A stretch of 64,000 bases of DNA from Microbacterium sp. LWH13-1.2 (GTDB taxonomy: Bacteria > Actinomycetota > Actinomycetes > Actinomycetales > Microbacteriaceae): NCBI RefSeq assembly GCF_038397735.1, contig NZ_CP151635.1, forward strand, positions 2,232,001 to 2,296,000, read 5' to 3'. The notes beneath the pieces were generated by a model, which saw nothing but the letters and a program-made list of their open reading frames with translations, was not told where the DNA came from and made no database searches. Position numbers and translations under genes: made by a program. Of the stretch, positions 1 through 64,000 are shown one piece after another. Positions within the stretch are counted from its first letter, which is position 1; each line of letters starts with the position of its first letter.

Positions 1-1080
1 GTTCTTGCTCTTCGACTTGTAGACGCGCGGCTTGAGCGGCACTGCGGTGTCGCCGTAGAGCGCGACGGCCTGGCTGCGGGCCGCCTGCACCGCCTGGGTG
101 CTCAGCGCCACGGAGTCGGTACGCATATAGGTGATGTAACCCTTTTCGTACAGACGCTGGGCGACGCTCATCGCCTGCTTGGCGCTCATCGAGAGCTTGC
201 GCCCGGCCTCCTGCTGCATGGTGGAGGTCGTGAAGGGCGCGTAGGGACTGCGGGTTCCGGGCTTCGCCTCGACCTTGGTCACCGAACCGGCGCCTGCCGC
301 ATCGACCGCGTGGGCGAGCGCCGTGGCCTTCTTCTCATCGAGGACGACGACGGCCTTCTTGAGCTTTCCGTCGTCGTCGAAGTCCGTGCCACGGGCGAGC
401 TGGCCGCCGTCGACGCGAACCAGGCGCACCGTGAATCCGGAGGACGAGGAGGCGAGCGCCTCGACGTCCCAGTACTCGGCGGAGACGAACGCCATGCGCT
501 CGCGCTCACGCTCGACGATCATGCGGGTGGCGGCGGACTGCACGCGTCCGGCCGAGAGTCCGGTCTTGACCTTGTACCAGAGCACGGGCGAGACATCCCA
601 GCCGTAGAGCCGGTCGAGGATGCGGCGGGTCTCCTGCGCGTCGACGAGGTCGATGTCGAGTTCGCGGGTGTTGCCGATGGCGGCCTGGATCGCGTCCTTG
701 GTGATCTCGTGGAAGACCATGCGCTTGACGGGGACCTTGGGCTTGAGAGTCTCGAGCAGGTGCCACGCGATGGCCTCGCCCTCGCGGTCCTCATCGGTTG
801 CGAGCAGGAGCTCGTCGGCGGTCTTGAGCGCACGCTTGAGCTCGGCGACGGTCTTCGTCTTGCGATCGGACACCACGTAATAAGGGTCGAAGTCGTTGTC
901 GACGTCGATCGAGTACTTCCCGTATGCCTGCTTGTCGGCGGCAGGGATGTCCTTCTTGTCTGCGAGGTCGCGGATGTGGCCGACAGAGCTGAGCACCTCG
1001 TAGCCATCGCCGAGGTACCCCTGAATCGACCGCATCTTCGTCGGAGACTCGACGATGACGAGCTTCTTGCCTTCAGCCAA
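1..1080 (-). CDS. topA: DNA topoisomerase I, N-terminal part (cut by window edge)
   Basis: Type IA topoisomerase that relaxes negatively supercoiled DNA through a 5'-phosphotyrosine intermediate. The 360 visible codons begin at a TTG at 1080 (LAEGKKLVIVESPTKMRSIQ) and stay open to base 1, so the C-terminal part lies outside the window. The TOPRIM signature VIVESPTK and the acidic run ATDEDREGE are present. The active-site tyrosine lies in GYITYMRTDS near the window edge. No ATG fits the conserved N-terminus, so TTG is the start. It lies downstream of the Tad genes on the same strand with a gap of about 100 bases, as in Mycobacterium, where topA neighbours the Rv3654c-Rv3660c pilus locus. Confidence 0.96.
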   Translation of the reverse strand, partial: MAEGKKLVIVESPTKMRSIQGYLGDGYEVLSSVGHIRDLADKKDIPAADKQAYGKYSIDVDNDFDPYYVVSDRKTKTVAELKRALKTADELLLATDEDREGEAIAWHLLETLKPKVPVKRMVFHEITKDAIQAAIGNTRELDIDLVDAQETRRILDRLYGWDVSPVLWYKVKTGLSAGRVQSAATRMIVERERERMAFVSAEYWDVEALASSSSGFTVRLVRVDGGQLARGTDFDDDGKLKKAVVVLDEKKATALAHAVDAAGAGSVTKVEAKPGTRSPYAPFTTSTMQQEAGRKLSMSAKQAMSVAQRLYEKGYITYMRTDSVALSTQAVQAARSQAVALYGDTAVPLKPRVYKSKSKN

Positions 1081-1178
1081 GGGAGCGTCCTTTCTTCGAA
1101 GCACACCATACACACCGCCGTGATGGGTTGGTCACAGTGGTCGCCTGCATTTTCGCCGGAAAGTGCTTCGTGCCGCCG

Positions 1179-1508
1179 TCAGGATCCCTCGGGTGGCCCA
1201 GCACGGGCTCGGGAGACGGCAGCGAGTCCAGCGTACGCCGCGTTCACCTGCACGGTCGCCACAAAGCCGTCGACCGCGCACTCGGTGAGCGTCGCGCCGG
1301 AGGCGGCGGCGACCCGAGCGGCGAGCGCACACGGATCCTCGCCGGTCGGAATCGCGCCGCTCGTGGCGTCCGCCGCGGCGAGCGCCGCCGCATCGGCCGC
1401 CCCGGCCGCGCGCTGCGCCGTCACCGCCGCTCCCCCGACGGCGGCGAGGCCCAGCGAGAGCGCGGCGGCGACCGACAGGAGGCCGGCGGCGAGTGCTGAG
1501 CCCGCCAT
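1179..1508 (-). CDS. Rv3654c-like TadE-family protein
   Basis: Small protein (109 aa) with a hydrophobic N-terminal helix (about residues 3-30, Ala/Leu/Val rich) and a short exported domain with two cysteines. This matches the Rv3654c-like, TadE-related proteins that close actinobacterial Tad pilus operons. ATG at 1508 is preceded by a GGGAGG ribosome site. It is the last gene of the operon that begins at 4033, and follows the other TadE-like gene after 28 bases. Function is inferred from position and topology: probably a pseudopilin-like or secreted component. No catalytic motif is visible. Confidence 0.75.
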   Translation of the reverse strand: MAGSALAAGLLSVAAALSLGLAAVGGAAVTAQRAAGAADAAALAAADATSGAIPTGEDPCALAARVAAASGATLTECAVDGFVATVQVNAAYAGLAAVSRARAGPPEGS

Positions 1509-1536
1509 CAGCCCTCCCCTCCCACGGCGCCGCCCA

Positions 1537-1881
1537 TCACAGCCCTCCGGCGAGCGCGCAGCTGGACGCCTGCAGCCCGATCCTGATAAGCCCGCCCACC
1601 TCGAAGTCCGTCTGCGCGGACACGCACACGAGATCTCCGGACGAACTCGTCGACATCCCCGCTCCCGGGACGGCCGTGCTCACGGCCCGCGCCGCGGCCC
1701 CCTCGTCCTCGCCTCGGCCGAGCAGGCGTGCGGCATCCGCCGTCGCGTCCTGAAGCGCGACCTGACGGGACGCAGCTCCCAACGCTCCCGCCCCGAGAAG
1801 CAGTGCGAGCACGACCGCGGGGAGTGCGAGCGCGAGTTCGGCCGCGACGGAGCCGCGTTCCCCGTCGCGGACGGCGCCCAT
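1537..1881 (-). CDS. TadE-family pilus protein (Rv3655c-like)
   Basis: A 114-aa TadE-like protein. A short charged N-terminus (MGAVRDGERGSVAAELALAL) leads into one transmembrane helix of about 20 residues, then a small outer domain. The G-S-V-A-A-E-L pattern before the helix is the TadE/pilin-type signature, with the Glu characteristic of type IV pilin-like proteins. The ATG at 1881 shares one base with the TGA of the DUF4244 gene (TGATG), so the two are translationally coupled. Probably a minor pilin of the Tad/Flp system in the cytoplasmic membrane or pilus. Confidence 0.8.
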   Translation of the reverse strand: MGAVRDGERGSVAAELALALPAVVLALLLGAGALGAASRQVALQDATADAARLLGRGEDEGAAARAVSTAVPGAGMSTSSSGDLVCVSAQTDFEVGGLIRIGLQASSCALAGGL

Positions 1882-2078
1882 CACGACACCGTGAGTGCCC
1901 GGCGGACGAGGTCGGTGAGTATGCCGCGCACCTCGTCCGATCTCATGATGACGACGAGGAGGCCGGCGAAGGCCACCGCTGCCATGGTCGTGATCGCGTA
2001 CTCGGCGGTGGCAGCGCCGCTGTCGTCGCCGAAGAGCGACGCTGCACGGCTGCGGGTGAGTTGCGGGACGGTGTTCAT
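1881..2078 (-). CDS. DUF4244 pilin-like peptide (Rv3656c-like)
   Basis: A 65-aa peptide starting MNTVPQLTRSRAASLFGDDS. The segment GAATAEYAITTMAAVAFAGL resembles a Flp-type prepilin: Gly before the cleavage site, the Ala-Glu-Tyr pair, then a hydrophobic helix. This is the DUF4244 family, the likely major pilin of actinobacterial Tad operons. I chose the ATG at 2078 over an upstream ATG at 2114 because AAGGAA sits just ahead of it and the family starts here. It precedes the TadE-like gene with a one-base overlap. Processing would need a prepilin peptidase, which is not in the window. Confidence 0.8.
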   Translation of the reverse strand: MNTVPQLTRSRAASLFGDDSGAATAEYAITTMAAVAFAGLLVVIMRSDEVRGILTDLVRRALTVS

Positions 2079-2129
2079 GGATTCCTTCTTTCTTTGGGCG
2101 GATGCTCGGAGCATCCGGTGGCGCGGCCG

Positions 2130-3026
2130 TCACAGCGGCAACGGTGTCGATCGGAGGACGCTCAGCAGGAGAGGGGCGACCCCGAGCAGGAGGAAGGCCG
2201 GCAGCGTGCAGACCCCGAGCGGAATGAGGAGCTTCGTCGAGAGGTTCGCCGCGCGCATTCGGCCCTCTACGCGGGACGCGTGGCGTTCCTGTCCCGCGGA
2301 GGCACGGAGAAGCTCGGCGGCGGGCACGCCGGCGGAGCGCGACAGCTCGAGCACCGAGCTGATTCGAGCGTCGTCCCCCCTGTGCGATGCGGGGCTCTCG
2401 TCGACGAGGCGCAGGGCGCGTGAGATGGAGGCACCGCCGGACAGGGCGACGGCCATGAGCTCTGCCCGCATGCCGGGAGTGCCCGGTTCGGGACGAGCGC
2501 GCCTGAGCAGACGGGCGGTCCACCCGCGCGCCGCGAGGACGAGCAGCAGGCCGGCGACGACGCAGCCCGCGCCGGCCGGAGTTCCCACGATCACGCCGAC
2601 CGTGTCGAATCCGAGAGCGAACCCGAGCAGAAGTCCGGCGAACGGCATCCAGAGGAGCAATCGGGCGGTGCCGGCCGGCTCGGCCAGGGCGATGCGCACA
2701 TCATCGGCGGCGGATGCCGCGTCGCGAATCGTCTCGGCGATCATCCTCAGCACCTCTGCGAGCGGAGCTCCGACGATCGTTGCCACTTCCCACGCAGCGG
2801 CGAGATCCCGCCACGAGCCGCCCTCGGCGTCGATCGCGGCGATCAGCGACGCACCCGCGTCGACTCGAGCGACGATCGACTCGGCGTGGACGTCGCCGAT
2901 CGAGGCGAGATGACGCCACGCGACCACGGGCACCGCGCCCGCCTGCAGCAGCACCGCGAGGGTCTGCACCGACGTCGCCGTGTCTGCGCCGGTGTCGAGC
3001 ACACCCCGCCGTCGCACGCTCACCAC
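2130..3026 (-). CDS. Type II secretion system F-family protein (TadB/TadC-like)
   Basis: Integral membrane platform protein of the Tad assembly machine (298 aa). It contains the soluble four-helix GspF domain (about residues 20-130), a hydrophobic pair around 125-170, a second partly amphipathic region, and a C-terminal hydrophobic helix (LLLGVAPLLLSVL). Mycobacterial operons usually carry separate TadB and TadC genes; here only one F-type gene is seen. GTG at 3026 or 3023 overlaps the end of tadA by a few bases; a GTGA overlap favours 3023. It would couple the ATPase to pilin extrusion. Confidence 0.82.
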   Translation of the reverse strand: MVSVRRRGVLDTGADTATSVQTLAVLLQAGAVPVVAWRHLASIGDVHAESIVARVDAGASLIAAIDAEGGSWRDLAAAWEVATIVGAPLAEVLRMIAETIRDAASAADDVRIALAEPAGTARLLLWMPFAGLLLGFALGFDTVGVIVGTPAGAGCVVAGLLLVLAARGWTARLLRRARPEPGTPGMRAELMAVALSGGASISRALRLVDESPASHRGDDARISSVLELSRSAGVPAAELLRASAGQERHASRVEGRMRAANLSTKLLIPLGVCTLPAFLLLGVAPLLLSVLRSTPLPL

Positions 3027-4033
3027 GGTCGGACCTCGTCGATGCCGAGGCGATCGCCGGTGAGCGTGAACTCCCCCGCCTGTGCGATGCGTCGCTGCCC
3101 GCCCGGCGCTCGCTCGAGATGCAGGACCACGGTGAACGCACTCACCGCCTGGCGCGCGAGCGCCGTGGCGTCCATCGAGGCGAGGGCACCGAGCGCCTCC
3201 AAGCGCGCGGGCACATCGCTCAGTCCGCTGGCGTGCAGGGTGCCTGCGCCGCCGTCATGTCCGGTGTTCAGCGCGGTGAGGAGCTCTCTGACCTCTTCAC
3301 CCCGACATTCGCCGACGACGAGCCGGTCGGGTCTCATGCGCAGCGATTCACGCACGAGTCTCGCCAGGCTGATGCCGCCCGCACCCTCGAGATTCGGCTG
3401 CCTGGCCTCGAGTGCGACATGGTGAGGGTGCCGCGGCCTCAGCTCGGCCACGTCTTCGATCGTGACGATGCGCTCAGCGGTCGGTACCTCCGACAGCAGT
3501 GCTGACAGCAGCGTCGTCTTGCCCGTGCCCGTGCCCCCGGTGATGAGGATGTTCGCGCGCTCCGCCACGAGCCCCCGAAGCCAACTGTGCTGACGAGCGT
3601 CGAAGGAGCCGAGCGCAGCCAGCGCATCGAGGTCGGCTGCGCGCACCCGCGGCACGCGGATCGAGAGCGCCGTGCCCTTCGTGGAGATCGGTGCCAGCAC
3701 CGCGTGCACCCGGATGCCGGACTCCAGCCTCACGTCGACGCACGGCGCCTGATCGTCGAGGTGTCTGCCGCCGAGGCCGACGAGTGCGACGGCGAGGTCG
3801 CGCGCCTCGCGTTCGGATGCACTCCACTCGGAGACGGGTTCGGCGCCGTGACCGCGATCGACGAAGAGTCCGGAGGCGCCGTTGACGAAGATGTCGGTGA
3901 CCGCCTCATCGGCGCAGTGCTCCGCGAGCGGGCCGAACACCGGGTCGACCGTCAGGGGTGTGTGCGCGCCGGAGCGGAGTTCTGCGCTCCACGAGGAGAC
4001 ACCGCGTGGTTGGAGGATGAACGGATCGGGCAT
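3020..4033 (-). CDS. TadA-type secretion/pilus assembly ATPase
   Basis: Hexameric secretion ATPase of the VirB11/GspE superfamily that powers Tad pilus assembly at the inner face of the membrane. In 337 aa it shows the Walker A motif GGTGTGKTT (about 165-173), an Asp-box/Walker B region around RLVVGECRGEEV, and the His-box segment GGAGTLHA. ATG at 4033 follows a GGGGG stretch. It heads the pilus operon. The Ssd/TadZ-like gene that precedes tadA in Mycobacterium is absent; a 412-base gap and the divergent acs gene lie upstream. Confidence 0.9.
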   Translation of the reverse strand: MPDPFILQPRGVSSWSAELRSGAHTPLTVDPVFGPLAEHCADEAVTDIFVNGASGLFVDRGHGAEPVSEWSASEREARDLAVALVGLGGRHLDDQAPCVDVRLESGIRVHAVLAPISTKGTALSIRVPRVRAADLDALAALGSFDARQHSWLRGLVAERANILITGGTGTGKTTLLSALLSEVPTAERIVTIEDVAELRPRHPHHVALEARQPNLEGAGGISLARLVRESLRMRPDRLVVGECRGEEVRELLTALNTGHDGGAGTLHASGLSDVPARLEALGALASMDATALARQAVSAFTVVLHLERAPGGQRRIAQAGEFTLTGDRLGIDEVRPW

Positions 4034-4191
4034 CCCCCGAAAGTAGGCGAGGGGTCAGCCCTGCATCCACCGTCGCGAGGCATGTGGTCACGCCCTGTGA
4101 GCAACCCCGGACGGCCGTCGTCCGTGCAGAGGGAATGCGGTTCACGACAGCGCAGAGACGCGCTATCCGTGAGAGCGCTCCCGGACAGAGA

Positions 4192-4226
4192 GGGCGGCAT
4201 CTCACGGGGGGAATGAGATGCCGCCC
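4192..4226. terminator. 13-bp hairpin between tadA and acs
   Basis: A perfect inverted repeat: GGGCGGCATCTCA (4192-4204), a 9-base loop, and TGAGATGCCGCCC (4214-4226). It looks like an actinobacterial terminator without a clear T tract. However, no gene ends here: tadA starts at 4033 on the other strand and acs lies downstream. It could end a small unannotated RNA or act as an attenuator for acs. Confidence 0.5.
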
Positions 4227-4309
4227 ACGGCGTCCCTCATGGGGGAATCGGGCACGCCAAGGCCAGAATGAGAATTCGGCTGACGTCGAGTGTACGCAAG
4301 GCAAGCGTC

Positions 4310-4338
4310 CTGACAAAACCGGTCGCACTACCTACTTT
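4310..4338 (+). promoter_or_regulatory. Putative acs promoter
   Basis: CTGACA (4310-4315) and TACTTT (4333-4338) are separated by 17 bases, close to the housekeeping-sigma consensus. They lie about 107 bases before the acs start codon, leaving room for a leader. Assigned by inspection only. Confidence 0.5.
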
Positions 4339-4445
4339 CGACAGTATGCGACGTCGGTGGCCGGGACTAGATTCGCCCTGACCTGATCGTGCCCCCGCAC
4401 GGTCACGCCCGCAGTACCTGCCATGCCGCAAAGGAGCGTCTGCCG

Positions 4446-6413
4446 ATGAGCAGTCAGATCGATCATCTTCTCGATGAGACCCGCCAGTTCCCGCCGTCCG
4501 AGGAGTTCGTCGCCCGGTCGGTCTCGTCACCGGCCCTGTACGAGAGCGCTGCAGCCGACCGCGAGGCGTTCTGGGCCGCGCAGTCCCGCGAGCTCCTGGA
4601 GTGGCACAAGCCGTTCACGCAGGTGCTCGACTGGTCGACTCCCCCGTTCGCGAAGTGGTTCGACGACGGCGAGCTCAACGTCGCCTACAACTGCCTCGAC
4701 CGGCACGTCGAGGCGGGCAACGGCGACCGCGTCGCGCTGCACTGGGAGGGTGAGCCTGGGGACTCCCGGTCGATCACCTACGCCGAGCTGACCGAGGAGG
4801 TCAAGCGCGTCGCCAATGTGCTCGAGGGGCTCGGGATCGGCCACGGCGACCGTGTCGCGATCTATCTGCCGATGATCCCCGAAGCAGTCGCGTCGATGCT
4901 CGCGGTGGCCCGCGTCGGGGCCATCCACTCCGTCGTGTTCGGCGGATTCAGCGCAGACAGCCTGCGTTCGCGCATCGACGACGCCGGTGCGAAGCTCGTG
5001 ATCACCGCCGACGGCGGATACCGCAAGGGCCGAGTGTCCGCTCTCAAGCCCGCAGTCGACCAGGCGCTGGCCGACCGGGGCGACGGTGAACAGCAGACGG
5101 TCGAGCACGTGCTCGTCGTCAAGCGCGGCGAGAACGAGGTCGAGTGGGAAGAGGGCCGCGACCTGTGGTGGCACGAGGTCGTCCCCGCGGCATCCTCCGA
5201 GCACACCGCCGAGGCGTTCCCCGCCGAGAATCCTCTGTTCATCCTCTACACCTCGGGCACCACCGGAAAGCCCAAGGGCATCCTGCACACGTCCGGCGGC
5301 TACCTCACCCAGGCCGCCTACTCGCACAAATACGTGTTCGACCTGCACCCCGAGACCGACGTCTACTGGTGCACGGCCGACATCGGCTGGATCACCGGCC
5401 ACAGCTACGTCGCCTACGGCCCCCTCGCGAACGGCGCGACCCAGGTCATCTACGAAGGCACACCGGATGCTCCGCACCCCGGCCGCTGGTGGGAGATCAT
5501 CGAGAAGTACAAGGTCTCGATCTTCTACACCGCTCCGACCGCGATCCGCTCGTTCATGAAGATCGGTCGCAGCGTCCCCGCGAAGTTCGACCTGTCGTCG
5601 CTGCGCCTGCTCGGCTCGGTGGGCGAGCCCATCAACCCCGAGGCATGGATCTGGTACCGCGATGTGATCGGCGCAGGCAAGACCCCGATCGTCGACACGT
5701 GGTGGCAGACCGAGACGGGCGCGATCATGGTCTCGGCGCTTCCGGGCGTCACGGCGACCAAGCCCGGTTCGGCGCAGGTACCGCTTCCCGGAATCTCGAT
5801 CGATGTGGTCGACGAGTCAGGGTCCGAGGTGGGCAACGGCAACGGCGGCCTGTTGGTCGTCACCGAGCCGTGGCCGAGCATGCTCCGCGGCATCTGGGGC
5901 GATCCCGAGCGCTTCACGGAGACGTACTGGGAGAAGTTCGAGAAACAGGGCTACTACTTCGCGGGCGACGGCGCGCGTCTTGATGCCGACGGCGACCTGT
6001 GGCTGCTCGGTCGCGTCGACGACGTCATGAACGTCTCGGGCCACCGCCTCTCGACGGCCGAGATCGAGTCGTCGCTGGTCGCGCACGAGGCCACCGCCGA
6101 GGCCGCGGTCGTCGGCGCCGCGGACGAGACCACCGGTCAGGCCGTCGTCGCGTTCGTCATCATCAAGGAGAGCTACCTCTCCGCTCACGACCCCGCCGGC
6201 CTCGCACAGCAGCTGCGTCTGTGGGTGGGCGAGCAGATCGGTGCGATCGCACGACCGCGCGATGTGTACATCGTCGGCGAGCTGCCGAAGACCCGCTCGG
6301 GCAAGATCATGCGACGCCTCCTGCGCGATGTCGCAGAGGGCCGCGAGGTCGGCGACACCACGACACTGGCCGACACTGCCGTGATGAGCATCATCTCGGC
6401 CCAGGTCAAGTAG
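4446..6413 (+). CDS. acs: Acetyl-CoA synthetase (acetate-CoA ligase, AMP-forming)
   Basis: Converts acetate, ATP and CoA to acetyl-CoA, AMP and PPi in the cytosol; the high-affinity acetate route that complements AckA-Pta (28554-32637). The 655-aa protein has the family's usual length. It shows the AMP-binding loop YTSGTTGKPKG near residue 267, the WWQTETG motif, and the C-terminal lysine in TRSGKIMRR near 619, which is the acetylation-controlled catalytic lysine in characterised Acs enzymes. I chose ATG at 4446 because AAGGAG lies 9 bases upstream; an upstream ATG at 4389 has no ribosome site. The gene is monocistronic and ends at a strong terminator. Confidence 0.97.
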   Translation: MSSQIDHLLDETRQFPPSEEFVARSVSSPALYESAAADREAFWAAQSRELLEWHKPFTQVLDWSTPPFAKWFDDGELNVAYNCLDRHVEAGNGDRVALHWEGEPGDSRSITYAELTEEVKRVANVLEGLGIGHGDRVAIYLPMIPEAVASMLAVARVGAIHSVVFGGFSADSLRSRIDDAGAKLVITADGGYRKGRVSALKPAVDQALADRGDGEQQTVEHVLVVKRGENEVEWEEGRDLWWHEVVPAASSEHTAEAFPAENPLFILYTSGTTGKPKGILHTSGGYLTQAAYSHKYVFDLHPETDVYWCTADIGWITGHSYVAYGPLANGATQVIYEGTPDAPHPGRWWEIIEKYKVSIFYTAPTAIRSFMKIGRSVPAKFDLSSLRLLGSVGEPINPEAWIWYRDVIGAGKTPIVDTWWQTETGAIMVSALPGVTATKPGSAQVPLPGISIDVVDESGSEVGNGNGGLLVVTEPWPSMLRGIWGDPERFTETYWEKFEKQGYYFAGDGARLDADGDLWLLGRVDDVMNVSGHRLSTAEIESSLVAHEATAEAAVVGAADETTGQAVVAFVIIKESYLSAHDPAGLAQQLRLWVGEQIGAIARPRDVYIVGELPKTRSGKIMRRLLRDVAEGREVGDTTTLADTAVMSIISAQVK

Positions 6414-6415
6414 CC

Positions 6416-6465
6416 CATATGCAGAACGCCCTCTCCCGGATTCGGGAGGGGGCGTTCTGCATATG
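6416..6465. terminator. Bidirectional terminator between acs and ridA
   Basis: A 23-base stem (6416-6438 with 6443-6465), starting CATATGCAGAACGCCC, closed by a GATT loop and with a single G-T-type mismatch. It serves the convergent acs (plus) and RidA (minus) genes. Confidence 0.9.
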
Positions 6466-6470
6466 AAGAC

Positions 6471-6929
6471 TCAGGCGAGGATGAAGACGACGTCGACCTC
6501 GACCGGGCTGTCGAGCGGCAGCACGGGCACCCCGACTGCGGCGCGCACATGTCGGCCGGCATCGCCGAAGATCTCGCCGAGCACGAGGCTCGCGCCGTTG
6601 ATGACGCCGGGCTGGCCGGTGAAGTCGGGAGTGGATGCCACGAAGCCGCCGACGCGGAGAACTCCGGCGATCCGGTCGACACCGCCTGCGGCATCCGCAG
6701 CCGCCGCGAGGGCGTTGAGAGCGCAGGTGCGGGCGTAGGCGTTCGCGTCTTCGGCGGAGACCTCGGCGCCGACCTTGCCCGTGGCGGGCAGCGCTCCACC
6801 CGAGAAGGGCAGCTGGCCGGAGGTGTAGACGAGACCGGCGTGCACGACCGCGGGGACGTAGGCCGCGACGGGGGCGGCGACCGCGGGCAGCTCGATGCCG
6901 AGTTCGCTCAGTCGCTCGGAGACGCTCAT
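6471..6929 (-). CDS. RidA/YjgF/Rv3678c-like protein
   Basis: A 152-aa RidA-superfamily protein. Family members form trimers and hydrolyse reactive enamine/imine intermediates. The core pattern is present: VVHAGLVYTSGQLPF near residues 27-41, a long acidic helix with AYARTCALNALAA, and a C-terminal VEVDVVFILA strand. The canonical catalytic Arg motif is weak, so this may be one of the RidA subfamilies without deaminase activity. ATG at 6929 overlaps the TGA of the DUF4177 gene (ATGA). In Mycobacterium the same family (Rv3678c) lies near ponA2, so the neighbourhood is conserved. Confidence 0.85.
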   Translation of the reverse strand: MSVSERLSELGIELPAVAAPVAAYVPAVVHAGLVYTSGQLPFSGGALPATGKVGAEVSAEDANAYARTCALNALAAAADAAGGVDRIAGVLRVGGFVASTPDFTGQPGVINGASLVLGEIFGDAGRHVRAAVGVPVLPLDSPVEVDVVFILA

Positions 6930-7150
6930 GCCGCGCCCTCGTCGAACTGGCGGGACGCCTCGGCGGCCGCTGCGAGACCGGCGTTGCCTGCGGCATCTGC
7001 GGTCACCGGACGCTTGAAGTAGGCGACGAGTCCCCCCTCCGGTCCCTGGATGACCTGCACGAGCTCCCAGCCCTGCTTGCCCCAGTTGTTGAGGATCGCA
7101 GCGGTGTTGTGGATCAGCAGCGGGGTGGTCAGGTACTCCCACGTGGTCAT
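6926..7150 (-). CDS. DUF4177-like small protein
   Basis: A 74-aa protein beginning MTTWEYLTTPLLIHNTAAIL. It contains the W-E-Y and N-x-x-G-x-x-G-W-E-L-V pattern of DUF4177 domain proteins, whose function is unknown. The ATG at 7150 is chosen over one 42 bases upstream because it matches the family start and follows an AGGAGTG ribosome site. Its stop overlaps the RidA start, so the two are co-transcribed. It is divergent from ponA2 across about 78 bases. Confidence 0.75.
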   Translation of the reverse strand: MTTWEYLTTPLLIHNTAAILNNWGKQGWELVQVIQGPEGGLVAYFKRPVTADAAGNAGLAAAAEASRQFDEGAA

Positions 7151-7167
7151 GGCACTCCTGTCTGGCC

Positions 7168-7187
7168 GCATCCGCGTGCGCGGATGC
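7168..7187. promoter_or_regulatory. 20-bp palindrome between DUF4177 gene and ponA2
   Basis: GCATCCGCG-TG-CGCGGATGC is a perfect inverted repeat in the 78-base divergent promoter region. It may be an operator or a cruciform/hairpin. It also holds two copies of the genome's frequent GGATGC word, so chance is a fair alternative. Confidence 0.35.
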
Positions 7188-7228
7188 GTCAAAGGCGGTA
7201 TTCAGGGAACTCCCCTACGATCAAGCGT

Positions 7229-9787
7229 ATGCCTCAAAAGAATCGCACGGTGAAAGGTGCGCTCGGCGGAGTCCTCGGACTCGTCGGGCTCAGCGCCGTA
7301 GCCGGCCTCCTCGTCGCGGCCAGCGTCACCCCTGTTCTCGCAATGACGGGTATCGCCGGATCCCAGGCCCTCACGATCTTCGAAGACCTCCCCGCGAACC
7401 TGCAGGTGAACCGGCCGATGGAGCAGTCGACGATTTACGCGACCGCATCCGACGGGACCCCGGTCGAGCTGGCATCGTTCTACGAGCAGAACCGCGTGCC
7501 TGTGACGTACGAGCAGATCAACCCCGTCGTGTTCGACGCGGTCCTCTCGAGTGAGGACAAGGACTACTTCAGCCACGGCGGCATCAACGTCGGCGCGACG
7601 ACGAAGGCCCTGGTCGACAACCTGCGCGGCACCGACGACCGAGGCGCGTCGACCATCACGCAGCAGTACGTCAAGAACGTGCTGATCCAGGAGTGCGAGC
7701 AGGAGGCCGACCCCGCGTCGGGCACCTACGCCGACGACCTTCAGCAGTGCTGGGCCGATGCGACCAACGCGGTCGGCGCCAAGGGCATCGAGCGCAAGCT
7801 GCAGGAGATGCGCTATGCCCTGCAGATCGAGAAGGAGTACTCGAAGAACGACATCCTGCTCGGGTACCTCAACATCGCGAACTTCGGCGGCACGGTGTAC
7901 GGCATCGAGTCGGCGGCCAACTACTACTTCTCGACCACGGCTGCGAACCTGACGGTCGCGCAGGCCGCCACGATCGCCGGCATGGTGCAGAACCCGAACC
8001 AGTACCGGATCGACCGGCCCGCCGGCACGTGGACGGACGAGGACGGCGTCGGACACAACAGCGAGGCGGACGGCTATGCCCAGACGCTGGATCGCCGTCA
8101 CTATGTGCTCGACCGCATGCTCGCACTCGGCAAGATCACGCAGGCCCAGTTCGACGAGGCGGACGCCTCCCCGATCACTCCCGCGATCACGCAGCCCACG
8201 CAGGGCTGCGTGTCGGCCGGGAACGTGGCTCGCAGCGCCTACTTCTGCGAGTACGTGAAGTCCGTCGTCCTCAACGACCCCGCCTTCGGCGAGACCGAGC
8301 AGGAGCGCCGCGACCTGCTTCGTCAGGGTGGACTCAAGATCTACTCGACGATGAACATCGACATCCAGAGCGCGGGCGCCGAGGTCATGGCGAACACCGT
8401 TCCGGCGAACTACGACAACCAGTACTTCGGCGCGGCGGGCATCTCGCTCGAGACCAGCACGGGTCGCGTGCTCGCGATCACGCAGAACACCACCTTCAGC
8501 GAGACGATCCAGGGCGACCAGGCGTACACCGCGCTGGTGTTCGGCACCGACAAGGCGCACGGTGGATCCAACGGATTCTCGGTCGGCTCGACGTACAAGC
8601 TCTTCACCCTCATCGACTGGCTTGAAGAGGGCCACTCGGTGCGAGAGACCCTGAACGGCACCAACCGCGTCTTCTCGAAGTTCAAGTGCGGCGATGACGG
8701 GATCCGCAACACGACCAAGATCCAGAACTTCAACAACGCCGGCGGATACACCGGCACGGTCATGAAGTTCACCGCCGACTCGCTCAACAGCGGTTACCTC
8801 GCGATGGCCGAGAAGCTCGACCTCTGCAAGATCAACGCCGTCGCCGACCGCATGGGCGTCACTCTCGCCAACGGCGGCAAGACCACCGACGGCAGCCCGG
8901 CCCCCTACGACATCCTGGGCTCGAAGTACATCTCCCCGCTCGCCATGGCCGGCGCCTACGCCACCGTCGCGAACGGCGGCATCTACTGCACCCCGAAGGC
9001 GATCGACCGCGTGGTCGACGCCGACGGCAAGGACCTGCCGATCCCGGAGTCGAAGTGCTCGCAGGTGATCTCGCCCGAAGTCGCCGCGACTGCGGCCTTC
9101 GCACTGCAGGGCGTCATCAACGGCGGAACCGGTCGACAGGCGAACACGAACGACGGAACCCCGCTGATCGGCAAGACCGGTACCCACGAGTCATGGGGAA
9201 CCATGATGATCGAGTCGAGCACCAAGGTCACCACCGCGATCTGGGTCGGTCGCTCGGAGGGTCAGGCCAGCATCCTCAAGCAGAGCTGGGGCGGCACTGC
9301 CCTGAACGCTATGCGCTACGAGCTCGCCAAGACCATGCAGCGCGCGGCGAACAACATCTACGGCGGCGATGCGTTCCCGCAGCCCGATGCGAACCTGAGC
9401 AAGCAGGTTCTGACGGATGTCCCGTCCGTGATCGGGATGGACACCGCGACGGCGACCGCCACCCTCGAGAACGCCGGCTTCCAGGTCGTGGTCGGCGCGC
9501 CCGCCGACGGCCCCGCCGGTGACGTGATCGTCGCGCAGGACCCCTCTGGTCAGGCCCCGAGCGGCGCCACGGTCACGATCTCGCCGAGCAACGGCCAGGG
9601 AACGACCGTGCCGGACATCACCGGGCAGCCGAAGGCCGCCGCACAGAACGCGCTGTTCGGCGCAGGGTTCTCGTCGATCTCCTTCGACAACTCGTGCAAC
9701 CCGCCGAACGCGGTCGTGGCGAGCACGAACCCGCCCGCGAACACCGCGACCAACAAGTCGACGGCGATCTCGGTCACCTGCCAGTGA
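7229..9787 (+). CDS. ponA2: Bifunctional penicillin-binding protein (transglycosylase/transpeptidase) with PASTA domains
   Basis: Class A PBP that polymerises lipid II and cross-links peptidoglycan. The 852-aa protein has an N-terminal membrane anchor (about 10-40). The GT51 domain carries the catalytic Glu in SSEDKDYFSHGG (about 109) and RGASTITQQYVKNV. The transpeptidase domain carries STYK (about 452), SLN (about 517) and KTGT (about 648). Two PASTA repeats follow (about 730-852). ATG at 7229 lies 8 bases after TACGAT, so the mRNA may be nearly leaderless. Its order with the overlapping metallophosphoesterase copies Rv3682 (ponA2)-Rv3683. The whiB4 gene seen between the flanking genes in Mycobacterium is missing. 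Confidence 0.95.
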   Translation: MPQKNRTVKGALGGVLGLVGLSAVAGLLVAASVTPVLAMTGIAGSQALTIFEDLPANLQVNRPMEQSTIYATASDGTPVELASFYEQNRVPVTYEQINPVVFDAVLSSEDKDYFSHGGINVGATTKALVDNLRGTDDRGASTITQQYVKNVLIQECEQEADPASGTYADDLQQCWADATNAVGAKGIERKLQEMRYALQIEKEYSKNDILLGYLNIANFGGTVYGIESAANYYFSTTAANLTVAQAATIAGMVQNPNQYRIDRPAGTWTDEDGVGHNSEADGYAQTLDRRHYVLDRMLALGKITQAQFDEADASPITPAITQPTQGCVSAGNVARSAYFCEYVKSVVLNDPAFGETEQERRDLLRQGGLKIYSTMNIDIQSAGAEVMANTVPANYDNQYFGAAGISLETSTGRVLAITQNTTFSETIQGDQAYTALVFGTDKAHGGSNGFSVGSTYKLFTLIDWLEEGHSVRETLNGTNRVFSKFKCGDDGIRNTTKIQNFNNAGGYTGTVMKFTADSLNSGYLAMAEKLDLCKINAVADRMGVTLANGGKTTDGSPAPYDILGSKYISPLAMAGAYATVANGGIYCTPKAIDRVVDADGKDLPIPESKCSQVISPEVAATAAFALQGVINGGTGRQANTNDGTPLIGKTGTHESWGTMMIESSTKVTTAIWVGRSEGQASILKQSWGGTALNAMRYELAKTMQRAANNIYGGDAFPQPDANLSKQVLTDVPSVIGMDTATATATLENAGFQVVVGAPADGPAGDVIVAQDPSGQAPSGATVTISPSNGQGTTVPDITGQPKAAAQNALFGAGFSSISFDNSCNPPNAVVASTNPPANTATNKSTAISVTCQ

Positions 9788-10719
9788 CCTCAGGACGAAC
9801 GGCACACCCGGCCCTCATCGCGCTCGGCGCGGTGGGGGCCGCTGGTGCTGCGGCAGCTGTGTGGGGCATCGGCATCGAGCGCTACCTCTTCACCGTGCGC
9901 GAGGCGACGGCATCCGCTCTCGCTCCCGGATCCGCACCGCTGCGCGTGCTGCACATCTCGGATGCGCACATGGCGCCGTGGCAGCATCGCAAGCAGGACT
10001 GGCTCGCCTCGCTCGCGCAGCTGAAGCCCGACCTCATCATCAACACCGGCGACAACCTCGGGCACCGCGACGGCCTCGAGGGGATCCGTCGGGCGTTCGA
10101 GCCTTTCGCCGGCATCCCCGGCGTGTTCGTGCACGGTTCGAACGACGTCAACGGTCCATCGCCCCGCAATCCGATCCGCTACTTCGCCGGCCCTTCGCAG
10201 CGGCACCACGAGCCCACGTTCCTCGACACCGATGCGATGGACGCATTCTTCACCGACGAGCTCGGCTGGACGGACCTGAACAACACGGCCGCTCGGCTCA
10301 CCGTCGCCGGCGACACGCTCGACTTCTTCGGCGTGAGCGATGCGCACCGGCAGTGGGATCGCCTCGAAGATCTGCCGACGGCCATCGACGCGCTCGGTCC
10401 GCGGGAACCGGGCACCTCGGTGCTCGGAGTGACGCATGCGCCGTACCAGCGCGTGATGAACCGCTACATCGAGCTCGGTGCGGATGCGATCTTCGGCGGG
10501 CACACGCACGGCGGGCAGGTGTGCCTCCCCGGCTTCGGCGCTCTCGTCGCGAACTGCGACATCCCGCTCAAGCAGGCCAAGGGTCTGAGCACGTGGACGC
10601 AGGGCGGGCGCACCGTGCCCCTCAATGTCAGCGCCGGCTGCGGGCACTCGATCTATGCGCCCGTGCGCTTCGCGTGCCGCCCCGAGGCGACGCTGCTCAC
10701 GCTGACGGCGCGCGGTTGA
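9784..10719 (+). CDS. Calcineurin-like metallophosphoesterase (Rv3683-like)
   Basis: A 311-aa membrane-anchored phosphoesterase. An N-terminal hydrophobic helix (about 10-30) precedes the dimetal phosphoesterase motifs in order: [22 protein letters not shown] (normally GNH/D), VTHAPYQ and [11 protein letters not shown] at 9784 overlaps the ponA2 stop (GTGA), so the two are translationally coupled. This suggests an envelope role, perhaps on lipid-linked phosphates, but the substrate cannot be read from the sequence. It ends 53 bases before tRNA-Pro. Confidence 0.9.
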
Positions 10720-10751
10720 CCCCTCGATTCGGCGCTGAGGGCATTTCGCTG

Positions 10752-10757
10752 TAGACT
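10752..10757 (+). promoter_or_regulatory. -10 box of tRNA-Pro
   Basis: TAGACT, preceded by TG, ends 15 bases before the mature tRNA. The same hexamer stands upstream of tRNA-Ser, the SRP RNA and mqo in this window. No good -35 is visible. Confidence 0.5.
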
Positions 10758-10772
10758 CGGAGGGTTGCAAAA

Positions 10773-10850
<78 letters not shown>

Positions 10851-10858
10851 TAACACCG

Positions 10859-10884
10859 GAAGGCCGCCCTCACGGGCGGCCTTC
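10859..10884 (+). terminator. Terminator after tRNA-Pro
   Basis: An 11-bp perfect stem GAAGGCCGCCC / GGGCGGCCTTC around loop TCAC, followed by TCTGT. Confidence 0.85.
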
Positions 10885-10915
10885 TCTGTACCAGGACCGA
10901 AGCGAAAGGGACGGC

Positions 10916-11392
10916 GTGAGCACCCTGTTCCCTCCCCCGCGTCGCCTCACTCGCGGCATCGCGATCGTCCTCGGCATCCCTTTCCTCGCGGGGCTCGCGC
11001 TGCTCACCCTCACCCCCGCGCGGGTCGAGGAGACGATGCCGAATCTGCTCGACCTCGTGCTCTCGGCGGCTCACCGGCTGGGCTGGGAGTCGCTCGACTT
11101 CACGCGCCTCGAGATCATCGCGAACGTGCTCGTGTTCGTACCCGTCGGCATCCTCGCGTTCGTGCTCGTGCCTCGGCGCCTCTGGCCGCTCGCGGTGATC
11201 CTGGGGCCCGCGCTGTCGCTCTCGATCGAGATCGCGCAGCGTGTGGCACTGCCGCATCGTGCCGCCACCGTGACCGACGTCATCGCGAACTCGGGCGGCG
11301 CCCTGATCGGGGTCTTCATCGCGATCGCCGCCACTCTGCTGTTCGCGCCTCAGAGCTCTCTCCATCCACCCCGTAATCTGGAAGCATCATGA
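10916..11392 (+). CDS. VanZ-family membrane protein
   Basis: A 158-aa integral membrane protein with four predicted helices: about 14-32, 66-84, 90-105 and 120-142. It carries the VanZ-like features N-V-L-V-F-V-P-V-G, SIEIAQ and DVIANSGGALIG. The VanZ family includes a teicoplanin-resistance accessory protein, but most members have no known role and nothing here argues for glycopeptide resistance. It starts at GTG 10916 after AAAGGGACGGC and overlaps the next gene by ATGA. Confidence 0.88.
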   Translation: MSTLFPPPRRLTRGIAIVLGIPFLAGLALLTLTPARVEETMPNLLDLVLSAAHRLGWESLDFTRLEIIANVLVFVPVGILAFVLVPRRLWPLAVILGPALSLSIEIAQRVALPHRAATVTDVIANSGGALIGVFIAIAATLLFAPQSSLHPPRNLEAS

Positions 11393-12144
11393 CCTCGCCT
11401 GATCTCGTAGCCTTCGATCTCGACGACACCCTCGCCCCTTCCAAGGGCGCCATCGACCCCCGCATCGCCTCGCTGCTGCTCGCGCTGATGCAGAGGGTCG
11501 ACGTCGCGATCATCTCGGGCGGGAACGAGGCCCAGTTCCGCTCACAGGTCATCGCCCAGCTCGGCGATATCGATGCCACCACGGCCGCACGACTGCATCT
11601 GCTTCCGACGTGCGGAACCCGGTATCTGCGTCATGACGGCGCGGACTTCGCTCCCGTGTACGCGCAGGATCTCACTGCCGAGCAGAAGACCGGTGCGCTG
11701 ACCGCGCTGCGCGAGGAGGCCGAGCGCCTGGGGCTGTGGGAGGCGGAACCGTGGGGCGACATCCTCGAGGACCGCGGCTCGCAGATCACCTTCTCGGCCC
11801 TCGGGCAGAAGGCTCCGCATGATGCGAAGCGCGACTGGGATCCGTCCGGAGCGAAGCGCGAGGCGCTGCGGGATGCCGTGGCCGCCCGCCTTCCCGACCT
11901 CGAGGTGCGCTCGGGCGGCTCGACGTCGATCGACATCACCCTCGCCGGGATCGACAAGGCCTACGGGATGCGGCAGCTTGCCGAGCACACCGGCATCCCC
12001 CTGACCTCCATGCTGTTCTACGGTGACCGTCTCGACGAGGGCGGCAACGATTACCCCGTGCTCGCGATCGGTGTGCCCTCCGTGGCAGTGGAGGGCTGGG
12101 AGGACACCGCCGACAAGCTCGAGGCGCTCCTCCCCACGCTCTGA
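11389..12144 (+). CDS. HAD-IIB family sugar-phosphate phosphatase / phosphomannomutase-like protein
   Basis: A 251-aa cytosolic HAD-superfamily protein. Motif I is FDLDDTLAPSKG (9-20, nucleophile Asp then Asp). Motif II is the Ser in IISGG. The cap contains CGTRY, and motif IV is FYGDRLDEGGNDYPV. The cap segment GGSTSIDITLAGIDKAYG resembles eukaryotic-type phosphomannomutase, where this region follows the bound sugar phosphate. I therefore favour a phosphosugar substrate, as phosphatase or mutase. It overlaps the VanZ gene (ATGA). Confidence 0.85.
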   Translation: MTSPDLVAFDLDDTLAPSKGAIDPRIASLLLALMQRVDVAIISGGNEAQFRSQVIAQLGDIDATTAARLHLLPTCGTRYLRHDGADFAPVYAQDLTAEQKTGALTALREEAERLGLWEAEPWGDILEDRGSQITFSALGQKAPHDAKRDWDPSGAKREALRDAVAARLPDLEVRSGGSTSIDITLAGIDKAYGMRQLAEHTGIPLTSMLFYGDRLDEGGNDYPVLAIGVPSVAVEGWEDTADKLEALLPTL

Positions 12145-12197
12145 CGCTCGGCCCCTGCCTCCGGCCCGCACGGACGACGGAGTTCTAGCATGTCGGT

Positions 12198-13043
12198 ATG
12201 GAACCGCTGCTGATCGTCATCCTGACCGCGGCCGTCGCGAGCGCGGCGTGCTGGATCCTGTCGCTCGTCACTCGCGACACCTCGTGGGTCGACCGCGCCT
12301 GGTCGATCGTGCCGGTCGTCTACGTGTGGATCTTCGCGGGCACGGCCCTCGCCGGCGGTCAGGACGCGAGCCGTCTGGTGCTCATGGCCGTGCTCGTGAC
12401 CCTGTGGGGCCTGCGTCTGACCTACAACTTCGCCCGCAAGGGCGGGTACACCGGCATGGAGGACTACCGGTGGGCGATCCTTCGCAGACGCATGAAGCCG
12501 TGGCAGTTCCAGCTCTTCAACCTGCTGTTCATCATCGGGTACCAGATGACACTGCTCGTGCTGATCACGCTGCCGGCAGAGATCGCCCTGCAGCATCCTG
12601 CTCCTCTGAACGCGTGGGACCTCGTGTTCGCCGCGATCTTCCTGGCGCTGCTCGTCGGCGAGACCGTCGCAGACCAGCAGCAGTGGGAGTTTCATCGACG
12701 CAAGAAGCAGGCGGGCGGCACGCTGGCCCCCGGCTTCGCCACCGAGGGGCTGTTCCGCGTCAGCCGTCACCCCAACTTCTTCTTCGAGCAGAGCCAATGG
12801 TGGGCGCTCTACGCGATCGGGGCGACGGCTGCGGTCGCCTCGGGTGCCGCTTTCCTCGGCGGCGCGCTGAACTGGACGGTGATCGGGCCGTTCCTGCTCA
12901 GCATCCTGTTCATCGGATCCACGATCTTCACCGAGTCGATCACCGCGAGCAAGTATCCCGCGTACGCCGAGTACCGCCGGACCACGTCGATGCTCGTCCC
13001 CTGGCCGCCGCGGACCCGACGCGTCGCCGAGCCCGCGGCCTGA
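12198..13043 (+). CDS. DUF1295 membrane protein (steroid 5-alpha-reductase-like)
   Basis: A 281-aa polytopic membrane protein of about seven helices. The C-terminal signature LFRVSRHPNFFFEQSQWW, followed by AEYRRTTSMLVPWPP, is typical of the DUF1295/ICMT/steroid 5-alpha-reductase fold. Related enzymes are NADPH-dependent reductases or methyltransferases acting on lipids; the substrate here is unknown. ATG at 12198 lies 53 bases after the HAD gene. It converges on the hydroxy-acid dehydrogenase gene with only 12 bases between the stops. Confidence 0.88.
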   Translation: MEPLLIVILTAAVASAACWILSLVTRDTSWVDRAWSIVPVVYVWIFAGTALAGGQDASRLVLMAVLVTLWGLRLTYNFARKGGYTGMEDYRWAILRRRMKPWQFQLFNLLFIIGYQMTLLVLITLPAEIALQHPAPLNAWDLVFAAIFLALLVGETVADQQQWEFHRRKKQAGGTLAPGFATEGLFRVSRHPNFFFEQSQWWALYAIGATAAVASGAAFLGGALNWTVIGPFLLSILFIGSTIFTESITASKYPAYAEYRRTTSMLVPWPPRTRRVAEPAA

Positions 13044-13055
13044 TCGAGGACCGCG

Positions 13056-14315
13056 TCAGCGCACCACCGCGTCGGATGCAGCGCGCGTCACGGGCACGAG
13101 GCGCGTGAGCTGCGTGACATGCGCGGGCTCGAGCTCGGCGAGCGAGGCCACCCCGAGCAGGCGCATCGTGCGCTCGATCTCGGTGCGGAGGATGCTGATC
13201 GTGCGGTCGACGCCCGCTCGGCCACCGGCCATCAGGCCGTACAGGTAGGCGCGGCCGATGAGCGTGAAGTCGGCACCCAGCGCGACCGCGGCGACGATGT
13301 CGGCGCCGTTCATGATGCCGGTGTCGATCATGACGGTGAAGTCGTCGCCGACCGCCTTGCGCACCTCCGGCAGCAGGTGGAACGGGATGGGCGCACGGTC
13401 GAGCTGGCGCCCTCCGTGATTCGAGAGCACGATGCCGTCGACGCCCGCGTCGCGCAGTCGCACCGAGTCCTCGACGTTCTGCACGCCCTTGATCACGATC
13501 TTGCCGGGCCAGATGTCACGGATCACCGCGAGGTCGTCGTAGCTGATGGTCGGGTCCATCGCGGCGTCGAGCAGCTCGCCGACGGTGCCGCCGGTGGTGC
13601 TCAACGACGCGAACTCGAGCTTGGGCGTCGTGAGGAAGTCGTACCACCACCACGGACGAGGGATGGCGTTGATGATCGTCCCGAGCGTCAGCTGGGGCGG
13701 GATGCTGAAGCCGTTGCGCTTGTCCCGCAGGCGCGCGCCCGCGACGGGGGTGTCGACCGTGAACTGCAGGGTGTCGAAACCGGCGGCGGCCGCCCGACGA
13801 GTCAGCTCATACGAGATCTCGCGGTCGCGCATGACATACAGCTGGAACCAGTTGCGGCCGTGGGGGTTCGCCGCCTTGACGCCCTCGATCGACGTCGTAC
13901 CCAGGGTCGACAGGGTGAACGGGATGCCTGCGGCGGCGGCGGCGCCGGCTCCCGCGACCTCGCCCTCGGTCTGCATGAGGCGCGTGAACCCCGTGGGCGC
14001 GATGCCGAAGGGAAGCGCGGACGGGCCGCCGAGGATGTCGACGGACGTGTCGACCGAGGGAGCCGGGCGCAGGATGCCGGGGTGGAACTCGACGTCCTGG
14101 AAGGCCTGGCGCGCACGCGTGAGCGAGAGCTCTCCCTCAGCAGCGCCGTCGGTGTAGTCGAACGCCGCCTTCGGCGTGCGGCGCTTGGCGATGGTGCGCA
14201 GGTCGTCGATCGTCAGCGCAGAGTCGAGGCGGCGCTTCTTGCCATCGAACTCGGGCTTCTTGAACTTCATCAGCTCGAGCAGCTCTACGGGATTGGGAAG
14301 CTGGCGCTGGACCAT
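13056..14315 (-). CDS. lldD: FMN-dependent alpha-hydroxy-acid dehydrogenase (L-lactate dehydrogenase-like)
   Basis: A TIM-barrel flavoenzyme of 419 aa that oxidises L-2-hydroxy acids, most likely L-lactate to pyruvate with electrons to quinone. Signature: [12 protein letters not shown], with the catalytic His near residue 297 and Arg for substrate binding. Other matches are FGIAPTGF near residues 103-110, QLYVMRDR and VIKGVQ (Lys binding FMN). The gene follows a FadR-type regulator by 11 bases under a doubly operated promoter, the arrangement expected for lactate utilisation. A related substrate such as mandelate or glycolate cannot be excluded. Confidence 0.9.
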
Positions 14316-14326
14316 GTCGTGTCCTC

Positions 14327-15049
14327 TCAGTCGGTGGGTCGGGTGCTGCGGGTGAGTCCCGCCGCCGTGTAGTAGCCGGTGATGTGCGCTCGCACGAGGG
14401 CCTGCGCTGTCGTCGCGTCACCCGCGGCGATGGCCGTGATGATCGCGCGATGCTCGGCGCGCAGGAGGTCGGCCATGGCGTCCCAGTCGGCGACGGATGC
14501 CGCCCCCTCCTGCACGTATGACTCGATGGCGGTGCGAAGCCCGGCCATGATCGCCGCGACGACCGTGTTGCCGCTCGACTCAGCCAGCGCGAGGTGCAGC
14601 TGCGCGTCGAGAGCGAGGAACTCGGCGGAGGTCAGACCCTCGGCATCCATCGCATCGAGGACCCTGTGCGCCGCAGAGAGATCCGGGTCCTGCTGGCCGG
14701 CCAGGGCCGCGGCGACGGCATCCTCGAGCAGCAGACGCGTCTGTACGACATCGGTCAGGGGGAAGCCCTGAGCGGCGACCTGGAGACGCAGCAGCGTCGA
14801 CATGCCTCCGGTCGGGGTCGCGATGACGATGGCGCCCGATTGGGGCCCGGAACCCGTCGCCGTGCGGATGAGGCCCATGACCTCGAGCACCCTCAACGCC
14901 TCGCGGACGCTCGATCGTCCTACGCCGAGGTCGGCGGCGAGGTCGCGCTCCGAGGCGAGTCGGTCGCCGGGACCGAGACGACCGTCGAGCAGGTCTCGCT
15001 CGACGTGTTCGAGAACGAGTCGCCAGGCGCGGGCGGGCTGCTCGGGCAT
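14327..15049 (-). CDS. lldR: FadR/GntR-family regulator of the hydroxy-acid dehydrogenase (LldR-like)
   Basis: A 240-aa repressor. The N-terminal winged helix-turn-helix (about 10-75) includes [25 protein letters not shown] split around the recognition helix. The C-terminal FCD ligand domain shows the D..H..H metal/ligand pattern ([29 protein letters not shown]). It is cotranscribed with the dehydrogenase. Two near-identical palindromes with TGGTC and GACCA arms flank its own promoter, the site type bound by FadR-family members such as LldR. This suggests autorepression relieved by lactate; the effector is inferred. Confidence 0.88.
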
Positions 15050-15099
15050 CCGCTCTCCTCGTCGTTCGCGTCGGCGTCGTCGACCTTCGACGCACGCTA

Positions 15100-15114
15100 T
15101 GTGGTCTGACCACA
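15100..15114. promoter_or_regulatory. FadR-type operator O1
   Basis: TGTGGTCTGACCACA, a perfect palindrome around a central T at 15107. It overlaps the -10 box of the regulator promoter, so bound repressor would block RNA polymerase. Confidence 0.85.
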
Positions 15115-15140
15115 GTAGCGTGTGTGGTCAGACCACGCAA
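15112..15140 (-). promoter_or_regulatory. Promoter of the regulator-dehydrogenase operon
   Basis: On the minus strand TTGCGT (15140-15135) and TACTGT (15117-15112) are 17 bases apart. Each box is overlapped by one operator. Transcription would start about 55 bases before the regulator ATG. Confidence 0.7.
15123..15137. promoter_or_regulatory. FadR-type operator O2
   Basis: Core GTGGTCAGACCAC (15124-15136), centred 23 bases (about two helical turns) from O1, on the same DNA face. It overlaps the -35 box. Confidence 0.85.
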
Positions 15141-15188
15141 TCCGGGCATGGCAGGACACCGCCCGCAGGCGGGGGCGGTCGCAGGCTG

Positions 15189-15842
15189 TCAGCCCAGGCG
15201 TCCGCCGGACTCTTCGAGGTAGCACGCCCCGCAGAGCGACTCGTAGGTCGTGACCTCGGGCGCGACAGAACCGTCCGCGCCCTCGTCGATGGCGACCTGG
15301 TCTCCGTCGAACACGAAGCGTCCGCCGATCACACGACCGTTGAAGACCGCCTTGCGTCCGCAGCGGCAGATCGTCTTCAGCTCCTCGAGGGAGTGCGCGA
15401 TGGCGAGGAGGCGAGCCGAACCGGGGAAGGCATGGGTGAGGAAGTCGTTGCGGATGCCGTAGGCGATCACGGGGATGCCGTCTTCGATCGCGATGCGGAA
15501 GAGATCGTCGACCTGCTCGGCGGTGAGGAACTGCGCCTCGTCGATCAGAAGGCAGGCGACGTCGACCGATCCACCGCGGACCGGTTCACCGGCGACGGCG
15601 CGGCGCACTCGCTCACGATGCTCGCCGAAGAGCGCCCGGACGTCGGCGTCCGGCGCGATGAGGTAGTCGACCTCACGCGTGACGCCGAGGCGACTCGCGA
15701 TCTCTGACGCGCCCTTGGTGTCGATCTCGGGCTTGGCGAGCAGCACATGCTGCCCGCGCTCCTCGTAGTTGTACGCGGCCTGCAGCAGCGAAGTGGACTT
15801 GCCCGAGTTCATCGCCCCGTAGCGGAAGTAGAGCTTCGCCAC
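15189..15842 (-). CDS. tk: Thymidine kinase
   Basis: Salvage enzyme that phosphorylates thymidine to dTMP with ATP. The 217-aa type II kinase has the P-loop RYGAMNSGKST (about 7-17), the DEAQF Walker B motif, the lasso region, and a zinc ribbon made by CRCG and CGACY. I chose GTG at 15842 because the family begins right before KLYFRYG; a longer frame from an upstream ATG adds a basic, unrelated 23 residues that overlap mqo. It follows mqo by 7 bases, so they probably share a transcript. A modest GC hairpin (15158-15179) follows its stop. Confidence 0.95.
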   Translation of the reverse strand: MAKLYFRYGAMNSGKSTSLLQAAYNYEERGQHVLLAKPEIDTKGASEIASRLGVTREVDYLIAPDADVRALFGEHRERVRRAVAGEPVRGGSVDVACLLIDEAQFLTAEQVDDLFRIAIEDGIPVIAYGIRNDFLTHAFPGSARLLAIAHSLEELKTICRCGRKAVFNGRVIGGRFVFDGDQVAIDEGADGSVAPEVTTYESLCGACYLEESGGRLG

Positions 15843-15849
15843 AGGCCGC

Positions 15850-17325
15850 TTATTCGTTGATGCCGAGCGTGGCGGCAGTCGCCGCGGTGGACTTCGCGGC
15901 CAGCGCGGCATCTGTGTTCAGCTTCTCGCCGAACGTGGGGATCAGCTCGCGCAGCTCGGACTCCCATCCCGGGTACTCGGCGGGGAAGCACTTCTTGAGC
16001 AGATCGAGCATGATCGGCACGGCGGTGGATGCGCCGGGCGATGCGCCGAGCAGACCCGCGATCGATCCGTCGGCCGCCGCGACGACCTCGGTGCCGAACT
16101 GCAGGATGCCGCCCTTCTTGGCATCCTTCTTCATCACCTGTGCACGCTGACCGGCATCGATCAGTGTCCAGTCCTCGTCCTTGGCCGTGGGCATGAACGT
16201 GCGGAGGCTGTCGACCTTCTTGGCGTGGTTCTTCATCAGCTCGCCGACGAGGTAGGTGATGAGGTCGGGGTTCGCGAAAGCGACCCGCAGCATCGGCCAC
16301 AGGTTGTGTGTGCGCACCTGCGACACGATGTCGAGCATCGAGCCGTTCTTGAGGAACTTGGGGCTGAAGGTCGCGAACGGACCGAACATCAGCGATGCCT
16401 CGCCATCGACCACGCGTGTGTCGAGGTGCGGCACGGACATGGGCGGAGCGCCCACGGAAGCCTGCGAATAGACCTTGGCCTTGTGCTGCGCGACGATCTT
16501 CGGGTTGGAGGTCTTGAGGAACTGACCGCCGATCGGGAAGACGCCGTAGCCCTTGATCTCGGGGATGCCCGAGCGCTGCAGAAGCTTGAGCGCCCAGCCG
16601 CCGGCGCCGACGAACACGAACCGCGCCTTGATCTGGTTCGGGGTACGCCCGATGGTCGTGCGGTAGTTGACCAGCCAGGTGCCGTCCTTCTGCTTCTTCA
16701 GGCTCTTGACCTCGTGGTTGGTGCGCAGCGTCACGCCCGAGTCGGTGAGGTGGTCGAAGAGCTGGTGCGTCAGGGCGCCGAAGTCGACATCGGTGCCGGC
16801 CGGCACTCGGGTCGCGGCGAACGGCTCGCCCTTGCGGCGCTGCTGCATGAGGAGCGGCGCCCACTTGTTGATGACGCGGGAGTCCTCGCTGTACTCGATG
16901 CCGTCGAACAGCGGCTGCTTCTTGAGCACCTCGTAGCGATCCTTGAGGTACTTGACGTCCTTCTCACCGCGCACGAACGTCATGTGCGGTGTGGCGTTGA
17001 TGAAGGTCGAGGGAGCGTCGAGCACTCCCCGATCGACCAGCGACGACCAGAACTGACGGCTCTGCTGGAACTGCTCGTTGATCGAGACGGCCTTCGCCGG
17101 GTCGAGGGGTGCGCCCTTCTGCTGCGGCATGTAGTTCAGCTCGCAGAGCGCCGCATGGCCCGTGCCCGCGTTGTTCCAGGGGTTCGACGACTCCTGAGCC
17201 ACATCGGAGAGTCGCTCGAACGCGACGATCTTCCAATCCGGCTGCAGCTCGTGCAGAAGGGTACCCAGGGTGGCGCTCATGATGCCACCACCGATCAAGA
17301 CGACATCGACGGTTTCGGTCACCAC
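15850..17325 (-). CDS. mqo: Malate:quinone oxidoreductase
   Basis: Membrane-associated FAD enzyme of the TCA cycle that oxidises malate to oxaloacetate and reduces menaquinone. It is 491 aa, the usual Mqo length. The N-terminal FAD-binding motif is DVVLIGGGIMSATLG. Family blocks SSNPWNNAGTGHAALCELNY and PMSVPHLDTR are present. Translation starts at GTG 17325 or the next codon. No Shine-Dalgarno site is visible, and TAGACT ends only 3 bases before the start, so the mRNA is probably leaderless. It is followed by tk. Confidence 0.97.
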   Translation of the reverse strand: MVTETVDVVLIGGGIMSATLGTLLHELQPDWKIVAFERLSDVAQESSNPWNNAGTGHAALCELNYMPQQKGAPLDPAKAVSINEQFQQSRQFWSSLVDRGVLDAPSTFINATPHMTFVRGEKDVKYLKDRYEVLKKQPLFDGIEYSEDSRVINKWAPLLMQQRRKGEPFAATRVPAGTDVDFGALTHQLFDHLTDSGVTLRTNHEVKSLKKQKDGTWLVNYRTTIGRTPNQIKARFVFVGAGGWALKLLQRSGIPEIKGYGVFPIGGQFLKTSNPKIVAQHKAKVYSQASVGAPPMSVPHLDTRVVDGEASLMFGPFATFSPKFLKNGSMLDIVSQVRTHNLWPMLRVAFANPDLITYLVGELMKNHAKKVDSLRTFMPTAKDEDWTLIDAGQRAQVMKKDAKKGGILQFGTEVVAAADGSIAGLLGASPGASTAVPIMLDLLKKCFPAEYPGWESELRELIPTFGEKLNTDAALAAKSTAATAATLGINE

Positions 17326-17328
17326 GAC

Positions 17329-17334
17329 AGTCTA
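17329..17334 (-). promoter_or_regulatory. -10 box of a leaderless mqo transcript
   Basis: TAGACT on the minus strand, with only GTC between it and the GTG start. The transcript would begin at or within the start codon. No clear -35. Confidence 0.5.
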
Positions 17335-17405
17335 GTTCGAGGTCACGGCACACCTGACCACGGGGACCCGCCTCGTGAGACCGGATCCGCATGGCGGCGA
17401 TGCGA

Positions 17406-18578
<1,173 letters not shown>

Positions 18579-18626
18579 CCGTGCCGCCCGGTGGTCGAGG
18601 ACCGTCGCGCGGTGTGCGGGCGTGGG

Positions 18627-19139
18627 TCAGCGACCGGTGCCGGCGTGGACCGTGGCCTCGGCGTCGCCGTCGAGACCGTAGGCGGTGTGCACGGTGCGGG
18701 CGGCCTCGGCGAGGTCGGTGTCGCGAAGGACGACAGAGATGCGGATCTCGGACGTCGAGATCATCTCGATGTTGATGCCACCGGCGGACAGCGCCTCGAA
18801 CAGCACCGCCGAGACTCCGGAGTGCGTGCGCATTCCGGCACCCACCACCGAGAGCTTGCCGATCTGGTCGTCGTGCACGAGGTTCTGGAAGCCGACCTCG
18901 GTCTGCTCACCGGCCAGCGCCTTGAGTGCTGCCGCCGCATCGGCCTTGGGAACCGTGAACGAGATGTCGGTGCGTCCCGTGGCCGAGACGTTCTGCACGA
19001 TCATGTCGACGTTCGCGCCCGACTTGGCGACGATCTTGAAGATCTCCGCTGCCTTGCCCGGCACGTCGGGCACGCCTGCGACGGTGATCTTGGCCTGGCC
19101 GAAATCGGTGGCGACACCGGCGACGATCGGTTCTTCCAT
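18627..19139 (-). other. Internal translation start: aspartate kinase beta subunit
   Basis: In-frame ATG at 19139 ([20 protein letters not shown]) with AGGGAG (19153-19148) 8 bases upstream. It would give a 170-aa regulatory subunit made of the two ACT domains. The Corynebacterium beta subunit starts at the same MEEP position. This is an inference from sequence and homology. Confidence 0.7.
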
Positions 19140-19910
19140 GGCTGCTGCTCCCTCGGCTTCGCGAGGGTTCTTCATGCCCTCGCCCAGAACGTATGTGCCC
19201 TCGGACGACGAGAAGGTCGACCGGGCGTGGATCAGGACGCCGTGACGGCGTGCGTACTCGACGGCGCGGATGTAGAGCACCTTGGCGCCGTTGGCGGCGA
19301 GTTCGAGCATCTCCTCGCTGCCGATGTGGTCGAGCTTCTGCGCCTTCGGGATGACCCGGGGGTCTGCCGTGAAGATGCCGTCTACATCGCTGTAGATCTC
19401 GCAGACATCGGCGTCGAGAGCCGCGGCGAGAGCGACGGCCGTCGTGTCGGAGCCGCCGCGCCCGAGCGTGGTGATGTCGCGGGTGTCGCGGTTGAACCCC
19501 TGGAAGCCGGCGACGATGACGATCGCGCCTTCGTCGAGTGCTTCGCGCAGACGGATCGGCGTGACATCGACGATGCGGGCGGCGCCGTGCTGGGAGTCGG
19601 TGATCATGCCGGCCTGGCTGCCGGTGAACGAGCGCGCCTCGAAGCCCATCGAGTGGATCGCCATGGCCAGAAGCGCCATCGAGATCCGCTCGCCGCTCGA
19701 GAGCAGCATGTCGAGCTCGCGCGGTGCCGGGATCGGCGCGACCTCGTTGGCGAGGTCGAGCAGTTCGTCGGTCGTGTCGCCCATCGCGCTCACGGCGACG
19801 ACGACGTCGTGGCCGGCGCGACGCGTGTCGACGATGCGCTTGGCGACGCGCTTGATGCTCTCTGCGTCGGCGACTGAGGAGCCGCCGTACTTCTGCACGA
19901 TGAGGGCCAC
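18627..19910 (-). CDS. lysC: Aspartate kinase (alpha subunit)
   Basis: First committed step of the aspartate family: phosphorylation of L-aspartate. The 427-aa product starts [20 protein letters not shown] at GTG 19910, where GGGAG lies 5 bases upstream; the GTG at 19916 is too close to that site. The amino-acid kinase domain covers about 1-245. Two ACT domains follow (about 265-420), where lysine plus threonine usually exert feedback control. An internal, well-spaced start at 19139 would give the separate beta subunit known from Corynebacterium and Bacillus. Confidence 0.96.
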
Positions 19911-20004
19911 GTTCACTCCCTGGGATGTCGGGCGGATCCGCCCACCGCTCATTCTACGATCGGCGCATATGCCCCGCTTCGCATGTGACGGGATCGACGG
20001 CCTG

Positions 20005-20943
20005 TCAGGGCGCGGGCGGGAGTGGAGCGGGTGTGAGATCGGGAGCGACGGATGCCGGTGGGCGCAGCCGCCCTCCGGTGGCGGCGAACCAGCATCCGAT
20101 GATGATCAGCGGGAATCCGATGAGCAGACCGGGAGTCAGCGGCTCGGCGAGCACGATCGCTCCGAGGATGATCGCGACCACCGGGTTGACGTAGGTGAAC
20201 AGCGGCGCCCGCACGGGGCCCACTTCGCGGATCAGCGCGAAGAACGCGAGGAACGCGACGGCCGTGCAGATGACGGCGAGAGCGAGCAGAGCGCCGATCG
20301 AGGGCAGCGTCGGCGTCTCATGCTGAGTCAGCAGTCCGATCGGAAGGTAGATCACCCCGATCATCAGCAGAGAGAGGGTGATCGTGCCGAGCGAGGGCAC
20401 GTCGTTCAGCTTGCGGGCGACGATGAACGGCGCGATCGCATAGAGGATGGCGACCAGCAGCACCTCCCCCGCGGCGAGAAGACTGACCTCTCCGCCGAAG
20501 AGTCCTGGACCGGCGACGACGACCGCGACACCGACGAAGCCCACCAGCAGGCCGATGCCTCGTGCAGGGCGAAGGACGCCTCGGTCTCCCCCGCCCAGGG
20601 CGATGAGGGCTGCGAACAGCGGCACCGTCGCGACGAGGAGGCCCGTCATCCCCGAGGGCAGCGTCATCTCTGCATGACCCAAGAGCACGAAGGGGCCTGC
20701 CATCTCGACGACGCCGAACGCCAGAACCCACGGCCAGTGCTTCAGCGCCGCACGCAGCGCGCCCCCGCGAATCGCGAACGGCAGGAGAAGCAGCGCGGCG
20801 ATGAGAGTACGTCCGGCCACGATGGCGGGTGGCGAGAGCGACTCGACCGCGATGCTGATGAACAGGTAGGGCACGCCCCACAGCAGGGCCATCGCCCCGA
20901 AGAGCAGCCACCCGCGGCGGGAGAACCCGCCCTGGGCGTTCAT
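20005..20943 (-). CDS. EamA (DMT) family transporter
   Basis: A 312-aa membrane protein with ten hydrophobic helices in two EamA repeats (about 12-140 and 155-290). The first repeat opens with [14 protein letters not shown] and the second ends near [21 protein letters not shown], the signature E-P-L turn of the drug/metabolite transporter superfamily. Members export amino acids, metabolites or drugs; the substrate is not readable. It lies between lysC and recR on the same strand. The C-terminus is Pro/Ala-rich (PAPLPPAP). Confidence 0.9.
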
Positions 20944-20959
20944 TGCACGCGCCCGGCGA

Positions 20960-21553
20960 TCACAGCACGCGCCGACCCTCGAATGCTCGACCGAGGGTGA
21001 CCTCGTCGGCGTACTCGAGGTCGCCGCCGACCGGGAGCCCGGAGGCGAGACGCGACACGGTGATCTGCATGGTCGTGAGCAGACGGCTGAGGTAGCTCGC
21101 CGTCGCCTCGCCTTCGAGGTTCGGATTCGTCGCGAGGATGACCTCCTGCACCGTCCCGTCGGCGAGACGCGTCATGAGCTGGGCGATGCGCAGATCGTCG
21201 GGTCCGATTCCGGCGATGGGACTGATCGCCCCGCCGAGCACGTGGTACAGCCCACGGAACTCGCGGGTGCGCTCGATGGCAGCCACGTCCTTGGCGTCCT
21301 CGACGACGCAGATCAGCTCGGGATTGCGACGCGGGTCACGGCAGATCGTGCAGCGCTCCTGCTCTGCCACGTTGCCGCAGACCTCGCAGAAGCGCACGCG
21401 GACGCGGATCTCGACCAGCAGCTCCGACAGACGTGCGACGTCGAACGTCGGGGTCTGCAGGATGTGGAACGCGATGCGCTGCGCGGACTTGGGGCCGATT
21501 CCGGGGAGCCGGCCGAACTCGTCGATCAGCTCCTGGACGATTCCGTCATACAT
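20960..21553 (-). CDS. recR: Recombination protein RecR
   Basis: RecFOR-pathway protein that forms a ring clamp with RecO and loads RecA at gaps. 197 aa, the normal length: N-terminal helix-hairpin-helix ([17 protein letters not shown]), zinc finger [16 protein letters not shown] (about 56-71), TOPRIM domain with CVVEDAKDV, and a C-terminal [19 protein letters not shown]alker-B-like end. Its ATG at 21553 shares one base with the dnaX stop (TGATG). dnaX-recR is a widely conserved pair. Confidence 0.97.
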
Positions 21554-23982
21554 CAGGAGAACCTCGTCGGGGGCTCGTAGGGCTCTTCGCGCACGAATGT
21601 CGCGCCGAGCACCTGGCGGATCACGGCCTCACCGTAGCGCTGGACTCCCCCGGCAGGGGTGCGCTCGGTGATCACCGGGGCTGCGGCGGCGGATGCCGCC
21701 TTGCGCACCGGCGCAGCAGGCTGCACGGGTGCGGACTGAGCCGGGGTCGATGACGACGGATGCGCGTGCGCGCGACCGGCGGATGCCGCGGTCTGAGGTG
21801 TCGGCACCGGCTCGTACGCCGGGTCGTACGGCGGCTCGTCATCGAAGTACGGCGGCTCGTCGTCGAGCGGAGGCGGCGGCTCATCGCCTCCGACCGGCCG
21901 GCCGGCACCAGGAGCGGTCGGGGCTGCCTGAGCGGTCGGGGCTGCCGCGGTCGGCGCGGTCGGCGCGGTCGGCGCCGGCTGAGCAGCGGTCGGTACGGCG
22001 ACCGGAGAGGTTGCAGGGTCGGCGGATGCCGGGATGGCGGCCACCGCCCACTCGGTCACCGGCCCCGCAGAAGCACTACGTGTCTGAGAGCGCGGTGAGC
22101 CCGCTGACGCAGGCTCCGATGCGGTGGCGTCGCCTGTCGGCGCACCGGACGAAGAGGTCGCCGGCTGGCGAGGCGCCCCACCCGCGGGCATCGGAGCAGG
22201 CCGGTACTTCACCTTGACGCCGACTTCGTGCTCGATCGCCATGCGGAGGTGATCCGACGGGCCTGCGCCCGGGACCGTGCCCTTGAACTTCGCGACGTCG
22301 TGCTGGCTCGTGAAGCCGAGGGTGAGCACCTCGGAATCGGTGTCGTAGGCGAGCGGCTGAACCGCGGTCGCAAGCAGCCAGGAGGTGCGGCTGAGCCCTT
22401 CGAGTCGCTTGAGCACCCCGGGCCAGGCGGCGGCGATTGCGTCGAACGTGACAGGACCGGCCGGAGCTGCGGGCGCCGCCTCGGTCTCGGCGGCCGACGC
22501 CGCTTCGGATGCAGCGGCTTCAGAAGCGGCGGCGGCGTCGGATACCACGGCTCCAGGTGCATCGGATGCGGGCGCCGCACCCGCGGGCACCTCGTCCTGC
22601 GGCGTCGCGGCTGCAACGGCAGCAGTCGGCGCAACTGCAGCGGCAGCAGTCGGCGCAGCCGCAGCGGCAGCAGTCGGCGCAGCCGCAGCGGCAGCAGTCG
22701 GCGCAGCCGCAGCAGCAGGGACCGACGCAGCGGCAGGAGCCGCTGTCGACCCGGTGGCGTGGGCGCGCGGCTCGGACTGCGTGGCAGCCGACGGTGTCTG
22801 AACTCGCGCAGGCGCCGCGGCGGACACGGAGGTGGCCTGCGGGGCGGCAGCGCCGGCCTCCGCTCCTGCGGCCAGAACACGGGCGACCATCAGCTCGAGG
22901 TGAAGTCGGGGCGATGTCGCGCCGGACATGTCGTCGAGGGCTGCGCTGACGACGTCGGCCGTGCGCGACAGACGCGCGGAGCCGAACGACTCGGCCTGCG
23001 TGCGCATGCGGGCGAGCTCGTCTTCGGCGACTCCGCGCAGCACCGAGGCAGCACCGGCGCCGACGGCCGCGATCACGATGAGGTCTCGCAGCCGCTCGAG
23101 CAGATCGTCGACGAAGCGACGGGGGTCCTGCCCGGTCTGCACGACGCGATCGATGGCGGGGAAGGCAGCGGCGGCATCGGCGGCGGCCAGCGCGTCGACG
23201 ATCTCGTCGAGCAGAGTGGCGTGCGTGTAGCCGAGCAGGGCCACTGCCCGCTCGTACGCCACCGTCACGGTCTCGGAACCGGCGGGGGAATCGGAGCCGG
23301 CGATCAGCTGGTCGAGCAGCGACAGGGTGTCTCGGGGCGAGCCGCCTCCGGCACGAACGACGAGAGGCAGCACACCGCGCTCGGCGACCACGCCCTCTTC
23401 GGTGCACAGCTTCTCGACGTAATCGAGCATCGCGGCCGGGGGCACCAGCCGGAACGGGTAATGGTGCGTGCGCGAGCGGATCGTGCCGAGCACCTTCTCG
23501 GGCTCGGTGGTCGCGAAGATGAACTTGACGTGCTCGGGCGGCTCTTCGACGAGCTTGAGCAGCGCGTTGAACCCCTGCGGCGTCACCATGTGCGCCTCGT
23601 CGAGGATGAAGATCTTGTAGCGGTCGCGGCTGGGGGCGAATGTCGCCCGCTCGCGCAGGTCGCGGGCGTCGTCGACGCCGTTGTGGCTGGCGGCGTCGAT
23701 CTCGACCACGTCTAGTGATCCACCGCCCGCGCGCGACAGCTCGACGCAGCTCGGGCACGTGCCGCACGGGACGTCGGTGGGCCCTTCGGCGCAGTTCAGG
23801 CACCGGGCGAGGATGCGAGCAGACGTGGTCTTGCCGCATCCACGGGGTCCGGAGAAGAGATAGGCGTGGCCGACGCGGTCACCGCGCAGCGCGGTCATCA
23901 GCGGATCGGTCACCTGGGACTGCCCGATCATCTCGCCGAACGACTCGGGGCGGTAGCGGCGGTAGAGGGCTGTGGTCACCAC
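21553..23982 (-). CDS. dnaX: DNA polymerase III subunit gamma/tau
   Basis: Clamp-loader ATPase of the replicative polymerase. 809 aa. The AAA+ domain (about 1-240) carries Walker [16 protein letters not shown], the zinc module CLNC...CGTCPSC, DEAHM, and the SRC-like [14 protein letters not shown]. Domain III follows (about 240-375), then a long Ala/Pro/Thr-rich linker (about 390-500), a conserved small domain (about 510-600) and an acidic-aromatic Pro-rich tail. The linker includes four 24-base repeats (22618-22713). The start is GTG at 23982. No obvious frameshift signal is needed if only tau is made. It is coupled to recR. Confidence 0.96.
22618..22713. repeat. Four 24-bp tandem repeats inside dnaX
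   Basis: Unit GGCAGCAGTCGGCGCAGCCG plus CAGC, at 22618, 22642, 22666 and 22690; the first copy differs at GCAACTGCA. They encode an eight-residue Ala-rich unit (A-P-T-A-A-A-A-A) in the tau linker. The frame is kept, so copy-number change would only lengthen the linker. Confidence 0.9.
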
Positions 23983-24083
23983 ACCAGCCTACGGCGTGCC
24001 ACGGACGTTCAGGCAGGCGGGTCCGGCCGATCGACCGAGCGCCCTGCGCCGCGCTGCCGAGATATCGGGAGCGACGCCGCGAA

Positions 24084-25163
24084 TCACGACGAGACGGCCT
24101 CGAACACGCCGCCGACCACCTCGACGACGCCGCCCGTCGCGTCGACCAGGTCTCCGACCGCGCCGACGAGATGCACGACCCCTCCGACGATCTCGATCAC
24201 GTCGAAGACGGCTCCGGCGACCTCGATCGCGCTGTCCAGCCCCTCCCCCGCTCGCAGCACCTGCGACTCCGTGCGGAGTGCGGCCGTCCACGAACGCTCG
24301 AGCCCGAACAGCACGGCATAGGGCAGCAGCCGCTCGTTCAGGAGGAAGCGCTGCAGCCTCTCGGACGCCGCCTCGGCGGAGACATCCGACCGCAGATCCG
24401 CCCCGTCCGCCGACTGGAGGAAACGCAGCGGCTCGGCCTCGGCGAGGGCGACGTACTCCCGGATGCCGGCGAGGTGCGCGCGCAGCGGTCGCGCGTCCGG
24501 AAGGAACCGGCGCCATGGCCTCGGGGCGATCACGATCACCGCGACGGCGACCACGACACCCGCGATCGGCACGGCGTACACGCCGGTGCCCGGTTCGCTC
24601 ACCACGACCGCTGCGAAGAGCAGCAGCAGACACACGCCGATCACGAGGCAGGCAGCCACCCGCAGCAGGAAGGTCGCCCAGCCGCGGCGGCCGCGGCCGA
24701 TCAGCCCCGCGGAAGCGAGCCGTGTCTCGGTCTCGTCGAGCACACCACGCACTCGTCGGTGCAGCGCCCGAGCATCCGAGCTGAATCGTCGCACCCGACC
24801 CGAGGTGTGGTCCGGACCGAACAGCGCCTCGAGGACGCTCAGCTCCTCCGGCGTGAATGTCGCGCCGTCGACGACCTCGATGCCGATCGGCGCGCGCTTG
24901 CGCGATCCCTCGGACGGCACGTCCTCGGCATCCACCAGCAGCCGCACCTTCCGGCGCACCGCCAGGTCGATCAGCGCCGCGGCGATCGCCCTGCGGTCGG
25001 CGTTGAGCAGCAGCGCGTCGTACAGCACCGTCGCACCGGGCGACGGTTCGAACCGCGGTCCGGGCGACGCCACGCGCTGCACCGATCGCACCCGCTCGAT
25101 GACGGCGAGGACGAGCAGCAGCAGCGCGGGCGCGAGTCCGAACAGCGAAGCGGTGATCAGCAC
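24084..25163 (-). CDS. DUF2207-like membrane protein, C-terminal half only
   Basis: A 359-aa protein from GTG 25163, which overlaps the GH65 stop region. An N-terminal helix (LITASLFGLAPALLLLVLAV) precedes a cytosolic block with DRRAIAAALIDLAVRRKVRLLVD, the winged-helix-like module that follows the membrane helix in DUF2207 (YciQ-like) proteins. A helix pair (about 185-240) follows, and the C-terminus is Val/Gly-rich (IVGGVVHLVGAVGDLV). The beta-sandwich that normally precedes this module is missing, so this is a short variant. Role unknown. Confidence 0.65.
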   Translation of the reverse strand: MLITASLFGLAPALLLLVLAVIERVRSVQRVASPGPRFEPSPGATVLYDALLLNADRRAIAAALIDLAVRRKVRLLVDAEDVPSEGSRKRAPIGIEVVDGATFTPEELSVLEALFGPDHTSGRVRRFSSDARALHRRVRGVLDETETRLASAGLIGRGRRGWATFLLRVAACLVIGVCLLLLFAAVVVSEPGTGVYAVPIAGVVVAVAVIVIAPRPWRRFLPDARPLRAHLAGIREYVALAEAEPLRFLQSADGADLRSDVSAEAASERLQRFLLNERLLPYAVLFGLERSWTAALRTESQVLRAGEGLDSAIEVAGAVFDVIEIVGGVVHLVGAVGDLVDATGGVVEVVGGVFEAVSS

Positions 25164-25165
25164 CG

Positions 25166-27670
25166 TCAGTCGATCGGCTCGATCACCGGGATCGCGGTGG
25201 TGATGACGGGGACCGATGCCGACAGGCGCGTGCCGTCCTCGCGGAGCGCATCGGCGAACTGGCGCAGTGACGGGCGTCCGGGGATCAACGGCCCCTGGTC
25301 GACCAGGGGCACGACGACCTCTTCGTCCGTGGTGGCGATGTACGCGACCTCGCGCACCGTGAACGGCACCGGGTTGCCGGTGCGAACCTGCACGCGCAGA
25401 GCATCCTTCGTGAGGGTGATCTGCAGCGCCGATCCCTGCCACTGCAGCGGGTACGACAGCGACGGCCAGTCCGCCGGCAGGCGGGGATCGAAGCTCAGCT
25501 CACCCGCGTAGTCGCGCATGCCTCCGAAGCCGCAGACGAGAGCCGTCCACACGCCGCCGGCGGATGCGACGTGCACGCCGTCGGCCGCGTTGTGGTGAAG
25601 ATCGTGCAGGTCGACGAACAGCGACTGCTGGAAGTACTGCAGCGCGAGATCCTGGTATCCGACCTCCGCCGCGAGGATCGACTGCACGACCGCCGACAGC
25701 GTCGAGTCGCCCGTCGTCAGCGGGTCGTAGTAGTCGAAGTCGGCCTTCTTCTCTTCCGGCGTGAAATGGTTGCCCTGCAGGAACAGCGCAAGCACCACGT
25801 CGGCCTGCTTGAGCACCTGGAAGCGGTAGATCACGAGCGGGTGGAAGTGCAGCAGCAGCGGACGCTGCTCCGACGGGGTGTGCGCGAGATCCCAGAGCTC
25901 GCGCTCGAGGAACAGCGAGTCCTGCGGATGGATGCCGAGGCTCTCGCTGAACGGGATGAACATCGCATCGGCCGCGCGCTCCCAGCCCTCGGCCTCGCCC
26001 TCGGCGAGCCCCGTGCGCTCGACGACCCTGGCGAACTCCTCGCCGTTGGCCTCCTGCGCCTCCCGCACGACCCGCGCCGCGTAGCGCAGGTTGTAGCGGG
26101 CCATGACGTTCGTGTACAGGTTGTCGTTCACGACGGTCGTGTACTCGTCCGGGCCCGTGACGCCGTGGATGTGGAACGTCTCGATGCCGTCGTCGTCCGT
26201 GGTGTCCGCGACGAGGCGCGAGGTGCGCCAGAAGCCGAGCGTCGCCCACAGGCGCGCAGTCTCGATCGCGATGTCGATGCCCTCGCGGCGCAGGAAGTCG
26301 TCGTCGCCGGTGGCTCGCACGTACTTGCCCAGCGCGAAGCTGACGTCGGCGTTGATGTGGTACTGCGCCGTGCCCGCCGCGTAGTACGCCGACGCCTCTT
26401 CGCCGTTGATCGTGCGCCAGGGGAACAGCGCCCCCGCCTCGTTCAGCTGGGCCGCCCGACGACGGGCCGCCGGGAGCATGAGCACGCGTGCACGCAGCGC
26501 GTTGCGCGCCCACTGCGGCGAGGTGTACGTGAGGAACGGGAGGACGTAGATCTCCGTGTCCCAGAAGTAGTGGCCGCTGTAGCCCGACCCCGAGACGCCC
26601 TTCGCCGGCACGCCGGTTCCGTCGGCACGCGCCGAGGCCTGAGCGAGCTGGAGGAGGCACCAGCGGGTGGCCTGCTGGATGTCGTCGTGCTCGCCGATCT
26701 GCACGTCGCTGCGGGCCCAGAACGCCGCGAGCCACTCGGCCTGGCGGTCGAACTGCGCCTGAACGCCCTCGAAGGCGACGCGGTCCAGCGACCGGCGGCA
26801 GCGGTCGACGAGCTCCCGAGCGGGCACGCCGCGCGAGGTGTGGTAGCTGACGAGCTTGGTGACCGAGATGGGAACACCCGCCTTCGCCTGCACGCGGAAG
26901 ACGTTCTTCGAGATGTCCTCTTCGATGAGCGTGCGCGAGGTGTAGTCGTTCTCGGTCTCGATGATGTGGTCGGCGACGACGGCCACCGTCATGCCCGAGG
27001 CTGCCACCGAGTACGACAGCGCGGACCGGAGCCCGTCCTGCCAGTGCTCGGCGGGCTCGAGCACGCGTTCGGCGATCTTCTCGGCCTTGCGGGGGTCGAA
27101 TCCGCTCTTCGCCTGGTTGGGCGTGCCCGCGTAGACGCCGGCGCCGTCCTGACGGTTGATCATCTGGCAGCTGACCGTGACGGGGGCGTCGGCGTTCTCG
27201 ACGACGACCTCGAGGCGGAGCACCGCGAGGTGGCGCTCCTCGAAGCTGACGATCCGCTCGTCGCGCATGCGCACGCGCTTGCCCGACGGCGTCTCCCACA
27301 CCACGACGCGCTCGAGCACGCCGGTGCGCATGTCGAGCGTGCGGCGGTACTCGCGCACGTCCGCCTCGTCGAAGGAGATCGGCTCGTCGTCGACGTAGAC
27401 GCGCATGACCTTCGCGTCGGGTGCGTTGACGATCGTCTGCCCGACCTCGGCGAAGCCGTACGCCTGCTCCGCGTGGCGGATGGGCCACGTCTCGTGCAGG
27501 CCGTTGATGAACGTGCCGTGCTCGTGCGCGCCGCGTCCTTCGATGTGGTTGCCGCGGAGGCCGAGGTAGCCGTTGCCGACGCTGAACAGGGTCTCCCCGA
27601 CTCCGTCTTCGGAGTAGCGCGTCTCGATGAGCCGCCAGGGGTCGACGGGGAAGCGGTCGCGGTCGATCAT
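25166..27670 (-). CDS. Glycoside hydrolase family 65 protein (trehalose/maltose/kojibiose phosphorylase)
   Basis: An 834-aa GH65 enzyme that cleaves an alpha-linked glucose disaccharide with phosphate to glucose plus beta-glucose 1-phosphate. Domains: N-terminal beta-sandwich (about 1-265), helical linker, (alpha/alpha)6 barrel (about 315-690) with the general-acid Glu near 507 in HGVTGPDEYTTVVNDN, and a C-terminal sheet. The ATG at 27670 overlaps the stop of the beta-phosphoglucomutase gene (ATGA). That pairing is classic for GH65, since the mutase converts the product to glucose 6-phosphate. Which disaccharide is used cannot be told by eye. Confidence 0.93.
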   Translation of the reverse strand: MIDRDRFPVDPWRLIETRYSEDGVGETLFSVGNGYLGLRGNHIEGRGAHEHGTFINGLHETWPIRHAEQAYGFAEVGQTIVNAPDAKVMRVYVDDEPISFDEADVREYRRTLDMRTGVLERVVVWETPSGKRVRMRDERIVSFEERHLAVLRLEVVVENADAPVTVSCQMINRQDGAGVYAGTPNQAKSGFDPRKAEKIAERVLEPAEHWQDGLRSALSYSVAASGMTVAVVADHIIETENDYTSRTLIEEDISKNVFRVQAKAGVPISVTKLVSYHTSRGVPARELVDRCRRSLDRVAFEGVQAQFDRQAEWLAAFWARSDVQIGEHDDIQQATRWCLLQLAQASARADGTGVPAKGVSGSGYSGHYFWDTEIYVLPFLTYTSPQWARNALRARVLMLPAARRRAAQLNEAGALFPWRTINGEEASAYYAAGTAQYHINADVSFALGKYVRATGDDDFLRREGIDIAIETARLWATLGFWRTSRLVADTTDDDGIETFHIHGVTGPDEYTTVVNDNLYTNVMARYNLRYAARVVREAQEANGEEFARVVERTGLAEGEAEGWERAADAMFIPFSESLGIHPQDSLFLERELWDLAHTPSEQRPLLLHFHPLVIYRFQVLKQADVVLALFLQGNHFTPEEKKADFDYYDPLTTGDSTLSAVVQSILAAEVGYQDLALQYFQQSLFVDLHDLHHNAADGVHVASAGGVWTALVCGFGGMRDYAGELSFDPRLPADWPSLSYPLQWQGSALQITLTKDALRVQVRTGNPVPFTVREVAYIATTDEEVVVPLVDQGPLIPGRPSLRQFADALREDGTRLSASVPVITTAIPVIEPID

Positions 27671-28452
27671 GCGGTCTCCTCGGAGTCGGGGCTGAGGGTG
27701 GATTCGGTGGCCGTCGCGGCCTGGTCTGCGAGGAACACGTCGAGATCCTCGACGACGACGGTCGCGCCCGCGGCACGCAGAGCATCCGCTCCCGCGCCGC
27801 GGTCGACGCCGATGACGGTCGCGAATCCGGCGGCGGCAGCAGACGCCGCGCCGGACGTCGCATCCTCGACGGCGATGCTGTGAGCCGGGTCGACGCCGAG
27901 AGCCACGGCACCGGCGTGGAACATGTCGGCGGCGGGCTTGGAGGCGAGATTCTCGCGCTCGGCGACGACGCCATCGACCACGATGCGGAAGAACGCGCGG
28001 ATGCCGGCCGCGGCCAGCACCTCCTCGGCGTTCTTGGAGCTCGACACGACGCCGAGCGGCACACCCGCCGCGGACAGCTTCTCGACGAGCGCGAGCGAGC
28101 CGGGGAACGGCGCGATGCCCTCGGCGCGGAGCGACTGGGCGAAGGCGGCGTTCTTGCGATTGCCGATGCCGCAGATCGTCTCGGCCTCCGGCTGATCGTC
28201 GACCGCGCCCCACGGGATCTCGACGTTGCGACTGCGCATGAGGCTCGCCACGCCGTCGTATCGCTTCTTGCCGTCGACGTAGTCGAAGTAGTCGGCATCC
28301 GAGTACGGCGGCGTGATTCCCCAGCGCTCGAAGACGTCGTCGAACACGACCTTCCACGCGCGCATGTGCACCTCGGCCGTCGGCGTGAGCACGCCGTCGA
28401 GGTCGAACAGGACACCTTCGGCGCGGAGCGGATCGGGCAGGGCTTCGGGCAC
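27667..28452 (-). CDS. pgmB: Beta-phosphoglucomutase (HAD superfamily)
   Basis: Interconverts beta-glucose 1-phosphate and glucose 6-phosphate. 261 aa: HAD motif I LFDLDGVLTPTAEVHMRAW (nucleophile Asp plus acid/base Asp), Ser motif VVSSSKN, Lys in LASKPAADMF, and acidic motif AVEDATSGAASAAAAG. GTG at 28452 is preceded by GGAGG at good distance; a longer in-frame start at 28527 adds a non-family N-terminus. It is cotranscribed with and overlaps the GH65 gene, so the pair converts an imported or stored disaccharide to central metabolites with only one ATP spent. Confidence 0.92.
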   Translation of the reverse strand: MPEALPDPLRAEGVLFDLDGVLTPTAEVHMRAWKVVFDDVFERWGITPPYSDADYFDYVDGKKRYDGVASLMRSRNVEIPWGAVDDQPEAETICGIGNRKNAAFAQSLRAEGIAPFPGSLALVEKLSAAGVPLGVVSSSKNAEEVLAAAGIRAFFRIVVDGVVAERENLASKPAADMFHAGAVALGVDPAHSIAVEDATSGAASAAAAGFATVIGVDRGAGADALRAAGATVVVEDLDVFLADQAATATESTLSPDSEETA

Positions 28453-28553
28453 AACAGCCTCCAGGAGAAGGACGACGGGTTCCGGCACCTCTCCGTGCCA
28501 CTGTGCAAGCGTAGTGCGGCACGGCATCGGCGGTAACCCCCGAGGGACGTGGA

Positions 28554-29774
28554 TCAGAGCATGCGCGAGGTCTGTCTGGCGATCTCGAGCTCTTCGTCCG
28601 TCGGGACGACGAGCACGGTGACGGGCGAGTCGTCGGTGGAGATCCGACGGATGCCGCGCTGTCGCTCCTCGTTGCGCGCAGGGTCGATCTCGACCCCGGC
28701 GAAACCGAGCGTCGACATGGCCTCCGCCCGCACTGCTGCGGCGTTCTCTCCGACGCCCGCCGTGAAGGAGATCACATCGACCCCGCCGAGCTGGGCGATG
28801 TACGCACCGGCATAGGCGCGCAGGCGATGGATGTAGACGTCGAACGCGAGCGTCGCCGCCTCGTCGCCGCTCTCGCGACCGGCGAGGATGTCGCGCATAT
28901 CGCTGCGGCCCGCGAGGCCCTTGAGCCCGCTGCGGGAGTTCAGAAGCGCGTCGAGGTCGTCGATCGACAGGCCTGCTCGACGGGAGAGGTGCACGAGCGC
29001 CGCCGGGTCGAGATCACCCGAGCGCGTGCCCATGACGAGGCCCTCGAGCGGGGTGAGCCCCATCGAGGTCTCCACCGAACGGCCTCCGTCGATCGCAGTC
29101 ACGGACGCGCCGTTGCCGAGGTGGAAGACGAGCTGGCGGAGCGTGCCGAGGTCGCGTCCGAGGAACGCGGCGGCCGACTCGCTGACGAACTGGTGGCTCG
29201 TGCCGTGGAACCCGTAGCGGCGCACGCGGTGGTGCGCTGCGAGCTCGGCATCGATCGCGTAGGTGTAGGCGGCGGCAGGAAGCGTCTGGTGGAACGCGGT
29301 GTCGAACACCGCGACGTGCGGCACCTCCGCGAACACGGCCTTCGCCGCGAGGATGCCGGCCAGGTTCGCCGGGTTGTGCAGAGGAGCGAGCACCGACAGC
29401 TCCTCGATCTGCTCCTCGACGTTCCGCGTGACCAGCGTCGGCGCATAGAAGCGGGCGCCTCCGTGGACCACGCGATGACCGACGGCGACCGGCGGGTGCT
29501 CGTCGAGCAGCGGACCGTGCTCGGCGAACTGCTCGAGCATCACGGCGAAGGCCGCGTCATGGTCCGCGAGGGGCTGCTCGGACTCGTACGAGGCGTCGAG
29601 CATGGTCACGACGGCATCCGCGGAGGCATCCGGTCGCACCGTGTGCCGGATCGCGCTGACATCCTGGCCGATCCGCTCGATGAGACCGGCCGCGAGTTCG
29701 TTCTCGTTCTCGATGTCGATCAGGCTGTACTTCAGCGAGGAGGACCCGCTGTTGATGACGAGGATCGCGCTCAT
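28554..29774 (-). CDS. ackA: Acetate kinase
   Basis: Interconverts acetyl phosphate and ADP with acetate and ATP. 406 aa with the family signatures VINSGSSSLKYSL at the N-terminus, GHRVVHGG, FHLGNGASVTAIDGGRS, and TAGVGENAAAVRAE near the C-terminus. It closes the pta-membrane protein-ackA cluster, starting 9 bases after the membrane-protein gene. With Acs (4446-6413) the organism has both low- and high-affinity acetate routes. Confidence 0.97.
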   Translation of the reverse strand: MSAILVINSGSSSLKYSLIDIENENELAAGLIERIGQDVSAIRHTVRPDASADAVVTMLDASYESEQPLADHDAAFAVMLEQFAEHGPLLDEHPPVAVGHRVVHGGARFYAPTLVTRNVEEQIEELSVLAPLHNPANLAGILAAKAVFAEVPHVAVFDTAFHQTLPAAAYTYAIDAELAAHHRVRRYGFHGTSHQFVSESAAAFLGRDLGTLRQLVFHLGNGASVTAIDGGRSVETSMGLTPLEGLVMGTRSGDLDPAALVHLSRRAGLSIDDLDALLNSRSGLKGLAGRSDMRDILAGRESGDEAATLAFDVYIHRLRAYAGAYIAQLGGVDVISFTAGVGENAAAVRAEAMSTLGFAGVEIDPARNEERQRGIRRISTDDSPVTVLVVPTDEELEIARQTSRML

Positions 29775-29783
29775 CGTCGCGCC

Positions 29784-30497
29784 TCAGGCCTTGATCGGCA
29801 GGACCTGAAGCGATCCCTTGCCCGAGGCGTCCGGCGGAACCACGATCACGTACTGTCCGGCACCCTGCGCGGGGGCCGCGAGGATGGCCGGGGGCACGCC
29901 GGGCGCGAGCGCTGCGGCGCTGACACCCGCGAGCACCTTCTGCTTGAGCGCCGCGGACGCCGCGGCCTTGGTGGCCTTCTTGTCGAGCGTGCCGAGGTAG
30001 CCGGCGTAGTGGTGAGCCGCGGCCTCGAACTCGGCATCCGGAACGCTGGGGTGCGAGATGAAGGCGACGTCCACCTGGTTGTTGCCGTTCTTGACCTTGA
30101 GCCCCGGGAGCAGCTGACGACCGATCCAGCCGCGCTGGCGGTAGCTGTCGTAGAGCCCGGCCCCCGCCTTGCCGCGGGTGGCGAAGTGCACGATCAGCAG
30201 GACGATGCCGAGCGGCAGCAGGACGATGGGGCCGTACACGTAGAAGAAGCGCCAGATCTCGCTACGACCCGCTCGGCTGCCGGTGAACTCGATCGCCCCG
30301 GCGTCGAAGAAGAAGCGGAACATGAGCGACCACTGCCATCCGCTCGCGGAGCCCAGCTGGAACAGGTTCATGCCGATTCCGATGACGCTCAGAACCAGCG
30401 AGGTGATCGCGATGCCGAAGATCGTGCTCTTCGGCGTGACGGCCTTGGCGAACCCCTCGGGTGTCGCGAGCTGCTGCTGGATCGAGGTAATCGTCAT
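29784..30497 (-). CDS. Membrane protein of unknown function between pta and ackA
   Basis: A 237-aa protein, MTITSIQQQLATPEGFAKAV at the start, with three hydrophobic helices (about 20-40, 75-95, 105-120 by eye) and a C-terminal soluble domain of about 120 residues rich in Ala/Lys. I do not recognise a named family. ATG at 30497 lies 7 bases after TATGCT, so the mRNA may be leaderless; an alternative GTG at 30530 overlaps the pta stop. Lying between the two acetyl-phosphate genes, it may be linked to acetate metabolism or may simply be inserted. Confidence 0.6.
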   Translation of the reverse strand: MTITSIQQQLATPEGFAKAVTPKSTIFGIAITSLVLSVIGIGMNLFQLGSASGWQWSLMFRFFFDAGAIEFTGSRAGRSEIWRFFYVYGPIVLLPLGIVLLIVHFATRGKAGAGLYDSYRQRGWIGRQLLPGLKVKNGNNQVDVAFISHPSVPDAEFEAAAHHYAGYLGTLDKKATKAAASAALKQKVLAGVSAAALAPGVPPAILAAPAQGAGQYVIVVPPDASGKGSLQVLPIKA

Positions 30498-30522
30498 GCT
30501 GGAAAGCATAGGGGCGACGCCG

Positions 30523-32637
30523 TCACTCACCGGTCTGCGCCTGGATGGCCGTGATCGCGACCGTGTTCACGATGTCGTCCACCAGCGCTCCGCGGGACAG
30601 ATCGTTGATCGGCCTGTTGAGTCCCTGCAGCACAGGTCCGATCGCGACGGCACCCGCCGACCGCTGCACGGCCTTGTAGGTGTTGTTGCCCGTGTTGAGG
30701 TCGGGGAAGACGAAGACGGTGGCTCGCCCTGCCACGGCGGAGTCGGGGAGCTTGGCCTTTGCCACTGCGGCGTCTGCCGCGGCGTCGTACTGGATCGGCC
30801 CCTCGACGAGCAGCTCGGGCGCGCGCTCGTGCACGAGCGCGGTGGCGGCACGGACCTTGTCGACGTCGGCGCCCGATCCCGATTCCCCCGTCGAGTACGA
30901 CAGCATCGCGATGCGCGGCTCGATTCCGAACTGGCGGGCGGTGGCGGCCGACGAGATCGCGATGTCCGCCAGCTGCTCGCTGGTCGGGTCGGGGATCACC
31001 GCGCAGTCGCCGTAGACGAGAACACGGTCGGCGAGGGCCATCAGGAACACGCTCGAGACGACGGTGACGCCCGGCTTGGTCTTGATGATCTCGAACGACG
31101 GACGGATGGTGTGCGCCGTGGTGTGCGCTGCGCCCGAGACCATGCCGTCGGCGAGGCCCAGGTGCACCATCATCGTGCCGAAGTACGACACGTCCGTGAC
31201 CGTGTCGGCCGCCTGCGCGAGCGTGATGCCCTTGTGCGCACGCAGTCGCGCGTACTCGGTCGCGAAGCGCTCCACCATCTCGGGATCGGTGGGGCTGATG
31301 ACCTGGGCGGCGGTGATGTCGACGCCGAGCTCGACGGCGCGGGAGCGCACGGCGGACTCGTCTCCGAGGATCGTGAGGTCGGCGACCTCCCTCGCGAGCA
31401 GGGTCGCGGCGGCACGGAGGATGCGGTCGTCGTCGCCCTCGGGGAGGACGATTCGCCGGCGGTCGGCGCGCGCACGTTCGATGAGTCCGTACTCGAACAT
31501 GAGCGGGGTGACCACGCGGGACTCGGCGAGGCCGAGCTGGGTGGTGAGCTCGGCGATGTCGACGTGGGTCTGGAAGAGTCCGAGAGCGCGGTCGTACCGG
31601 CCTCGCGACTCCGGCGAGATCCGGCCGCGTGCGCCCATGACGCGCACCGCCGTGTCGTAGGTGCCGAGGTCCGTGGCGATGATCGGCACGGTCGACGTGA
31701 ACCCGTCGAGCAGCTGCACGATCGGATCAGGCAGCGGGAACGGGCCGTTCAGGATGATGCCGGCGACCCGTGGGAAGGTGCCGGACGCGTCGGCGAGCAG
31801 CGTCGCCAGCAGCACCTCGGTGCGGTCGGCGGGGATCACGACGACCGATTCCTCGGTGAGCCGCGGGAGCACGTTCACCATCGACATCCCGGCGACGACG
31901 ATGGTCAGCGCCTCGCGTGCCAGTCGGTCGGGGTCGCCTTTGATCAGTCGCCCGTCGACGGCCGACAGGATGCCGTTGATCGACGGCGCCACCAGGGTGC
32001 GGTCTTCCGGGATCGCCCACACGGGCGTCGTCTTCTGCGGGCGCACGGCGGCGACGGCGGCCTCGATGTCGGCGAGCGCCTCAGGGTCTGCCCGATTCAC
32101 GGTCACCGCGAAGAGCTCGGCGCGCTCGACCTCGAGCTCGGACAGCGCGAGCGCGGCGATCTGCCCGACGGCGGCGGGAGTCCGTGCGGTCGTGGTGCCG
32201 AGCTGCTCGGCCTGACGCTGCTGATCGCGCCCGCTGAGCACGAGCAGGACGGGCGCTGCGAGGTTCGCGGCGATCCGGGCGTTGTAGCCGAGCTCTGCGG
32301 GGCTCGCGACATCGGTGTAGTCGCTGCCGATGATCACCACGGCGTCGCACTGGGCCTCGACGGCCTTGTAGCGGGCGACGATGGTCGAGAGAGCGCGATC
32401 GGGGTCGTCGCGAACGTCGTCGTAGGTCACCCCGATGCAGTCCTCGTAGTCGAGCTGCACGCCGTCATGCGCGAGCAGCAGCTCGAGCACGTCGTCGCGC
32501 TCGGTCACGGAACGGGCGATCGGGCGGAAGACACCTACCCGGGGCGTGACGCGCATGAGCGCATCGAGCACGCCGAGGGCGATGGTGGACTTGCCGGTAT
32601 GACCTTCGGCCGAGGTGATGTAGATGCTCTTCGCCAC
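30523..32637 (-). CDS. pta: Phosphate acetyltransferase (long form)
   Basis: Interconverts acetyl-CoA and acetyl phosphate. The 704-aa long-form enzyme has an N-terminal P-loop/CobB-like domain (SAEGHTGKST, residues 9-18), a central DRTGG-type domain (about 215-330), and the C-terminal catalytic PTA domain (about 375-704) with RIVLPEGDDDRILRAA and ARATVFVFPDLNTGNNTYKA-like blocks. It starts at GTG 32637. It is first in a pta-membrane protein-ackA cluster on the minus strand. Confidence 0.96.
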   Translation of the reverse strand: MAKSIYITSAEGHTGKSTIALGVLDALMRVTPRVGVFRPIARSVTERDDVLELLLAHDGVQLDYEDCIGVTYDDVRDDPDRALSTIVARYKAVEAQCDAVVIIGSDYTDVASPAELGYNARIAANLAAPVLLVLSGRDQQRQAEQLGTTTARTPAAVGQIAALALSELEVERAELFAVTVNRADPEALADIEAAVAAVRPQKTTPVWAIPEDRTLVAPSINGILSAVDGRLIKGDPDRLAREALTIVVAGMSMVNVLPRLTEESVVVIPADRTEVLLATLLADASGTFPRVAGIILNGPFPLPDPIVQLLDGFTSTVPIIATDLGTYDTAVRVMGARGRISPESRGRYDRALGLFQTHVDIAELTTQLGLAESRVVTPLMFEYGLIERARADRRRIVLPEGDDDRILRAAATLLAREVADLTILGDESAVRSRAVELGVDITAAQVISPTDPEMVERFATEYARLRAHKGITLAQAADTVTDVSYFGTMMVHLGLADGMVSGAAHTTAHTIRPSFEIIKTKPGVTVVSSVFLMALADRVLVYGDCAVIPDPTSEQLADIAISSAATARQFGIEPRIAMLSYSTGESGSGADVDKVRAATALVHERAPELLVEGPIQYDAAADAAVAKAKLPDSAVAGRATVFVFPDLNTGNNTYKAVQRSAGAVAIGPVLQGLNRPINDLSRGALVDDIVNTVAITAIQAQTGE

Positions 32638-32698
32638 AGCTCCACACTAGGTGCAGCTCCCCATGGGCGCGCTGGGTTGACAGCCGTGCGAAATCCGG

Positions 32699-33388
32699 TC
32701 AGCAGGGTGCCGAGAGAGCGTCGACGACCGCGGTGGCATCCGCCGTATAGCGCGTGTAGTACGTCGGATCGAGGTTGATCTGCACCCGGTGGATCGCGAG
32801 CGACGGCTCCATCGACGGCCAGTCGGGCACGCGCGCGAGCCGCTCGTAGAACAGCGTCGCGGCGGTCGCCGGGTCCATCCGCTGCTCCGCCGTTCCCCAC
32901 CACTCCTGCTGCTGGAAGAGCCCGATGCTGGTCGTGCGGCTGCCGTCCGGGTTCGTGAACCCGCTCGTCTCCCAGTCGCCGTAGTCGATGTTGCGCAGGC
33001 TGCTCTCGCCCATCGCGGTCATCACCCCGAGGATCTGACCGTCGCGTCCGAACCCGAGCGCGGTGGCGGTCTGCATGATGGTCGCGGCGTTCTCGAGCTG
33101 CTCCCCCTCCCAGCCCTCGACGCCGGCCACGGGGAAGGTCGCGGGGTCGGTGATGCAGACGGCGAGCGGCTTCTCGTGGGCGAGCCCGAGGGGGATCAGC
33201 ACTGCGGCGAGCGCGACGACGACCACCGCCGCGGCTGACCAGCCGATGCGGCGGAGGACCTTCAATCGCCGCACCCGGCGCTGGGCACGGCGACGCGGCG
33301 ACATCCGTCGGGACCGCGAGCGCGGACGACGGGTCGGGCGCCTGCGCGTGCGCGATGTCGTACGTCGCGAGCTCTGGGTGACGCTCAT
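32699..33388 (-). CDS. Membrane-anchored lysozyme-like (lytic transglycosylase-type) protein
   Basis: A 229-aa protein with a strikingly Arg-rich cytosolic N-terminus (about 1-55), one transmembrane helix (about 57-78) and an extracytoplasmic domain. The domain contains ATIMQTATALGFGRDGQ, GVMTAMGESSLRNIDYGDWE and TSIGLFQQQEWWGT, a pattern found in actinobacterial and phage lysozyme-like modules; the Glu in MGESS is the presumed catalytic acid. ATG at 33388 overlaps the rhomboid stop (ATGA). A peptidoglycan-lytic role is inferred. Confidence 0.75.
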   Translation of the reverse strand: MSVTQSSRRTTSRTRRRPTRRPRSRSRRMSPRRRAQRRVRRLKVLRRIGWSAAAVVVVALAAVLIPLGLAHEKPLAVCITDPATFPVAGVEGWEGEQLENAATIMQTATALGFGRDGQILGVMTAMGESSLRNIDYGDWETSGFTNPDGSRTTSIGLFQQQEWWGTAEQRMDPATAATLFYERLARVPDWPSMEPSLAIHRVQINLDPTYYTRYTADATAVVDALSAPC

Positions 33389-33996
33389 GTGCGCCGCGTT
33401 CCGCTTCTGCCGATGAACGCCGCGAGGCCACCGCCGATCGCGCCGAACAGGTGGGCCTGCCACGAGATCCCCTCACGCACGCCGACGACGCCAGCCAGCA
33501 TGGATCCGCCGTACAACGCGATGACGATGAGCGCGATGACGGCGTAGAGCACACGGTGTGCGACGCGACCGGGCGCGAACACGCGCATGAGGGTGTAGCC
33601 GAAGTATCCGAAGACGAGACCGGAAGCGCCGACGGTGAGCGTTCCCGGCGCGTTGACCAGCCACGTTCCGACCCCGCCGATCACGGCGGCCATCGCGGTC
33701 ACGGCCCAGAACCGGCGCGCCCCTTCGACGGCGACGAGGCAGCCGAGCACGAGAAGCGGCACGGTGTTGCCGATCAGGTGCGCCCAGTCGGCGTGCAGCA
33801 GGGGCCCGACCAGGATGCCACCGAGTCCCTCGACGTCCCACGAGCGCAGTCCGAAGCCGGTGAAGGAACCGGGGAGGATCGCGTCCGCGAGCTGGACGAC
33901 CCACATGAGTACGACGAGGAGGACGGGAGACGCGAAGCGGCCGAGAGCGCTCGAGCGCGGAGAGTCGGCGGTGCTGATCACGTCTGGTCTTGTCAC
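33385..33996 (-). CDS. Rhomboid-family intramembrane serine protease
   Basis: A 203-aa polytopic protein with six helices. The Ser of the GASGLVFGYFGY motif and the His in WQAHLFGAIGGGLAAF form the rhomboid catalytic dyad. An Asn/His region lies in ADWAHLIGNTVPLLVLG. GTG at 33996 is chosen over an upstream ATG because AGGA stands 7 bases before it and the longer frame would run into the SRP RNA gene. It overlaps the lysozyme-like gene, suggesting joint expression. The substrate is unknown. Confidence 0.9.
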   Translation of the reverse strand: MTRPDVISTADSPRSSALGRFASPVLLVVLMWVVQLADAILPGSFTGFGLRSWDVEGLGGILVGPLLHADWAHLIGNTVPLLVLGCLVAVEGARRFWAVTAMAAVIGGVGTWLVNAPGTLTVGASGLVFGYFGYTLMRVFAPGRVAHRVLYAVIALIVIALYGGSMLAGVVGVREGISWQAHLFGAIGGGLAAFIGRSGTRRT

Positions 33997-34045
33997 GTCA
34001 CGATCCTGGCAGGACTGCCCCGGAGGACGCTGACAAAAAGAAAGT

Positions 34046-34133
34046 GACCCTCCGCGCACCCAGCAGAGCCCGGTTACCCTTGCTGCGTTTCCGCCCTGGG
34101 GGAATTGGCCTGGATGCCGCCACGCGGAGAGCC
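34046..34133 (-). ncRNA. ffs: Signal recognition particle RNA (small bacterial type)
   Basis: On the minus strand the conserved SRP hairpin reads CAGGGCGGAAACGCAGCAAG followed by GGTAACCGGGCTCTG: the asymmetric loop and GGAA-type tetraloop region that binds Ffh. The outer arms CTCTCCGCG and CGCGGAGGG pair to close the rod. A T-rich run (34044-34035) follows as terminator, and TAGACT sits 7 bases before the predicted 5' end. Ends are approximate to a few bases. It guides secretory and membrane protein targeting. Confidence 0.93.
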
Positions 34134-34140
34134 GTCGACC

Positions 34141-34146
34141 AGTCTA
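34141..34146 (-). promoter_or_regulatory. -10 box of SRP RNA gene
   Basis: TAGACT on the minus strand, placing the transcription start at about 34133-34134, exactly where the RNA's outer helix begins. Confidence 0.6.
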
Positions 34147-34186
34147 GCCGATGTCTGCACGTGCTCTTTGACAGACTGGGCAGGTC

Positions 34187-37108
34187 ATGGATCCCGCCAC
34201 CGCCTCGCCCCTGTCGTCGTGGCATTTCTCCGGCACACTGCGCACGTACCAGGCCGAGGTCCTCGATCGGCTCGCTCCCGGAGGCGACGACCCGCTGCAC
34301 ATCGTGGCGCCACCTGGATCGGGAAAGACCCTGCTCGGCCTGCTGCTCGCCGCACGCGAGGGCCATCGCGCGCTCGTGCTGTCGCCGACCGTGACGATCC
34401 GCCAGCAGTGGCTGCGTACCGCGACAGAGCTCGCGACCGACGAATCGGCGGTTTCCGACGACCCCGAGCGTCTCGGGGACCTGACGGTGCTCACCTACCA
34501 GCGGCTCAGCGTGACCGCAGACGGCTCCCCCTTCGAAGAACTCGCCCGTGCGGTGTGGACGGACGAGCTCGTCGCGAGCGGGCGCACCGAGGCGGATGCC
34601 GCGACCTGGCTCGCCGAGCTCGCGGTCGACAACCCCGCGCGTCACCGTTCCGGCATCCGCAGTCGTGCGCGCCGACTGCGTTCGCGATTCACCCGTCAAC
34701 GCCCCTCCGAGCTCGCCCGGGCGCTACACCCGAACGCGGTCGCACTCATCGATCGCCTCGTCGAGGCGGGTGTGCGCACCGTGGTCCTCGACGAATGCCA
34801 TCACCTGCTCGATCACTGGGCGATCGTGGTGGCGTATCTCGCCGCTCGTATCCGCGAGAGCGGCACGGAGCCGAAGCTCATCGGCCTCACCGCGACCCTG
34901 CCCTCCCCCGACGACGAGACCGAGTTCGAGAACTACAGCCATCTGCTCGGCGACGTCGACTACGAGGTGCCGACGCCCGCGGTCGTGAAGGAGGGGCACC
35001 TCGCCCCGTATCGCGACCATGTGCTTTTCACCGAGCCCACACCCGCAGAGGCCTCCTTCATCCGACGGCACGAGTCCCTGCTGCATGACCTGATCAGGCA
35101 GGTGCTGTCGACGCCGGATGCACTGTCGTATCTCGAGGCGAATCTCCAGCCCTCGGACCCACCCGGCAGCGCCGACGCGGCGACCGAGACCGAGACTCCG
35201 CTCTCGCGCCTCGACCGTGCCTTCTCGACGGATTTCGCCCTCACGCGATCGTGCGCCATGGTGCTGCGCGAGGTCGCCCCGCAGCATCCGCTCGTCGCCG
35301 CGATCCCGCCGGCGCTGCTCGATCGCTGCACCACGGACGACCTGCTCACGGTGCTGTCGCGGTTCGCCCAGACGAGGCTGCTCGCTGACCCTGCGGCCGT
35401 GCGCCAGTGGGAGTACGTGCGGCGGTCGCTCGCGGACTTCGGCTACGCGCTGACCGACCGGGGCATCCGACGCGGTCGCAACCCGATCGAGACCACGCTG
35501 GCGTTCTCGGCGGCCAAGGATCACGCGGCCGTCGAGATCCTGCGCCGAGAACTCGCGGGCGCAGACGGCGACCGGGTCCGCGCGGTCGTCGTGACCGATT
35601 TCGTCGAGCACGGCAACCACCGAGGACTCGCCGGGGACGCGCCGGCAGGCGCACTGCGGACGTTCGACCTCCTCGCGGTCGATCCGGTCACGGCGAGATT
35701 GCGCCCGGCTCTGCTCACATCGCAGCACCTGCGAGTCCGCGCCGACGATGCGGACGACATCGCCGCCGCGCTGGGCGACCTGCTCGGCGAGGCCGTCGGC
35801 ATTGCAGACGGCGTCGGCCCCGTGCGCGATCTGCAGGTGCGCGCCGCCGGGAGCGGACGGGTGATCGGTGCCGTGTCGGAGCTGATCCGCCGCGGCGACG
35901 TGCGTCTGCTCGTCGGCACCCGAGGACTGCTCGGCGAGGGTTGGGACTGCCCCTCGGTCAACACGCTCGTGGACCTCACGACCGTGGCCACGTCATCGGG
36001 CACCCAGCAGCTCCGAGGTCGCACCCTGCGACTCGACCCCGCGTGGCCCGAGAAGGTCGCGCACAACTGGTCCGTGGTGTGCCTGATCCCCTCGCACGTC
36101 GATCTCGACGACGGTTCGGAGTCGGGTCGGCTCCGCCGTCGGCATTCGCATCTGTGGGGTCTCAGCGCAGAAGGAGACGGCCGGATCGTCAGCGGTCTCG
36201 GGCATGCGCTCCCCCCACCCGCCATCGAGGCGTGGGAGCGCGTGCTCGCCAAGGACCCCTCGACCTCGATCGGGGATCTCGACGCCGTCCTGCGCGAGCA
36301 CCGGCCCTCTCGCCGCACGACCAGGGCGCAATGGCGGATCGGCGATGCCTATCGCCCTCAGGAGCGCGAGACGATCACGGTCCGCCGGACCTCACGCGCG
36401 CCGCTGCTGCGCGCCGGACAGACGGCGAGCGCCGGTGCCGTCGCCGGATTCGTCATCGGCACCGCGGCGGTCGGCGCCCTCGTCGCCGTGCTGGCCGTCT
36501 CAGGGGTCTCCCTCTCTCCCGTTCTCGCGGTGGCAGTCGCGCTCGGCGGCGGTGCGGTGGCGGCGACGACATCCGCCCTGCGCACGCTCGTCCGCTCTCT
36601 GCGCGATCGCGCACGGCCGGCCGAGATCTATCGGGCAGCGGCGGTCGCCGTCGCCCGCACGCTCTCCGAAGCGGGCCGCATCGGTCGGATCGACGAGTCC
36701 GTGATCACGGCTCGCCCTGACGGCAGCGACCCGACGCGCATCCGCGTCGAGCTGGGCGGTGCCGCCGCCGACGCACGGACGATCGCGGATGCGGTCGAGG
36801 AGCTCTTCGCACCGGTGCGCGCTCCCCGATTCCTGCTGCGCATCGACGCGGCCGGGTTGCCGAGGCTCCGCGCGATCGAACGCCTCGCCGACCGCCTCTC
36901 GCCCGGACGCACACTTCTGGCGGTGCCCCGACTGATCGCCCGGCGGCGCGGCGACGCCGAGCGATTCCGAGATCACTGGCAGGCCCTGGTCGGCACGTGC
37001 TCGCTGCACGAGCTGAACGGAGTGCAGGGGCTCGCCCTGCTGCGTGTCGCCCGCAGCGCCGACAGCCGAATGGACACCGCGGAACCGCGAGCGCGCGTCT
37101 GGGGCTGA
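34187..37108 (+). CDS. DEAD/DEAH-box helicase with C-terminal membrane-like hairpin
   Basis: A 973-aa superfamily 2 helicase. RecA-like domain 1 has the Q-like TYQAEVL, Walker A APPGSGKTLLG (about 40-50) and DECHH (about 201). Domain 2 contains GTRGLLGEGWDCPSVNTL and the arginine-finger motif QQLRGRTLR. After the helicase core, two hydrophobic stretches (about 748-770 and 772-795: AGAVAGFVIGTAAVGALVAV and the following Ala/Val run) look like a membrane hairpin, followed by about 180 soluble residues. The helicase is related to type III restriction/Rad25-like enzymes. Nucleic-acid unwinding is inferred; a membrane location would be unusual. Confidence 0.85.
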   Translation: MDPATASPLSSWHFSGTLRTYQAEVLDRLAPGGDDPLHIVAPPGSGKTLLGLLLAAREGHRALVLSPTVTIRQQWLRTATELATDESAVSDDPERLGDLTVLTYQRLSVTADGSPFEELARAVWTDELVASGRTEADAATWLAELAVDNPARHRSGIRSRARRLRSRFTRQRPSELARALHPNAVALIDRLVEAGVRTVVLDECHHLLDHWAIVVAYLAARIRESGTEPKLIGLTATLPSPDDETEFENYSHLLGDVDYEVPTPAVVKEGHLAPYRDHVLFTEPTPAEASFIRRHESLLHDLIRQVLSTPDALSYLEANLQPSDPPGSADAATETETPLSRLDRAFSTDFALTRSCAMVLREVAPQHPLVAAIPPALLDRCTTDDLLTVLSRFAQTRLLADPAAVRQWEYVRRSLADFGYALTDRGIRRGRNPIETTLAFSAAKDHAAVEILRRELAGADGDRVRAVVVTDFVEHGNHRGLAGDAPAGALRTFDLLAVDPVTARLRPALLTSQHLRVRADDADDIAAALGDLLGEAVGIADGVGPVRDLQVRAAGSGRVIGAVSELIRRGDVRLLVGTRGLLGEGWDCPSVNTLVDLTTVATSSGTQQLRGRTLRLDPAWPEKVAHNWSVVCLIPSHVDLDDGSESGRLRRRHSHLWGLSAEGDGRIVSGLGHALPPPAIEAWERVLAKDPSTSIGDLDAVLREHRPSRRTTRAQWRIGDAYRPQERETITVRRTSRAPLLRAGQTASAGAVAGFVIGTAAVGALVAVLAVSGVSLSPVLAVAVALGGGAVAATTSALRTLVRSLRDRARPAEIYRAAAVAVARTLSEAGRIGRIDESVITARPDGSDPTRIRVELGGAAADARTIADAVEELFAPVRAPRFLLRIDAAGLPRLRAIERLADRLSPGRTLLAVPRLIARRRGDAERFRDHWQALVGTCSLHELNGVQGLALLRVARSADSRMDTAEPRARVWG

Positions 37109-37227
37109 ACGGCGGCGGACGCCGGCCACTGCGTGGGGCGGACGACGGCCCGGTTCCCACCCCATCCCGAGACAGCCGGGTTACGATCGGTTCACGCGCA
37201 CCGCAGCGCCCACGCGAGAGGGAACGC

Positions 37228-38217
37228 ATGCCAGAGAATCCGCCCCTGATCCCGACCGTCGTCGACGCCGAGCAGTTCGCCGCGCAGACGTCGGCAATCG
37301 TCGAGTCCGTCGGACGGGTGATCGACGGCAAGCCGGATGCCGTGCGGAGCGCGCTCGTCTGCCTGCTCGCCGAAGGGCACCTGCTGATCGAAGACGTACC
37401 CGGCGTGGGCAAGACCATGCTGGCCCGTGCTCTGGCCGCGAGCGTCGATGCGACGGTCCGCCGCATCCAGTTCACTCCCGATCTCCTCCCGGGGGACGTG
37501 ACAGGCGTGAGCGTCTACAACCCCGTCGACCGCGAGTTCGAGTTCAAGCGCGGAGCCGTGTTCGCGCACATCGTGATCGCCGATGAGATCAACCGCTCCT
37601 CCCCGAAGACCCAGTCCGCGCTGCTCGAGGCGATGGAAGAGGGACAGGTCACGGTCGACGGCTCGACCCACATGCTTCCCGATCCCTTCCTCGTCGTGGC
37701 GACCCAGAACCCCCTCGAGATGGAGGGCACCTACGCACTGCCCGAGGCCCAGCGGGACCGCTTCATGATGCGCATCTCGATGGGATACCCGGATGCCGCG
37801 GCCGAGGCCCTCATGCTGCGCCAGCGCGACACGGTCAATCCGCTCGCCGCCGTGCGCGCCGTCGCCGATGCGGCATCGATCTCGGGGCTGATCGCCTGGG
37901 CCCGTTCGGTGCACGTCGCCCCCGCACTCGAGGAGTACACGGTGGCGCTCGCCCAGGCGACCCGCGCCGACCCCAACCTGCACCTGGGCGCGAGCCCGCG
38001 CGCGACGCTGCAGCTGATCAGGGCGGCGAAGGTGTGGGCGGCGCTCGACGGCCGCGACTTCGTGATCCCCGACGACGTCACCGCCCTGATCGTCCCGGTG
38101 CTCGCGCACCGGCTGCTCCCTGCTCGTGGAGCGCACCGAGCCGGCGCGCAACCCGTCGAGGCCGCGCTGCGGCAGATCGTCGAGCGCGTGCGGGTTCCCG
38201 TCACCGCGCGGTCCTGA
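37228..38217 (+). CDS. MoxR-family AAA+ ATPase
   Basis: A 329-aa chaperone-like ATPase. Walker A EDVPGVGKTMLARALA (about 51-66), MoxR block RIQFTPDLLPGDVTG, Walker B IADEINRSSPKTQSALLEAM, sensor 1 VVATQNPLE, and the C-terminal lid. ATG at 37228 has GAGAGGGAA upstream. It leads the widely conserved MoxR-DUF58-transglutaminase operon, in which MoxR is thought to remodel the DUF58 (VWA-like) partner at the membrane. A 119-base gap separates it from the helicase and holds TACGAT (37182-37187) as a possible -10. Confidence 0.93.
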   Translation: MPENPPLIPTVVDAEQFAAQTSAIVESVGRVIDGKPDAVRSALVCLLAEGHLLIEDVPGVGKTMLARALAASVDATVRRIQFTPDLLPGDVTGVSVYNPVDREFEFKRGAVFAHIVIADEINRSSPKTQSALLEAMEEGQVTVDGSTHMLPDPFLVVATQNPLEMEGTYALPEAQRDRFMMRISMGYPDAAAEALMLRQRDTVNPLAAVRAVADAASISGLIAWARSVHVAPALEEYTVALAQATRADPNLHLGASPRATLQLIRAAKVWAALDGRDFVIPDDVTALIVPVLAHRLLPARGAHRAGAQPVEAALRQIVERVRVPVTARS

Positions 38218-38232
38218 CCTGCTCACCTCGCC

Positions 38233-39447
38233 ATGCATCGTCGTCGAACCCTCACCCTCCGAGGCACAGGTGCGCTCATCGCAGGGCTCGGATGCCTGAT
38301 CACGGCGAACATGCTCGGCGCCCCGATCTTGCTCTACATCGGCGTTCTGCTTCTCACGCTGACGATGTTCTCGGTGCTCGTGGTGCGGCTGCCGCGGCGC
38401 TCGGGCTCGGTCGCACGACAGGTCTCGACCGATCTGCTGACCGTCTCGGAGACGTCGCGAGTCACCCTGCGGTTCACGATGCGGGCACTGCGCATTCCCC
38501 GCGGCCTGTGGCGAGACGTGCTCCCCGACGCGGTGTCCGGCGACTCGGCGGGCGAGTACCCGTCCGAGACGGGCCAGCTCACCTACCTGATCACCGGGGT
38601 GCGCCGGGGAGTCTGGCCGATCGGGCCGCTGGTGCTGCGCACCGTCGACCCCTTCGGTCTCGCGCAGCGCGAACAGGAGTTCGGCGAGACCCGCACGGTG
38701 ACGGTCGTACCCGAGGTGTTCACGCTCGCTCCGCTCACCGTGAAGGTGGGGGCGGCCGGAGGCACGGCGCACACGTCGTCGAGCCGCCTGGGCCAGGGCA
38801 GCGACAACCTCTCACCGCGCCGCTACATCTCGGGCGATTCCATGCGACGCATCCACTGGCGGGCGACCGCGCACCGGGGGCAGCTGATGGTGCGGCAGGA
38901 AGAGGAGGAGTCGAGCCCGGATGCCCTCGTCATCTTCGACCGGAGCTCGGCTCGATGGTCCCGCCCCGGCGACGAGTCGGATCCCGCGTTCGAGAGGGCC
39001 GTCTCGATGTGCGCCTCGGTCGCGGTGCATCTCGTGCAGGAGGGGTACGGCGTCGACGTGATCGACAGCGCGGGGACGCTTCTGGGAACACTCCGCGGCC
39101 ACGAGGACGACCGCGATGGCCTGCTCGTCGCACTCGCACTCGTCGCCCCTCGCGGCGAGGCCCGCGACATCACCACCCTGGTCGGCGGCACTCCCCCCGG
39201 CCCACTCGTCTACATCACCGGCGAGATCGATGAAGAGGATGCCGCGCTGCTGCGTCCCTCCGGCGCGGCTGCGCCGATGCTGTTCGCGACCTCCCCTCAG
39301 CCCGGGGCGGTGCAGGCAGCGGAGCAGCACGGCTGGCGGGTCGCGACCCTCGGCGATGACGTGACCGAGTCCTGGGAGGATGTCCTTCCCGACCGAGTCG
39401 GGCTCGGGCCCGCCGAGCACCGGGGAGCAGCCGATGTCGCGCGCTGA
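38233..39447 (+). CDS. DUF58 domain protein
   Basis: A 404-aa membrane protein with two N-terminal helices (about 12-50) and the DUF58 block DPFGLAQREQEFGETRTVTV, then LSPRRYISGDSMRRIHWRATAHRGQLMVRQ. A VWA-like end follows (ALVIFDRSS). ATG at 38233 lies 15 bases after moxR. It is the usual partner of MoxR ATPases and overlaps the transglutaminase gene by 14 bases, so the three form one operon. Cell-envelope function is inferred for the family. Confidence 0.9.
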   Translation: MHRRRTLTLRGTGALIAGLGCLITANMLGAPILLYIGVLLLTLTMFSVLVVRLPRRSGSVARQVSTDLLTVSETSRVTLRFTMRALRIPRGLWRDVLPDAVSGDSAGEYPSETGQLTYLITGVRRGVWPIGPLVLRTVDPFGLAQREQEFGETRTVTVVPEVFTLAPLTVKVGAAGGTAHTSSSRLGQGSDNLSPRRYISGDSMRRIHWRATAHRGQLMVRQEEEESSPDALVIFDRSSARWSRPGDESDPAFERAVSMCASVAVHLVQEGYGVDVIDSAGTLLGTLRGHEDDRDGLLVALALVAPRGEARDITTLVGGTPPGPLVYITGEIDEEDAALLRPSGAAAPMLFATSPQPGAVQAAEQHGWRVATLGDDVTESWEDVLPDRVGLGPAEHRGAADVAR

Positions 39448-41689
39448 CCGTCAGGCCGCGAGGGCGTCGCGGCTGTCGTGGCATCGGGAACACGAACTGC
39501 CCACCGGCACCGTCCTGCCGGCGGTGCTGGCCGCGGGCGCAGGACTCGTGGCGATGTGGCCGTATACCTCGGTCATCGAACCGGGGACCTGGTCGTTCGC
39601 CGTGCTGGTCGTGATCGTGGTCACCGCGCTCACCGGCATGACGATGCGCACGCTGATGCGCCGTCGCGCGGCCTGGGCTCGGGACCTCGCCACCATCGGA
39701 GTGCAGATCCTCGTCGCGATCGGCACCGTGGTGCTGCTGGTGGCGGGAGACACCGCTGTCTTCGGAGTGATCCCCACCGACGCGACGATCTTCACCTTCC
39801 AGACCCTGGCGGCCTCCGCCTGGGAGGAGGTCATGTTCGGGTCCGCGCCGATCGCCGCGTCACCGGGACTCGAGGCGATGATGGGCCTCGGGTTCGCGGT
39901 GGTGGCGATCCTGCTCGATCAGCTCGTCGCTCAGCGCGGCGCGATCCTGGCGAGTCTGCTGACCGCCGTCGTGGGGTCGGTGCCGATGATCGTCACGCTC
40001 GGCGGTGTGAACGTCGTGTGGTTCGTCATGCTCGGCATCCTGATCGTCGTCCTGCTGAGGTACACCGCGGCTCAGAACCCGGAATCGCCTCGGCGCACGT
40101 CCACCGCGGTCGCGGCGGGAGTCGGTGTCGCCGCTCTCGCGGTCACGGTCATCGTCGCGCCCGTCCTGCCGGTGTCGGCCAGCCTCGCCGGCACAGGCGT
40201 GGGCGTCACGGTCGACGCATCGCTGCGGCTCGGCGACGACCTTCGCCAGCCGAACCCTGTCGAGGTGCTCACGATGGCGACGACGGCCGATACGGCGCCC
40301 TACCTGCGACTCACGACGCTGTCGGAGTTCGACGGCCGCGTGTGGGAGCCGGATCGCGGCGACCTGCAGTCCCTGAGCGACGGCTTCGGCCCGGACGAGT
40401 GGGGCGACGACATCGAGACGACCGACCAGAACACCTCGATCCGCGTCGTCCGGATGTCGAGTTCCTGGTTGCCGGTGCCCTACCCCGCGACCAGCGTGCA
40501 GGGCATCACGGCGGGGTGGCGCGTGAGCACGGAGAACCGCACCATCACCTCCCGCACCGCGGATGCCGTCGGCAACGACTACACCGTCCGGTCGATCGAG
40601 GTGGCGCCCACACTCGAGCAGATCCGGGCGATCCCGGCCGCCGAGCGGATCGTCGATCCCGATGCGGAGCCCGTGGAGCTGCCCGCGGTGATCGCTGAGA
40701 CGGCCGCGGAGGTCACCGCGGGTGCGACCAACGACTACGACCGGCTGATCGACCTGCAGTCGTGGTTCCGCAGTCAGTTCGCGTACTCGCTCGACACCCC
40801 GGTCGACGAGGGCTTCGACGGCACCGGAGCCGACGCGGTGGCGCAGTTCCTCGAGGTGCGCTCGGGATACTGCATCCACTTCGCGGGCGCGTTCGCGCTC
40901 ATGGCCGAGAGCCTCGACATGGAGGTGCGCATCGTCGTCGGCTACCTGCCCGGAGTGCGCACCGACAACACCCGTGGCGATGAGGCCGTCTACTCCGTCT
41001 CGAGCGATCAGCTGCACTCGTGGCCGGAGGTGCTCTTCCCCGGGGTCGGTTGGGTGCCGTTCGAGCCGACAGCCTCTCTCGGGGTTCCGACGGCGTTCGC
41101 CGCGGGTTCCACCACGGGTGGCGGATCCGGCGGATCGACGCCGACCGCTCCCTCCGCCGCCCCCAGTGCTGAGCAGAGCTCGGGGCCGGTCATCGAGCGC
41201 GAGGACGCAGGTGACAACGCGGGTGCGAACGGCGAGCTGCGGCGTCTCGATCCGACGCCCGTCATGCTGACGACCCTCGGTGTGCTGGTGGCGCTGCTGC
41301 TGCCCGCGCTGATTCGCCTCGCGATCCGCGTTGCGCGGCGTGGTCGGGCGAAGAGCGGTGACGCGGCATCGGCCTGGACCGAGCTGCGGGCGACGATGCA
41401 GGATCTGCGGCTTCCGCTCTCGGATGCGGAGACACCGCGCATGCGCGGTGTCGACCTCATCCGGGAGAACGGCGTGGATGCCGACGCGATGCGCGCCCTG
41501 GTCGACGCCGTCGAGCGATCGAGCTACGGGCGACCGTCGCCTGATCGGTCCGGCGATCTCGATGAGGCGCTGAGAGAGGTGATCGTCCAGCTGCGGCGGA
41601 GCGTCGATGGACGCTCGCGCGTGCTGGCGTTCCTTCTACCCCGGTCGCTCTTCGCGAGTCGCCGGACCGACGTGCCTCTGGTCGCCTGA
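39434..41689 (+). CDS. Transglutaminase-like membrane protein (DUF3488/TgpA-type)
   Basis: A 751-aa protein. A run of six to seven helices (about 25-255) precedes an extracytoplasmic transglutaminase-like domain with the catalytic Cys in VRSGYCIHFAGAFALMA (about 479), His in SDQLHSWPEVLFPG (about 527) and the following acidic residue region GWVPFEP. A Gly/Ser/Pro-rich linker, one helix (about 615-640) and a cytosolic C-terminal DUF4129-like region end it. ATG at 39434 has GGGGAG upstream and overlaps DUF58. Similar proteins are thought to act on envelope proteins. Confidence 0.92.
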   Translation: MSRADRQAARASRLSWHREHELPTGTVLPAVLAAGAGLVAMWPYTSVIEPGTWSFAVLVVIVVTALTGMTMRTLMRRRAAWARDLATIGVQILVAIGTVVLLVAGDTAVFGVIPTDATIFTFQTLAASAWEEVMFGSAPIAASPGLEAMMGLGFAVVAILLDQLVAQRGAILASLLTAVVGSVPMIVTLGGVNVVWFVMLGILIVVLLRYTAAQNPESPRRTSTAVAAGVGVAALAVTVIVAPVLPVSASLAGTGVGVTVDASLRLGDDLRQPNPVEVLTMATTADTAPYLRLTTLSEFDGRVWEPDRGDLQSLSDGFGPDEWGDDIETTDQNTSIRVVRMSSSWLPVPYPATSVQGITAGWRVSTENRTITSRTADAVGNDYTVRSIEVAPTLEQIRAIPAAERIVDPDAEPVELPAVIAETAAEVTAGATNDYDRLIDLQSWFRSQFAYSLDTPVDEGFDGTGADAVAQFLEVRSGYCIHFAGAFALMAESLDMEVRIVVGYLPGVRTDNTRGDEAVYSVSSDQLHSWPEVLFPGVGWVPFEPTASLGVPTAFAAGSTTGGGSGGSTPTAPSAAPSAEQSSGPVIEREDAGDNAGANGELRRLDPTPVMLTTLGVLVALLLPALIRLAIRVARRGRAKSGDAASAWTELRATMQDLRLPLSDAETPRMRGVDLIRENGVDADAMRALVDAVERSSYGRPSPDRSGDLDEALREVIVQLRRSVDGRSRVLAFLLPRSLFASRRTDVPLVA

Positions 41690-41693
41690 GGTG

Positions 41694-42584
41694 TCAGGCC
41701 GCGTGCTGCGCGCAGCGCACGGCGTCGCAGGACTCGCACGCGACGAACTGCGTGCGACAGGAGAGGTCGGGACAGTTCGCCGTGCGCTTGGTCGCCGCCC
41801 CACATCCGACACACTCGCCGATGACGGCGGCGTGATCCGAGAAGTCGATGGACCCGCGCTTGTCGAACACGTAGAGCGATCCCTCCCAGAGCCCGTCATC
41901 GCCGTACTGCTCGCCGTAGCGGACGATGCCTCCCTCGAGTTGGTAGACCTCGCCGAACCCGCGTGAGGTCATCAGACTCGAGAGGACCTCGCACCGGATG
42001 CCGCCGGTGCAGTACGTCACCACGGGCTTGCCCTTGAGATCGTCGTACTCGCCGGAGTCGAGCAGCTGGACGAAGTCACGCGTGGTCTCGGTGTCGGGCA
42101 CGACGGCTCCGCGGAAGCGGCCGATCTGCGCCTCCAGCGCATTGCGTCCGTCGAAGAACACGACGTCGTCTCCCCGCTCGCCCATGAGTTCGTGCAGCTG
42201 TTCGGGGGTGAGGCGAGTGCCGCCGCCGACGACGCCCTGCTCATCGACGCGCAGCTCGCCCGGCGCCCCGAACGAGACGATCTCGTCGCGCACCTTGACG
42301 CTGAGCTTCGGGAAGTCGATGCTGCGGCCGTCGGCGTCGACTCCGCTGCCCTCGCTCCACTTGATGTCGGCATTCTTGAACGGCGCGTACGACCGGAAGG
42401 ACCGCGCCCACTTCTTGAGGGCCAGAAGGTCACCGCCGAGGGTGCCGTTGACTCCGTCTTTCGAGATCAGGAGCCGACCCCGGAGACCGAGCGCCTCGCC
42501 GAGGTCGCGCTGCCACACCCGGATCGCCTCGGGGTCGGCGAGCGGGGTGAACACGTAGAAGAGAACGATCTTGGGGGTTGCCAC
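41694..42584 (-). CDS. trhO: tRNA uridine(34) hydroxylase TrhO (rhodanese-like)
   Basis: Forms 5-hydroxyuridine at position 34 of certain tRNAs with oxygen as oxidant. The 296-aa UPF0176 protein has an N-terminal ferredoxin-like domain ([14 protein letters not shown]), a rhodanese domain with the active-site Cys in [18 protein letters not shown], and a C-terminal Cys-rich zinc-ribbon-like tail (CVGCG...CPDLSC...CESC). The start is GTG at 42584. It converges with the transglutaminase gene (4 bases between stops) and separates the housekeeping region from the RiPP operon, which ends 55 bases upstream. Confidence 0.93.
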
Positions 42585-42639
42585 CTGGAGATTTTACGTC
42601 GCCCTGAGGGAGTCCTGCGCCGGAGCACGCTCGAGTCCT

Positions 42640-43374
42640 CTATGTCACATCGCGGGTGACGAACGAGACTCCGCCGGCCACGACAGCCGTGAACACCCAG
42701 CCGACCGCCACCAGAGCGGCGATCGGGCCGCCGAGCCTGTCATCCGGCACGATCCCCACCGCTGAGAGATCGAACCGGAGGGCTTCGAGCATCGCGAGGA
42801 ACGGAAGGTAGACGGCACCCTCTCTCCAGACGATCGCCAGGAGCACTGCTCCGCTGAGGGACATCGGAACGACGAAGAGCGCGACGAGATGGGTCTGCAC
42901 GATGACTCCCAGCCCCATTCCCCAGAGGCCCGATGCCGCGCCGAGCACACCGGTCTGTGCGACCGATGACCAGTCCAACGGAAGCCCCTCGCCGGCCAGG
43001 CGCAGGGCGGCGTGACCGGCGGCTGCTGCTGCGAGGGCGACGATCGCACCACCGACGGCTGCTCCGAACGCCCTGGCCAGATATGTCGCACCACGCCGCT
43101 GCGACATCAGACGCTGAGCGATGACACCGTCCCGCCGATCGACGGTGTACCGGAACGATCCGTAGACCGCCGCGAGAACCGCACCGTAGGTCGCGAGCAC
43201 CGTCGCGAACGGCGCGGTGAGAGACGCTCGGACGTCCGGCGGTGCGTCGGCGAGCTCCGGCGGTATGTTCGCCACGACGGAGAGCGAGATCACGACTCCC
43301 GCCACCGCCACCCAGAGAAGGACGACGTCACCGGCGAAGACGCGCGCGTGGGCTCGAAGGACGCGACCGATCAC
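42640..43374 (-). CDS. ABC transporter permease 2 of the daptide-type cluster
   Basis: A 244-aa membrane protein with about six helices, starting at GTG 43374 in a GTGA overlap with permease 1. It is the last gene of the RiPP operon. It resembles ABC-2-type permeases (long loop with VIAQRLMSQRRGATYLARAF between helices). With the ATPase (44096-44812) and permease 1 it should form an exporter for the mature peptides, or a self-protection pump. Assignment is by topology and context. Confidence 0.8.
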   Translation of the reverse strand: MIGRVLRAHARVFAGDVVLLWVAVAGVVISLSVVANIPPELADAPPDVRASLTAPFATVLATYGAVLAAVYGSFRYTVDRRDGVIAQRLMSQRRGATYLARAFGAAVGGAIVALAAAAAGHAALRLAGEGLPLDWSSVAQTGVLGAASGLWGMGLGVIVQTHLVALFVVPMSLSGAVLLAIVWREGAVYLPFLAMLEALRFDLSAVGIVPDDRLGGPIAALVAVGWVFTAVVAGGVSFVTRDVT

Positions 43375-44099
43375 ACGCCCCTCCTGCTGCCCCTGAACCA
43401 CGCGACGGCGACCAGCCCGGCAGCCCACGCGATTGCGATGCCGAGCGCCGGCACGAAGTCGAGCAGACGGTCCTGATAGCCGGGAACGCTCACGGCTGCC
43501 AGGACCAACCCCGGCGAGAACCTGGCCAGCTCGGGCGCCGTGCGCAACAGAGCGAGCTCCAGCACCATCGGGAGGACGAGGACGATCGCTGCCGTGACGT
43601 AGTAGTTTCGGGCGATCCAGCCGATGGCCCCTCCGATCAGCGCGCCGAGAACCACCCCCACCAGTGCCCCGCCATAGATCCGCCACGCATCCGAGGTGAG
43701 TGAGAGCGAGAGGCCGCTCCGCAGCAGGATGACGGAGACACCGGCCGTCCAGACGACGAAGATGCAGATCGAGACGGCGAGCGCGATGAGAGTGCCGGCG
43801 ACGAGCTTTCCCGAGAATGCGCGTCGAAAGCCGACTCCGGTGAGCGTCCTGTCCATCGAGGCGTAGTAGCACTCGCGGGTCACGCCATACGCGCCGATGA
43901 ACGCCGCAGAGACGGCGCACCAGGCGAGCGGCTCCAAGAGCCCTGCGGTGGCGGCGCCGGATTCGAGGCCCTCGAGGTCGAAGCGCGAGCCGTCCGAGAA
44001 CAGCACGAAAGCAGGCATCAGGACGGCGACGACATAGACCGCCAGGACGGAGGATCCGCTCACCGCCCGGACGACCTCACTGTGGATGATTCCCTTCAC
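43371..44099 (-). CDS. ABC transporter permease 1 of the daptide-type cluster
   Basis: A 242-aa ABC-2-like permease with six helices (about 12-32, 52-75, 95-120, 140-162, 168-190, 208-235). The loop ECYYASMDRTLTGVGFRRAF between helices 2 and 3 matches the coupling region of this family. ATG at 44099 overlaps the ATPase stop (ATGA); its own end overlaps permease 2. The tight overlaps suggest equimolar expression of exporter subunits. Confidence 0.82.
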   Translation of the reverse strand: MKGIIHSEVVRAVSGSSVLAVYVVAVLMPAFVLFSDGSRFDLEGLESGAATAGLLEPLAWCAVSAAFIGAYGVTRECYYASMDRTLTGVGFRRAFSGKLVAGTLIALAVSICIFVVWTAGVSVILLRSGLSLSLTSDAWRIYGGALVGVVLGALIGGAIGWIARNYYVTAAIVLVLPMVLELALLRTAPELARFSPGLVLAAVSVPGYQDRLLDFVPALGIAIAWAAGLVAVAWFRGSRRGV

Positions 44100-44812
44100 G
44101 AGGACGCTCCTTCGACCAGATCGAAATACTTGCTTTCCAATGTGTCGGCACCGTCCGTGACGAGGTCGCCGAGCTTCCCGGCGAAGAGCGCCCGTCGTTT
44201 GATGACGACCACCTCATCCACGACCTGTTCCAGCTCTGCGAGCTGATGACTGGCGATCAGCACCGTGCCACCGGCCTCCGCATAGTCTCGGAGGAACCGG
44301 CGCAGCCAGCGGATGCCGTCGGGGTCCAACCCGTTGGCGGGCTCGTCGAGGATGAGTGTCCGCGGGGAGCCCATGAGCGCGGCGGCCAGCCCGAGGCGCT
44401 GGGCCATCCCGGTGGAGAAGGTCTTCACACGGCGACGGGCGTCTGCGGCGAGACCCACCTCATCGAGCACGGCGTCGACTCGACCACGCGGCGCACCGGC
44501 CGCGAGGCGGCAGATCTCCAGATGCCTCCTCGCGGTGATCCCGCCCTCGAAACCGAATCCGTCCATGTGGACCCCCACGTGAGAGGCAGGGTCATCGAGT
44601 GCGGAGAACGGCATGCCGTCGATGACGGCGTCACCGCTCGTCGGAGTCAGCAATCCGACGAGCGTTCGCAGCGTCGTCGACTTGCCCGCGCCGTTGGGCC
44701 CGAGGAGGCCGACGATCGCCCCGTACGGCACCGCGAACGACAGGTCCTCGACCGCGGCCCGATCTCCGTACCTCTTCGTGAGTCCTCGAACCTCGATCGC
44801 GTGCGTGTTCAT
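44096..44812 (-). CDS. ABC transporter ATP-binding protein of the daptide-type cluster
   Basis: A 238-aa ATPase of the bacitracin/lantibiotic-export type. Walker A LGPNGAGKSTTLRTL, Q-loop region near VGVHMDGFGFEGG, signature FSTGMAQRLGLA (a variant of LSGGQ), Walker B LILDEPANGLDPDG, and the H-switch ASHQLAELEQ. I chose ATG at 44812, since AAAGGA lies 7 bases upstream; the ATG two codons earlier is too close to that site. It almost abuts the protease gene and overlaps permease 1. Confidence 0.9.
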   Translation of the reverse strand: MNTHAIEVRGLTKRYGDRAAVEDLSFAVPYGAIVGLLGPNGAGKSTTLRTLVGLLTPTSGDAVIDGMPFSALDDPASHVGVHMDGFGFEGGITARRHLEICRLAAGAPRGRVDAVLDEVGLAADARRRVKTFSTGMAQRLGLAAALMGSPRTLILDEPANGLDPDGIRWLRRFLRDYAEAGGTVLIASHQLAELEQVVDEVVVIKRRALFAGKLGDLVTDGADTLESKYFDLVEGASS

Positions 44813-44814
44813 CT

Positions 44815-46500
44815 TCATTCCTTTCTCGCCTCTCCGCTCTGGAGGGATGACAGCGGCAGCGCCACACCGGTCTCCCAGATCGCCTGCCACAGGTTTCTCT
44901 CTCCCAGCCGGACTCGGGCCTGCCCCGTCGCAGGTACGCTCGCTCTCTCGGAGGCCATCTCGACTCCGGCGACGATCACCCCGGCCACCGACGCGCCGTC
45001 GACCACCACGGGAAGGAGCGCGTCCAGGGGAACCCTCCTCGGCTCCGGCGGCACGGACGTGACCACTCCTTCGCCGACAGGATCGTTCGCGAGGAGCCCG
45101 TTGCTCATCAGGACGACCTCGGTCCCCTCCGGCACTTCCGTCTCCACGGCCTCTCCCGCCTGCAGAAGGACCGCGGTGCCGTTTTGCGCCGCGAAGCCGA
45201 AGGTGGCTGTCACCGGCACGGTTATGACGATTCCGGTGATCACTGTGGCCGCGGCCGTCGCTGCGATCACCGACACGAATCGAAGCACCGCGACACCGGA
45301 CAGCAACACTCTGTGCAAGGCCCGAGAGAGGATCACGAGGCCCGTGAGAAGCGCCGCCGCTTCGAGCATGACGACGAGCACACCGACGATCGGCCCCCCG
45401 CCCGCCAGCGCCCGGGCTATTCGAGACAGCGCCAAGACCACCAGCACCACGGGGGCCGCGAGACTCGCGAGTCCGAAGGGCACGCTCCACCACCGCTCGA
45501 GGCTCTTGCTCGTCCGCCGTCCGCCGAACAGGGCTCGAGTCAAGAAGGCCGACCCGTCGCGGATCGCCCGCGCCCTGAGGTTCGGTTCGTCGAGAGCGCA
45601 CATGAGCGCGATGTATCCGTCGAATCTCACGAACGGGATGAGGTTGATGAGGACGATGGCGGCGCAGGAGACAGCGAGAAGCAGCACGGTCCGGCGAAGC
45701 ATGGAGGGTGGCAGCATGAGCGCGACGATGAGCGCGATCGCGCTCACGGAGGCGTGCACAGCCGGTCCCGCCAGGGCCACGGCCACGCGATGGCGGCGAT
45801 CGGAGAGTCGCCACCCGTCGGTCACATCGACGAAGAACGCGGGGCTGAGATAGAACAGCATGAATCCTGCACGGCGCGGTCGGCCGCCGAACCTGGTGAG
45901 CGTTATCCCATGGGCGCTCTCGTGGAGGGCGGTCAGCAGCGAGAGCACTGCGAGCAATGAGATGAAGCCGACGAGCGGCACCGGCGTGGTGAGCACCTCG
46001 TGCAGCTCCTCAGCCTGATGCGCTGCCGCGAGAATTCCGGAGCAGACCAGGACCGCGACGAAGAGCGTCGAGGCGCGGAGGGGGAGCGGGACGATCAGCC
46101 GAGCCAGACGGTCGAAGATGACGGGCGCGCGAAGCGTCGCGAACTGCAGCGTGAACGGGGGTCGATAGACGATTCTGCCGGGTGGGGGCTTCGCCTCGCC
46201 TCCGAGGAGCCCACCGGCCTGGAAGCGCTGGACCAGGCGCAGAAAGCCCTCCGACGACTCGGCGGCGGCGAAGCGCAGGCGCAGGTCGCGAATCGGCGTC
46301 TCTCCGTCCATCGCTTTCAACAGCTCGATGGTCGCCTCGGAGACCCTCGAGGAAGGCACCCCGTCGAGCATCGCGATCCAGGGTCCGGCGTCGGCGGCTT
46401 GCTCGAAGGAGACCCCGGGCGCGAGACGCGGGCATTCATCGGCGTTGAGGACGACCGACGTCGAGGAATCCCGTCGGTGGGTGAGGCTATTCGGACGCAT
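44815..46500 (-). CDS. mpaP: PqqD-like domain / M50 zinc metalloprotease, daptide-type
   Basis: A 561-aa membrane protease, probably the leader peptidase of the cluster. Residues about 20-100 (ECPRLAPGV...VSEATIELLKAMDGETPIRDL...FQAGGLLGG) look like a PqqD-type RiPP recognition element. The membrane core follows: zinc motif HESAHG (193-198) and the third ligand Asp in IPFVRFDGYIAL (about 294). A C-terminal part (about 440-561) is extracytoplasmic or hydrophobic-beta. ATG at 46500 has GGGGG 5 bases upstream and overlaps the methyltransferase by 14 bases. The symbol follows daptide nomenclature from memory. Confidence 0.85.
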   Translation of the reverse strand: MRPNSLTHRRDSSTSVVLNADECPRLAPGVSFEQAADAGPWIAMLDGVPSSRVSEATIELLKAMDGETPIRDLRLRFAAAESSEGFLRLVQRFQAGGLLGGEAKPPPGRIVYRPPFTLQFATLRAPVIFDRLARLIVPLPLRASTLFVAVLVCSGILAAAHQAEELHEVLTTPVPLVGFISLLAVLSLLTALHESAHGITLTRFGGRPRRAGFMLFYLSPAFFVDVTDGWRLSDRRHRVAVALAGPAVHASVSAIALIVALMLPPSMLRRTVLLLAVSCAAIVLINLIPFVRFDGYIALMCALDEPNLRARAIRDGSAFLTRALFGGRRTSKSLERWWSVPFGLASLAAPVVLVVLALSRIARALAGGGPIVGVLVVMLEAAALLTGLVILSRALHRVLLSGVAVLRFVSVIAATAAATVITGIVITVPVTATFGFAAQNGTAVLLQAGEAVETEVPEGTEVVLMSNGLLANDPVGEGVVTSVPPEPRRVPLDALLPVVVDGASVAGVIVAGVEMASERASVPATGQARVRLGERNLWQAIWETGVALPLSSLQSGEARKE

Positions 46501-47314
46501 CGCGGCCCCCGGCGTCCGACGTCCCCGCCCACGTCGTCGTGAGCAGGAGGATCTCGTCATGCCCCGTCGTCCTGACCGGAGAGATGACAGGAGCAGCGAA
46601 GCCCGCGTCGATGAGTTCTCGTGCGAGCGTGTCATGCCCGAGCACTCGCAGGCGGCTCGTGAGCACCGTCGCCTCGCTGCCTTCCGTCAGGTCGGCGACA
46701 CGAACCCAATTGACCACGCGCTCGGCGCCGCCCTCCTCCATCTGCTGCGAGAAGAGGTAGATCTCCTCCCCGTCGGGCCCGGGTATCGTGACCACCCGAT
46801 CCGTCGACGTCGAGAGGCTCGCGGCAGAGCCACCGCCTGCAACGGTCATGGCGAGAACACCTCGAGCGGCGAGGTGGCGTCGCACGTTCGCGTAGAAGCG
46901 TGATCTGCCCACCCTGTCGAGCAGAGTGATGGATGTCGCGCCTATGATCACGAGGTCGAACCGCCGGCCCAGCGCGAAGTCGCGCATGTCGCCGACGACG
47001 CACTCGAGCATCGGATGGTCAGGCACCGCACGGCGAAGGCGCGAGAGCATGTCGTCGGAGAGGTCTAACGCCGTCACCCTTCTGCCCGATCTCACCAGAG
47101 GTATGGTCAGCCGCCCGCTCCCGGCGCCGATGTCGAGAATCGGCCCTTCGACGCCTCGCGCGAGCGCCAGCATCTCTCTGATCTCCGCACGGTCAGACCC
47201 CACCAGCCTGTCGTAGAACTCGGCACCGTCGCCGGTGTAGAGGTCCTGTTCCTTCGGTACCGCTCCGACCATTTCGAATCTCGCCGATACGGCCTCGGTG
47301 ATCAGACTCGACAT
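46487..47314 (-). CDS. mpaM: SAM-dependent methyltransferase, daptide-type (N,N-dimethylation)
   Basis: A 275-aa class I methyltransferase. SAM motif I LDIGAGSGRLTIPL (60-73), acidic motif VTALDLSDDML, motif GDMRDF, and post-motif VIIGATSITLLD. In daptide biosynthesis the methyltransferase places two methyl groups on the C-terminal amine made by the aminotransferase, giving the N,N-dimethyl-1,2-propanediamine end. It follows precursor 3 after a GC-rich hairpin, with AGAGAGG before ATG 47314. The function is inferred from cluster context; the fold is clear. Confidence 0.88.
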   Translation of the reverse strand: MSSLITEAVSARFEMVGAVPKEQDLYTGDGAEFYDRLVGSDRAEIREMLALARGVEGPILDIGAGSGRLTIPLVRSGRRVTALDLSDDMLSRLRRAVPDHPMLECVVGDMRDFALGRRFDLVIIGATSITLLDRVGRSRFYANVRRHLAARGVLAMTVAGGGSAASLSTSTDRVVTIPGPDGEEIYLFSQQMEEGGAERVVNWVRVADLTEGSEATVLTSRLRVLGHDTLARELIDAGFAAPVISPVRTTGHDEILLLTTTWAGTSDAGGRDASE

Positions 47315-47343
47315 ATTGCATTACCTCTCTGCCAAGAGCATCA

Positions 47344-47375
47344 GGGTGCGGGTGTGTCATCACCCACCCGCACCC
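47344..47375. terminator. Hairpin after precursor 3 gene
   Basis: An 11-bp perfect stem GGGTGCGGGTG (47344-47354) / CACCCGCACCC (47365-47375) with a 10-base loop, immediately after the third precursor stop. There is no T tract on the minus strand, so it is more likely a partial terminator or a 3'-end stabiliser than a full stop. It would keep precursor mRNA more abundant than that of the enzymes downstream. Confidence 0.65.
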
Positions 47376-47380
47376 CTTGA

Positions 47381-47500
47381 TCAGGTTGCGATCGCTGCCG
47401 CACTGCCGATGATGGCGATGATGTAGCTCGCGTGCTCCCACCACTCGAGTGGGGCATCGATCTGTTCGAGTTCGAGGAACTCGAGCGAATCCGTCTGCAT
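47381..47500 (-). CDS. Daptide-type precursor peptide 3
   Basis: A 39-aa peptide. The leader begins MQTDSLEFLELEQIDAP and carries the shared L-E-F-x-E-L-E motif (6-12). The hydrophobic core continues LEWWEHASYIIAIIGS and finishes AAAIAT. The C-terminal residue is Thr, the residue converted to the Dmp end in daptides. ATG at 47500 follows GGAGGTATGAC. A hairpin precedes and another follows the gene. It is too small to be found by length alone; the motif shared with its two neighbours makes it convincing. Confidence 0.9.
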   Translation of the reverse strand: MQTDSLEFLELEQIDAPLEWWEHASYIIAIIGSAAAIAT

Positions 47501-47515
47501 GTCATACCTCCGTGA

Positions 47516-47536
47516 AGGCACCTTGCGAAGGTGCCT
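47516..47536. other. Hairpin between precursor 2 and precursor 3
   Basis: AGGCACCTT / AAGGTGCCT with a 3-base loop fills most of the gap between the two genes, starting right at the precursor 2 stop codon. It may be an RNA processing or stabilising element that adjusts relative peptide levels. Confidence 0.7.
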
Positions 47537-47662
47537 CTATGTCAGGGCGAAGATGCCGATGATCACTCCCACAGCGAATCCACGCGTGAAATCGAGGGCG
47601 TCATCGAGCGCTTCCATGGACTCGAGTTCTTGGAACTCGAGCGTCGGTGTTGCTGATCGCAT
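47537..47662 (-). CDS. Daptide-type precursor peptide 2
   Basis: A 41-aa peptide: leader MRSATPTLEFQELESMEAL with the shared L-E-F-Q-E-L-E motif (8-14), then DDALDFTRGFAVGVIIG and the terminal IFALT, ending in Thr followed by TAG. ATG at 47662 has GGGAGGTGAGC upstream, a very strong ribosome site. The core is a single hydrophobic helix with two acidic residues at its start. It is the middle gene of three; its sequence differs from the other cores, so the products would be distinct. Confidence 0.9.
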   Translation of the reverse strand: MRSATPTLEFQELESMEALDDALDFTRGFAVGVIIGIFALT

Positions 47663-47699
47663 GCTCACCTCCCTCCCGTTTCTCCTGGTCTGCTCGCGA

Positions 47700-47834
47700 T
47701 CACGTCGCTGCAGCCGCGCCGATGCCGATCAGCACCAACGCGCCGAGTACGCCCTTGTAGAAGCTGTCCCAACTGGGGGCATCCATCGCCTCCAGCTCCT
47801 GGAACTGAAGCTGTGGTCCGGCACTTTCGGTCAT
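47700..47834 (-). CDS. Daptide-type precursor peptide 1
   Basis: A 44-aa peptide: leader MTESAGPQLQFQELEAMDAP with the shared L-x-F-Q-E-L-E motif (9-15), then SWDSFYKGVLGALVLIG and the end IGAAAAT, terminating in Thr. ATG at 47834 overlaps the dehydrogenase stop (ATGA), and its ribosome site AAGGAGGTG lies inside the last codons of that gene. It is therefore expressed at least partly from the upstream operon, unless an internal promoter exists in the dehydrogenase gene. Confidence 0.92.
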   Translation of the reverse strand: MTESAGPQLQFQELEAMDAPSWDSFYKGVLGALVLIGIGAAAAT

Positions 47835-49021
47835 TGATTCACCTCCTTCCGCAACTTGGACGATCGGTCGGGATGACCGAACGGCTGAGAGCTCCATGAC
47901 GAGTCACGGAGAAGATCGGAGAAGTCCGCTGCGACGAGACCCGCGAGCATCGGGTGGCGATTCGCCCAGGCTCTCTCTGTGACAGCGGCGATGCGCGCGA
48001 TGGACCGAGGAGTCGGGCGTGGCGGAGTCGGGATCTGCCAACGATCGATGAGGGCGGCGATGCCCGACGGCGGGTCGAGCGGAAGCGCGAGCCCACTCGC
48101 TGCCGTCGACCAGAACTCTTCGAGGCTCCGTCGATCTCCCCAGCGCCGGTCTCCCGAGCAGATCCGACGCCAGACGGCAGCGATGATCGCCGCCGTTGCG
48201 GCCATCTTGCGCACTTCCAGCGCGAAGGACACCTCGTTCGCGATGTACCAGTGACGGGCGCTGTAGGGGTCGCTCCCCCGCAACGCCGCCGTTCGCTGGG
48301 TCGCTGCGCTCAGACGCGCGAGGCGCAGTCGTGACCCCGGAGAGGTGTCGCCCCGGCTCGCCGTGGCGAGAAGCGCGCTGCCGAGCGTGATCGCATCGCA
48401 TTTCGCCCTGATGGTCCTCCGCGGGCTCGTCGAGGCTCCGGCCAGACGGAGGAACGCCTCCATCGCACCCTCTCGGACGGCCACCGGCGAAAGGGTCATC
48501 AGGTTGCGCGCATCGATGATGGCGTGGCGCGGCCTCAACGAGCCGCCGATGATGAGCCGGTGGCCACTCTCGTTCGTCAGGATGCCGACGCTGTTCGTCT
48601 CCGACGAGGTGCCCAATGTCGTCGGCACCGCGATGACTTCCACAGGCGGCGGCGCATCGGGCAAGAAGGTCAGTGCCGACGTCGCCGCGCGTTCGATCGC
48701 GAAGTCGAACGTCCGCCCGGGAGAAAGCACGAGCGCGGCGATCTTGCTGGCGTCGAGGATGCTTCCCCCGCCCACCGCGATGATCACGCGCGGCTTCCGA
48801 CGAGCGATCTGCTCCGCGATGGAGACGACAGAGGCGATGCTCACAGAACGAGCGTCGACCACGATCGTCATGGGAGGACTCCCCGAGAGAACAGGTGTGG
48901 GAGTCGACGAGTCCATGATCGCGAGTGCCTCCCGGCCAGCGGTGAGCCGATCGGTCATCCGCCTCGTGATCCCCTGACCGTGCCAGAGCGTCGGAACCCG
49001 TGCCGCGAGCTCAGCGCTCAT
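47831..49021 (-). CDS. Daptide-type dehydrogenase (Fe-alcohol-dehydrogenase superfamily)
   Basis: A 396-aa protein of the iron-containing alcohol dehydrogenase fold. The NAD-binding part is clear: VIIAVGGGSILDASKIAAL (79-97) and AVPTTLGTSSETNSVGIL (about 130-147). In daptide biosynthesis a protein of this type oxidises the C-terminal Thr side chain, and the beta-keto acid then loses CO2. The usual metal-binding Asp-x3-His and later His pair are not evident: where GMDALTHAIE is expected there is GAMEAFLRLA. It overlaps the aminotransferase by 11 bases and precursor 1 by 4. Confidence 0.85.
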   Translation of the reverse strand: MSAELAARVPTLWHGQGITRRMTDRLTAGREALAIMDSSTPTPVLSGSPPMTIVVDARSVSIASVVSIAEQIARRKPRVIIAVGGGSILDASKIAALVLSPGRTFDFAIERAATSALTFLPDAPPPVEVIAVPTTLGTSSETNSVGILTNESGHRLIIGGSLRPRHAIIDARNLMTLSPVAVREGAMEAFLRLAGASTSPRRTIRAKCDAITLGSALLATASRGDTSPGSRLRLARLSAATQRTAALRGSDPYSARHWYIANEVSFALEVRKMAATAAIIAAVWRRICSGDRRWGDRRSLEEFWSTAASGLALPLDPPSGIAALIDRWQIPTPPRPTPRSIARIAAVTERAWANRHPMLAGLVAADFSDLLRDSSWSSQPFGHPDRSSKLRKEVNQ

Positions 49022-50276
49022 GTCGACGCTCCCGCATCTGTGTCAACCCGGCGCGCACTGCCGAATCCGTCTCGAGAAGCTCGGTCGAGGTGAATCCGTA
49101 CGCCGGGATCAACGCGATCGCACTGGGGCCCGGCTGCACCAGCACTCCGTGATCCGCGATCTCGGAGACGACTCGAAGCACCTCCGCTCCCGACAGCGGG
49201 CTCGCGTCGCTGTCACGCAGGGCGAGCCCCAGGAAGCAACCGGCGCCCGTCACGTCGGCGATCAGTCCGTCAGACTTCAGGGTCGCCGCCAGGCGTGATA
49301 GCTCGCGCCCGAGCGCTGCGGTGGTCGGGTTCACATCGATGCGGTGCAGCTCGTCGATCACTGCGGTGACAGCCGCCGCGCACGCCGGAGTACCTGCCTG
49401 CGTCTCACCGTGGACGAACGTCCAACCGCCACGCACGAACGCTGACGAGACACGGGGCCCGACGAGAATCGCGGCCGCTCCCGCCGCGCCGTTCGTCAAG
49501 GCTTTCGACAGGATCAGCACGTCGGGTGCGGCGCCCCATCCGTCGGTGGAGAACATGCGTCCGGTGCGGCCGAATCCGGTCGCCACCTCGTCGGCGACGA
49601 CAAGGAACCCGTAGTGCTCGCGCAACGCGAGCAGCCGCGAGACGAACGTCTCCGAGAGTGCATGTGCGCCGCTGCCCAGGACGGGTTCGACGACCACCGA
49701 TGCCACTCGGTGCCCTTCGCGACTCAACAGCGCCTCGAGTTGCTCTCCGTCGTCGTCGTAGGACACGTGCCTCACCGACCTGCGGTCGACGGAATAGACG
49801 GATTGAAGAAGATCGTCGCCACTCAACGCGTGGCTGCCGTACATGGTGCCGTGATAACTGCCCGTCAGCCCGACGACGAGAGAGCGCGACTCCGCTCCTT
49901 GGTGAGACCAGTACTGTCGCGCCAACTTCATCGCGGCGTCGTTCGCCGCTCCGCCCGAGGTCGAGAAGATGACGCGCCTGTACCGGCGCGGGTTCGCGAG
50001 CTCGATGAGCGCGTCGGCCGCGTCTTCGGCATATCGATGCGGCGCGCGGAAGAGGGACAGGTAGGAAGCGTCGTGCATCGCTCGGTCCACCGCTTCGGTC
50101 ACCGCCGGGTTGCCGAAACCGAGAGGGACGTTCCACAGCCCGCTCGTCGCGCAGAGACGTGTGGATCCGTCTGCGAACTCGATGCGGTTGCCGACAGCAC
50201 CGACCGCGACCCGATCCGGTGTGAAGGTGGCGTCTGCCGGAAGCATCGAGGGCCACAGTGCATGCGGAGAGTTCAC
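49011..50276 (-). CDS. mpaD: Class III PLP-dependent aminotransferase, daptide-type
   Basis: A 421-aa aminotransferase. Class III features: FSTSGGAANDAAMKLARQYW, the LTGSYHGTMYG block, Asp of VVADEVATGFGRTG that binds pyridine N1, and the PLP Lys (about 258) in LILSKALTNGAAG. In daptides this step converts the C-terminal methyl ketone to an amine. GTG at 50276 is preferred (GTGA overlap with the upstream gene); a GTG at 50300 is the alternative. Symbol from memory of daptide nomenclature. Confidence 0.9.
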   Translation of the reverse strand: MNSPHALWPSMLPADATFTPDRVAVGAVGNRIEFADGSTRLCATSGLWNVPLGFGNPAVTEAVDRAMHDASYLSLFRAPHRYAEDAADALIELANPRRYRRVIFSTSGGAANDAAMKLARQYWSHQGAESRSLVVGLTGSYHGTMYGSHALSGDDLLQSVYSVDRRSVRHVSYDDDGEQLEALLSREGHRVASVVVEPVLGSGAHALSETFVSRLLALREHYGFLVVADEVATGFGRTGRMFSTDGWGAAPDVLILSKALTNGAAGAAAILVGPRVSSAFVRGGWTFVHGETQAGTPACAAAVTAVIDELHRIDVNPTTAALGRELSRLAATLKSDGLIADVTGAGCFLGLALRDSDASPLSGAEVLRVVSEIADHGVLVQPGPSAIALIPAYGFTSTELLETDSAVRAGLTQMRERRHER

Positions 50277-51322
50277 GTTCGGGCGCCGTGTGCGGCGCAC
50301 GCCGCGTCACTCGGCATGCCGAGGTGGATGTCGAGTGCATCGACCGCTCCGAGGCACAGCCCACGCGCATCAACCGTATCGATGTCGAGTTCGCGGGAGA
50401 CACGATCGGCCGCGAGCTCGGCTGTCGTCGAGGTCTGGACCACAGTGACCACGGTGGCGGTCGTCGGAGACAGAAGCCGGCGCCGCAGGGTGGTGAGGTC
50501 GGCGAGCACGAAGCCGTCTGCCGTATCGAGAAGGAACGGATCCCTCATTCGAGGTTCGGCATCCGCACGGCCATCTTCACCGGGGCACCAGCCGAATCCC
50601 GCGATCTTCGCGGCACCGTTCGCCAGGCGCATCGTCTTCATGAGGTCTGTCGCGTTGAGGTAGCGCCCGATCCGTTCGCGGCAGGTGAAGTCTGAGGGGC
50701 CCGCCGAGCCGCTCGTCGCAGCTCCGAGCATCGCCGCACGCGGCATCGGGACCGTCAGCAGCTCTCTCAGTTCGTCGACGCCGCCAAGGGGTTCGCCCCG
50801 CACGCCGATGCTGACTGTGCCGTCCGCGCTCAGCCTGATGGCGCTCGGAGTCCCGAGTCCCGTCGGACCGACCAGTGCACGCCGATTCGCGAGCAGCACG
50901 CGCTGATCGATCAGAGCCGACGGGAACACTCCTGTGCGTCGTGCGAGTGCCGCATCGTCGAGAAAAGCCTGCGCGCTCGGTTCGTCGAAGAGGCCGACGA
51001 CGGTGGGGCCGATGATCTGGACGAATGCCGCGGCGACGTAGTCTTCGACTTCGACGGCGCGCTCCCCGAGGAAGAGGGCGTCGCCGATCTCGTTCAGCGC
51101 TCCGCTGTAGCGGAAGGAAAGCGCGCGGCCGCCCCACGGCCCGCTGTCGACGGCCAGAAGAACCGCGTCATCGTCGCCCGCGACATCGGCGACGACAGTC
51201 GGGCTTGCGCCGCTCTCGACCATGAAGACGCGCGAGAATGCCTCCGGTTCTCCCGTGATCCACTCACGCAGTGCTCGTGCTCCGATGAGATCAGATCCGG
51301 TGCGTGCCCTCTCGCGCCCCAT
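50273..51322 (-). CDS. Putative daptide RiPP recognition protein
   Basis: A 349-aa cytosolic protein with no motif I can assign to a known enzyme. Its place between the kinase-like gene and the aminotransferase matches the recognition (RRE-type) protein of daptide clusters, which would present the leader peptide to the modifying enzymes. It includes CRERIGRYLNATDLMKTMRL and a charged N-terminus MGRERARTGSDLIGARALR. The ATG at 51322 shares one base with the upstream stop (TGATG), and its stop overlaps the aminotransferase start. Function is inferred from context only. Confidence 0.65.
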   Translation of the reverse strand: MGRERARTGSDLIGARALREWITGEPEAFSRVFMVESGASPTVVADVAGDDDAVLLAVDSGPWGGRALSFRYSGALNEIGDALFLGERAVEVEDYVAAAFVQIIGPTVVGLFDEPSAQAFLDDAALARRTGVFPSALIDQRVLLANRRALVGPTGLGTPSAIRLSADGTVSIGVRGEPLGGVDELRELLTVPMPRAAMLGAATSGSAGPSDFTCRERIGRYLNATDLMKTMRLANGAAKIAGFGWCPGEDGRADAEPRMRDPFLLDTADGFVLADLTTLRRRLLSPTTATVVTVVQTSTTAELAADRVSRELDIDTVDARGLCLGAVDALDIHLGMPSDAACAAHGART

Positions 51323-52224
51323 CAGAGACCCTCGTCTTGAGCCGTTGAGGTGTCGAGACCCGGCCGCCTCCGCGGGCGCGGCATCCTGGTGCCGAGCAGC
51401 TGCCCGACGTGCCGGTGGATGAACGGGACGAGTTCCGTGTGCTCGCCCGCATCCGCGCGAGTGAGCAGCTTCGTCATCACGTAGAGCTGCGAGATGACGC
51501 CGCCGTCGGACTCGAGATCGCCGCGAAAGCGTCGTGCCACCTGGTCGGCGGCGTGACGTACCGCGAGCGAGTGGCCGAGCAGGAAGGCCGCGTCATAGCC
51601 GCGTGGCGCGAGGCCCCAGGCCTCCCAGTCGGCGATCGCGAACGGCTCGCGGTGAAGATTGTTCCAGTGCAGGTCACCGTGTGCGGGCAGCCACTCGCGG
51701 GGGTCGATGTCCAGATCGATCCCGAAGAACACCGTGATTCGTCGACGCATGGTTTCGGGGTCCAGGACTCGCCGCTCGGTGGATGTCTCAGCGAGAGCTC
51801 TGAGACTGCGCTCGAGCTCGTCCCACCACCCGTCGTCGAGACCGGGGTTCCGTTCGAGGACCGCCGTCGATGCGCAGGCCCTGCCCGGCAGGAGGCTCAT
51901 GAGCTCGGCGCGATAGACCAGCGGGCCTTCTTCCCACGCACGCGCATCCAGCACCCGCGGCTTGGCCACGCCCCGGATCGACGTCGCGTCTCGATTGCCG
52001 GTCCACCAGTCCCCCTGCGCCTGCTCGCGGCGCGCCCACACCACGCGAAGCCACTGTCGCGATCCTGCATGCTCGACGGCTGATCCGATCGAACGATCGC
52101 GCCATCCGAAGCGGACCCGCCCGATCGCGTCGAGCCCGAGGTCGGCCAGCGCCCTCGAGTGCGCCATGCGCAGTGCTGTGCGCAGAGCGGTGCTGGGCGA
52201 GATCGCCATATCGACCGTGGTCAT
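51322..52224 (-). CDS. Aminoglycoside phosphotransferase (APH)-like protein heading the RiPP operon
   Basis: A 300-aa kinase-fold protein. The catalytic loop is WLPAHGDLHWNNLHREP (HGD at 182-184, Asn at about 188), and the metal-binding Asp lies in FAIADWEAWGLAPRGYDAAF. The N-lobe is weakly conserved. I chose ATG at 52224 because GGAGGAACTG is well spaced ahead of it; upstream ATGs at 52260 and 52278 lack good sites. Its stop overlaps the recognition-protein start. It may phosphorylate a peptide or small molecule, give self-protection, or be regulatory. I do not recall this gene as a standard daptide component. Confidence 0.7.
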   Translation of the reverse strand: MTTVDMAISPSTALRTALRMAHSRALADLGLDAIGRVRFGWRDRSIGSAVEHAGSRQWLRVVWARREQAQGDWWTGNRDATSIRGVAKPRVLDARAWEEGPLVYRAELMSLLPGRACASTAVLERNPGLDDGWWDELERSLRALAETSTERRVLDPETMRRRITVFFGIDLDIDPREWLPAHGDLHWNNLHREPFAIADWEAWGLAPRGYDAAFLLGHSLAVRHAADQVARRFRGDLESDGGVISQLYVMTKLLTRADAGEHTELVPFIHRHVGQLLGTRMPRPRRRPGLDTSTAQDEGL

Positions 52225-52444
52225 CAGTTCCTCCGAAGATCGTCCGCCAGGGGCAGTCATGCTCACGTATGACTGCATAACGTCTTCTTATGAAGGTAGA
52301 TACCTGGTGATGAGCCCCGCAAGGTCACCGAGGATCGCATACCGGTGCGACGGAATCTCGGCCCTGGCTGCCGCGAGTGGCGACTCCTTGACGGCTGGTC
52401 GTAGGCGGTCCGCGCGATCGGATAGACTGTTCAGGTTGTTCCTT
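52225..52444. other. Leader/promoter region of the RiPP operon
   Basis: About 220 bases before the first RiPP gene and tRNA-Ser. The part 52255-52310 is less GC-rich than its surroundings and carries imperfect inverted repeats on the minus strand (ACGTTATGCAGTCATACGT, 52283-52265, and CTTCATAAGAAG, 52297-52286). These could be operators or promoter elements. No protein gene is seen; frames starting at 52260 and 52278 read into the first gene. Confidence 0.5.
52423..52428 (+). promoter_or_regulatory. -10 box of tRNA-Ser
   Basis: TAGACT, 16 bases before the mature tRNA, the same box and spacing as for tRNA-Pro (15 bases). Confidence 0.5.
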
Positions 52445-52529
52445 GGTGACGTGTCCGAGCGGCCGAAGGAGCACGCTTGGAAAGCGTGTGTTGTGCAAGC
52501 AACCGCGGGTTCGAATCCCGCCGTCACCG
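52445..52529 (+). tRNA. tRNA-Ser(GGA)
   Basis: An 85-base class II tRNA. Acceptor GGTGACG (52445-52451) pairs with CGTCACC (52522-52528), with discriminator G. The anticodon stem CACGC/GCGTG encloses TTGGAAA, giving GGA. A long variable arm follows, then the T arm GGGTTCGAATCCC. CCA is not encoded. Confidence 0.97.
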
Positions 52530-52531
52530 CC
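52517..52531 (+). repeat. 15-bp direct repeat, copy 1 (3' end of tRNA-Ser)
   Basis: CCCGCCGTCACCGCC, covering the T-arm/acceptor 3' end of the tRNA plus two bases. An identical copy lies at 52630-52644. Confidence 0.9.
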
Positions 52532-52532
52532 G

Positions 52533-52578
52533 AAAAGCATGAAGGGTCTCCGCGCCAGCGGGGGCCCTTCATGCTTTT
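52533..52578 (+). terminator. Terminator after tRNA-Ser
   Basis: A 14-bp stem AAAAGCATGAAGGG / CCCTTCATGCTTTT, extended by CTCCGC/GCGGGG, ending in a T run: a canonical Rho-independent terminator. Confidence 0.95.
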
Positions 52579-52629
52579 TGTCGAGCATCGTGGGATTCGG
52601 GGAGGAGCGAGCGCAGCGAGCACCGGAGT

Positions 52630-52644
52630 CCCGCCGTCACCGCC
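52630..52644 (+). repeat. 15-bp direct repeat, copy 2
   Basis: CCCGCCGTCACCGCC, identical to the tRNA-Ser 3' end 113 bases upstream. tRNA 3' ends are common integration sites, so this may be a relict attachment site; the element itself would have to be gone. Confidence 0.6.
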
Positions 52645-52663
52645 AGCCCGCAGCCGACGAGGT

Positions 52664-53263
52664 CTAGCTGAACCGCACCCCGTAGCTCTGCCCGCCCGGC
52701 TCGGCCGGCAGCGGCGTCATGCCGAGCCGCTCGTAGAACGCGGCGGCACCCGTGTTCTTCGGGTCCATGCCCAGGTGCAGTCCGCGCACTCCGCGGCGTC
52801 TGAGCTCGGCGAACAGCGTCTCGATGAGCGCGCGTCCGAGGCCCTGCCCCTGTGTCTCGGGCAGCAGGTCGATGTGCAGGTGCGCCGGGTACTCCGCGGC
52901 ATTCGCGTTCCGTCCAGGCGCCTGGCTGAAGCCGTGCTCGATCATCCGCTCTTCGCGGGTCTTCGGCTCGGCCGCACGCGGATACCGCTCCTGCAGCGTC
53001 GGCCACCACTCGTCGCGGAACCAGGTGGCGAAAGCCTCCGTGTCGTCGGTCGCGACGATGTAGCCGATCACGCGTTCGTCGTCGGTCTCGACCACCCACG
53101 CGAGGTCCGGATGCCGTTCGGCATAGGGCACCGCGAAGAGGTCACCCCAGAGGGAATCGTCCGAGAAGATCCCGGTCGCGTCAGCGCCGGCGTCCGCGGT
53201 CCTCGTGCACACCTCGTACAGGGCTGCGCGGTCGGACGGACGATACGGGCGGATGCGAGACAC
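52664..53263 (-). CDS. GNAT-family N-acetyltransferase
   Basis: A 199-aa acetyltransferase. The acetyl-CoA loop is LLPETQGQGLGRALIETLF (motif A, Q/R-x-x-G-x-G/A), followed by GVRGLHLGMDPKNTGAAAFYERLGM. The central region is longer than in minimal GNATs and includes a WFRDEWWPTL helix, similar to the group related to eukaryotic O-GlcNAcase-like acetyltransferases. The start is GTG at 53263 with AGGAG upstream. The substrate is unknown. It converges on tRNA-Ser across the terminator and the repeat. Confidence 0.88.
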   Translation of the reverse strand: MSRIRPYRPSDRAALYEVCTRTADAGADATGIFSDDSLWGDLFAVPYAERHPDLAWVVETDDERVIGYIVATDDTEAFATWFRDEWWPTLQERYPRAAEPKTREERMIEHGFSQAPGRNANAAEYPAHLHIDLLPETQGQGLGRALIETLFAELRRRGVRGLHLGMDPKNTGAAAFYERLGMTPLPAEPGGQSYGVRFS

Positions 53264-53293
53264 GACGGCTCCTCGGTGAGTGGGGGTGTCCCG

Positions 53294-53929
53294 TCAGCCT
53301 ATCGGCGCGGATGCCTCCGCTCGGCGCGACGCCGACTGCACCCATGGCAGCATCACGGAGCCCAGCACGAGCACCACCCCGGCCCCGACGAGTGCACCGC
53401 CCAGAGTGTCCGTGGCCCAGTGGACCGAGAGCAGCGTGCGGGAGATGGCCATCGCGAGGACCCACAGGATTCCGAGGATCGCCGTCCACACGCGCGGGAA
53501 CACGAGCCACAGCACGACAGCGATCGTCGCCGCGTTGGCCGTATGACCCGAGGGGAACGAGCCGTAATCGCTCACCACGATCATGTCCTCCGGGCGCGCA
53601 CGTCCGAACAGCTGCTTGAGCAGCTGCACCGCTCCGGCACTGGCGAGGAACGCCGCGGCGGCGAACACCGCAGCACGCCATCGCCGAGCGAGCAGCAGCG
53701 CGATGATCATCAGGAGCGGCACGAGGAGGATGGCCACCCACCCGCCGCCGATGTCGTTGAGGATCAGCGCGAACGACAGCATCCACTCAGCGCGGTACGT
53801 GCTGATCGTCTCGTTCCACCAGGTGTCGAACCCCGGAGGCTCGGTGTACCCGAACACGATCGCCGCTCCGAGGAGCGTCGCCGCGACGAGCATCCCTATT
53901 CCCCACCACAGCAGCGTTCGTCGTCTCAT
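53294..53929 (-). CDS. PAP2-family membrane phosphatase
   Basis: A 211-aa polytopic lipid phosphatase. All three signature motifs are present: KQLFGRARP (C1), PSGH in YGSFPSGHTANA (C2) and SRTLLSVHWATD (C3). About six helices are seen. Members dephosphorylate phosphatidic acid, undecaprenyl or similar isoprenoid pyrophosphates at the outer membrane face; the exact lipid is unknown. ATG at 53929. It follows the exporter gene after about 30 bases. Confidence 0.92.
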   Translation of the reverse strand: MRRRTLLWWGIGMLVAATLLGAAIVFGYTEPPGFDTWWNETISTYRAEWMLSFALILNDIGGGWVAILLVPLLMIIALLLARRWRAAVFAAAAFLASAGAVQLLKQLFGRARPEDMIVVSDYGSFPSGHTANAATIAVVLWLVFPRVWTAILGILWVLAMAISRTLLSVHWATDTLGGALVGAGVVLVLGSVMLPWVQSASRRAEASAPIG

Positions 53930-53959
53930 CGAACCATTCTGCCCGGTGGATGCTGAATA

Positions 53960-55324
53960 TCAGGGAGCCAGCATGCCGACAGTCCGGGGGCGCACGATCA
54001 GCCACAGCGACAGAACGCCGATCGCCGCGCATCCGACCATGACCGAGGCCATGGTCGTCGCGGTGATTCCCGCCCCCTGGGAGACCCAGCCGACGACCGG
54101 CGAGATCAGCCCCGCAACACCGAAGTTGGTGGCTCCGATGACGGACGCCGCGGTGCCTGCCGCTTTGCCGTGCCTGTCGAGCGCGAGCACCTGCACGTTC
54201 GGGAACGTGAAGCCGCAGGCCGTCATGAAGACGAACAGCGGGACGACCGTGCCCCAGAGGCCGAGGCCCAGCTGGTCCGTGACGATGATCGCCGCTCCCG
54301 CGAGCAGCAGCACCGCGGTCGAGTAGGCCATGACCCACTGAGGACCGAAGCGCGCCGCGAGGCGCGAAGCGGTCTGCACACCGGCGACGACACCGAGGGA
54401 GTTCACCGCGAACAGGAGGCCGTACTGCTGGGCATCCAGTCCGTGCGTCTGCTGGAACAGGAACGGCGAGGCGGAGAGATACGAGAACAGACCCGAGAAG
54501 GTCATGCCGCCGATGATCAGCACACCGATGAAGACCCGGTCGGAGAACACCGAGCGGTAGCGCTGCAGGACGGTCGCGCCGCCCTTCTCCTGCCGCCGGG
54601 CGATGGGGAGCGTCTCGGGGATGAAGACGATGGCCGATACGAGCATCACCACGCCGTAGAGCGCGAGCACGACGAAGATCCCCCGCCAGGGCATGAGGGT
54701 GAGCAGCCACGAGCCGATCAGGGGCGCGATGACCGGCGCCACGCCCGACACCAGGGCGAGGCGCGACAGCATCACGACCAGGCGGCGTCCGCCGAACAGG
54801 TCGCGCACGATCGCCATCGCGACGACGCCACCGGCAGCGGCACCGACACCCATGAGAACGCGAGCGCCGCTGAGCAGGGGCAGGGTCGGGGCGTAGGCCG
54901 CCGCGGCACTGGCCAGCACGTGCAGCGCGGTCACGGCGATCAGAGGGATGCGGCGTCCGACCTTGTCGCTGAGCGGACCCACCACGAGCTGCCCGAGCGC
55001 GAAGCCGATCATGGTGCCGGTGAGGGTGAGCTGGATGGCCGCGGCCGTGGTCTCGAAGTCCTGCTCGAGCACGGGGAATGCCGGCAGGTAGAGGTCGATC
55101 GTGAACGGGCCGAGCGCGGTGAGCGCACCGAGCAGCACGATGTACAGCGCGCGGCGGCCGTTCGAGATCGAGTCGCCGGGGTGCAGCATGATCGGCGCCG
55201 TGGCGGGGTTCGATCCGAGGGTGCGGATCGCGCCCGTGGACGACGGGATGCGGATGCTGCCGGTGGCCGTGCGCTCGGTGGCGGAGGTCGTCGGGATGGA
55301 GTCAGTGCGTGGAGCGTCGGGCAC
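53960..55324 (-). CDS. Multidrug efflux MFS transporter (Bcr/CflA type)
   Basis: A 454-aa major facilitator with 12 helices. Motif A is seen in FALGQLVVGPLSDKVGRRIPL, and the Bcr-type N-terminus in ALTALGPFTIDLYLPAFPVL. The first 45-50 residues are a Ser/Thr-rich cytosolic extension. GTG at 55324 is chosen for the GGAAGGAC site upstream; an upstream ATG at 55513 would add 63 unlikely residues. It probably exports drugs or amino-acid-derived compounds by proton antiport. The nearby RiPP operon has its own ABC exporter, so no link is implied. Confidence 0.9.
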   Translation of the reverse strand: MPDAPRTDSIPTTSATERTATGSIRIPSSTGAIRTLGSNPATAPIMLHPGDSISNGRRALYIVLLGALTALGPFTIDLYLPAFPVLEQDFETTAAAIQLTLTGTMIGFALGQLVVGPLSDKVGRRIPLIAVTALHVLASAAAAYAPTLPLLSGARVLMGVGAAAGGVVAMAIVRDLFGGRRLVVMLSRLALVSGVAPVIAPLIGSWLLTLMPWRGIFVVLALYGVVMLVSAIVFIPETLPIARRQEKGGATVLQRYRSVFSDRVFIGVLIIGGMTFSGLFSYLSASPFLFQQTHGLDAQQYGLLFAVNSLGVVAGVQTASRLAARFGPQWVMAYSTAVLLLAGAAIIVTDQLGLGLWGTVVPLFVFMTACGFTFPNVQVLALDRHGKAAGTAASVIGATNFGVAGLISPVVGWVSQGAGITATTMASVMVGCAAIGVLSLWLIVRPRTVGMLAP

Positions 55325-55477
55325 GACGGTCCTTCCGGAGTTCGAGGGGATGAGGTCGAGTCGCGAGAGCGGCCGAATCGTCGATGAGATCTCGAAACGA
55401 TTCGATTCGGGCGAAGTCTCCATGTTACAGCTCAGGCGTGCACCGGCACATCCCGACGGATGCACCTTCATGCCGAA

Positions 55478-55524
55478 AAGACGGATGGATGCCGAAACGC
55501 GCGGTCTCGGCATCCATCCGTCTT
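55478..55524 (-). terminator. Terminator after metB
   Basis: An 18-bp perfect stem, AAGACGGATGGATGCCGA (55478-55495) with its complement at 55507-55524, and an 11-base loop. On the minus strand it is followed by TTTTC, so it ends metB transcription before the MFS gene. Confidence 0.88.
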
Positions 55525-55571
55525 CTGAGCAGGCGTCTGTGCGGCCTGCGGGCAGACGGTGTCCGGCGGAG

Positions 55572-56723
55572 TCAGCGGAGCCGCGCGAGCCCCCGCTCGA
55601 GGTCGGCGATCAGGTCGTCGACGCCCTCGATGCCCACCGAGAGGCGCACGACGTTCTCGGGCACGGCGAGCTCGGTGCCGCGCACCGAGGCGTGAGTCAT
55701 GTCCGGCGGGTATCCGATGAGGGACTCGACCCCGCCGAGCGACTCGGCGAGCTGGAAGAGCTCGGTCGACTCGGCGAAGGCCTTCGCGGCCGCAGCTCCC
55801 GCGGACAGGCCGAGTGAGAGCATCCCGCCGAAGCCGCTCATCTGGCGAGCAGCGATGTCGTGGCCCGGGTGCGAGGCGAGACCCGGGTAGTAGACGGTCT
55901 CGAACTCGGGGCGGGCGGCCGCCCACTCGGCGATCGCCTGCGCGTTCTCGGAGTGCTGACGAACCCGCACGGCGAGAGTCTTGATGCCACGCGTCGTGAG
56001 CCACGCGTCGAGCGGAGCCGAGACCGCGCCGACGGCGAACTGCTGGAACTTGATCTGCTCGAAGAAGCGGTCGTCACCGAAGACCACGGCGCCGCCCAGC
56101 ACATCCGAGTGCCCGCCGAGGTACTTCGTAGTGGAGTGCACGACCAGATCGGCCCCGAGCGAGAGGGGCTGCTGCAGCGCGGGCGATGCGAACGTGTTGT
56201 CGACGACCGCGATCGCCCCGGATGCGTGCGCGATCTCGGCGATGAGCGCGATGTCGACGATCTTCAGCAGCGGGTTGCTGGGGGTCTCGACCCAGACGAT
56301 CTTCGTCTCGGGGCGGATCGCCGCGCGCAGCGCGTCGGAATCCGACAGCTCGACCGTGGTGGTCTCGATGCCCCACGGCGCGAGCACCTTGGTGAGCAGA
56401 CGGTACGTGCCGCCGTAGACGTCGTTGCCGAGCACGATATGGTCGCCGGGCTTGAGGATGCCGCGCAGCAGCGCGTCTTCCGCCGCGAGGCCCGAGGCGA
56501 ACGACAGCGCGCTCGCCCCTCCTTCGAGAGCGGCGAGCTGCGTCTCGAGCGACGAGCGCGTCGGGTTGCCCGCACGGTTGTACTCGTATCCGTCGCGGAA
56601 TCCCCCGATGCCGTCCTGCACATGCGTGGAGGCCTGATAGATCGGCGGGATGATCGACCCCGTGGTCGGGTCAGGCGCCTGACCTGCGTGGATGGCTCGG
56701 GTGGCGAAAGCATGCTCGGACAT
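55572..56723 (-). CDS. metB: Cystathionine gamma-synthase / trans-sulfuration enzyme
   Basis: PLP enzyme that joins an O-acylhomoserine with cysteine to form cystathionine. 383 aa: PPIYQASTHVQ near the N-terminus, EYNRAGNPTRSSLE, the cofactor block ASGLAAEDALL, and the PLP Lys (about 198) in HSTTKYLGGHSDVLGG. Actinobacterial members of this family can also act as gamma-lyases. It follows cbs by 77 bases on the same strand, and the pair forms a homocysteine/cysteine interconversion unit. ATG at 56723. Confidence 0.93.
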   Translation of the reverse strand: MSEHAFATRAIHAGQAPDPTTGSIIPPIYQASTHVQDGIGGFRDGYEYNRAGNPTRSSLETQLAALEGGASALSFASGLAAEDALLRGILKPGDHIVLGNDVYGGTYRLLTKVLAPWGIETTTVELSDSDALRAAIRPETKIVWVETPSNPLLKIVDIALIAEIAHASGAIAVVDNTFASPALQQPLSLGADLVVHSTTKYLGGHSDVLGGAVVFGDDRFFEQIKFQQFAVGAVSAPLDAWLTTRGIKTLAVRVRQHSENAQAIAEWAAARPEFETVYYPGLASHPGHDIAARQMSGFGGMLSLGLSAGAAAAKAFAESTELFQLAESLGGVESLIGYPPDMTHASVRGTELAVPENVVRLSVGIEGVDDLIADLERGLARLR

Positions 56724-56800
56724 GTCTCTCAGCCTACGTCGACCCCGACACCGACATCCGGCCCTGTTACGCCCGGCGTCAGCACGACGTCCGTGCGGCG

Positions 56801-58177
56801 TCAGCGTGAGATGTACGAGAGCAGGTCCTGGCGCGTGAGCACCGTGTGCGGCTTGCCGTCGGAGGTCACGAGCAGGGCGTCGACGTCGGCGAGCGCCGAC
56901 CTCGCCTGCGCGAGAGGAGCATGGATGCCGATGAGCGGCAGCCGCTCCCCCACGTGATCGCCCACGGCGTCCGCCGGCTTCGCGTCGCCCCGGAACAGCA
57001 GGTCGAGCAGGCCCTTCTCATCGACGGTGCCGACGACCTCGCCCATCATCACCGGGGGCTCGGCGCTGAGGACCACGAGCTGCGACACGTCGTACTCGGT
57101 CATCATGCCGATGGCCTCGAGCACGGTGTCGGTCGGGTGCGCATGCACGAGCGCCGGGATGCCGTCGCCGAGGCGCGACGAGCGCGCAGCCAGCACATCG
57201 GCGACCGTCTCGCCCTCCTCCACCTCGCTGAACCCGTAGGAGCGCATCCACCCGTCGTTGAAGATCTTGCTCAGGTAGCCGCGCCCGCCGTCGGGGAGCA
57301 GCACCACCATGACGGCATCCGCCGGAAGCTCCCGGGCCACGCGCAGCGCGCCGACCACGGCCATGCCGCTCGATCCGCCGACGAGGATGCCTTCTTCCCG
57401 CGCGAGCCGCCGGGTCATCGCGAACGATTCTGCGTCGCCGACCGCGACGATCTCGTGCGGGATCTTCGGGTCGTAGGCGCCGGGCCAGATGTCCTCTCCG
57501 ACCCCCTCGACCAGGTACGGCCGTCCGGTGCCGCCGCTGTAGACGCTGCCCTCGGGATCGATCCCGACGATGCGCACGCGATCGTCCGAGACCTCGCGCA
57601 GGTACCGTCCCGTGCCCGTGATCGTGCCGCCGGTGCCGACACCCGCGACGAAGTGCGTGACCGCGCCGTCGGTGTCACGCCAGATCTCGGGACCGGTGGT
57701 CTCGTAGTGGCTGCGAGGGCCGTTCGGGTTCTCGTACTGATTCGGCTTGAACGCGCCGGGGATCTCGCGGGCGAGGCGATCGCTCACGCTGTAGTACGAC
57801 TCGGGGCTGTCTGCCGCGACCGAGGTCGGTGTGACGACGACCTCGGCACCGTAGGCGCGAAGGACGTCGATCTTGTCCTCACCGACCTTGTCCGGCAGCA
57901 CGAAGACGCATTTGTACCCGCGCTGCTGCGCGACGAGCGCCAGGCCCACCCCGGTGTTGCCGCTCGTCGGCTCGACGATCGTGCCTCCGGGCCGCAGGTC
58001 GCCCGAGGCCTCGGCCGCGTCGATGATCCGCGAGGCGATGCGATCCTTCGCGGATCCGCCGGGGTTGAGGTATTCGAGCTTCACGAGCACGGTGCACTCC
58101 ACACCCTCGGTGACGTGCTGGAGCTTCACGAGGGGCGTGTTGCCGACGAGGTCGACGATGGAGTCTGCGTACTTCAT
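56801..58177 (-). CDS. cbs: Cystathionine beta-synthase with C-terminal CBS pair
   Basis: PLP enzyme that condenses serine with homocysteine. 458 aa: fold-type II domain (about 1-320) with PLP Lys44 in NPGGSAKDRIA, the EPTSGNTGVGLA loop, and GTGGTITGTGRYL. Two CBS domains follow (about 340-458, ALVHAHPTDTVLEAIGMM), which may bind a SAM-like regulator. The heme-binding N-terminus of animal CBS is absent, as in bacteria. ATG at 58177 has no ribosome site but TACGCT 6 bases upstream, so the mRNA is likely leaderless. It precedes metB. Confidence 0.93.
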   Translation of the reverse strand: MKYADSIVDLVGNTPLVKLQHVTEGVECTVLVKLEYLNPGGSAKDRIASRIIDAAEASGDLRPGGTIVEPTSGNTGVGLALVAQQRGYKCVFVLPDKVGEDKIDVLRAYGAEVVVTPTSVAADSPESYYSVSDRLAREIPGAFKPNQYENPNGPRSHYETTGPEIWRDTDGAVTHFVAGVGTGGTITGTGRYLREVSDDRVRIVGIDPEGSVYSGGTGRPYLVEGVGEDIWPGAYDPKIPHEIVAVGDAESFAMTRRLAREEGILVGGSSGMAVVGALRVARELPADAVMVVLLPDGGRGYLSKIFNDGWMRSYGFSEVEEGETVADVLAARSSRLGDGIPALVHAHPTDTVLEAIGMMTEYDVSQLVVLSAEPPVMMGEVVGTVDEKGLLDLLFRGDAKPADAVGDHVGERLPLIGIHAPLAQARSALADVDALLVTSDGKPHTVLTRQDLLSYISR

Positions 58178-58183
58178 GTTCAC

Positions 58184-58189
58184 AGCGTA
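58184..58189 (-). promoter_or_regulatory. -10 box of a leaderless cbs transcript
   Basis: TACGCT on the minus strand, 6 bases before ATG 58177, so transcription would begin at the start codon. A hairpin overlaps just upstream. Confidence 0.4.
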
Positions 58190-58195
58190 CGTGCG

Positions 58196-58240
58196 ACGAT
58201 GCCGCGACCGGGGTTGTGTTGCACCCGGTCGCGGCATCGT
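58196..58240. terminator. Terminator after the sugar ABC permease operon
   Basis: A 17-bp perfect stem ACGATGCCGCGACCGGG (58196-58212) / complement (58224-58240), 11-base loop. It ends the minus-strand transporter operon and sits just before the cbs promoter. There is no T tract, which is common in actinobacteria. Confidence 0.82.
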
Positions 58241-58266
58241 GTGTTCCGCAGTTCTGAGAGAGGCGA

Positions 58267-59232
58267 TCAGCCCTTCGTCGAACCCGCCAGGAGTCCTCGC
58301 ACGAAGTATCGCTGGAGCGAGAAGAACACGATCAGCGGGATGATGATCGACACGAAGGCGCCTGCGGTGAGCAGGTACCAGTCGTTCCCTCGGGTTCCCG
58401 TGATCTCCGCCAACAGCTTCGTGATCGGAGCAGCTGCTCCGTCGGCGAACACGAGGGCGACGAGCAGGTCGTTCCAGACCCAGAGGAACTGGAAGATCGC
58501 GACCGAGGCGATGGCCGGCATCGTCAGCGGCAGCACGACCCGGAAGAAGATCTGTCCACGCGATGCACCGTCGACACGTGCGGCCTCGATGATCTCGCCG
58601 GGGATCTCCGACATGAAGTTGTGCAGCAGATAGATCGCCAGCGGCAGCGCGAACATCGAGTGCGCGATCCACACCTGTGCGTACCCCGACGATGCGTCCA
58701 GCGGCAGGGTGACCTGCAGTCCGAAGAGATTGATGCCGCGGGAGAACGATGACAACAGCGGCACGAGGGCCATCTGGATGGGCACGATCTGGAGCGCGAA
58801 CACGAAGATGAACAGCGCGTTGCGTCCCTTGAAGTCGATCCAGGCGAACGCGTAGGCGGCCATCGAGGCGATCATCAACGGGATGACGGTCGCGGGAATC
58901 GTGATCGCGATCGAGTTGACGAACGATTCGAGGATCGTCAGCTGGGTCGTTCCGGACTGCAGCACGTCGACGTAGTTCTCGAGGGTCACCTGCGGGTTGG
59001 CGAAGAACTCCCACCACCCGCTGGACTGGATCTGATCGCGCGGACGGAACGACGAGATGAACAGGCCGAGCGTCGGGATCGTCCACAGCACCGCGATCAG
59101 GATCGATCCGACGGATGCCCACGGACGCGACAGCTTCTTGCGCGCACGCCCGGCTGCGGCATCGAGGCCGCCTCCGGTGGTGATCGCTCGTGTGCTGGTC
59201 GCGCCGGTCTGGGTCTTCAGCGTGTCGCTCAT
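58267..59232 (-). CDS. ABC sugar transporter permease (AglG/MalG-like)
   Basis: A 321-aa inner permease with six helices and the EAA loop IEAARVDGASRGQIFFRVVLP that docks the ATPase. A longish cytosolic N-terminus (about 1-40) precedes the first helix. ATG at 59232 shares one base with the AglF-like stop (TGATG). With the binding protein and first permease it forms an importer of CUT1 type, resembling alpha-glucoside (Agl) systems. No ATPase gene is in the window; a shared MsiK-type ATPase elsewhere is expected. Confidence 0.9.
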   Translation of the reverse strand: MSDTLKTQTGATSTRAITTGGGLDAAAGRARKKLSRPWASVGSILIAVLWTIPTLGLFISSFRPRDQIQSSGWWEFFANPQVTLENYVDVLQSGTTQLTILESFVNSIAITIPATVIPLMIASMAAYAFAWIDFKGRNALFIFVFALQIVPIQMALVPLLSSFSRGINLFGLQVTLPLDASSGYAQVWIAHSMFALPLAIYLLHNFMSEIPGEIIEAARVDGASRGQIFFRVVLPLTMPAIASVAIFQFLWVWNDLLVALVFADGAAAPITKLLAEITGTRGNDWYLLTAGAFVSIIIPLIVFFSLQRYFVRGLLAGSTKG

Positions 59233-60371
59233 CAGCGCACCTCCCGCTGCTTCTTGATCTGTCGCGCGTTGTAGATGACGATCGGCAGCACGAGGATGAA
59301 CAGGATGACCGACAGTGCGGCACTGCGTCCGGCCTCGAACTTCGAGAACTGCGTGTACATCTCGTTCGCGAGCACGGAGGTGCCGTAGTTGCCGGCTGTC
59401 ATGGTGCGAACGATGTCGAAGACCTTCAGCGAGGCGATCGAGATCGTGGTGAGCACGACGATCAGCGCCGGCCGGATCGACGGGACGGTCACGGCCCAGA
59501 AGCGTTCCCAGGCATTCGCGCCGTCGAGCTCAGCGGCTTCGAGCAGCTCGGCGGGAACGCCCTTGATGGATGCCGAGAGCACGACCATCGCGAAACCCGT
59601 CTGCACCCAGATCAGCACGACGATGAGGAACAGGTTGTTCCACGGCTCGTTGAGCAGCCACTGCTGGGGCTCGCCCCCGAACCAGACCAGGATCTGGTTG
59701 AGCAGGCCGATCTGCTTGAACTCCGGCCCGCGGTACTCGTACATGAAGCGCCAGATGATGCTGGCACCGACGAACGAGATCGCCATCGGCATGAACACGA
59801 GAACCTTGTAGATCTTCTCGCCGCGGGTGCGGTCGATGAAGACCGCGTAGGCGAGGCCGACCATGGTCGACACCGTGGGCACGAGCAGCACCCAGATGAT
59901 CGAGTTGACGACCGAGGTGATGCCGTCGGACTGAGTGAAGATCCACAGGTAGTTCGCGAAGCCCACGAACTCCTTGCCCGATGAGTTCCAGAAGGAGGAG
60001 TACATCGTCTGGATCGACGGCAGGATGAGCCCGACGAGCAGCAGGAGCAGCGCCGGGGCCATGAAGGCGACGAGTTGGATCAGGTACCCCGCGCCGTCGC
60101 GGGATCTGTAGTCCAGGAAGAAGAACAGAGCGCCGACGACGACGGCGACTCCCATCGCCCAGTAATAGGAGCTGAAGAAGAACATCACTGCGAGAGGGAT
60201 GAGCAGGCACATGGCCAGGCGCACCCAGGTGTAGATCTTTCCCTTGCGTGGAGCGACGTCCACGAGAAGCAGGATGACGGCCACGACCACCGCGAATGCG
60301 ATGACCACGACGACGGCCTGCAGGATCGGCGGGAGCGTACCGATCCACTGGAAGAAACTGGTCGCGTTCAC
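59232..60371 (-). CDS. ABC sugar transporter permease (AglF/MalF-like)
   Basis: A 379-aa permease. Two to three extra N-terminal helices (about 15-85) precede the six-helix core. The EAA loop is LEAAELDGANAWERFWAVTVP. Long MalF-like N-terminal parts are a feature of the Agl/Mal group. ATG at 60371. A strong terminator (60436-60465) lies between it and the binding-protein gene, so the permeases are read through at lower level, as is usual for such operons. Confidence 0.9.
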   Translation of the reverse strand: MNATSFFQWIGTLPPILQAVVVVIAFAVVVAVILLLVDVAPRKGKIYTWVRLAMCLLIPLAVMFFFSSYYWAMGVAVVVGALFFFLDYRSRDGAGYLIQLVAFMAPALLLLLVGLILPSIQTMYSSFWNSSGKEFVGFANYLWIFTQSDGITSVVNSIIWVLLVPTVSTMVGLAYAVFIDRTRGEKIYKVLVFMPMAISFVGASIIWRFMYEYRGPEFKQIGLLNQILVWFGGEPQQWLLNEPWNNLFLIVVLIWVQTGFAMVVLSASIKGVPAELLEAAELDGANAWERFWAVTVPSIRPALIVVLTTISIASLKVFDIVRTMTAGNYGTSVLANEMYTQFSKFEAGRSAALSVILFILVLPIVIYNARQIKKQREVR

Positions 60372-60435
60372 GGAATCCCCTTCATGACGCGTTATGGATC
60401 TGCAGTTCGCGCGGCGGTGCGCGAACCGTGTGAGA

Positions 60436-60465
60436 AGGAGGGCCGCCCGACCGGGCGGCCCTCCT
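60436..60465 (-). terminator. Attenuating terminator between binding-protein and permease genes
   Basis: A 13-bp stem AGGAGGGCCGCCC (60436-60448) / GGGCGGCCCTCCT (60453-60465), 4-base loop, followed on the minus strand by TCTC. Likely partial, to make binding protein in excess over permeases. Confidence 0.8.
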
Positions 60466-60472
60466 CATCCGG

Positions 60473-61789
60473 TCAGCTGGACGGCCAGCCCGTCTCGATC
60501 TGCGTCAGGACCTCATCGGTCGAGGAGCCGTTGACCCACGCGACCATGCCCTTCCAGAAGGTTCCGGCGCCGACGGCACCGGGCATCAGGTCGGAGGCGT
60601 CGAAGCGGAACGTCGTGTCCTTGTCCTGGAGGATCTTGATGGTCTCCTGCAGGATCGGGTCCTTGGCGTTGGCCGGGTCGAGGCCGTTGTTGGCCGAGGT
60701 GACGCCACCCAGGCTCACTCGGCTGTTGGCCCACTCGGGGCTCGACAGGTACGCGAGCACCTTCTGCGTCGCCTCGGAGTCGCTGAACGCTCCGACGATC
60801 TCACCGGCACCGGTGACGGCCTTGTCGTCAGCGGACTCGCCCGGGAGCATGAACGCCCAGATGTCGCCGTCCTCGGCGATCGTGGTGCCCTCGGGGTAGA
60901 AGCCCGAGAGGAACGACGCCTGGTGGGTCAGCGCGCAGCTGCCGGATGCCAGAGCCGGGGCGACATCGCCGAACGCGGTCGAGTTGATCGAGCGGACGTC
61001 GCCGAAGCCGGCGTTGACGTTGGCCGGGTTGAGCAGGACCTCGCCCACCGAGTCGAACGCCGTCTTGATCTGCGGGTCGGTGAACGGGATCTCGTTCGTG
61101 ACCCACTGGTCGTAGACGTCAGGGCCGGCCTGACGGAGCACGTAGTCCTCGATCCAGTCGGTGCCGGGCCAGCCGGTCGCCGTTCCGGACTCGAATCCTG
61201 CGCACCATGCCGGCGTGCCGGTGGCCCCCTGGATCGTCTCGGTGAGAGCGGTGAGCTCATCGAGCGTGGTCGGGACCTCGACGCCCCACTCGGCGAACTT
61301 CGCCGGCGAGTACCAGATCCAGCCCTTGACGTTGGCCATCAGCGGAGCACCGTAGAAGGTGCCGTCGACGGTGCCGTAGTTCACCCAGTCCTCGGTCCAG
61401 TACTCGTTGGCGTTCTTCTCGACCTCTTCCGGCGCGGGCTTCAGGAAGTCGCGGTTGGCGAAGTCGGCGAACAGGCCGGGCTGCGGGAAGATCGCGATGT
61501 CCGGCGGGTTTCCGCCCTGTGCGCGGGTGCCGAGCTGCGTCTCGAAGTCCTGGCTGCCCTCGTACTTGATCTCGATGTCGTTCTCCTCGGCCCAGTCGGC
61601 CCAGGACTCCTGCAGCAGTTCCGCTTCGGCGTCGACGATCGTGCCGTAGATCGTGACCGTGTTGCCGCCGCTGTCGCCGCCGCCGCCGTCGGGCGCACCG
61701 CCGGGAGCACCACAACCGGCGAGCGCGATGCCCGCCACTCCCAGCAGGGCGATCGGCGCGTAACGCCGCGAACGCTGTGACAGACCCAT
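60473..61789 (-). CDS. Extracellular solute-binding lipoprotein (alpha-glucoside-type, AglE-like)
   Basis: A 438-aa secreted lipoprotein: a signal peptide with lipobox IALAGCGAPG (lipid-anchored Cys near 26), a Gly-rich linker, and a two-domain binding fold. Blocks such as GGNPPDIAIFPQPGLFADFA and APLMANVKGWIWYSPAKFAEWG match AglE-type alpha-glucoside binding proteins. ATG at 61789 has GAGGAG upstream. It is first in the importer operon and divergent from the LacI regulator. The exact sugar is not certain: the operators also resemble those of cello-oligosaccharide regulators. Confidence 0.9.
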   Translation of the reverse strand: MGLSQRSRRYAPIALLGVAGIALAGCGAPGGAPDGGGGDSGGNTVTIYGTIVDAEAELLQESWADWAEENDIEIKYEGSQDFETQLGTRAQGGNPPDIAIFPQPGLFADFANRDFLKPAPEEVEKNANEYWTEDWVNYGTVDGTFYGAPLMANVKGWIWYSPAKFAEWGVEVPTTLDELTALTETIQGATGTPAWCAGFESGTATGWPGTDWIEDYVLRQAGPDVYDQWVTNEIPFTDPQIKTAFDSVGEVLLNPANVNAGFGDVRSINSTAFGDVAPALASGSCALTHQASFLSGFYPEGTTIAEDGDIWAFMLPGESADDKAVTGAGEIVGAFSDSEATQKVLAYLSSPEWANSRVSLGGVTSANNGLDPANAKDPILQETIKILQDKDTTFRFDASDLMPGAVGAGTFWKGMVAWVNGSSTDEVLTQIETGWPSS

Positions 61790-61855
61790 GTGAATTCTCC
61801 TCTTCGAGTTTCACGGTCCCCCGCGTATTCTGCGCCGCCCCTCGGCGCAGAATCG

Positions 61856-61867
61856 GGAACCGATTCC
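61856..61867. promoter_or_regulatory. LacI-type operator at the importer transcription start
   Basis: GGAACCGATTCC, an imperfect palindrome overlapping the predicted +1 of the importer promoter, so a LacI-family repressor there would block transcription. Confidence 0.65.
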
Positions 61868-61872
61868 AGGAC

Positions 61873-61902
61873 AACCTACCGGGGTCGGATGCCGCGGCAC
61901 AA
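61873..61902 (-). promoter_or_regulatory. Promoter of the sugar importer operon
   Basis: On the minus strand TTGTGC (61902-61897), 18 bases, TAGGTT (61878-61873). The start would fall near 61866, within the operator-like palindrome just downstream. Confidence 0.5.
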
Positions 61903-61954
61903 TAAGCCAGGATCACAACACGGCAACCTTTCCTGCAGCCCGCGATCTCCCTCA

Positions 61955-61968
61955 TGGGAGCGCTCCCT
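61955..61968. promoter_or_regulatory. CebR-like operator
   Basis: TGGGAGCGCTCCCT, one base from the 14-bp palindrome TGGGAGCGCTCCCA known as the CebR/CelR target in Streptomyces and Thermobifida. It lies in the divergent region between the importer and its regulator. Confidence 0.75.
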
Positions 61969-61980
61969 CACGAATCCTGT

Positions 61981-61992
61981 GGAACCGGTTCC
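61981..61992. promoter_or_regulatory. LacI-type operator before the regulator gene
   Basis: GGAACCGGTTCC, a perfect palindrome overlapping the likely -35 of the regulator; it differs by one base from the site at 61856. Confidence 0.65.
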
Positions 61993-62070
61993 TTTCGACG
62001 TGGACACGGGCTACGCTGACATCGGTGCGCAGGAGGGGCTGGGCGCCGCACGCATGGTCGAGGAGGACCG

Positions 62071-63075
62071 ATGAGCACGATCGCGGACGTCGCGGCGCGT
62101 GCAGGCGTGTCCAAGGCGACGGCGAGTCGGGCGCTCAGCGGTCGCGGATACGTCTCAGAGAGCACCCGCAAGAGGGTGACGGATGCCGCAGACGAACTGA
62201 CGTACGTTGCGCATTCCTCCGCCACCAGCCTCGCGACCGGACGCACCCAGACAGTCGGGGTGATCATGCCCCCCGTCGACCGCTGGTTCTTCTCCGAGCT
62301 GCTGGCCGGCATCCAGGAATCGCTGTTCGCGCTCGACTACGAGCTCGCCCTGTACGGCATCCGCGAGGGGACCGACACGCGTGAGCGTCTGTTCGACGCA
62401 GTGCTTCCCGGTCGACGCTTCGACGGGATCATCGCGGTCGGCATCCAGCCGAGCGCGCAGGAGCTCGAGCGTCTGCACCGCTCGGAGCGACCGCTCGTCA
62501 GCGTCGGGCCCTACAGCGAAGGATCGAGTGCCGTGTCGATCGACGACATCGCCGCCGCGCGCATCGCCACAGAGCATCTGATCGAACTGGGGCACACCGA
62601 CATCGCCTTCGTCGGCGGGTCCGCCGACCCCGACGATCTCAGCTTCGGCGACGCCCAGCGCGTCGAGGGATATCTCGAGGCTCTGGCCGCGGCCGGACTC
62701 GAGGCGGTCGCGCGGATCGCGGACTCTCCCCCGACCATGCCGGGTGGGTACGCCGCCGCTGTCGAGCTGCTCGGCGACCGCCGGGGGCGCCCGACCGCGA
62801 TCATCGGCGTGTGCGACGAGGCCGCGATCGGAGCGATGATCGCCGCACGGCGGCTGGGGATCGCGGTGCCCACCGAGCTGAGCATCGTCGGCGTCGACGA
62901 CCATCAGCACGCCGAGATGTTCGCACTCACGACCATCAAGCAGTCCCCGCGCGAACAGGGTCACGAGGCGGTGCGGCTGCTGCAGCAGCAGATCGACCAC
63001 CCGGACTCCCCGCGCGAGCGCACCGTCACGGCGTCCGCTCTGGTCGTGCGCAGCTCCACCGCCGGTCGACGCTGA
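62071..63075 (+). CDS. LacI-family transcriptional regulator of the sugar importer
   Basis: A 334-aa repressor. The N-terminal helix-turn-helix is TIADVAARAGVSKATASRAL (residues 3-22), then the hinge helix (about 45-60) and a periplasmic-binding-like ligand domain. ATG at 62071 has GAGGAGGACCG upstream. It is divergent from the importer, with three palindromes in the gap, so it most likely represses the importer and itself until a sugar binds. TACGCT (62012-62017) is a possible -10. Confidence 0.93.
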   Translation: MSTIADVAARAGVSKATASRALSGRGYVSESTRKRVTDAADELTYVAHSSATSLATGRTQTVGVIMPPVDRWFFSELLAGIQESLFALDYELALYGIREGTDTRERLFDAVLPGRRFDGIIAVGIQPSAQELERLHRSERPLVSVGPYSEGSSAVSIDDIAAARIATEHLIELGHTDIAFVGGSADPDDLSFGDAQRVEGYLEALAAAGLEAVARIADSPPTMPGGYAAAVELLGDRRGRPTAIIGVCDEAAIGAMIAARRLGIAVPTELSIVGVDDHQHAEMFALTTIKQSPREQGHEAVRLLQQQIDHPDSPRERTVTASALVVRSSTAGRR

Positions 63076-63102
63076 GCGTCGTTCGCGGCATGGGCCCAGA
63101 CG

Positions 63103-63136
63103 CACGAAAGCCCCGGGCGGACCCGGGGCTTTCGTG
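63103..63136. terminator. Bidirectional terminator between LacI regulator and rplL
   Basis: A 15-bp perfect stem CACGAAAGCCCCGGG (63103-63117) / CCCGGGGCTTTCGTG (63122-63136) with a 4-base loop. It serves the convergent regulator and ribosomal-protein operon. Confidence 0.9.
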
Positions 63137-63187
63137 AAGCGTTCAGACGCTTCCAGGGCGAGGCGCTGGGCCGCGACCTGGAACGGA

Positions 63188-63571
63188 TTACTTGAGGGTA
63201 ACCGTGGCGCCTGCCTCTTCGAGGGCAGCCTTGGCCTTCTCGGCTGCTTCCTTGTTCGCGCCCTCGAGCACGGCCTTGGGAGCACCGTCGACGACAGCCT
63301 TGGCCTCGCCGAGACCCAGCGAGGTGAGCTCGCGGACGGTCTTGATGACCTGGATCTTCTTGTCGCCAGCAGCCTCGAGGATGACGTCGAAGGAGTCCTT
63401 CTCTTCCTCGGCCTCGGCACCTGCGCCGGCACCGGCGGCACCTGCGACGGCGACGGGGGCAGCAGCGGTGACCTCGAACTTCTCCTCGAACGCCTTGACG
63501 AAGTCGTTGAGCTCGATGAGGGTCAGGCCTGCGAACTGCTCGAGCAGCTCCTCAGTGGTGAGCTTAGCCAT
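63188..63571 (-). CDS. rplL: Ribosomal protein L7/L12
   Basis: 127 aa. N-terminal dimerisation domain [20 protein letters not shown], Ala/Gly hinge (about 37-52), and C-terminal domain with [20 protein letters not shown] and the end GATVTLK. Forms the flexible stalk that recruits translation factors. AGGAGATACATC precedes ATG 63571. It follows rplJ by 50 bases, the universal order. Confidence 0.98.
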
Positions 63572-63621
63572 GATGTATCTCCTAGATAGATGGGTTTTGT
63601 TGAACGAGAACGTCAGGTCGC

Positions 63622-64000
63622 TTACGCGGCCTCGGCGGTCTCCAGCTTTTCGCGAAGAGCATCGATGGTGGCGGCAGCCTTGCCCATCGTGGCCTTCATC
63701 ATGCCCGCAGCCTTCGCCAGCAGAACCTCACGGCTCTCGAGCGCGGCGTACTTGTTGACCTCGTCGGCAGAGAGGGCGTTGCCCTCGAAGATGCCGGACT
63801 TGATCACGAGAAGCGGGTTGGCCTTGGCGAAGTCACGAAGAGCCTTGGCAGTGGCGACGAAGTCACCGTGCACGAACGCGACGGCCGACGGACCCTTGAG
63901 GTCGTCGTCCAGCGCGGTGATGCCAGCCTTGTTGGCGGCGATCTTGGTCAGCGTGTTCTTCACCACGGCGTACTCAGCGTCCTGACGGATGCTGTTGCGC
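63622..64000 (-). CDS. rplJ: Ribosomal protein L10, cut by window edge
   Basis: The C-terminal 125 or so residues of L10. Reading from the edge: [20 protein letters not shown], then [19 protein letters not shown], and an Ala-rich C-terminal helix region that binds L7/L12. An internal GTG at 63966 could be mistaken for a start, but the family's sequence continues upstream of it beyond base 64000. It should be about 170 aa in full. Confidence 0.95.

Follow-up and report, generated by a model that had tools for sequence, protein, structure and literature searches.

A daptide cluster of Microbacterium sp. LWH13-1.2 with a hairpin behind its precursor genes and an adjoining gene for an APH-fold phosphotransferase

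The window analysed here is a 64,000-nucleotide stretch of the Microbacterium sp. LWH13-1.2 genome (contig NZ_CP151635.1, positions 2,232,001 to 2,296,000). From 42640 to 52224, its minus strand carries a tightly packed operon that is transcribed in the order K (an ad hoc name), dapB, dapD, dapC, dapA1, dapA2, dapA3, dapM, dapP, T1, T2, and T3 (Table 1). The listed frames overlap their neighbours by 1–28 nt, and only around the precursor genes are there gaps, of 37, 36, and 66 nt. The listed start codon of dapD is GTG, and its real start may lie further inside. The operon is bordered on one side by a tRNA gene and on the other by a gene that we take, from its sequence, to be rhodanese-type. 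A promoter and terminator scan gave no sigma-70 promoters and three terminator-like sites, versus 3.3 expected.

Table 1. Features of the operon and its borders (positions in the window)
Feature	Position	Strand	Evidence or remark
K, APH-fold phosphotransferase	51322..52224	-	one base common to K stop codon and dapB start
dapB, daptide RRE protein	50273..51322	-	NF041823, 225.4 bits (cut-off 150)
dapD, class III aminotransferase	49011..50300	-	NF041821, 560.7 bits (cut-off 450); PF00202
dapC, Fe-ADH-fold dehydrogenase, oxidative decarboxylase	47831..49021	-	NF041822, 325.7 bits (cut-off 300); PF00465
dapA1, precursor, 44 aa	47700..47834	-	NF041805, 92.8 bits (cut-off 40)
dapA2, precursor, 41 aa, Leu replacing the pre-core Pro	47537..47662	-	NF041806, 85.7 bits (cut-off 40)
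dapA3, precursor, 39 aa	47381..47500	-	NF041807, 84.3 bits (cut-off 40)
Hairpin, dapA3-dapM gap	47344..47375	-	perfect arms (equalled in 0/100 shuffles); folding; covariation
dapM, SAM methyltransferase	46487..47314	-	NF041820, 253.1 bits (cut-off 175)
dapP, intramembrane metalloprotease, HESAH motif	44815..46500	-	NF041824, 391.6 bits (cut-off 300)
T1, exporter ATPase	44096..44818	-	PF00005, 98.8 bits
T2, putative exporter membrane protein	43371..44099	-	from position; same place in 51/60 loci
T3, putative exporter membrane protein	42640..43374	-	from position; same place in 51/60 loci
tRNA-Ser(GGA), borders the conserved site, outside the operon	52445..52531	+	ARAGORN
Rhodanese-type protein gene (presumed), borders the site on the other side, outside the operon	41694..42584	-	present in 56/70 fetched stretches

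All five daptide enzymes (DapB, DapD, DapC, DapM, and DapP) exceed the curated cut-offs of the NCBI daptide models (NCBIfam), the assignment of DapP referring to the score of the whole protein with its RRE part included. The initial annotation had described a daptide-type operon of overlapping genes on one strand, with three tiny genes that end in Thr and share a conserved leader word, and had proposed a search against these models. Each of these points was borne out: an ELE-type word occurs in A1, A2, and A3, and each precursor belongs to a different one of the MpaA1, MpaA2, and MpaA3 families (84–93 bits, cut-off 40). The genes that it named are present, but its list lacked dapB, on which the first step of the published pathway depends, and gave no identity to the right-end gene, K. 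As for the ABC exporter that it listed, T1 is an ABC ATPase by its Pfam match, and its best NCBIfam match, TIGR03740 (lantibiotic-protection ATPase), reaches 183.5 bits, below the cut-off of 309.75. Profile searches (NCBIfam, Pfam) gave no usable family match for T2 and none for T3, and the role of both is read from position; the exporter would then consist of one ATPase gene and two genes for membrane proteins.

The gene identities are established here, and the reaction steps are those proposed by analogy with published homologues (PMC10036551). DapB would bind the leader of each precursor and present the C-terminal Thr to DapC, which would turn it into a ketone by oxidative decarboxylation; DapD would transaminate the ketone, and DapM would dimethylate the amine to a C-terminal N,N-dimethyl-1,2-propanediamine (Dmp), with DapP removing the leader and T1–T3 exporting the product. 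In two PDB alignments, compared at two positions of the helix that follows the cofactor domain, Glu188 and Arg192 of DapC, both invariant in 16 DapC proteins, align with the Asp and His of two Fe-ADH chains, which are presumably metal ligands, and at neither position does DapC carry the ligand residue. This apparent ligand replacement agrees with the metal independence of TfDapC (PMC12338566). No match to the YcaO family (PF02624) was found in the window genome, so no imidazoline branch is expected.

The precursor scores exceed what chance would give, and in the 3.77-Mb genome the general precursor model NF041808 has exactly three matches that clear its cut-off, namely A1, A2, and A3. Three other matches were considered as further precursors and rejected, their E-values of about 1–4 being at chance level. 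Under a mass rule in which the leader is cut behind the conserved Pro, and after Leu in the A2 of the window, the calculated [M+H]+ values of the predicted Dmp products, with a change of -16.94 Da at the C-terminal Thr, are 2363.35 (A1), 2294.29 (A2), and 2369.30 (A3). Published leader cleavage is after Pro; PMC10036551 gives m/z 2363, 2232, and 2339 for daptides 1–3 of M. paraoxydans DSM 15019; it also reports hemolysis by these peptides and agar diffusion tests without significant growth inhibition. The cores of two loci from other genomes of the genus, L069 and L070, have calculated Dmp masses of 2363.3, 2232.3, and 2339.3 and, to judge by nominal mass alone, would be the published cores, an agreement that also supports the cut site used here. 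Strain EaN35-6 of M. paraoxydans (L188) gave 2393.3, 2288.3, and 2367.3, unlike the DSM 15019 products, so that the agreement in mass depends on other strains, and the cores behind it could be isomers of the published ones. Set against L069, the A1 core of the window has two substitutions (Lys for Gln and Leu for Ile, with equal nominal mass), the A3 core one (Ser for Gly), and the A2 core more. The earlier prediction of three new daptides is fair, with the reservation that A1 and A3 lie so near the L069 cores that the novelty is modest. We rejected the idea that Leu at position -1 of A2 is peculiar to the window strain: among 46 A2-type rows, counted after three A1-type rows (L091, L094, and one of two from L101) had been removed by eye, the residue is Leu in 27, Pro in 18, and Gln in 1. 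Leu at this position is common, and the A2 of the window would be cut after it.

The daptide RRE protein was matched at E <= 0.001 in 68 of 366 genomes of the genus (65 over the cut-off), and in 9 of 398 genomes of the family sample (6 over the cut-off) and 19 of 394 of the class sample (17 over the cut-off). Of the 67 other DapB-positive genomes of the genus, 60 contributed a fetched locus, the genomes left out being G433, G482, G486, G493, G618, G679, and G724. By tblastn, 51 of the 60 contain all 11 genes in the order of the window, 53 encode three distinct precursors, and 8 give no match to at least one gene, some of them being cut by contig ends. All 33 named daptide loci are from Microbacterium, and 1,034 clusters have been predicted for the class (PMC12338566). 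The cluster of the window is a sound, ordinary daptide cluster that adds three predicted peptides to a known class. It resembles the mpa cluster of M. paraoxydans DSM 15019, as described in PMC10036551, in its B, C, D, M, P, and exporter genes and in three MpaA1–A3-family precursors with a C-terminal Thr; it differs in the predicted masses of A2 and A3, in the Leu at -1 of A2, and possibly in having K upstream. Neither of the two clusters whose masses match, L069 and L070, shows a K. The tfDap cluster of Thermobifida fusca and the saDap cluster of Streptomyces azureus (PMC12338566) likewise have DapA, B, C, D, M, P, and exporter genes but carry, unlike the window genome, a YcaO gene (DapY).

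The gap between dapA3 and dapM contains a hairpin with a stem of 12 pairs, including one G-U; the 70-nt stretch around it has a folding energy of -32.8 kcal/mol (z -3.56). In 55 loci, counting that of the window, A3–M gaps have a median z of -3.3 against 40 shuffles each (exceptions are L073, z 0.6, and L100, z -0.8), and the A1–A2 gaps (54) and the A2–A3 gaps of sufficient length for folding (47) have medians near 0. A hairpin between A2 and A3 of the window (47516–47536, z -2.5) was accordingly dropped as a general feature. Uninterrupted stems of at least 11 pairs occur in 46 of the 55 A3–M gaps, the maximum being 8 pairs in A1–A2 and 10 in A2–A3, a comparison that is not length-matched, as the latter two kinds of gap are shorter. 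The motif TGCGGG stands near the gap start in 47 of the 55 A3–M gaps, and five of the remaining eight (L116 and L120–L123) have a hairpin of unrelated sequence in the same place. Pairing holds in 94.2% of cells across 41 distinct TGCGGG-type sequences, and 6 of 13 pairs show two-sided changes (22 cells), on a structure that was derived from the same sequences; in shuffles that ignore kinship, the paired-cell and two-sided-change values were reached in 0 of 500 and the number of pair types in 21 of 500. Every covariation measure falls when the hairpin partners are slid. The exact stem occurs once more in the window genome.

We infer that the hairpin most likely raises precursor mRNA over enzyme mRNA, which would give a simple, testable account of how precursor and enzyme levels differ inside one operon. 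Alternatively, the near-perfect palindrome that the stem forms in DNA could be bound by a protein at the DNA level or act as a simple terminator, rather than being an RNA element for differential expression. We regard this as unlikely: several stem changes turn G-C into G-U, which keeps the RNA stem but breaks the DNA symmetry, the terminator scan found no T-tailed terminator at the hairpin, and dapM, dapP, and the exporter genes follow directly downstream on the same strand.

For K, NCBIfam models searched with 18 K proteins gave a best E of 0.007, PF01636 was matched by four of the 18, the window protein not among them, and the K profile found nothing better than E 0.038 among PDB sequences, so that we compared folds instead. 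The predicted structure of K (mean pLDDT 75.2, pTM 0.70) has, as modelled, an APH-type fold with the catalytic motifs present, and it shares about 10–16% identity with APH-type phosphotransferases in structural alignments. By title, its structural matches include amicoumacin kinase and capreomycin phosphotransferase, and protein kinases follow below the APH rows in Foldseek with TM about 0.3. A literature search found no paper that combines 'daptide' with 'phosphotransferase', and the main texts of PMC10036551 and PMC12338566 contain neither 'phosphotransferase' nor 'kinase'; provisionally, we regard K as an undescribed daptide-linked gene. Within the genus, K is found in 12 of 68 DapB-positive genomes and in 8 of the 298 DapB-negative ones (Fisher p 2.6e-5, uncorrected for kinship). 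Of 60 daptide loci, 51 show no K in the fetched stretch, and the gene is thus not generally needed. In four fetched Microbacterium loci K lies behind dapP, and a fifth genome has it on a second contig; outside the genus, 8 of 20 daptide-positive genomes have a K-like match, which lies in the cluster, between P and T1, only in two genomes of another genus (G171 and G331). Of the other six matches, that of G1019 is nearly 2 Mb away from DapB and the rest are on a different contig from it; the K stretches fetched from G943 and G1018 show no daptide cluster. These data point to K as an accessory phosphotransferase of the APH fold, tied to a minority of daptide clusters. As a whole, the locus is very probably best explained as a complete-looking daptide cluster with a hairpin that most likely favours precursor mRNA and with K as an accessory phosphotransferase.

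In nine genomes K lies by itself, flanked by tRNA-Ser and the rhodanese gene; one of these copies is truncated, and the eight intact ones, with no dap gene in the fetched stretch, have dN/dS values of 0.06–0.34 in 28 pairs. K might therefore be a resident gene of this site with some other role, beside which the cluster was inserted, and the exact fit of the cluster between K and the rhodanese gene agrees with this. We consider this quite possible but on balance doubtful, as K is inside the operon in the Microbacterium loci and the two clusters of another genus described above. The intact lone copies and their dN/dS values, the enrichment among DapB-positive genomes, the position next to the exporter ATPase in other clusters, and the same-fold kinases named for peptide antibiotics would also suit an enzyme of self-protection against daptides that some non-producers retain as a shield. 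This reading is rather unlikely in turn: most fetched daptide loci show no K, the K proteins of L100 and L103 have Glu in place of the presumed catalytic Asp, and the shared APH fold gives no substrate. A third role is suggested by the cacaoidin cluster, whose putative kinase Cao9, annotated as a phosphotransferase, is proposed in PMC8068269 to phosphorylate Ser or Thr of the RiPP precursor, as has been proposed for phosphotransferases of lanthidin clusters; the cores of the window contain both residues. That K is such a tailoring kinase seems improbable, given the eight intact copies without dap genes, the very similar cores (e.g., of L069) in clusters that show no K, and the lack of a lyase partner among the cluster genes identified by NCBIfam and Pfam. 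Self-protection is thus weakly favoured over tailoring. The functional role of daptides is called unclear by the authors of PMC12338566, and the lone K that relatives have at this site provides a genetic handle for testing self-protection.

The history of the site was traced by comparison with a sister genome, G557, which is 96.5% identical to the window over 32811–42625 and 96.6% over 52670–55430 and lacks 42626–51370 (dapB to T3). The cluster therefore sits exactly between K and the rhodanese gene. The region of K and the tRNA is only 76.3% identical to G557, which argues against a plain resident gene and indicates that K was exchanged with the cluster or is fast-evolving. In a midpoint-rooted K tree, the operon-internal copies fall on one side (95/99) and the orphan and 5' copies are mixed, each needing three changes, whether gains or losses. 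A more speculative scheme, which we hold to be quite unlikely, is that K protects against daptides and that the tRNA-Ser/rhodanese site switches by homologous recombination among producers with K, K alone, producers without K, and an empty site, much like producer–immune–sensitive bacteriocin systems; if true, this would supply daptides with a gene for self-resistance and place them in an ecological context. Four more distant genomes (L165, L166, L167, and L169) have a GNAT-type gene close to the rhodanese gene and neither a K nor a dap match in the interval, and the empty state of the site thus exists too.

The window's daptide cluster carries a single dapB, the gene for the daptide RRE protein, whereas several other Microbacterium daptide clusters carry two in tandem, for example those of genomes G515 (locus L067), G589 (L072), G518 (L074), and G496 (L076). 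In genome G639 (L105), a dapB of 59% identity adjoins the same rhodanese gene as at the window's site, and tblastn of the fetched 19.5 kb gave no match to any other dap gene; this dapB is likely a remnant of a daptide cluster. In three loci (L118, L230, and L231), an additional gene separates dapM from dapP, and we take it to encode a putative YcaO protein, judging the resemblance by motifs.

Coordinates of the features described
Feature	Location	Positions	Strand
Inverted repeat	Window	about 52512-52599	
dapA2	Window	47537-47662	-
dapA3-dapM hairpin	Window	47344-47375	-
Further stem copy	L215 (G000:C1)	3383234-3383261	
dapB by rhodanese gene	L105	9013-10023	
Additional dapM-dapP gene	L118	about 14200-15540	
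Additional dapM-dapP gene	L230	about 13900-15260	
Additional dapM-dapP gene	L231	about 4160-5470	

Among the A2 peptides of the window and its relatives, 52 of 55 contain GxxxGxxxG within the C-terminal 20 residues, a pattern that is a possible helix-packing motif. Immediately outside the tRNA-Ser gene lies an inverted repeat, perhaps a terminator, because of which the window matches its relatives in reversed orientation there. The perfect stem GGGTGCGGG...CCCGCACCC of the dapA3-dapM hairpin has one sole further copy in the window's genome.
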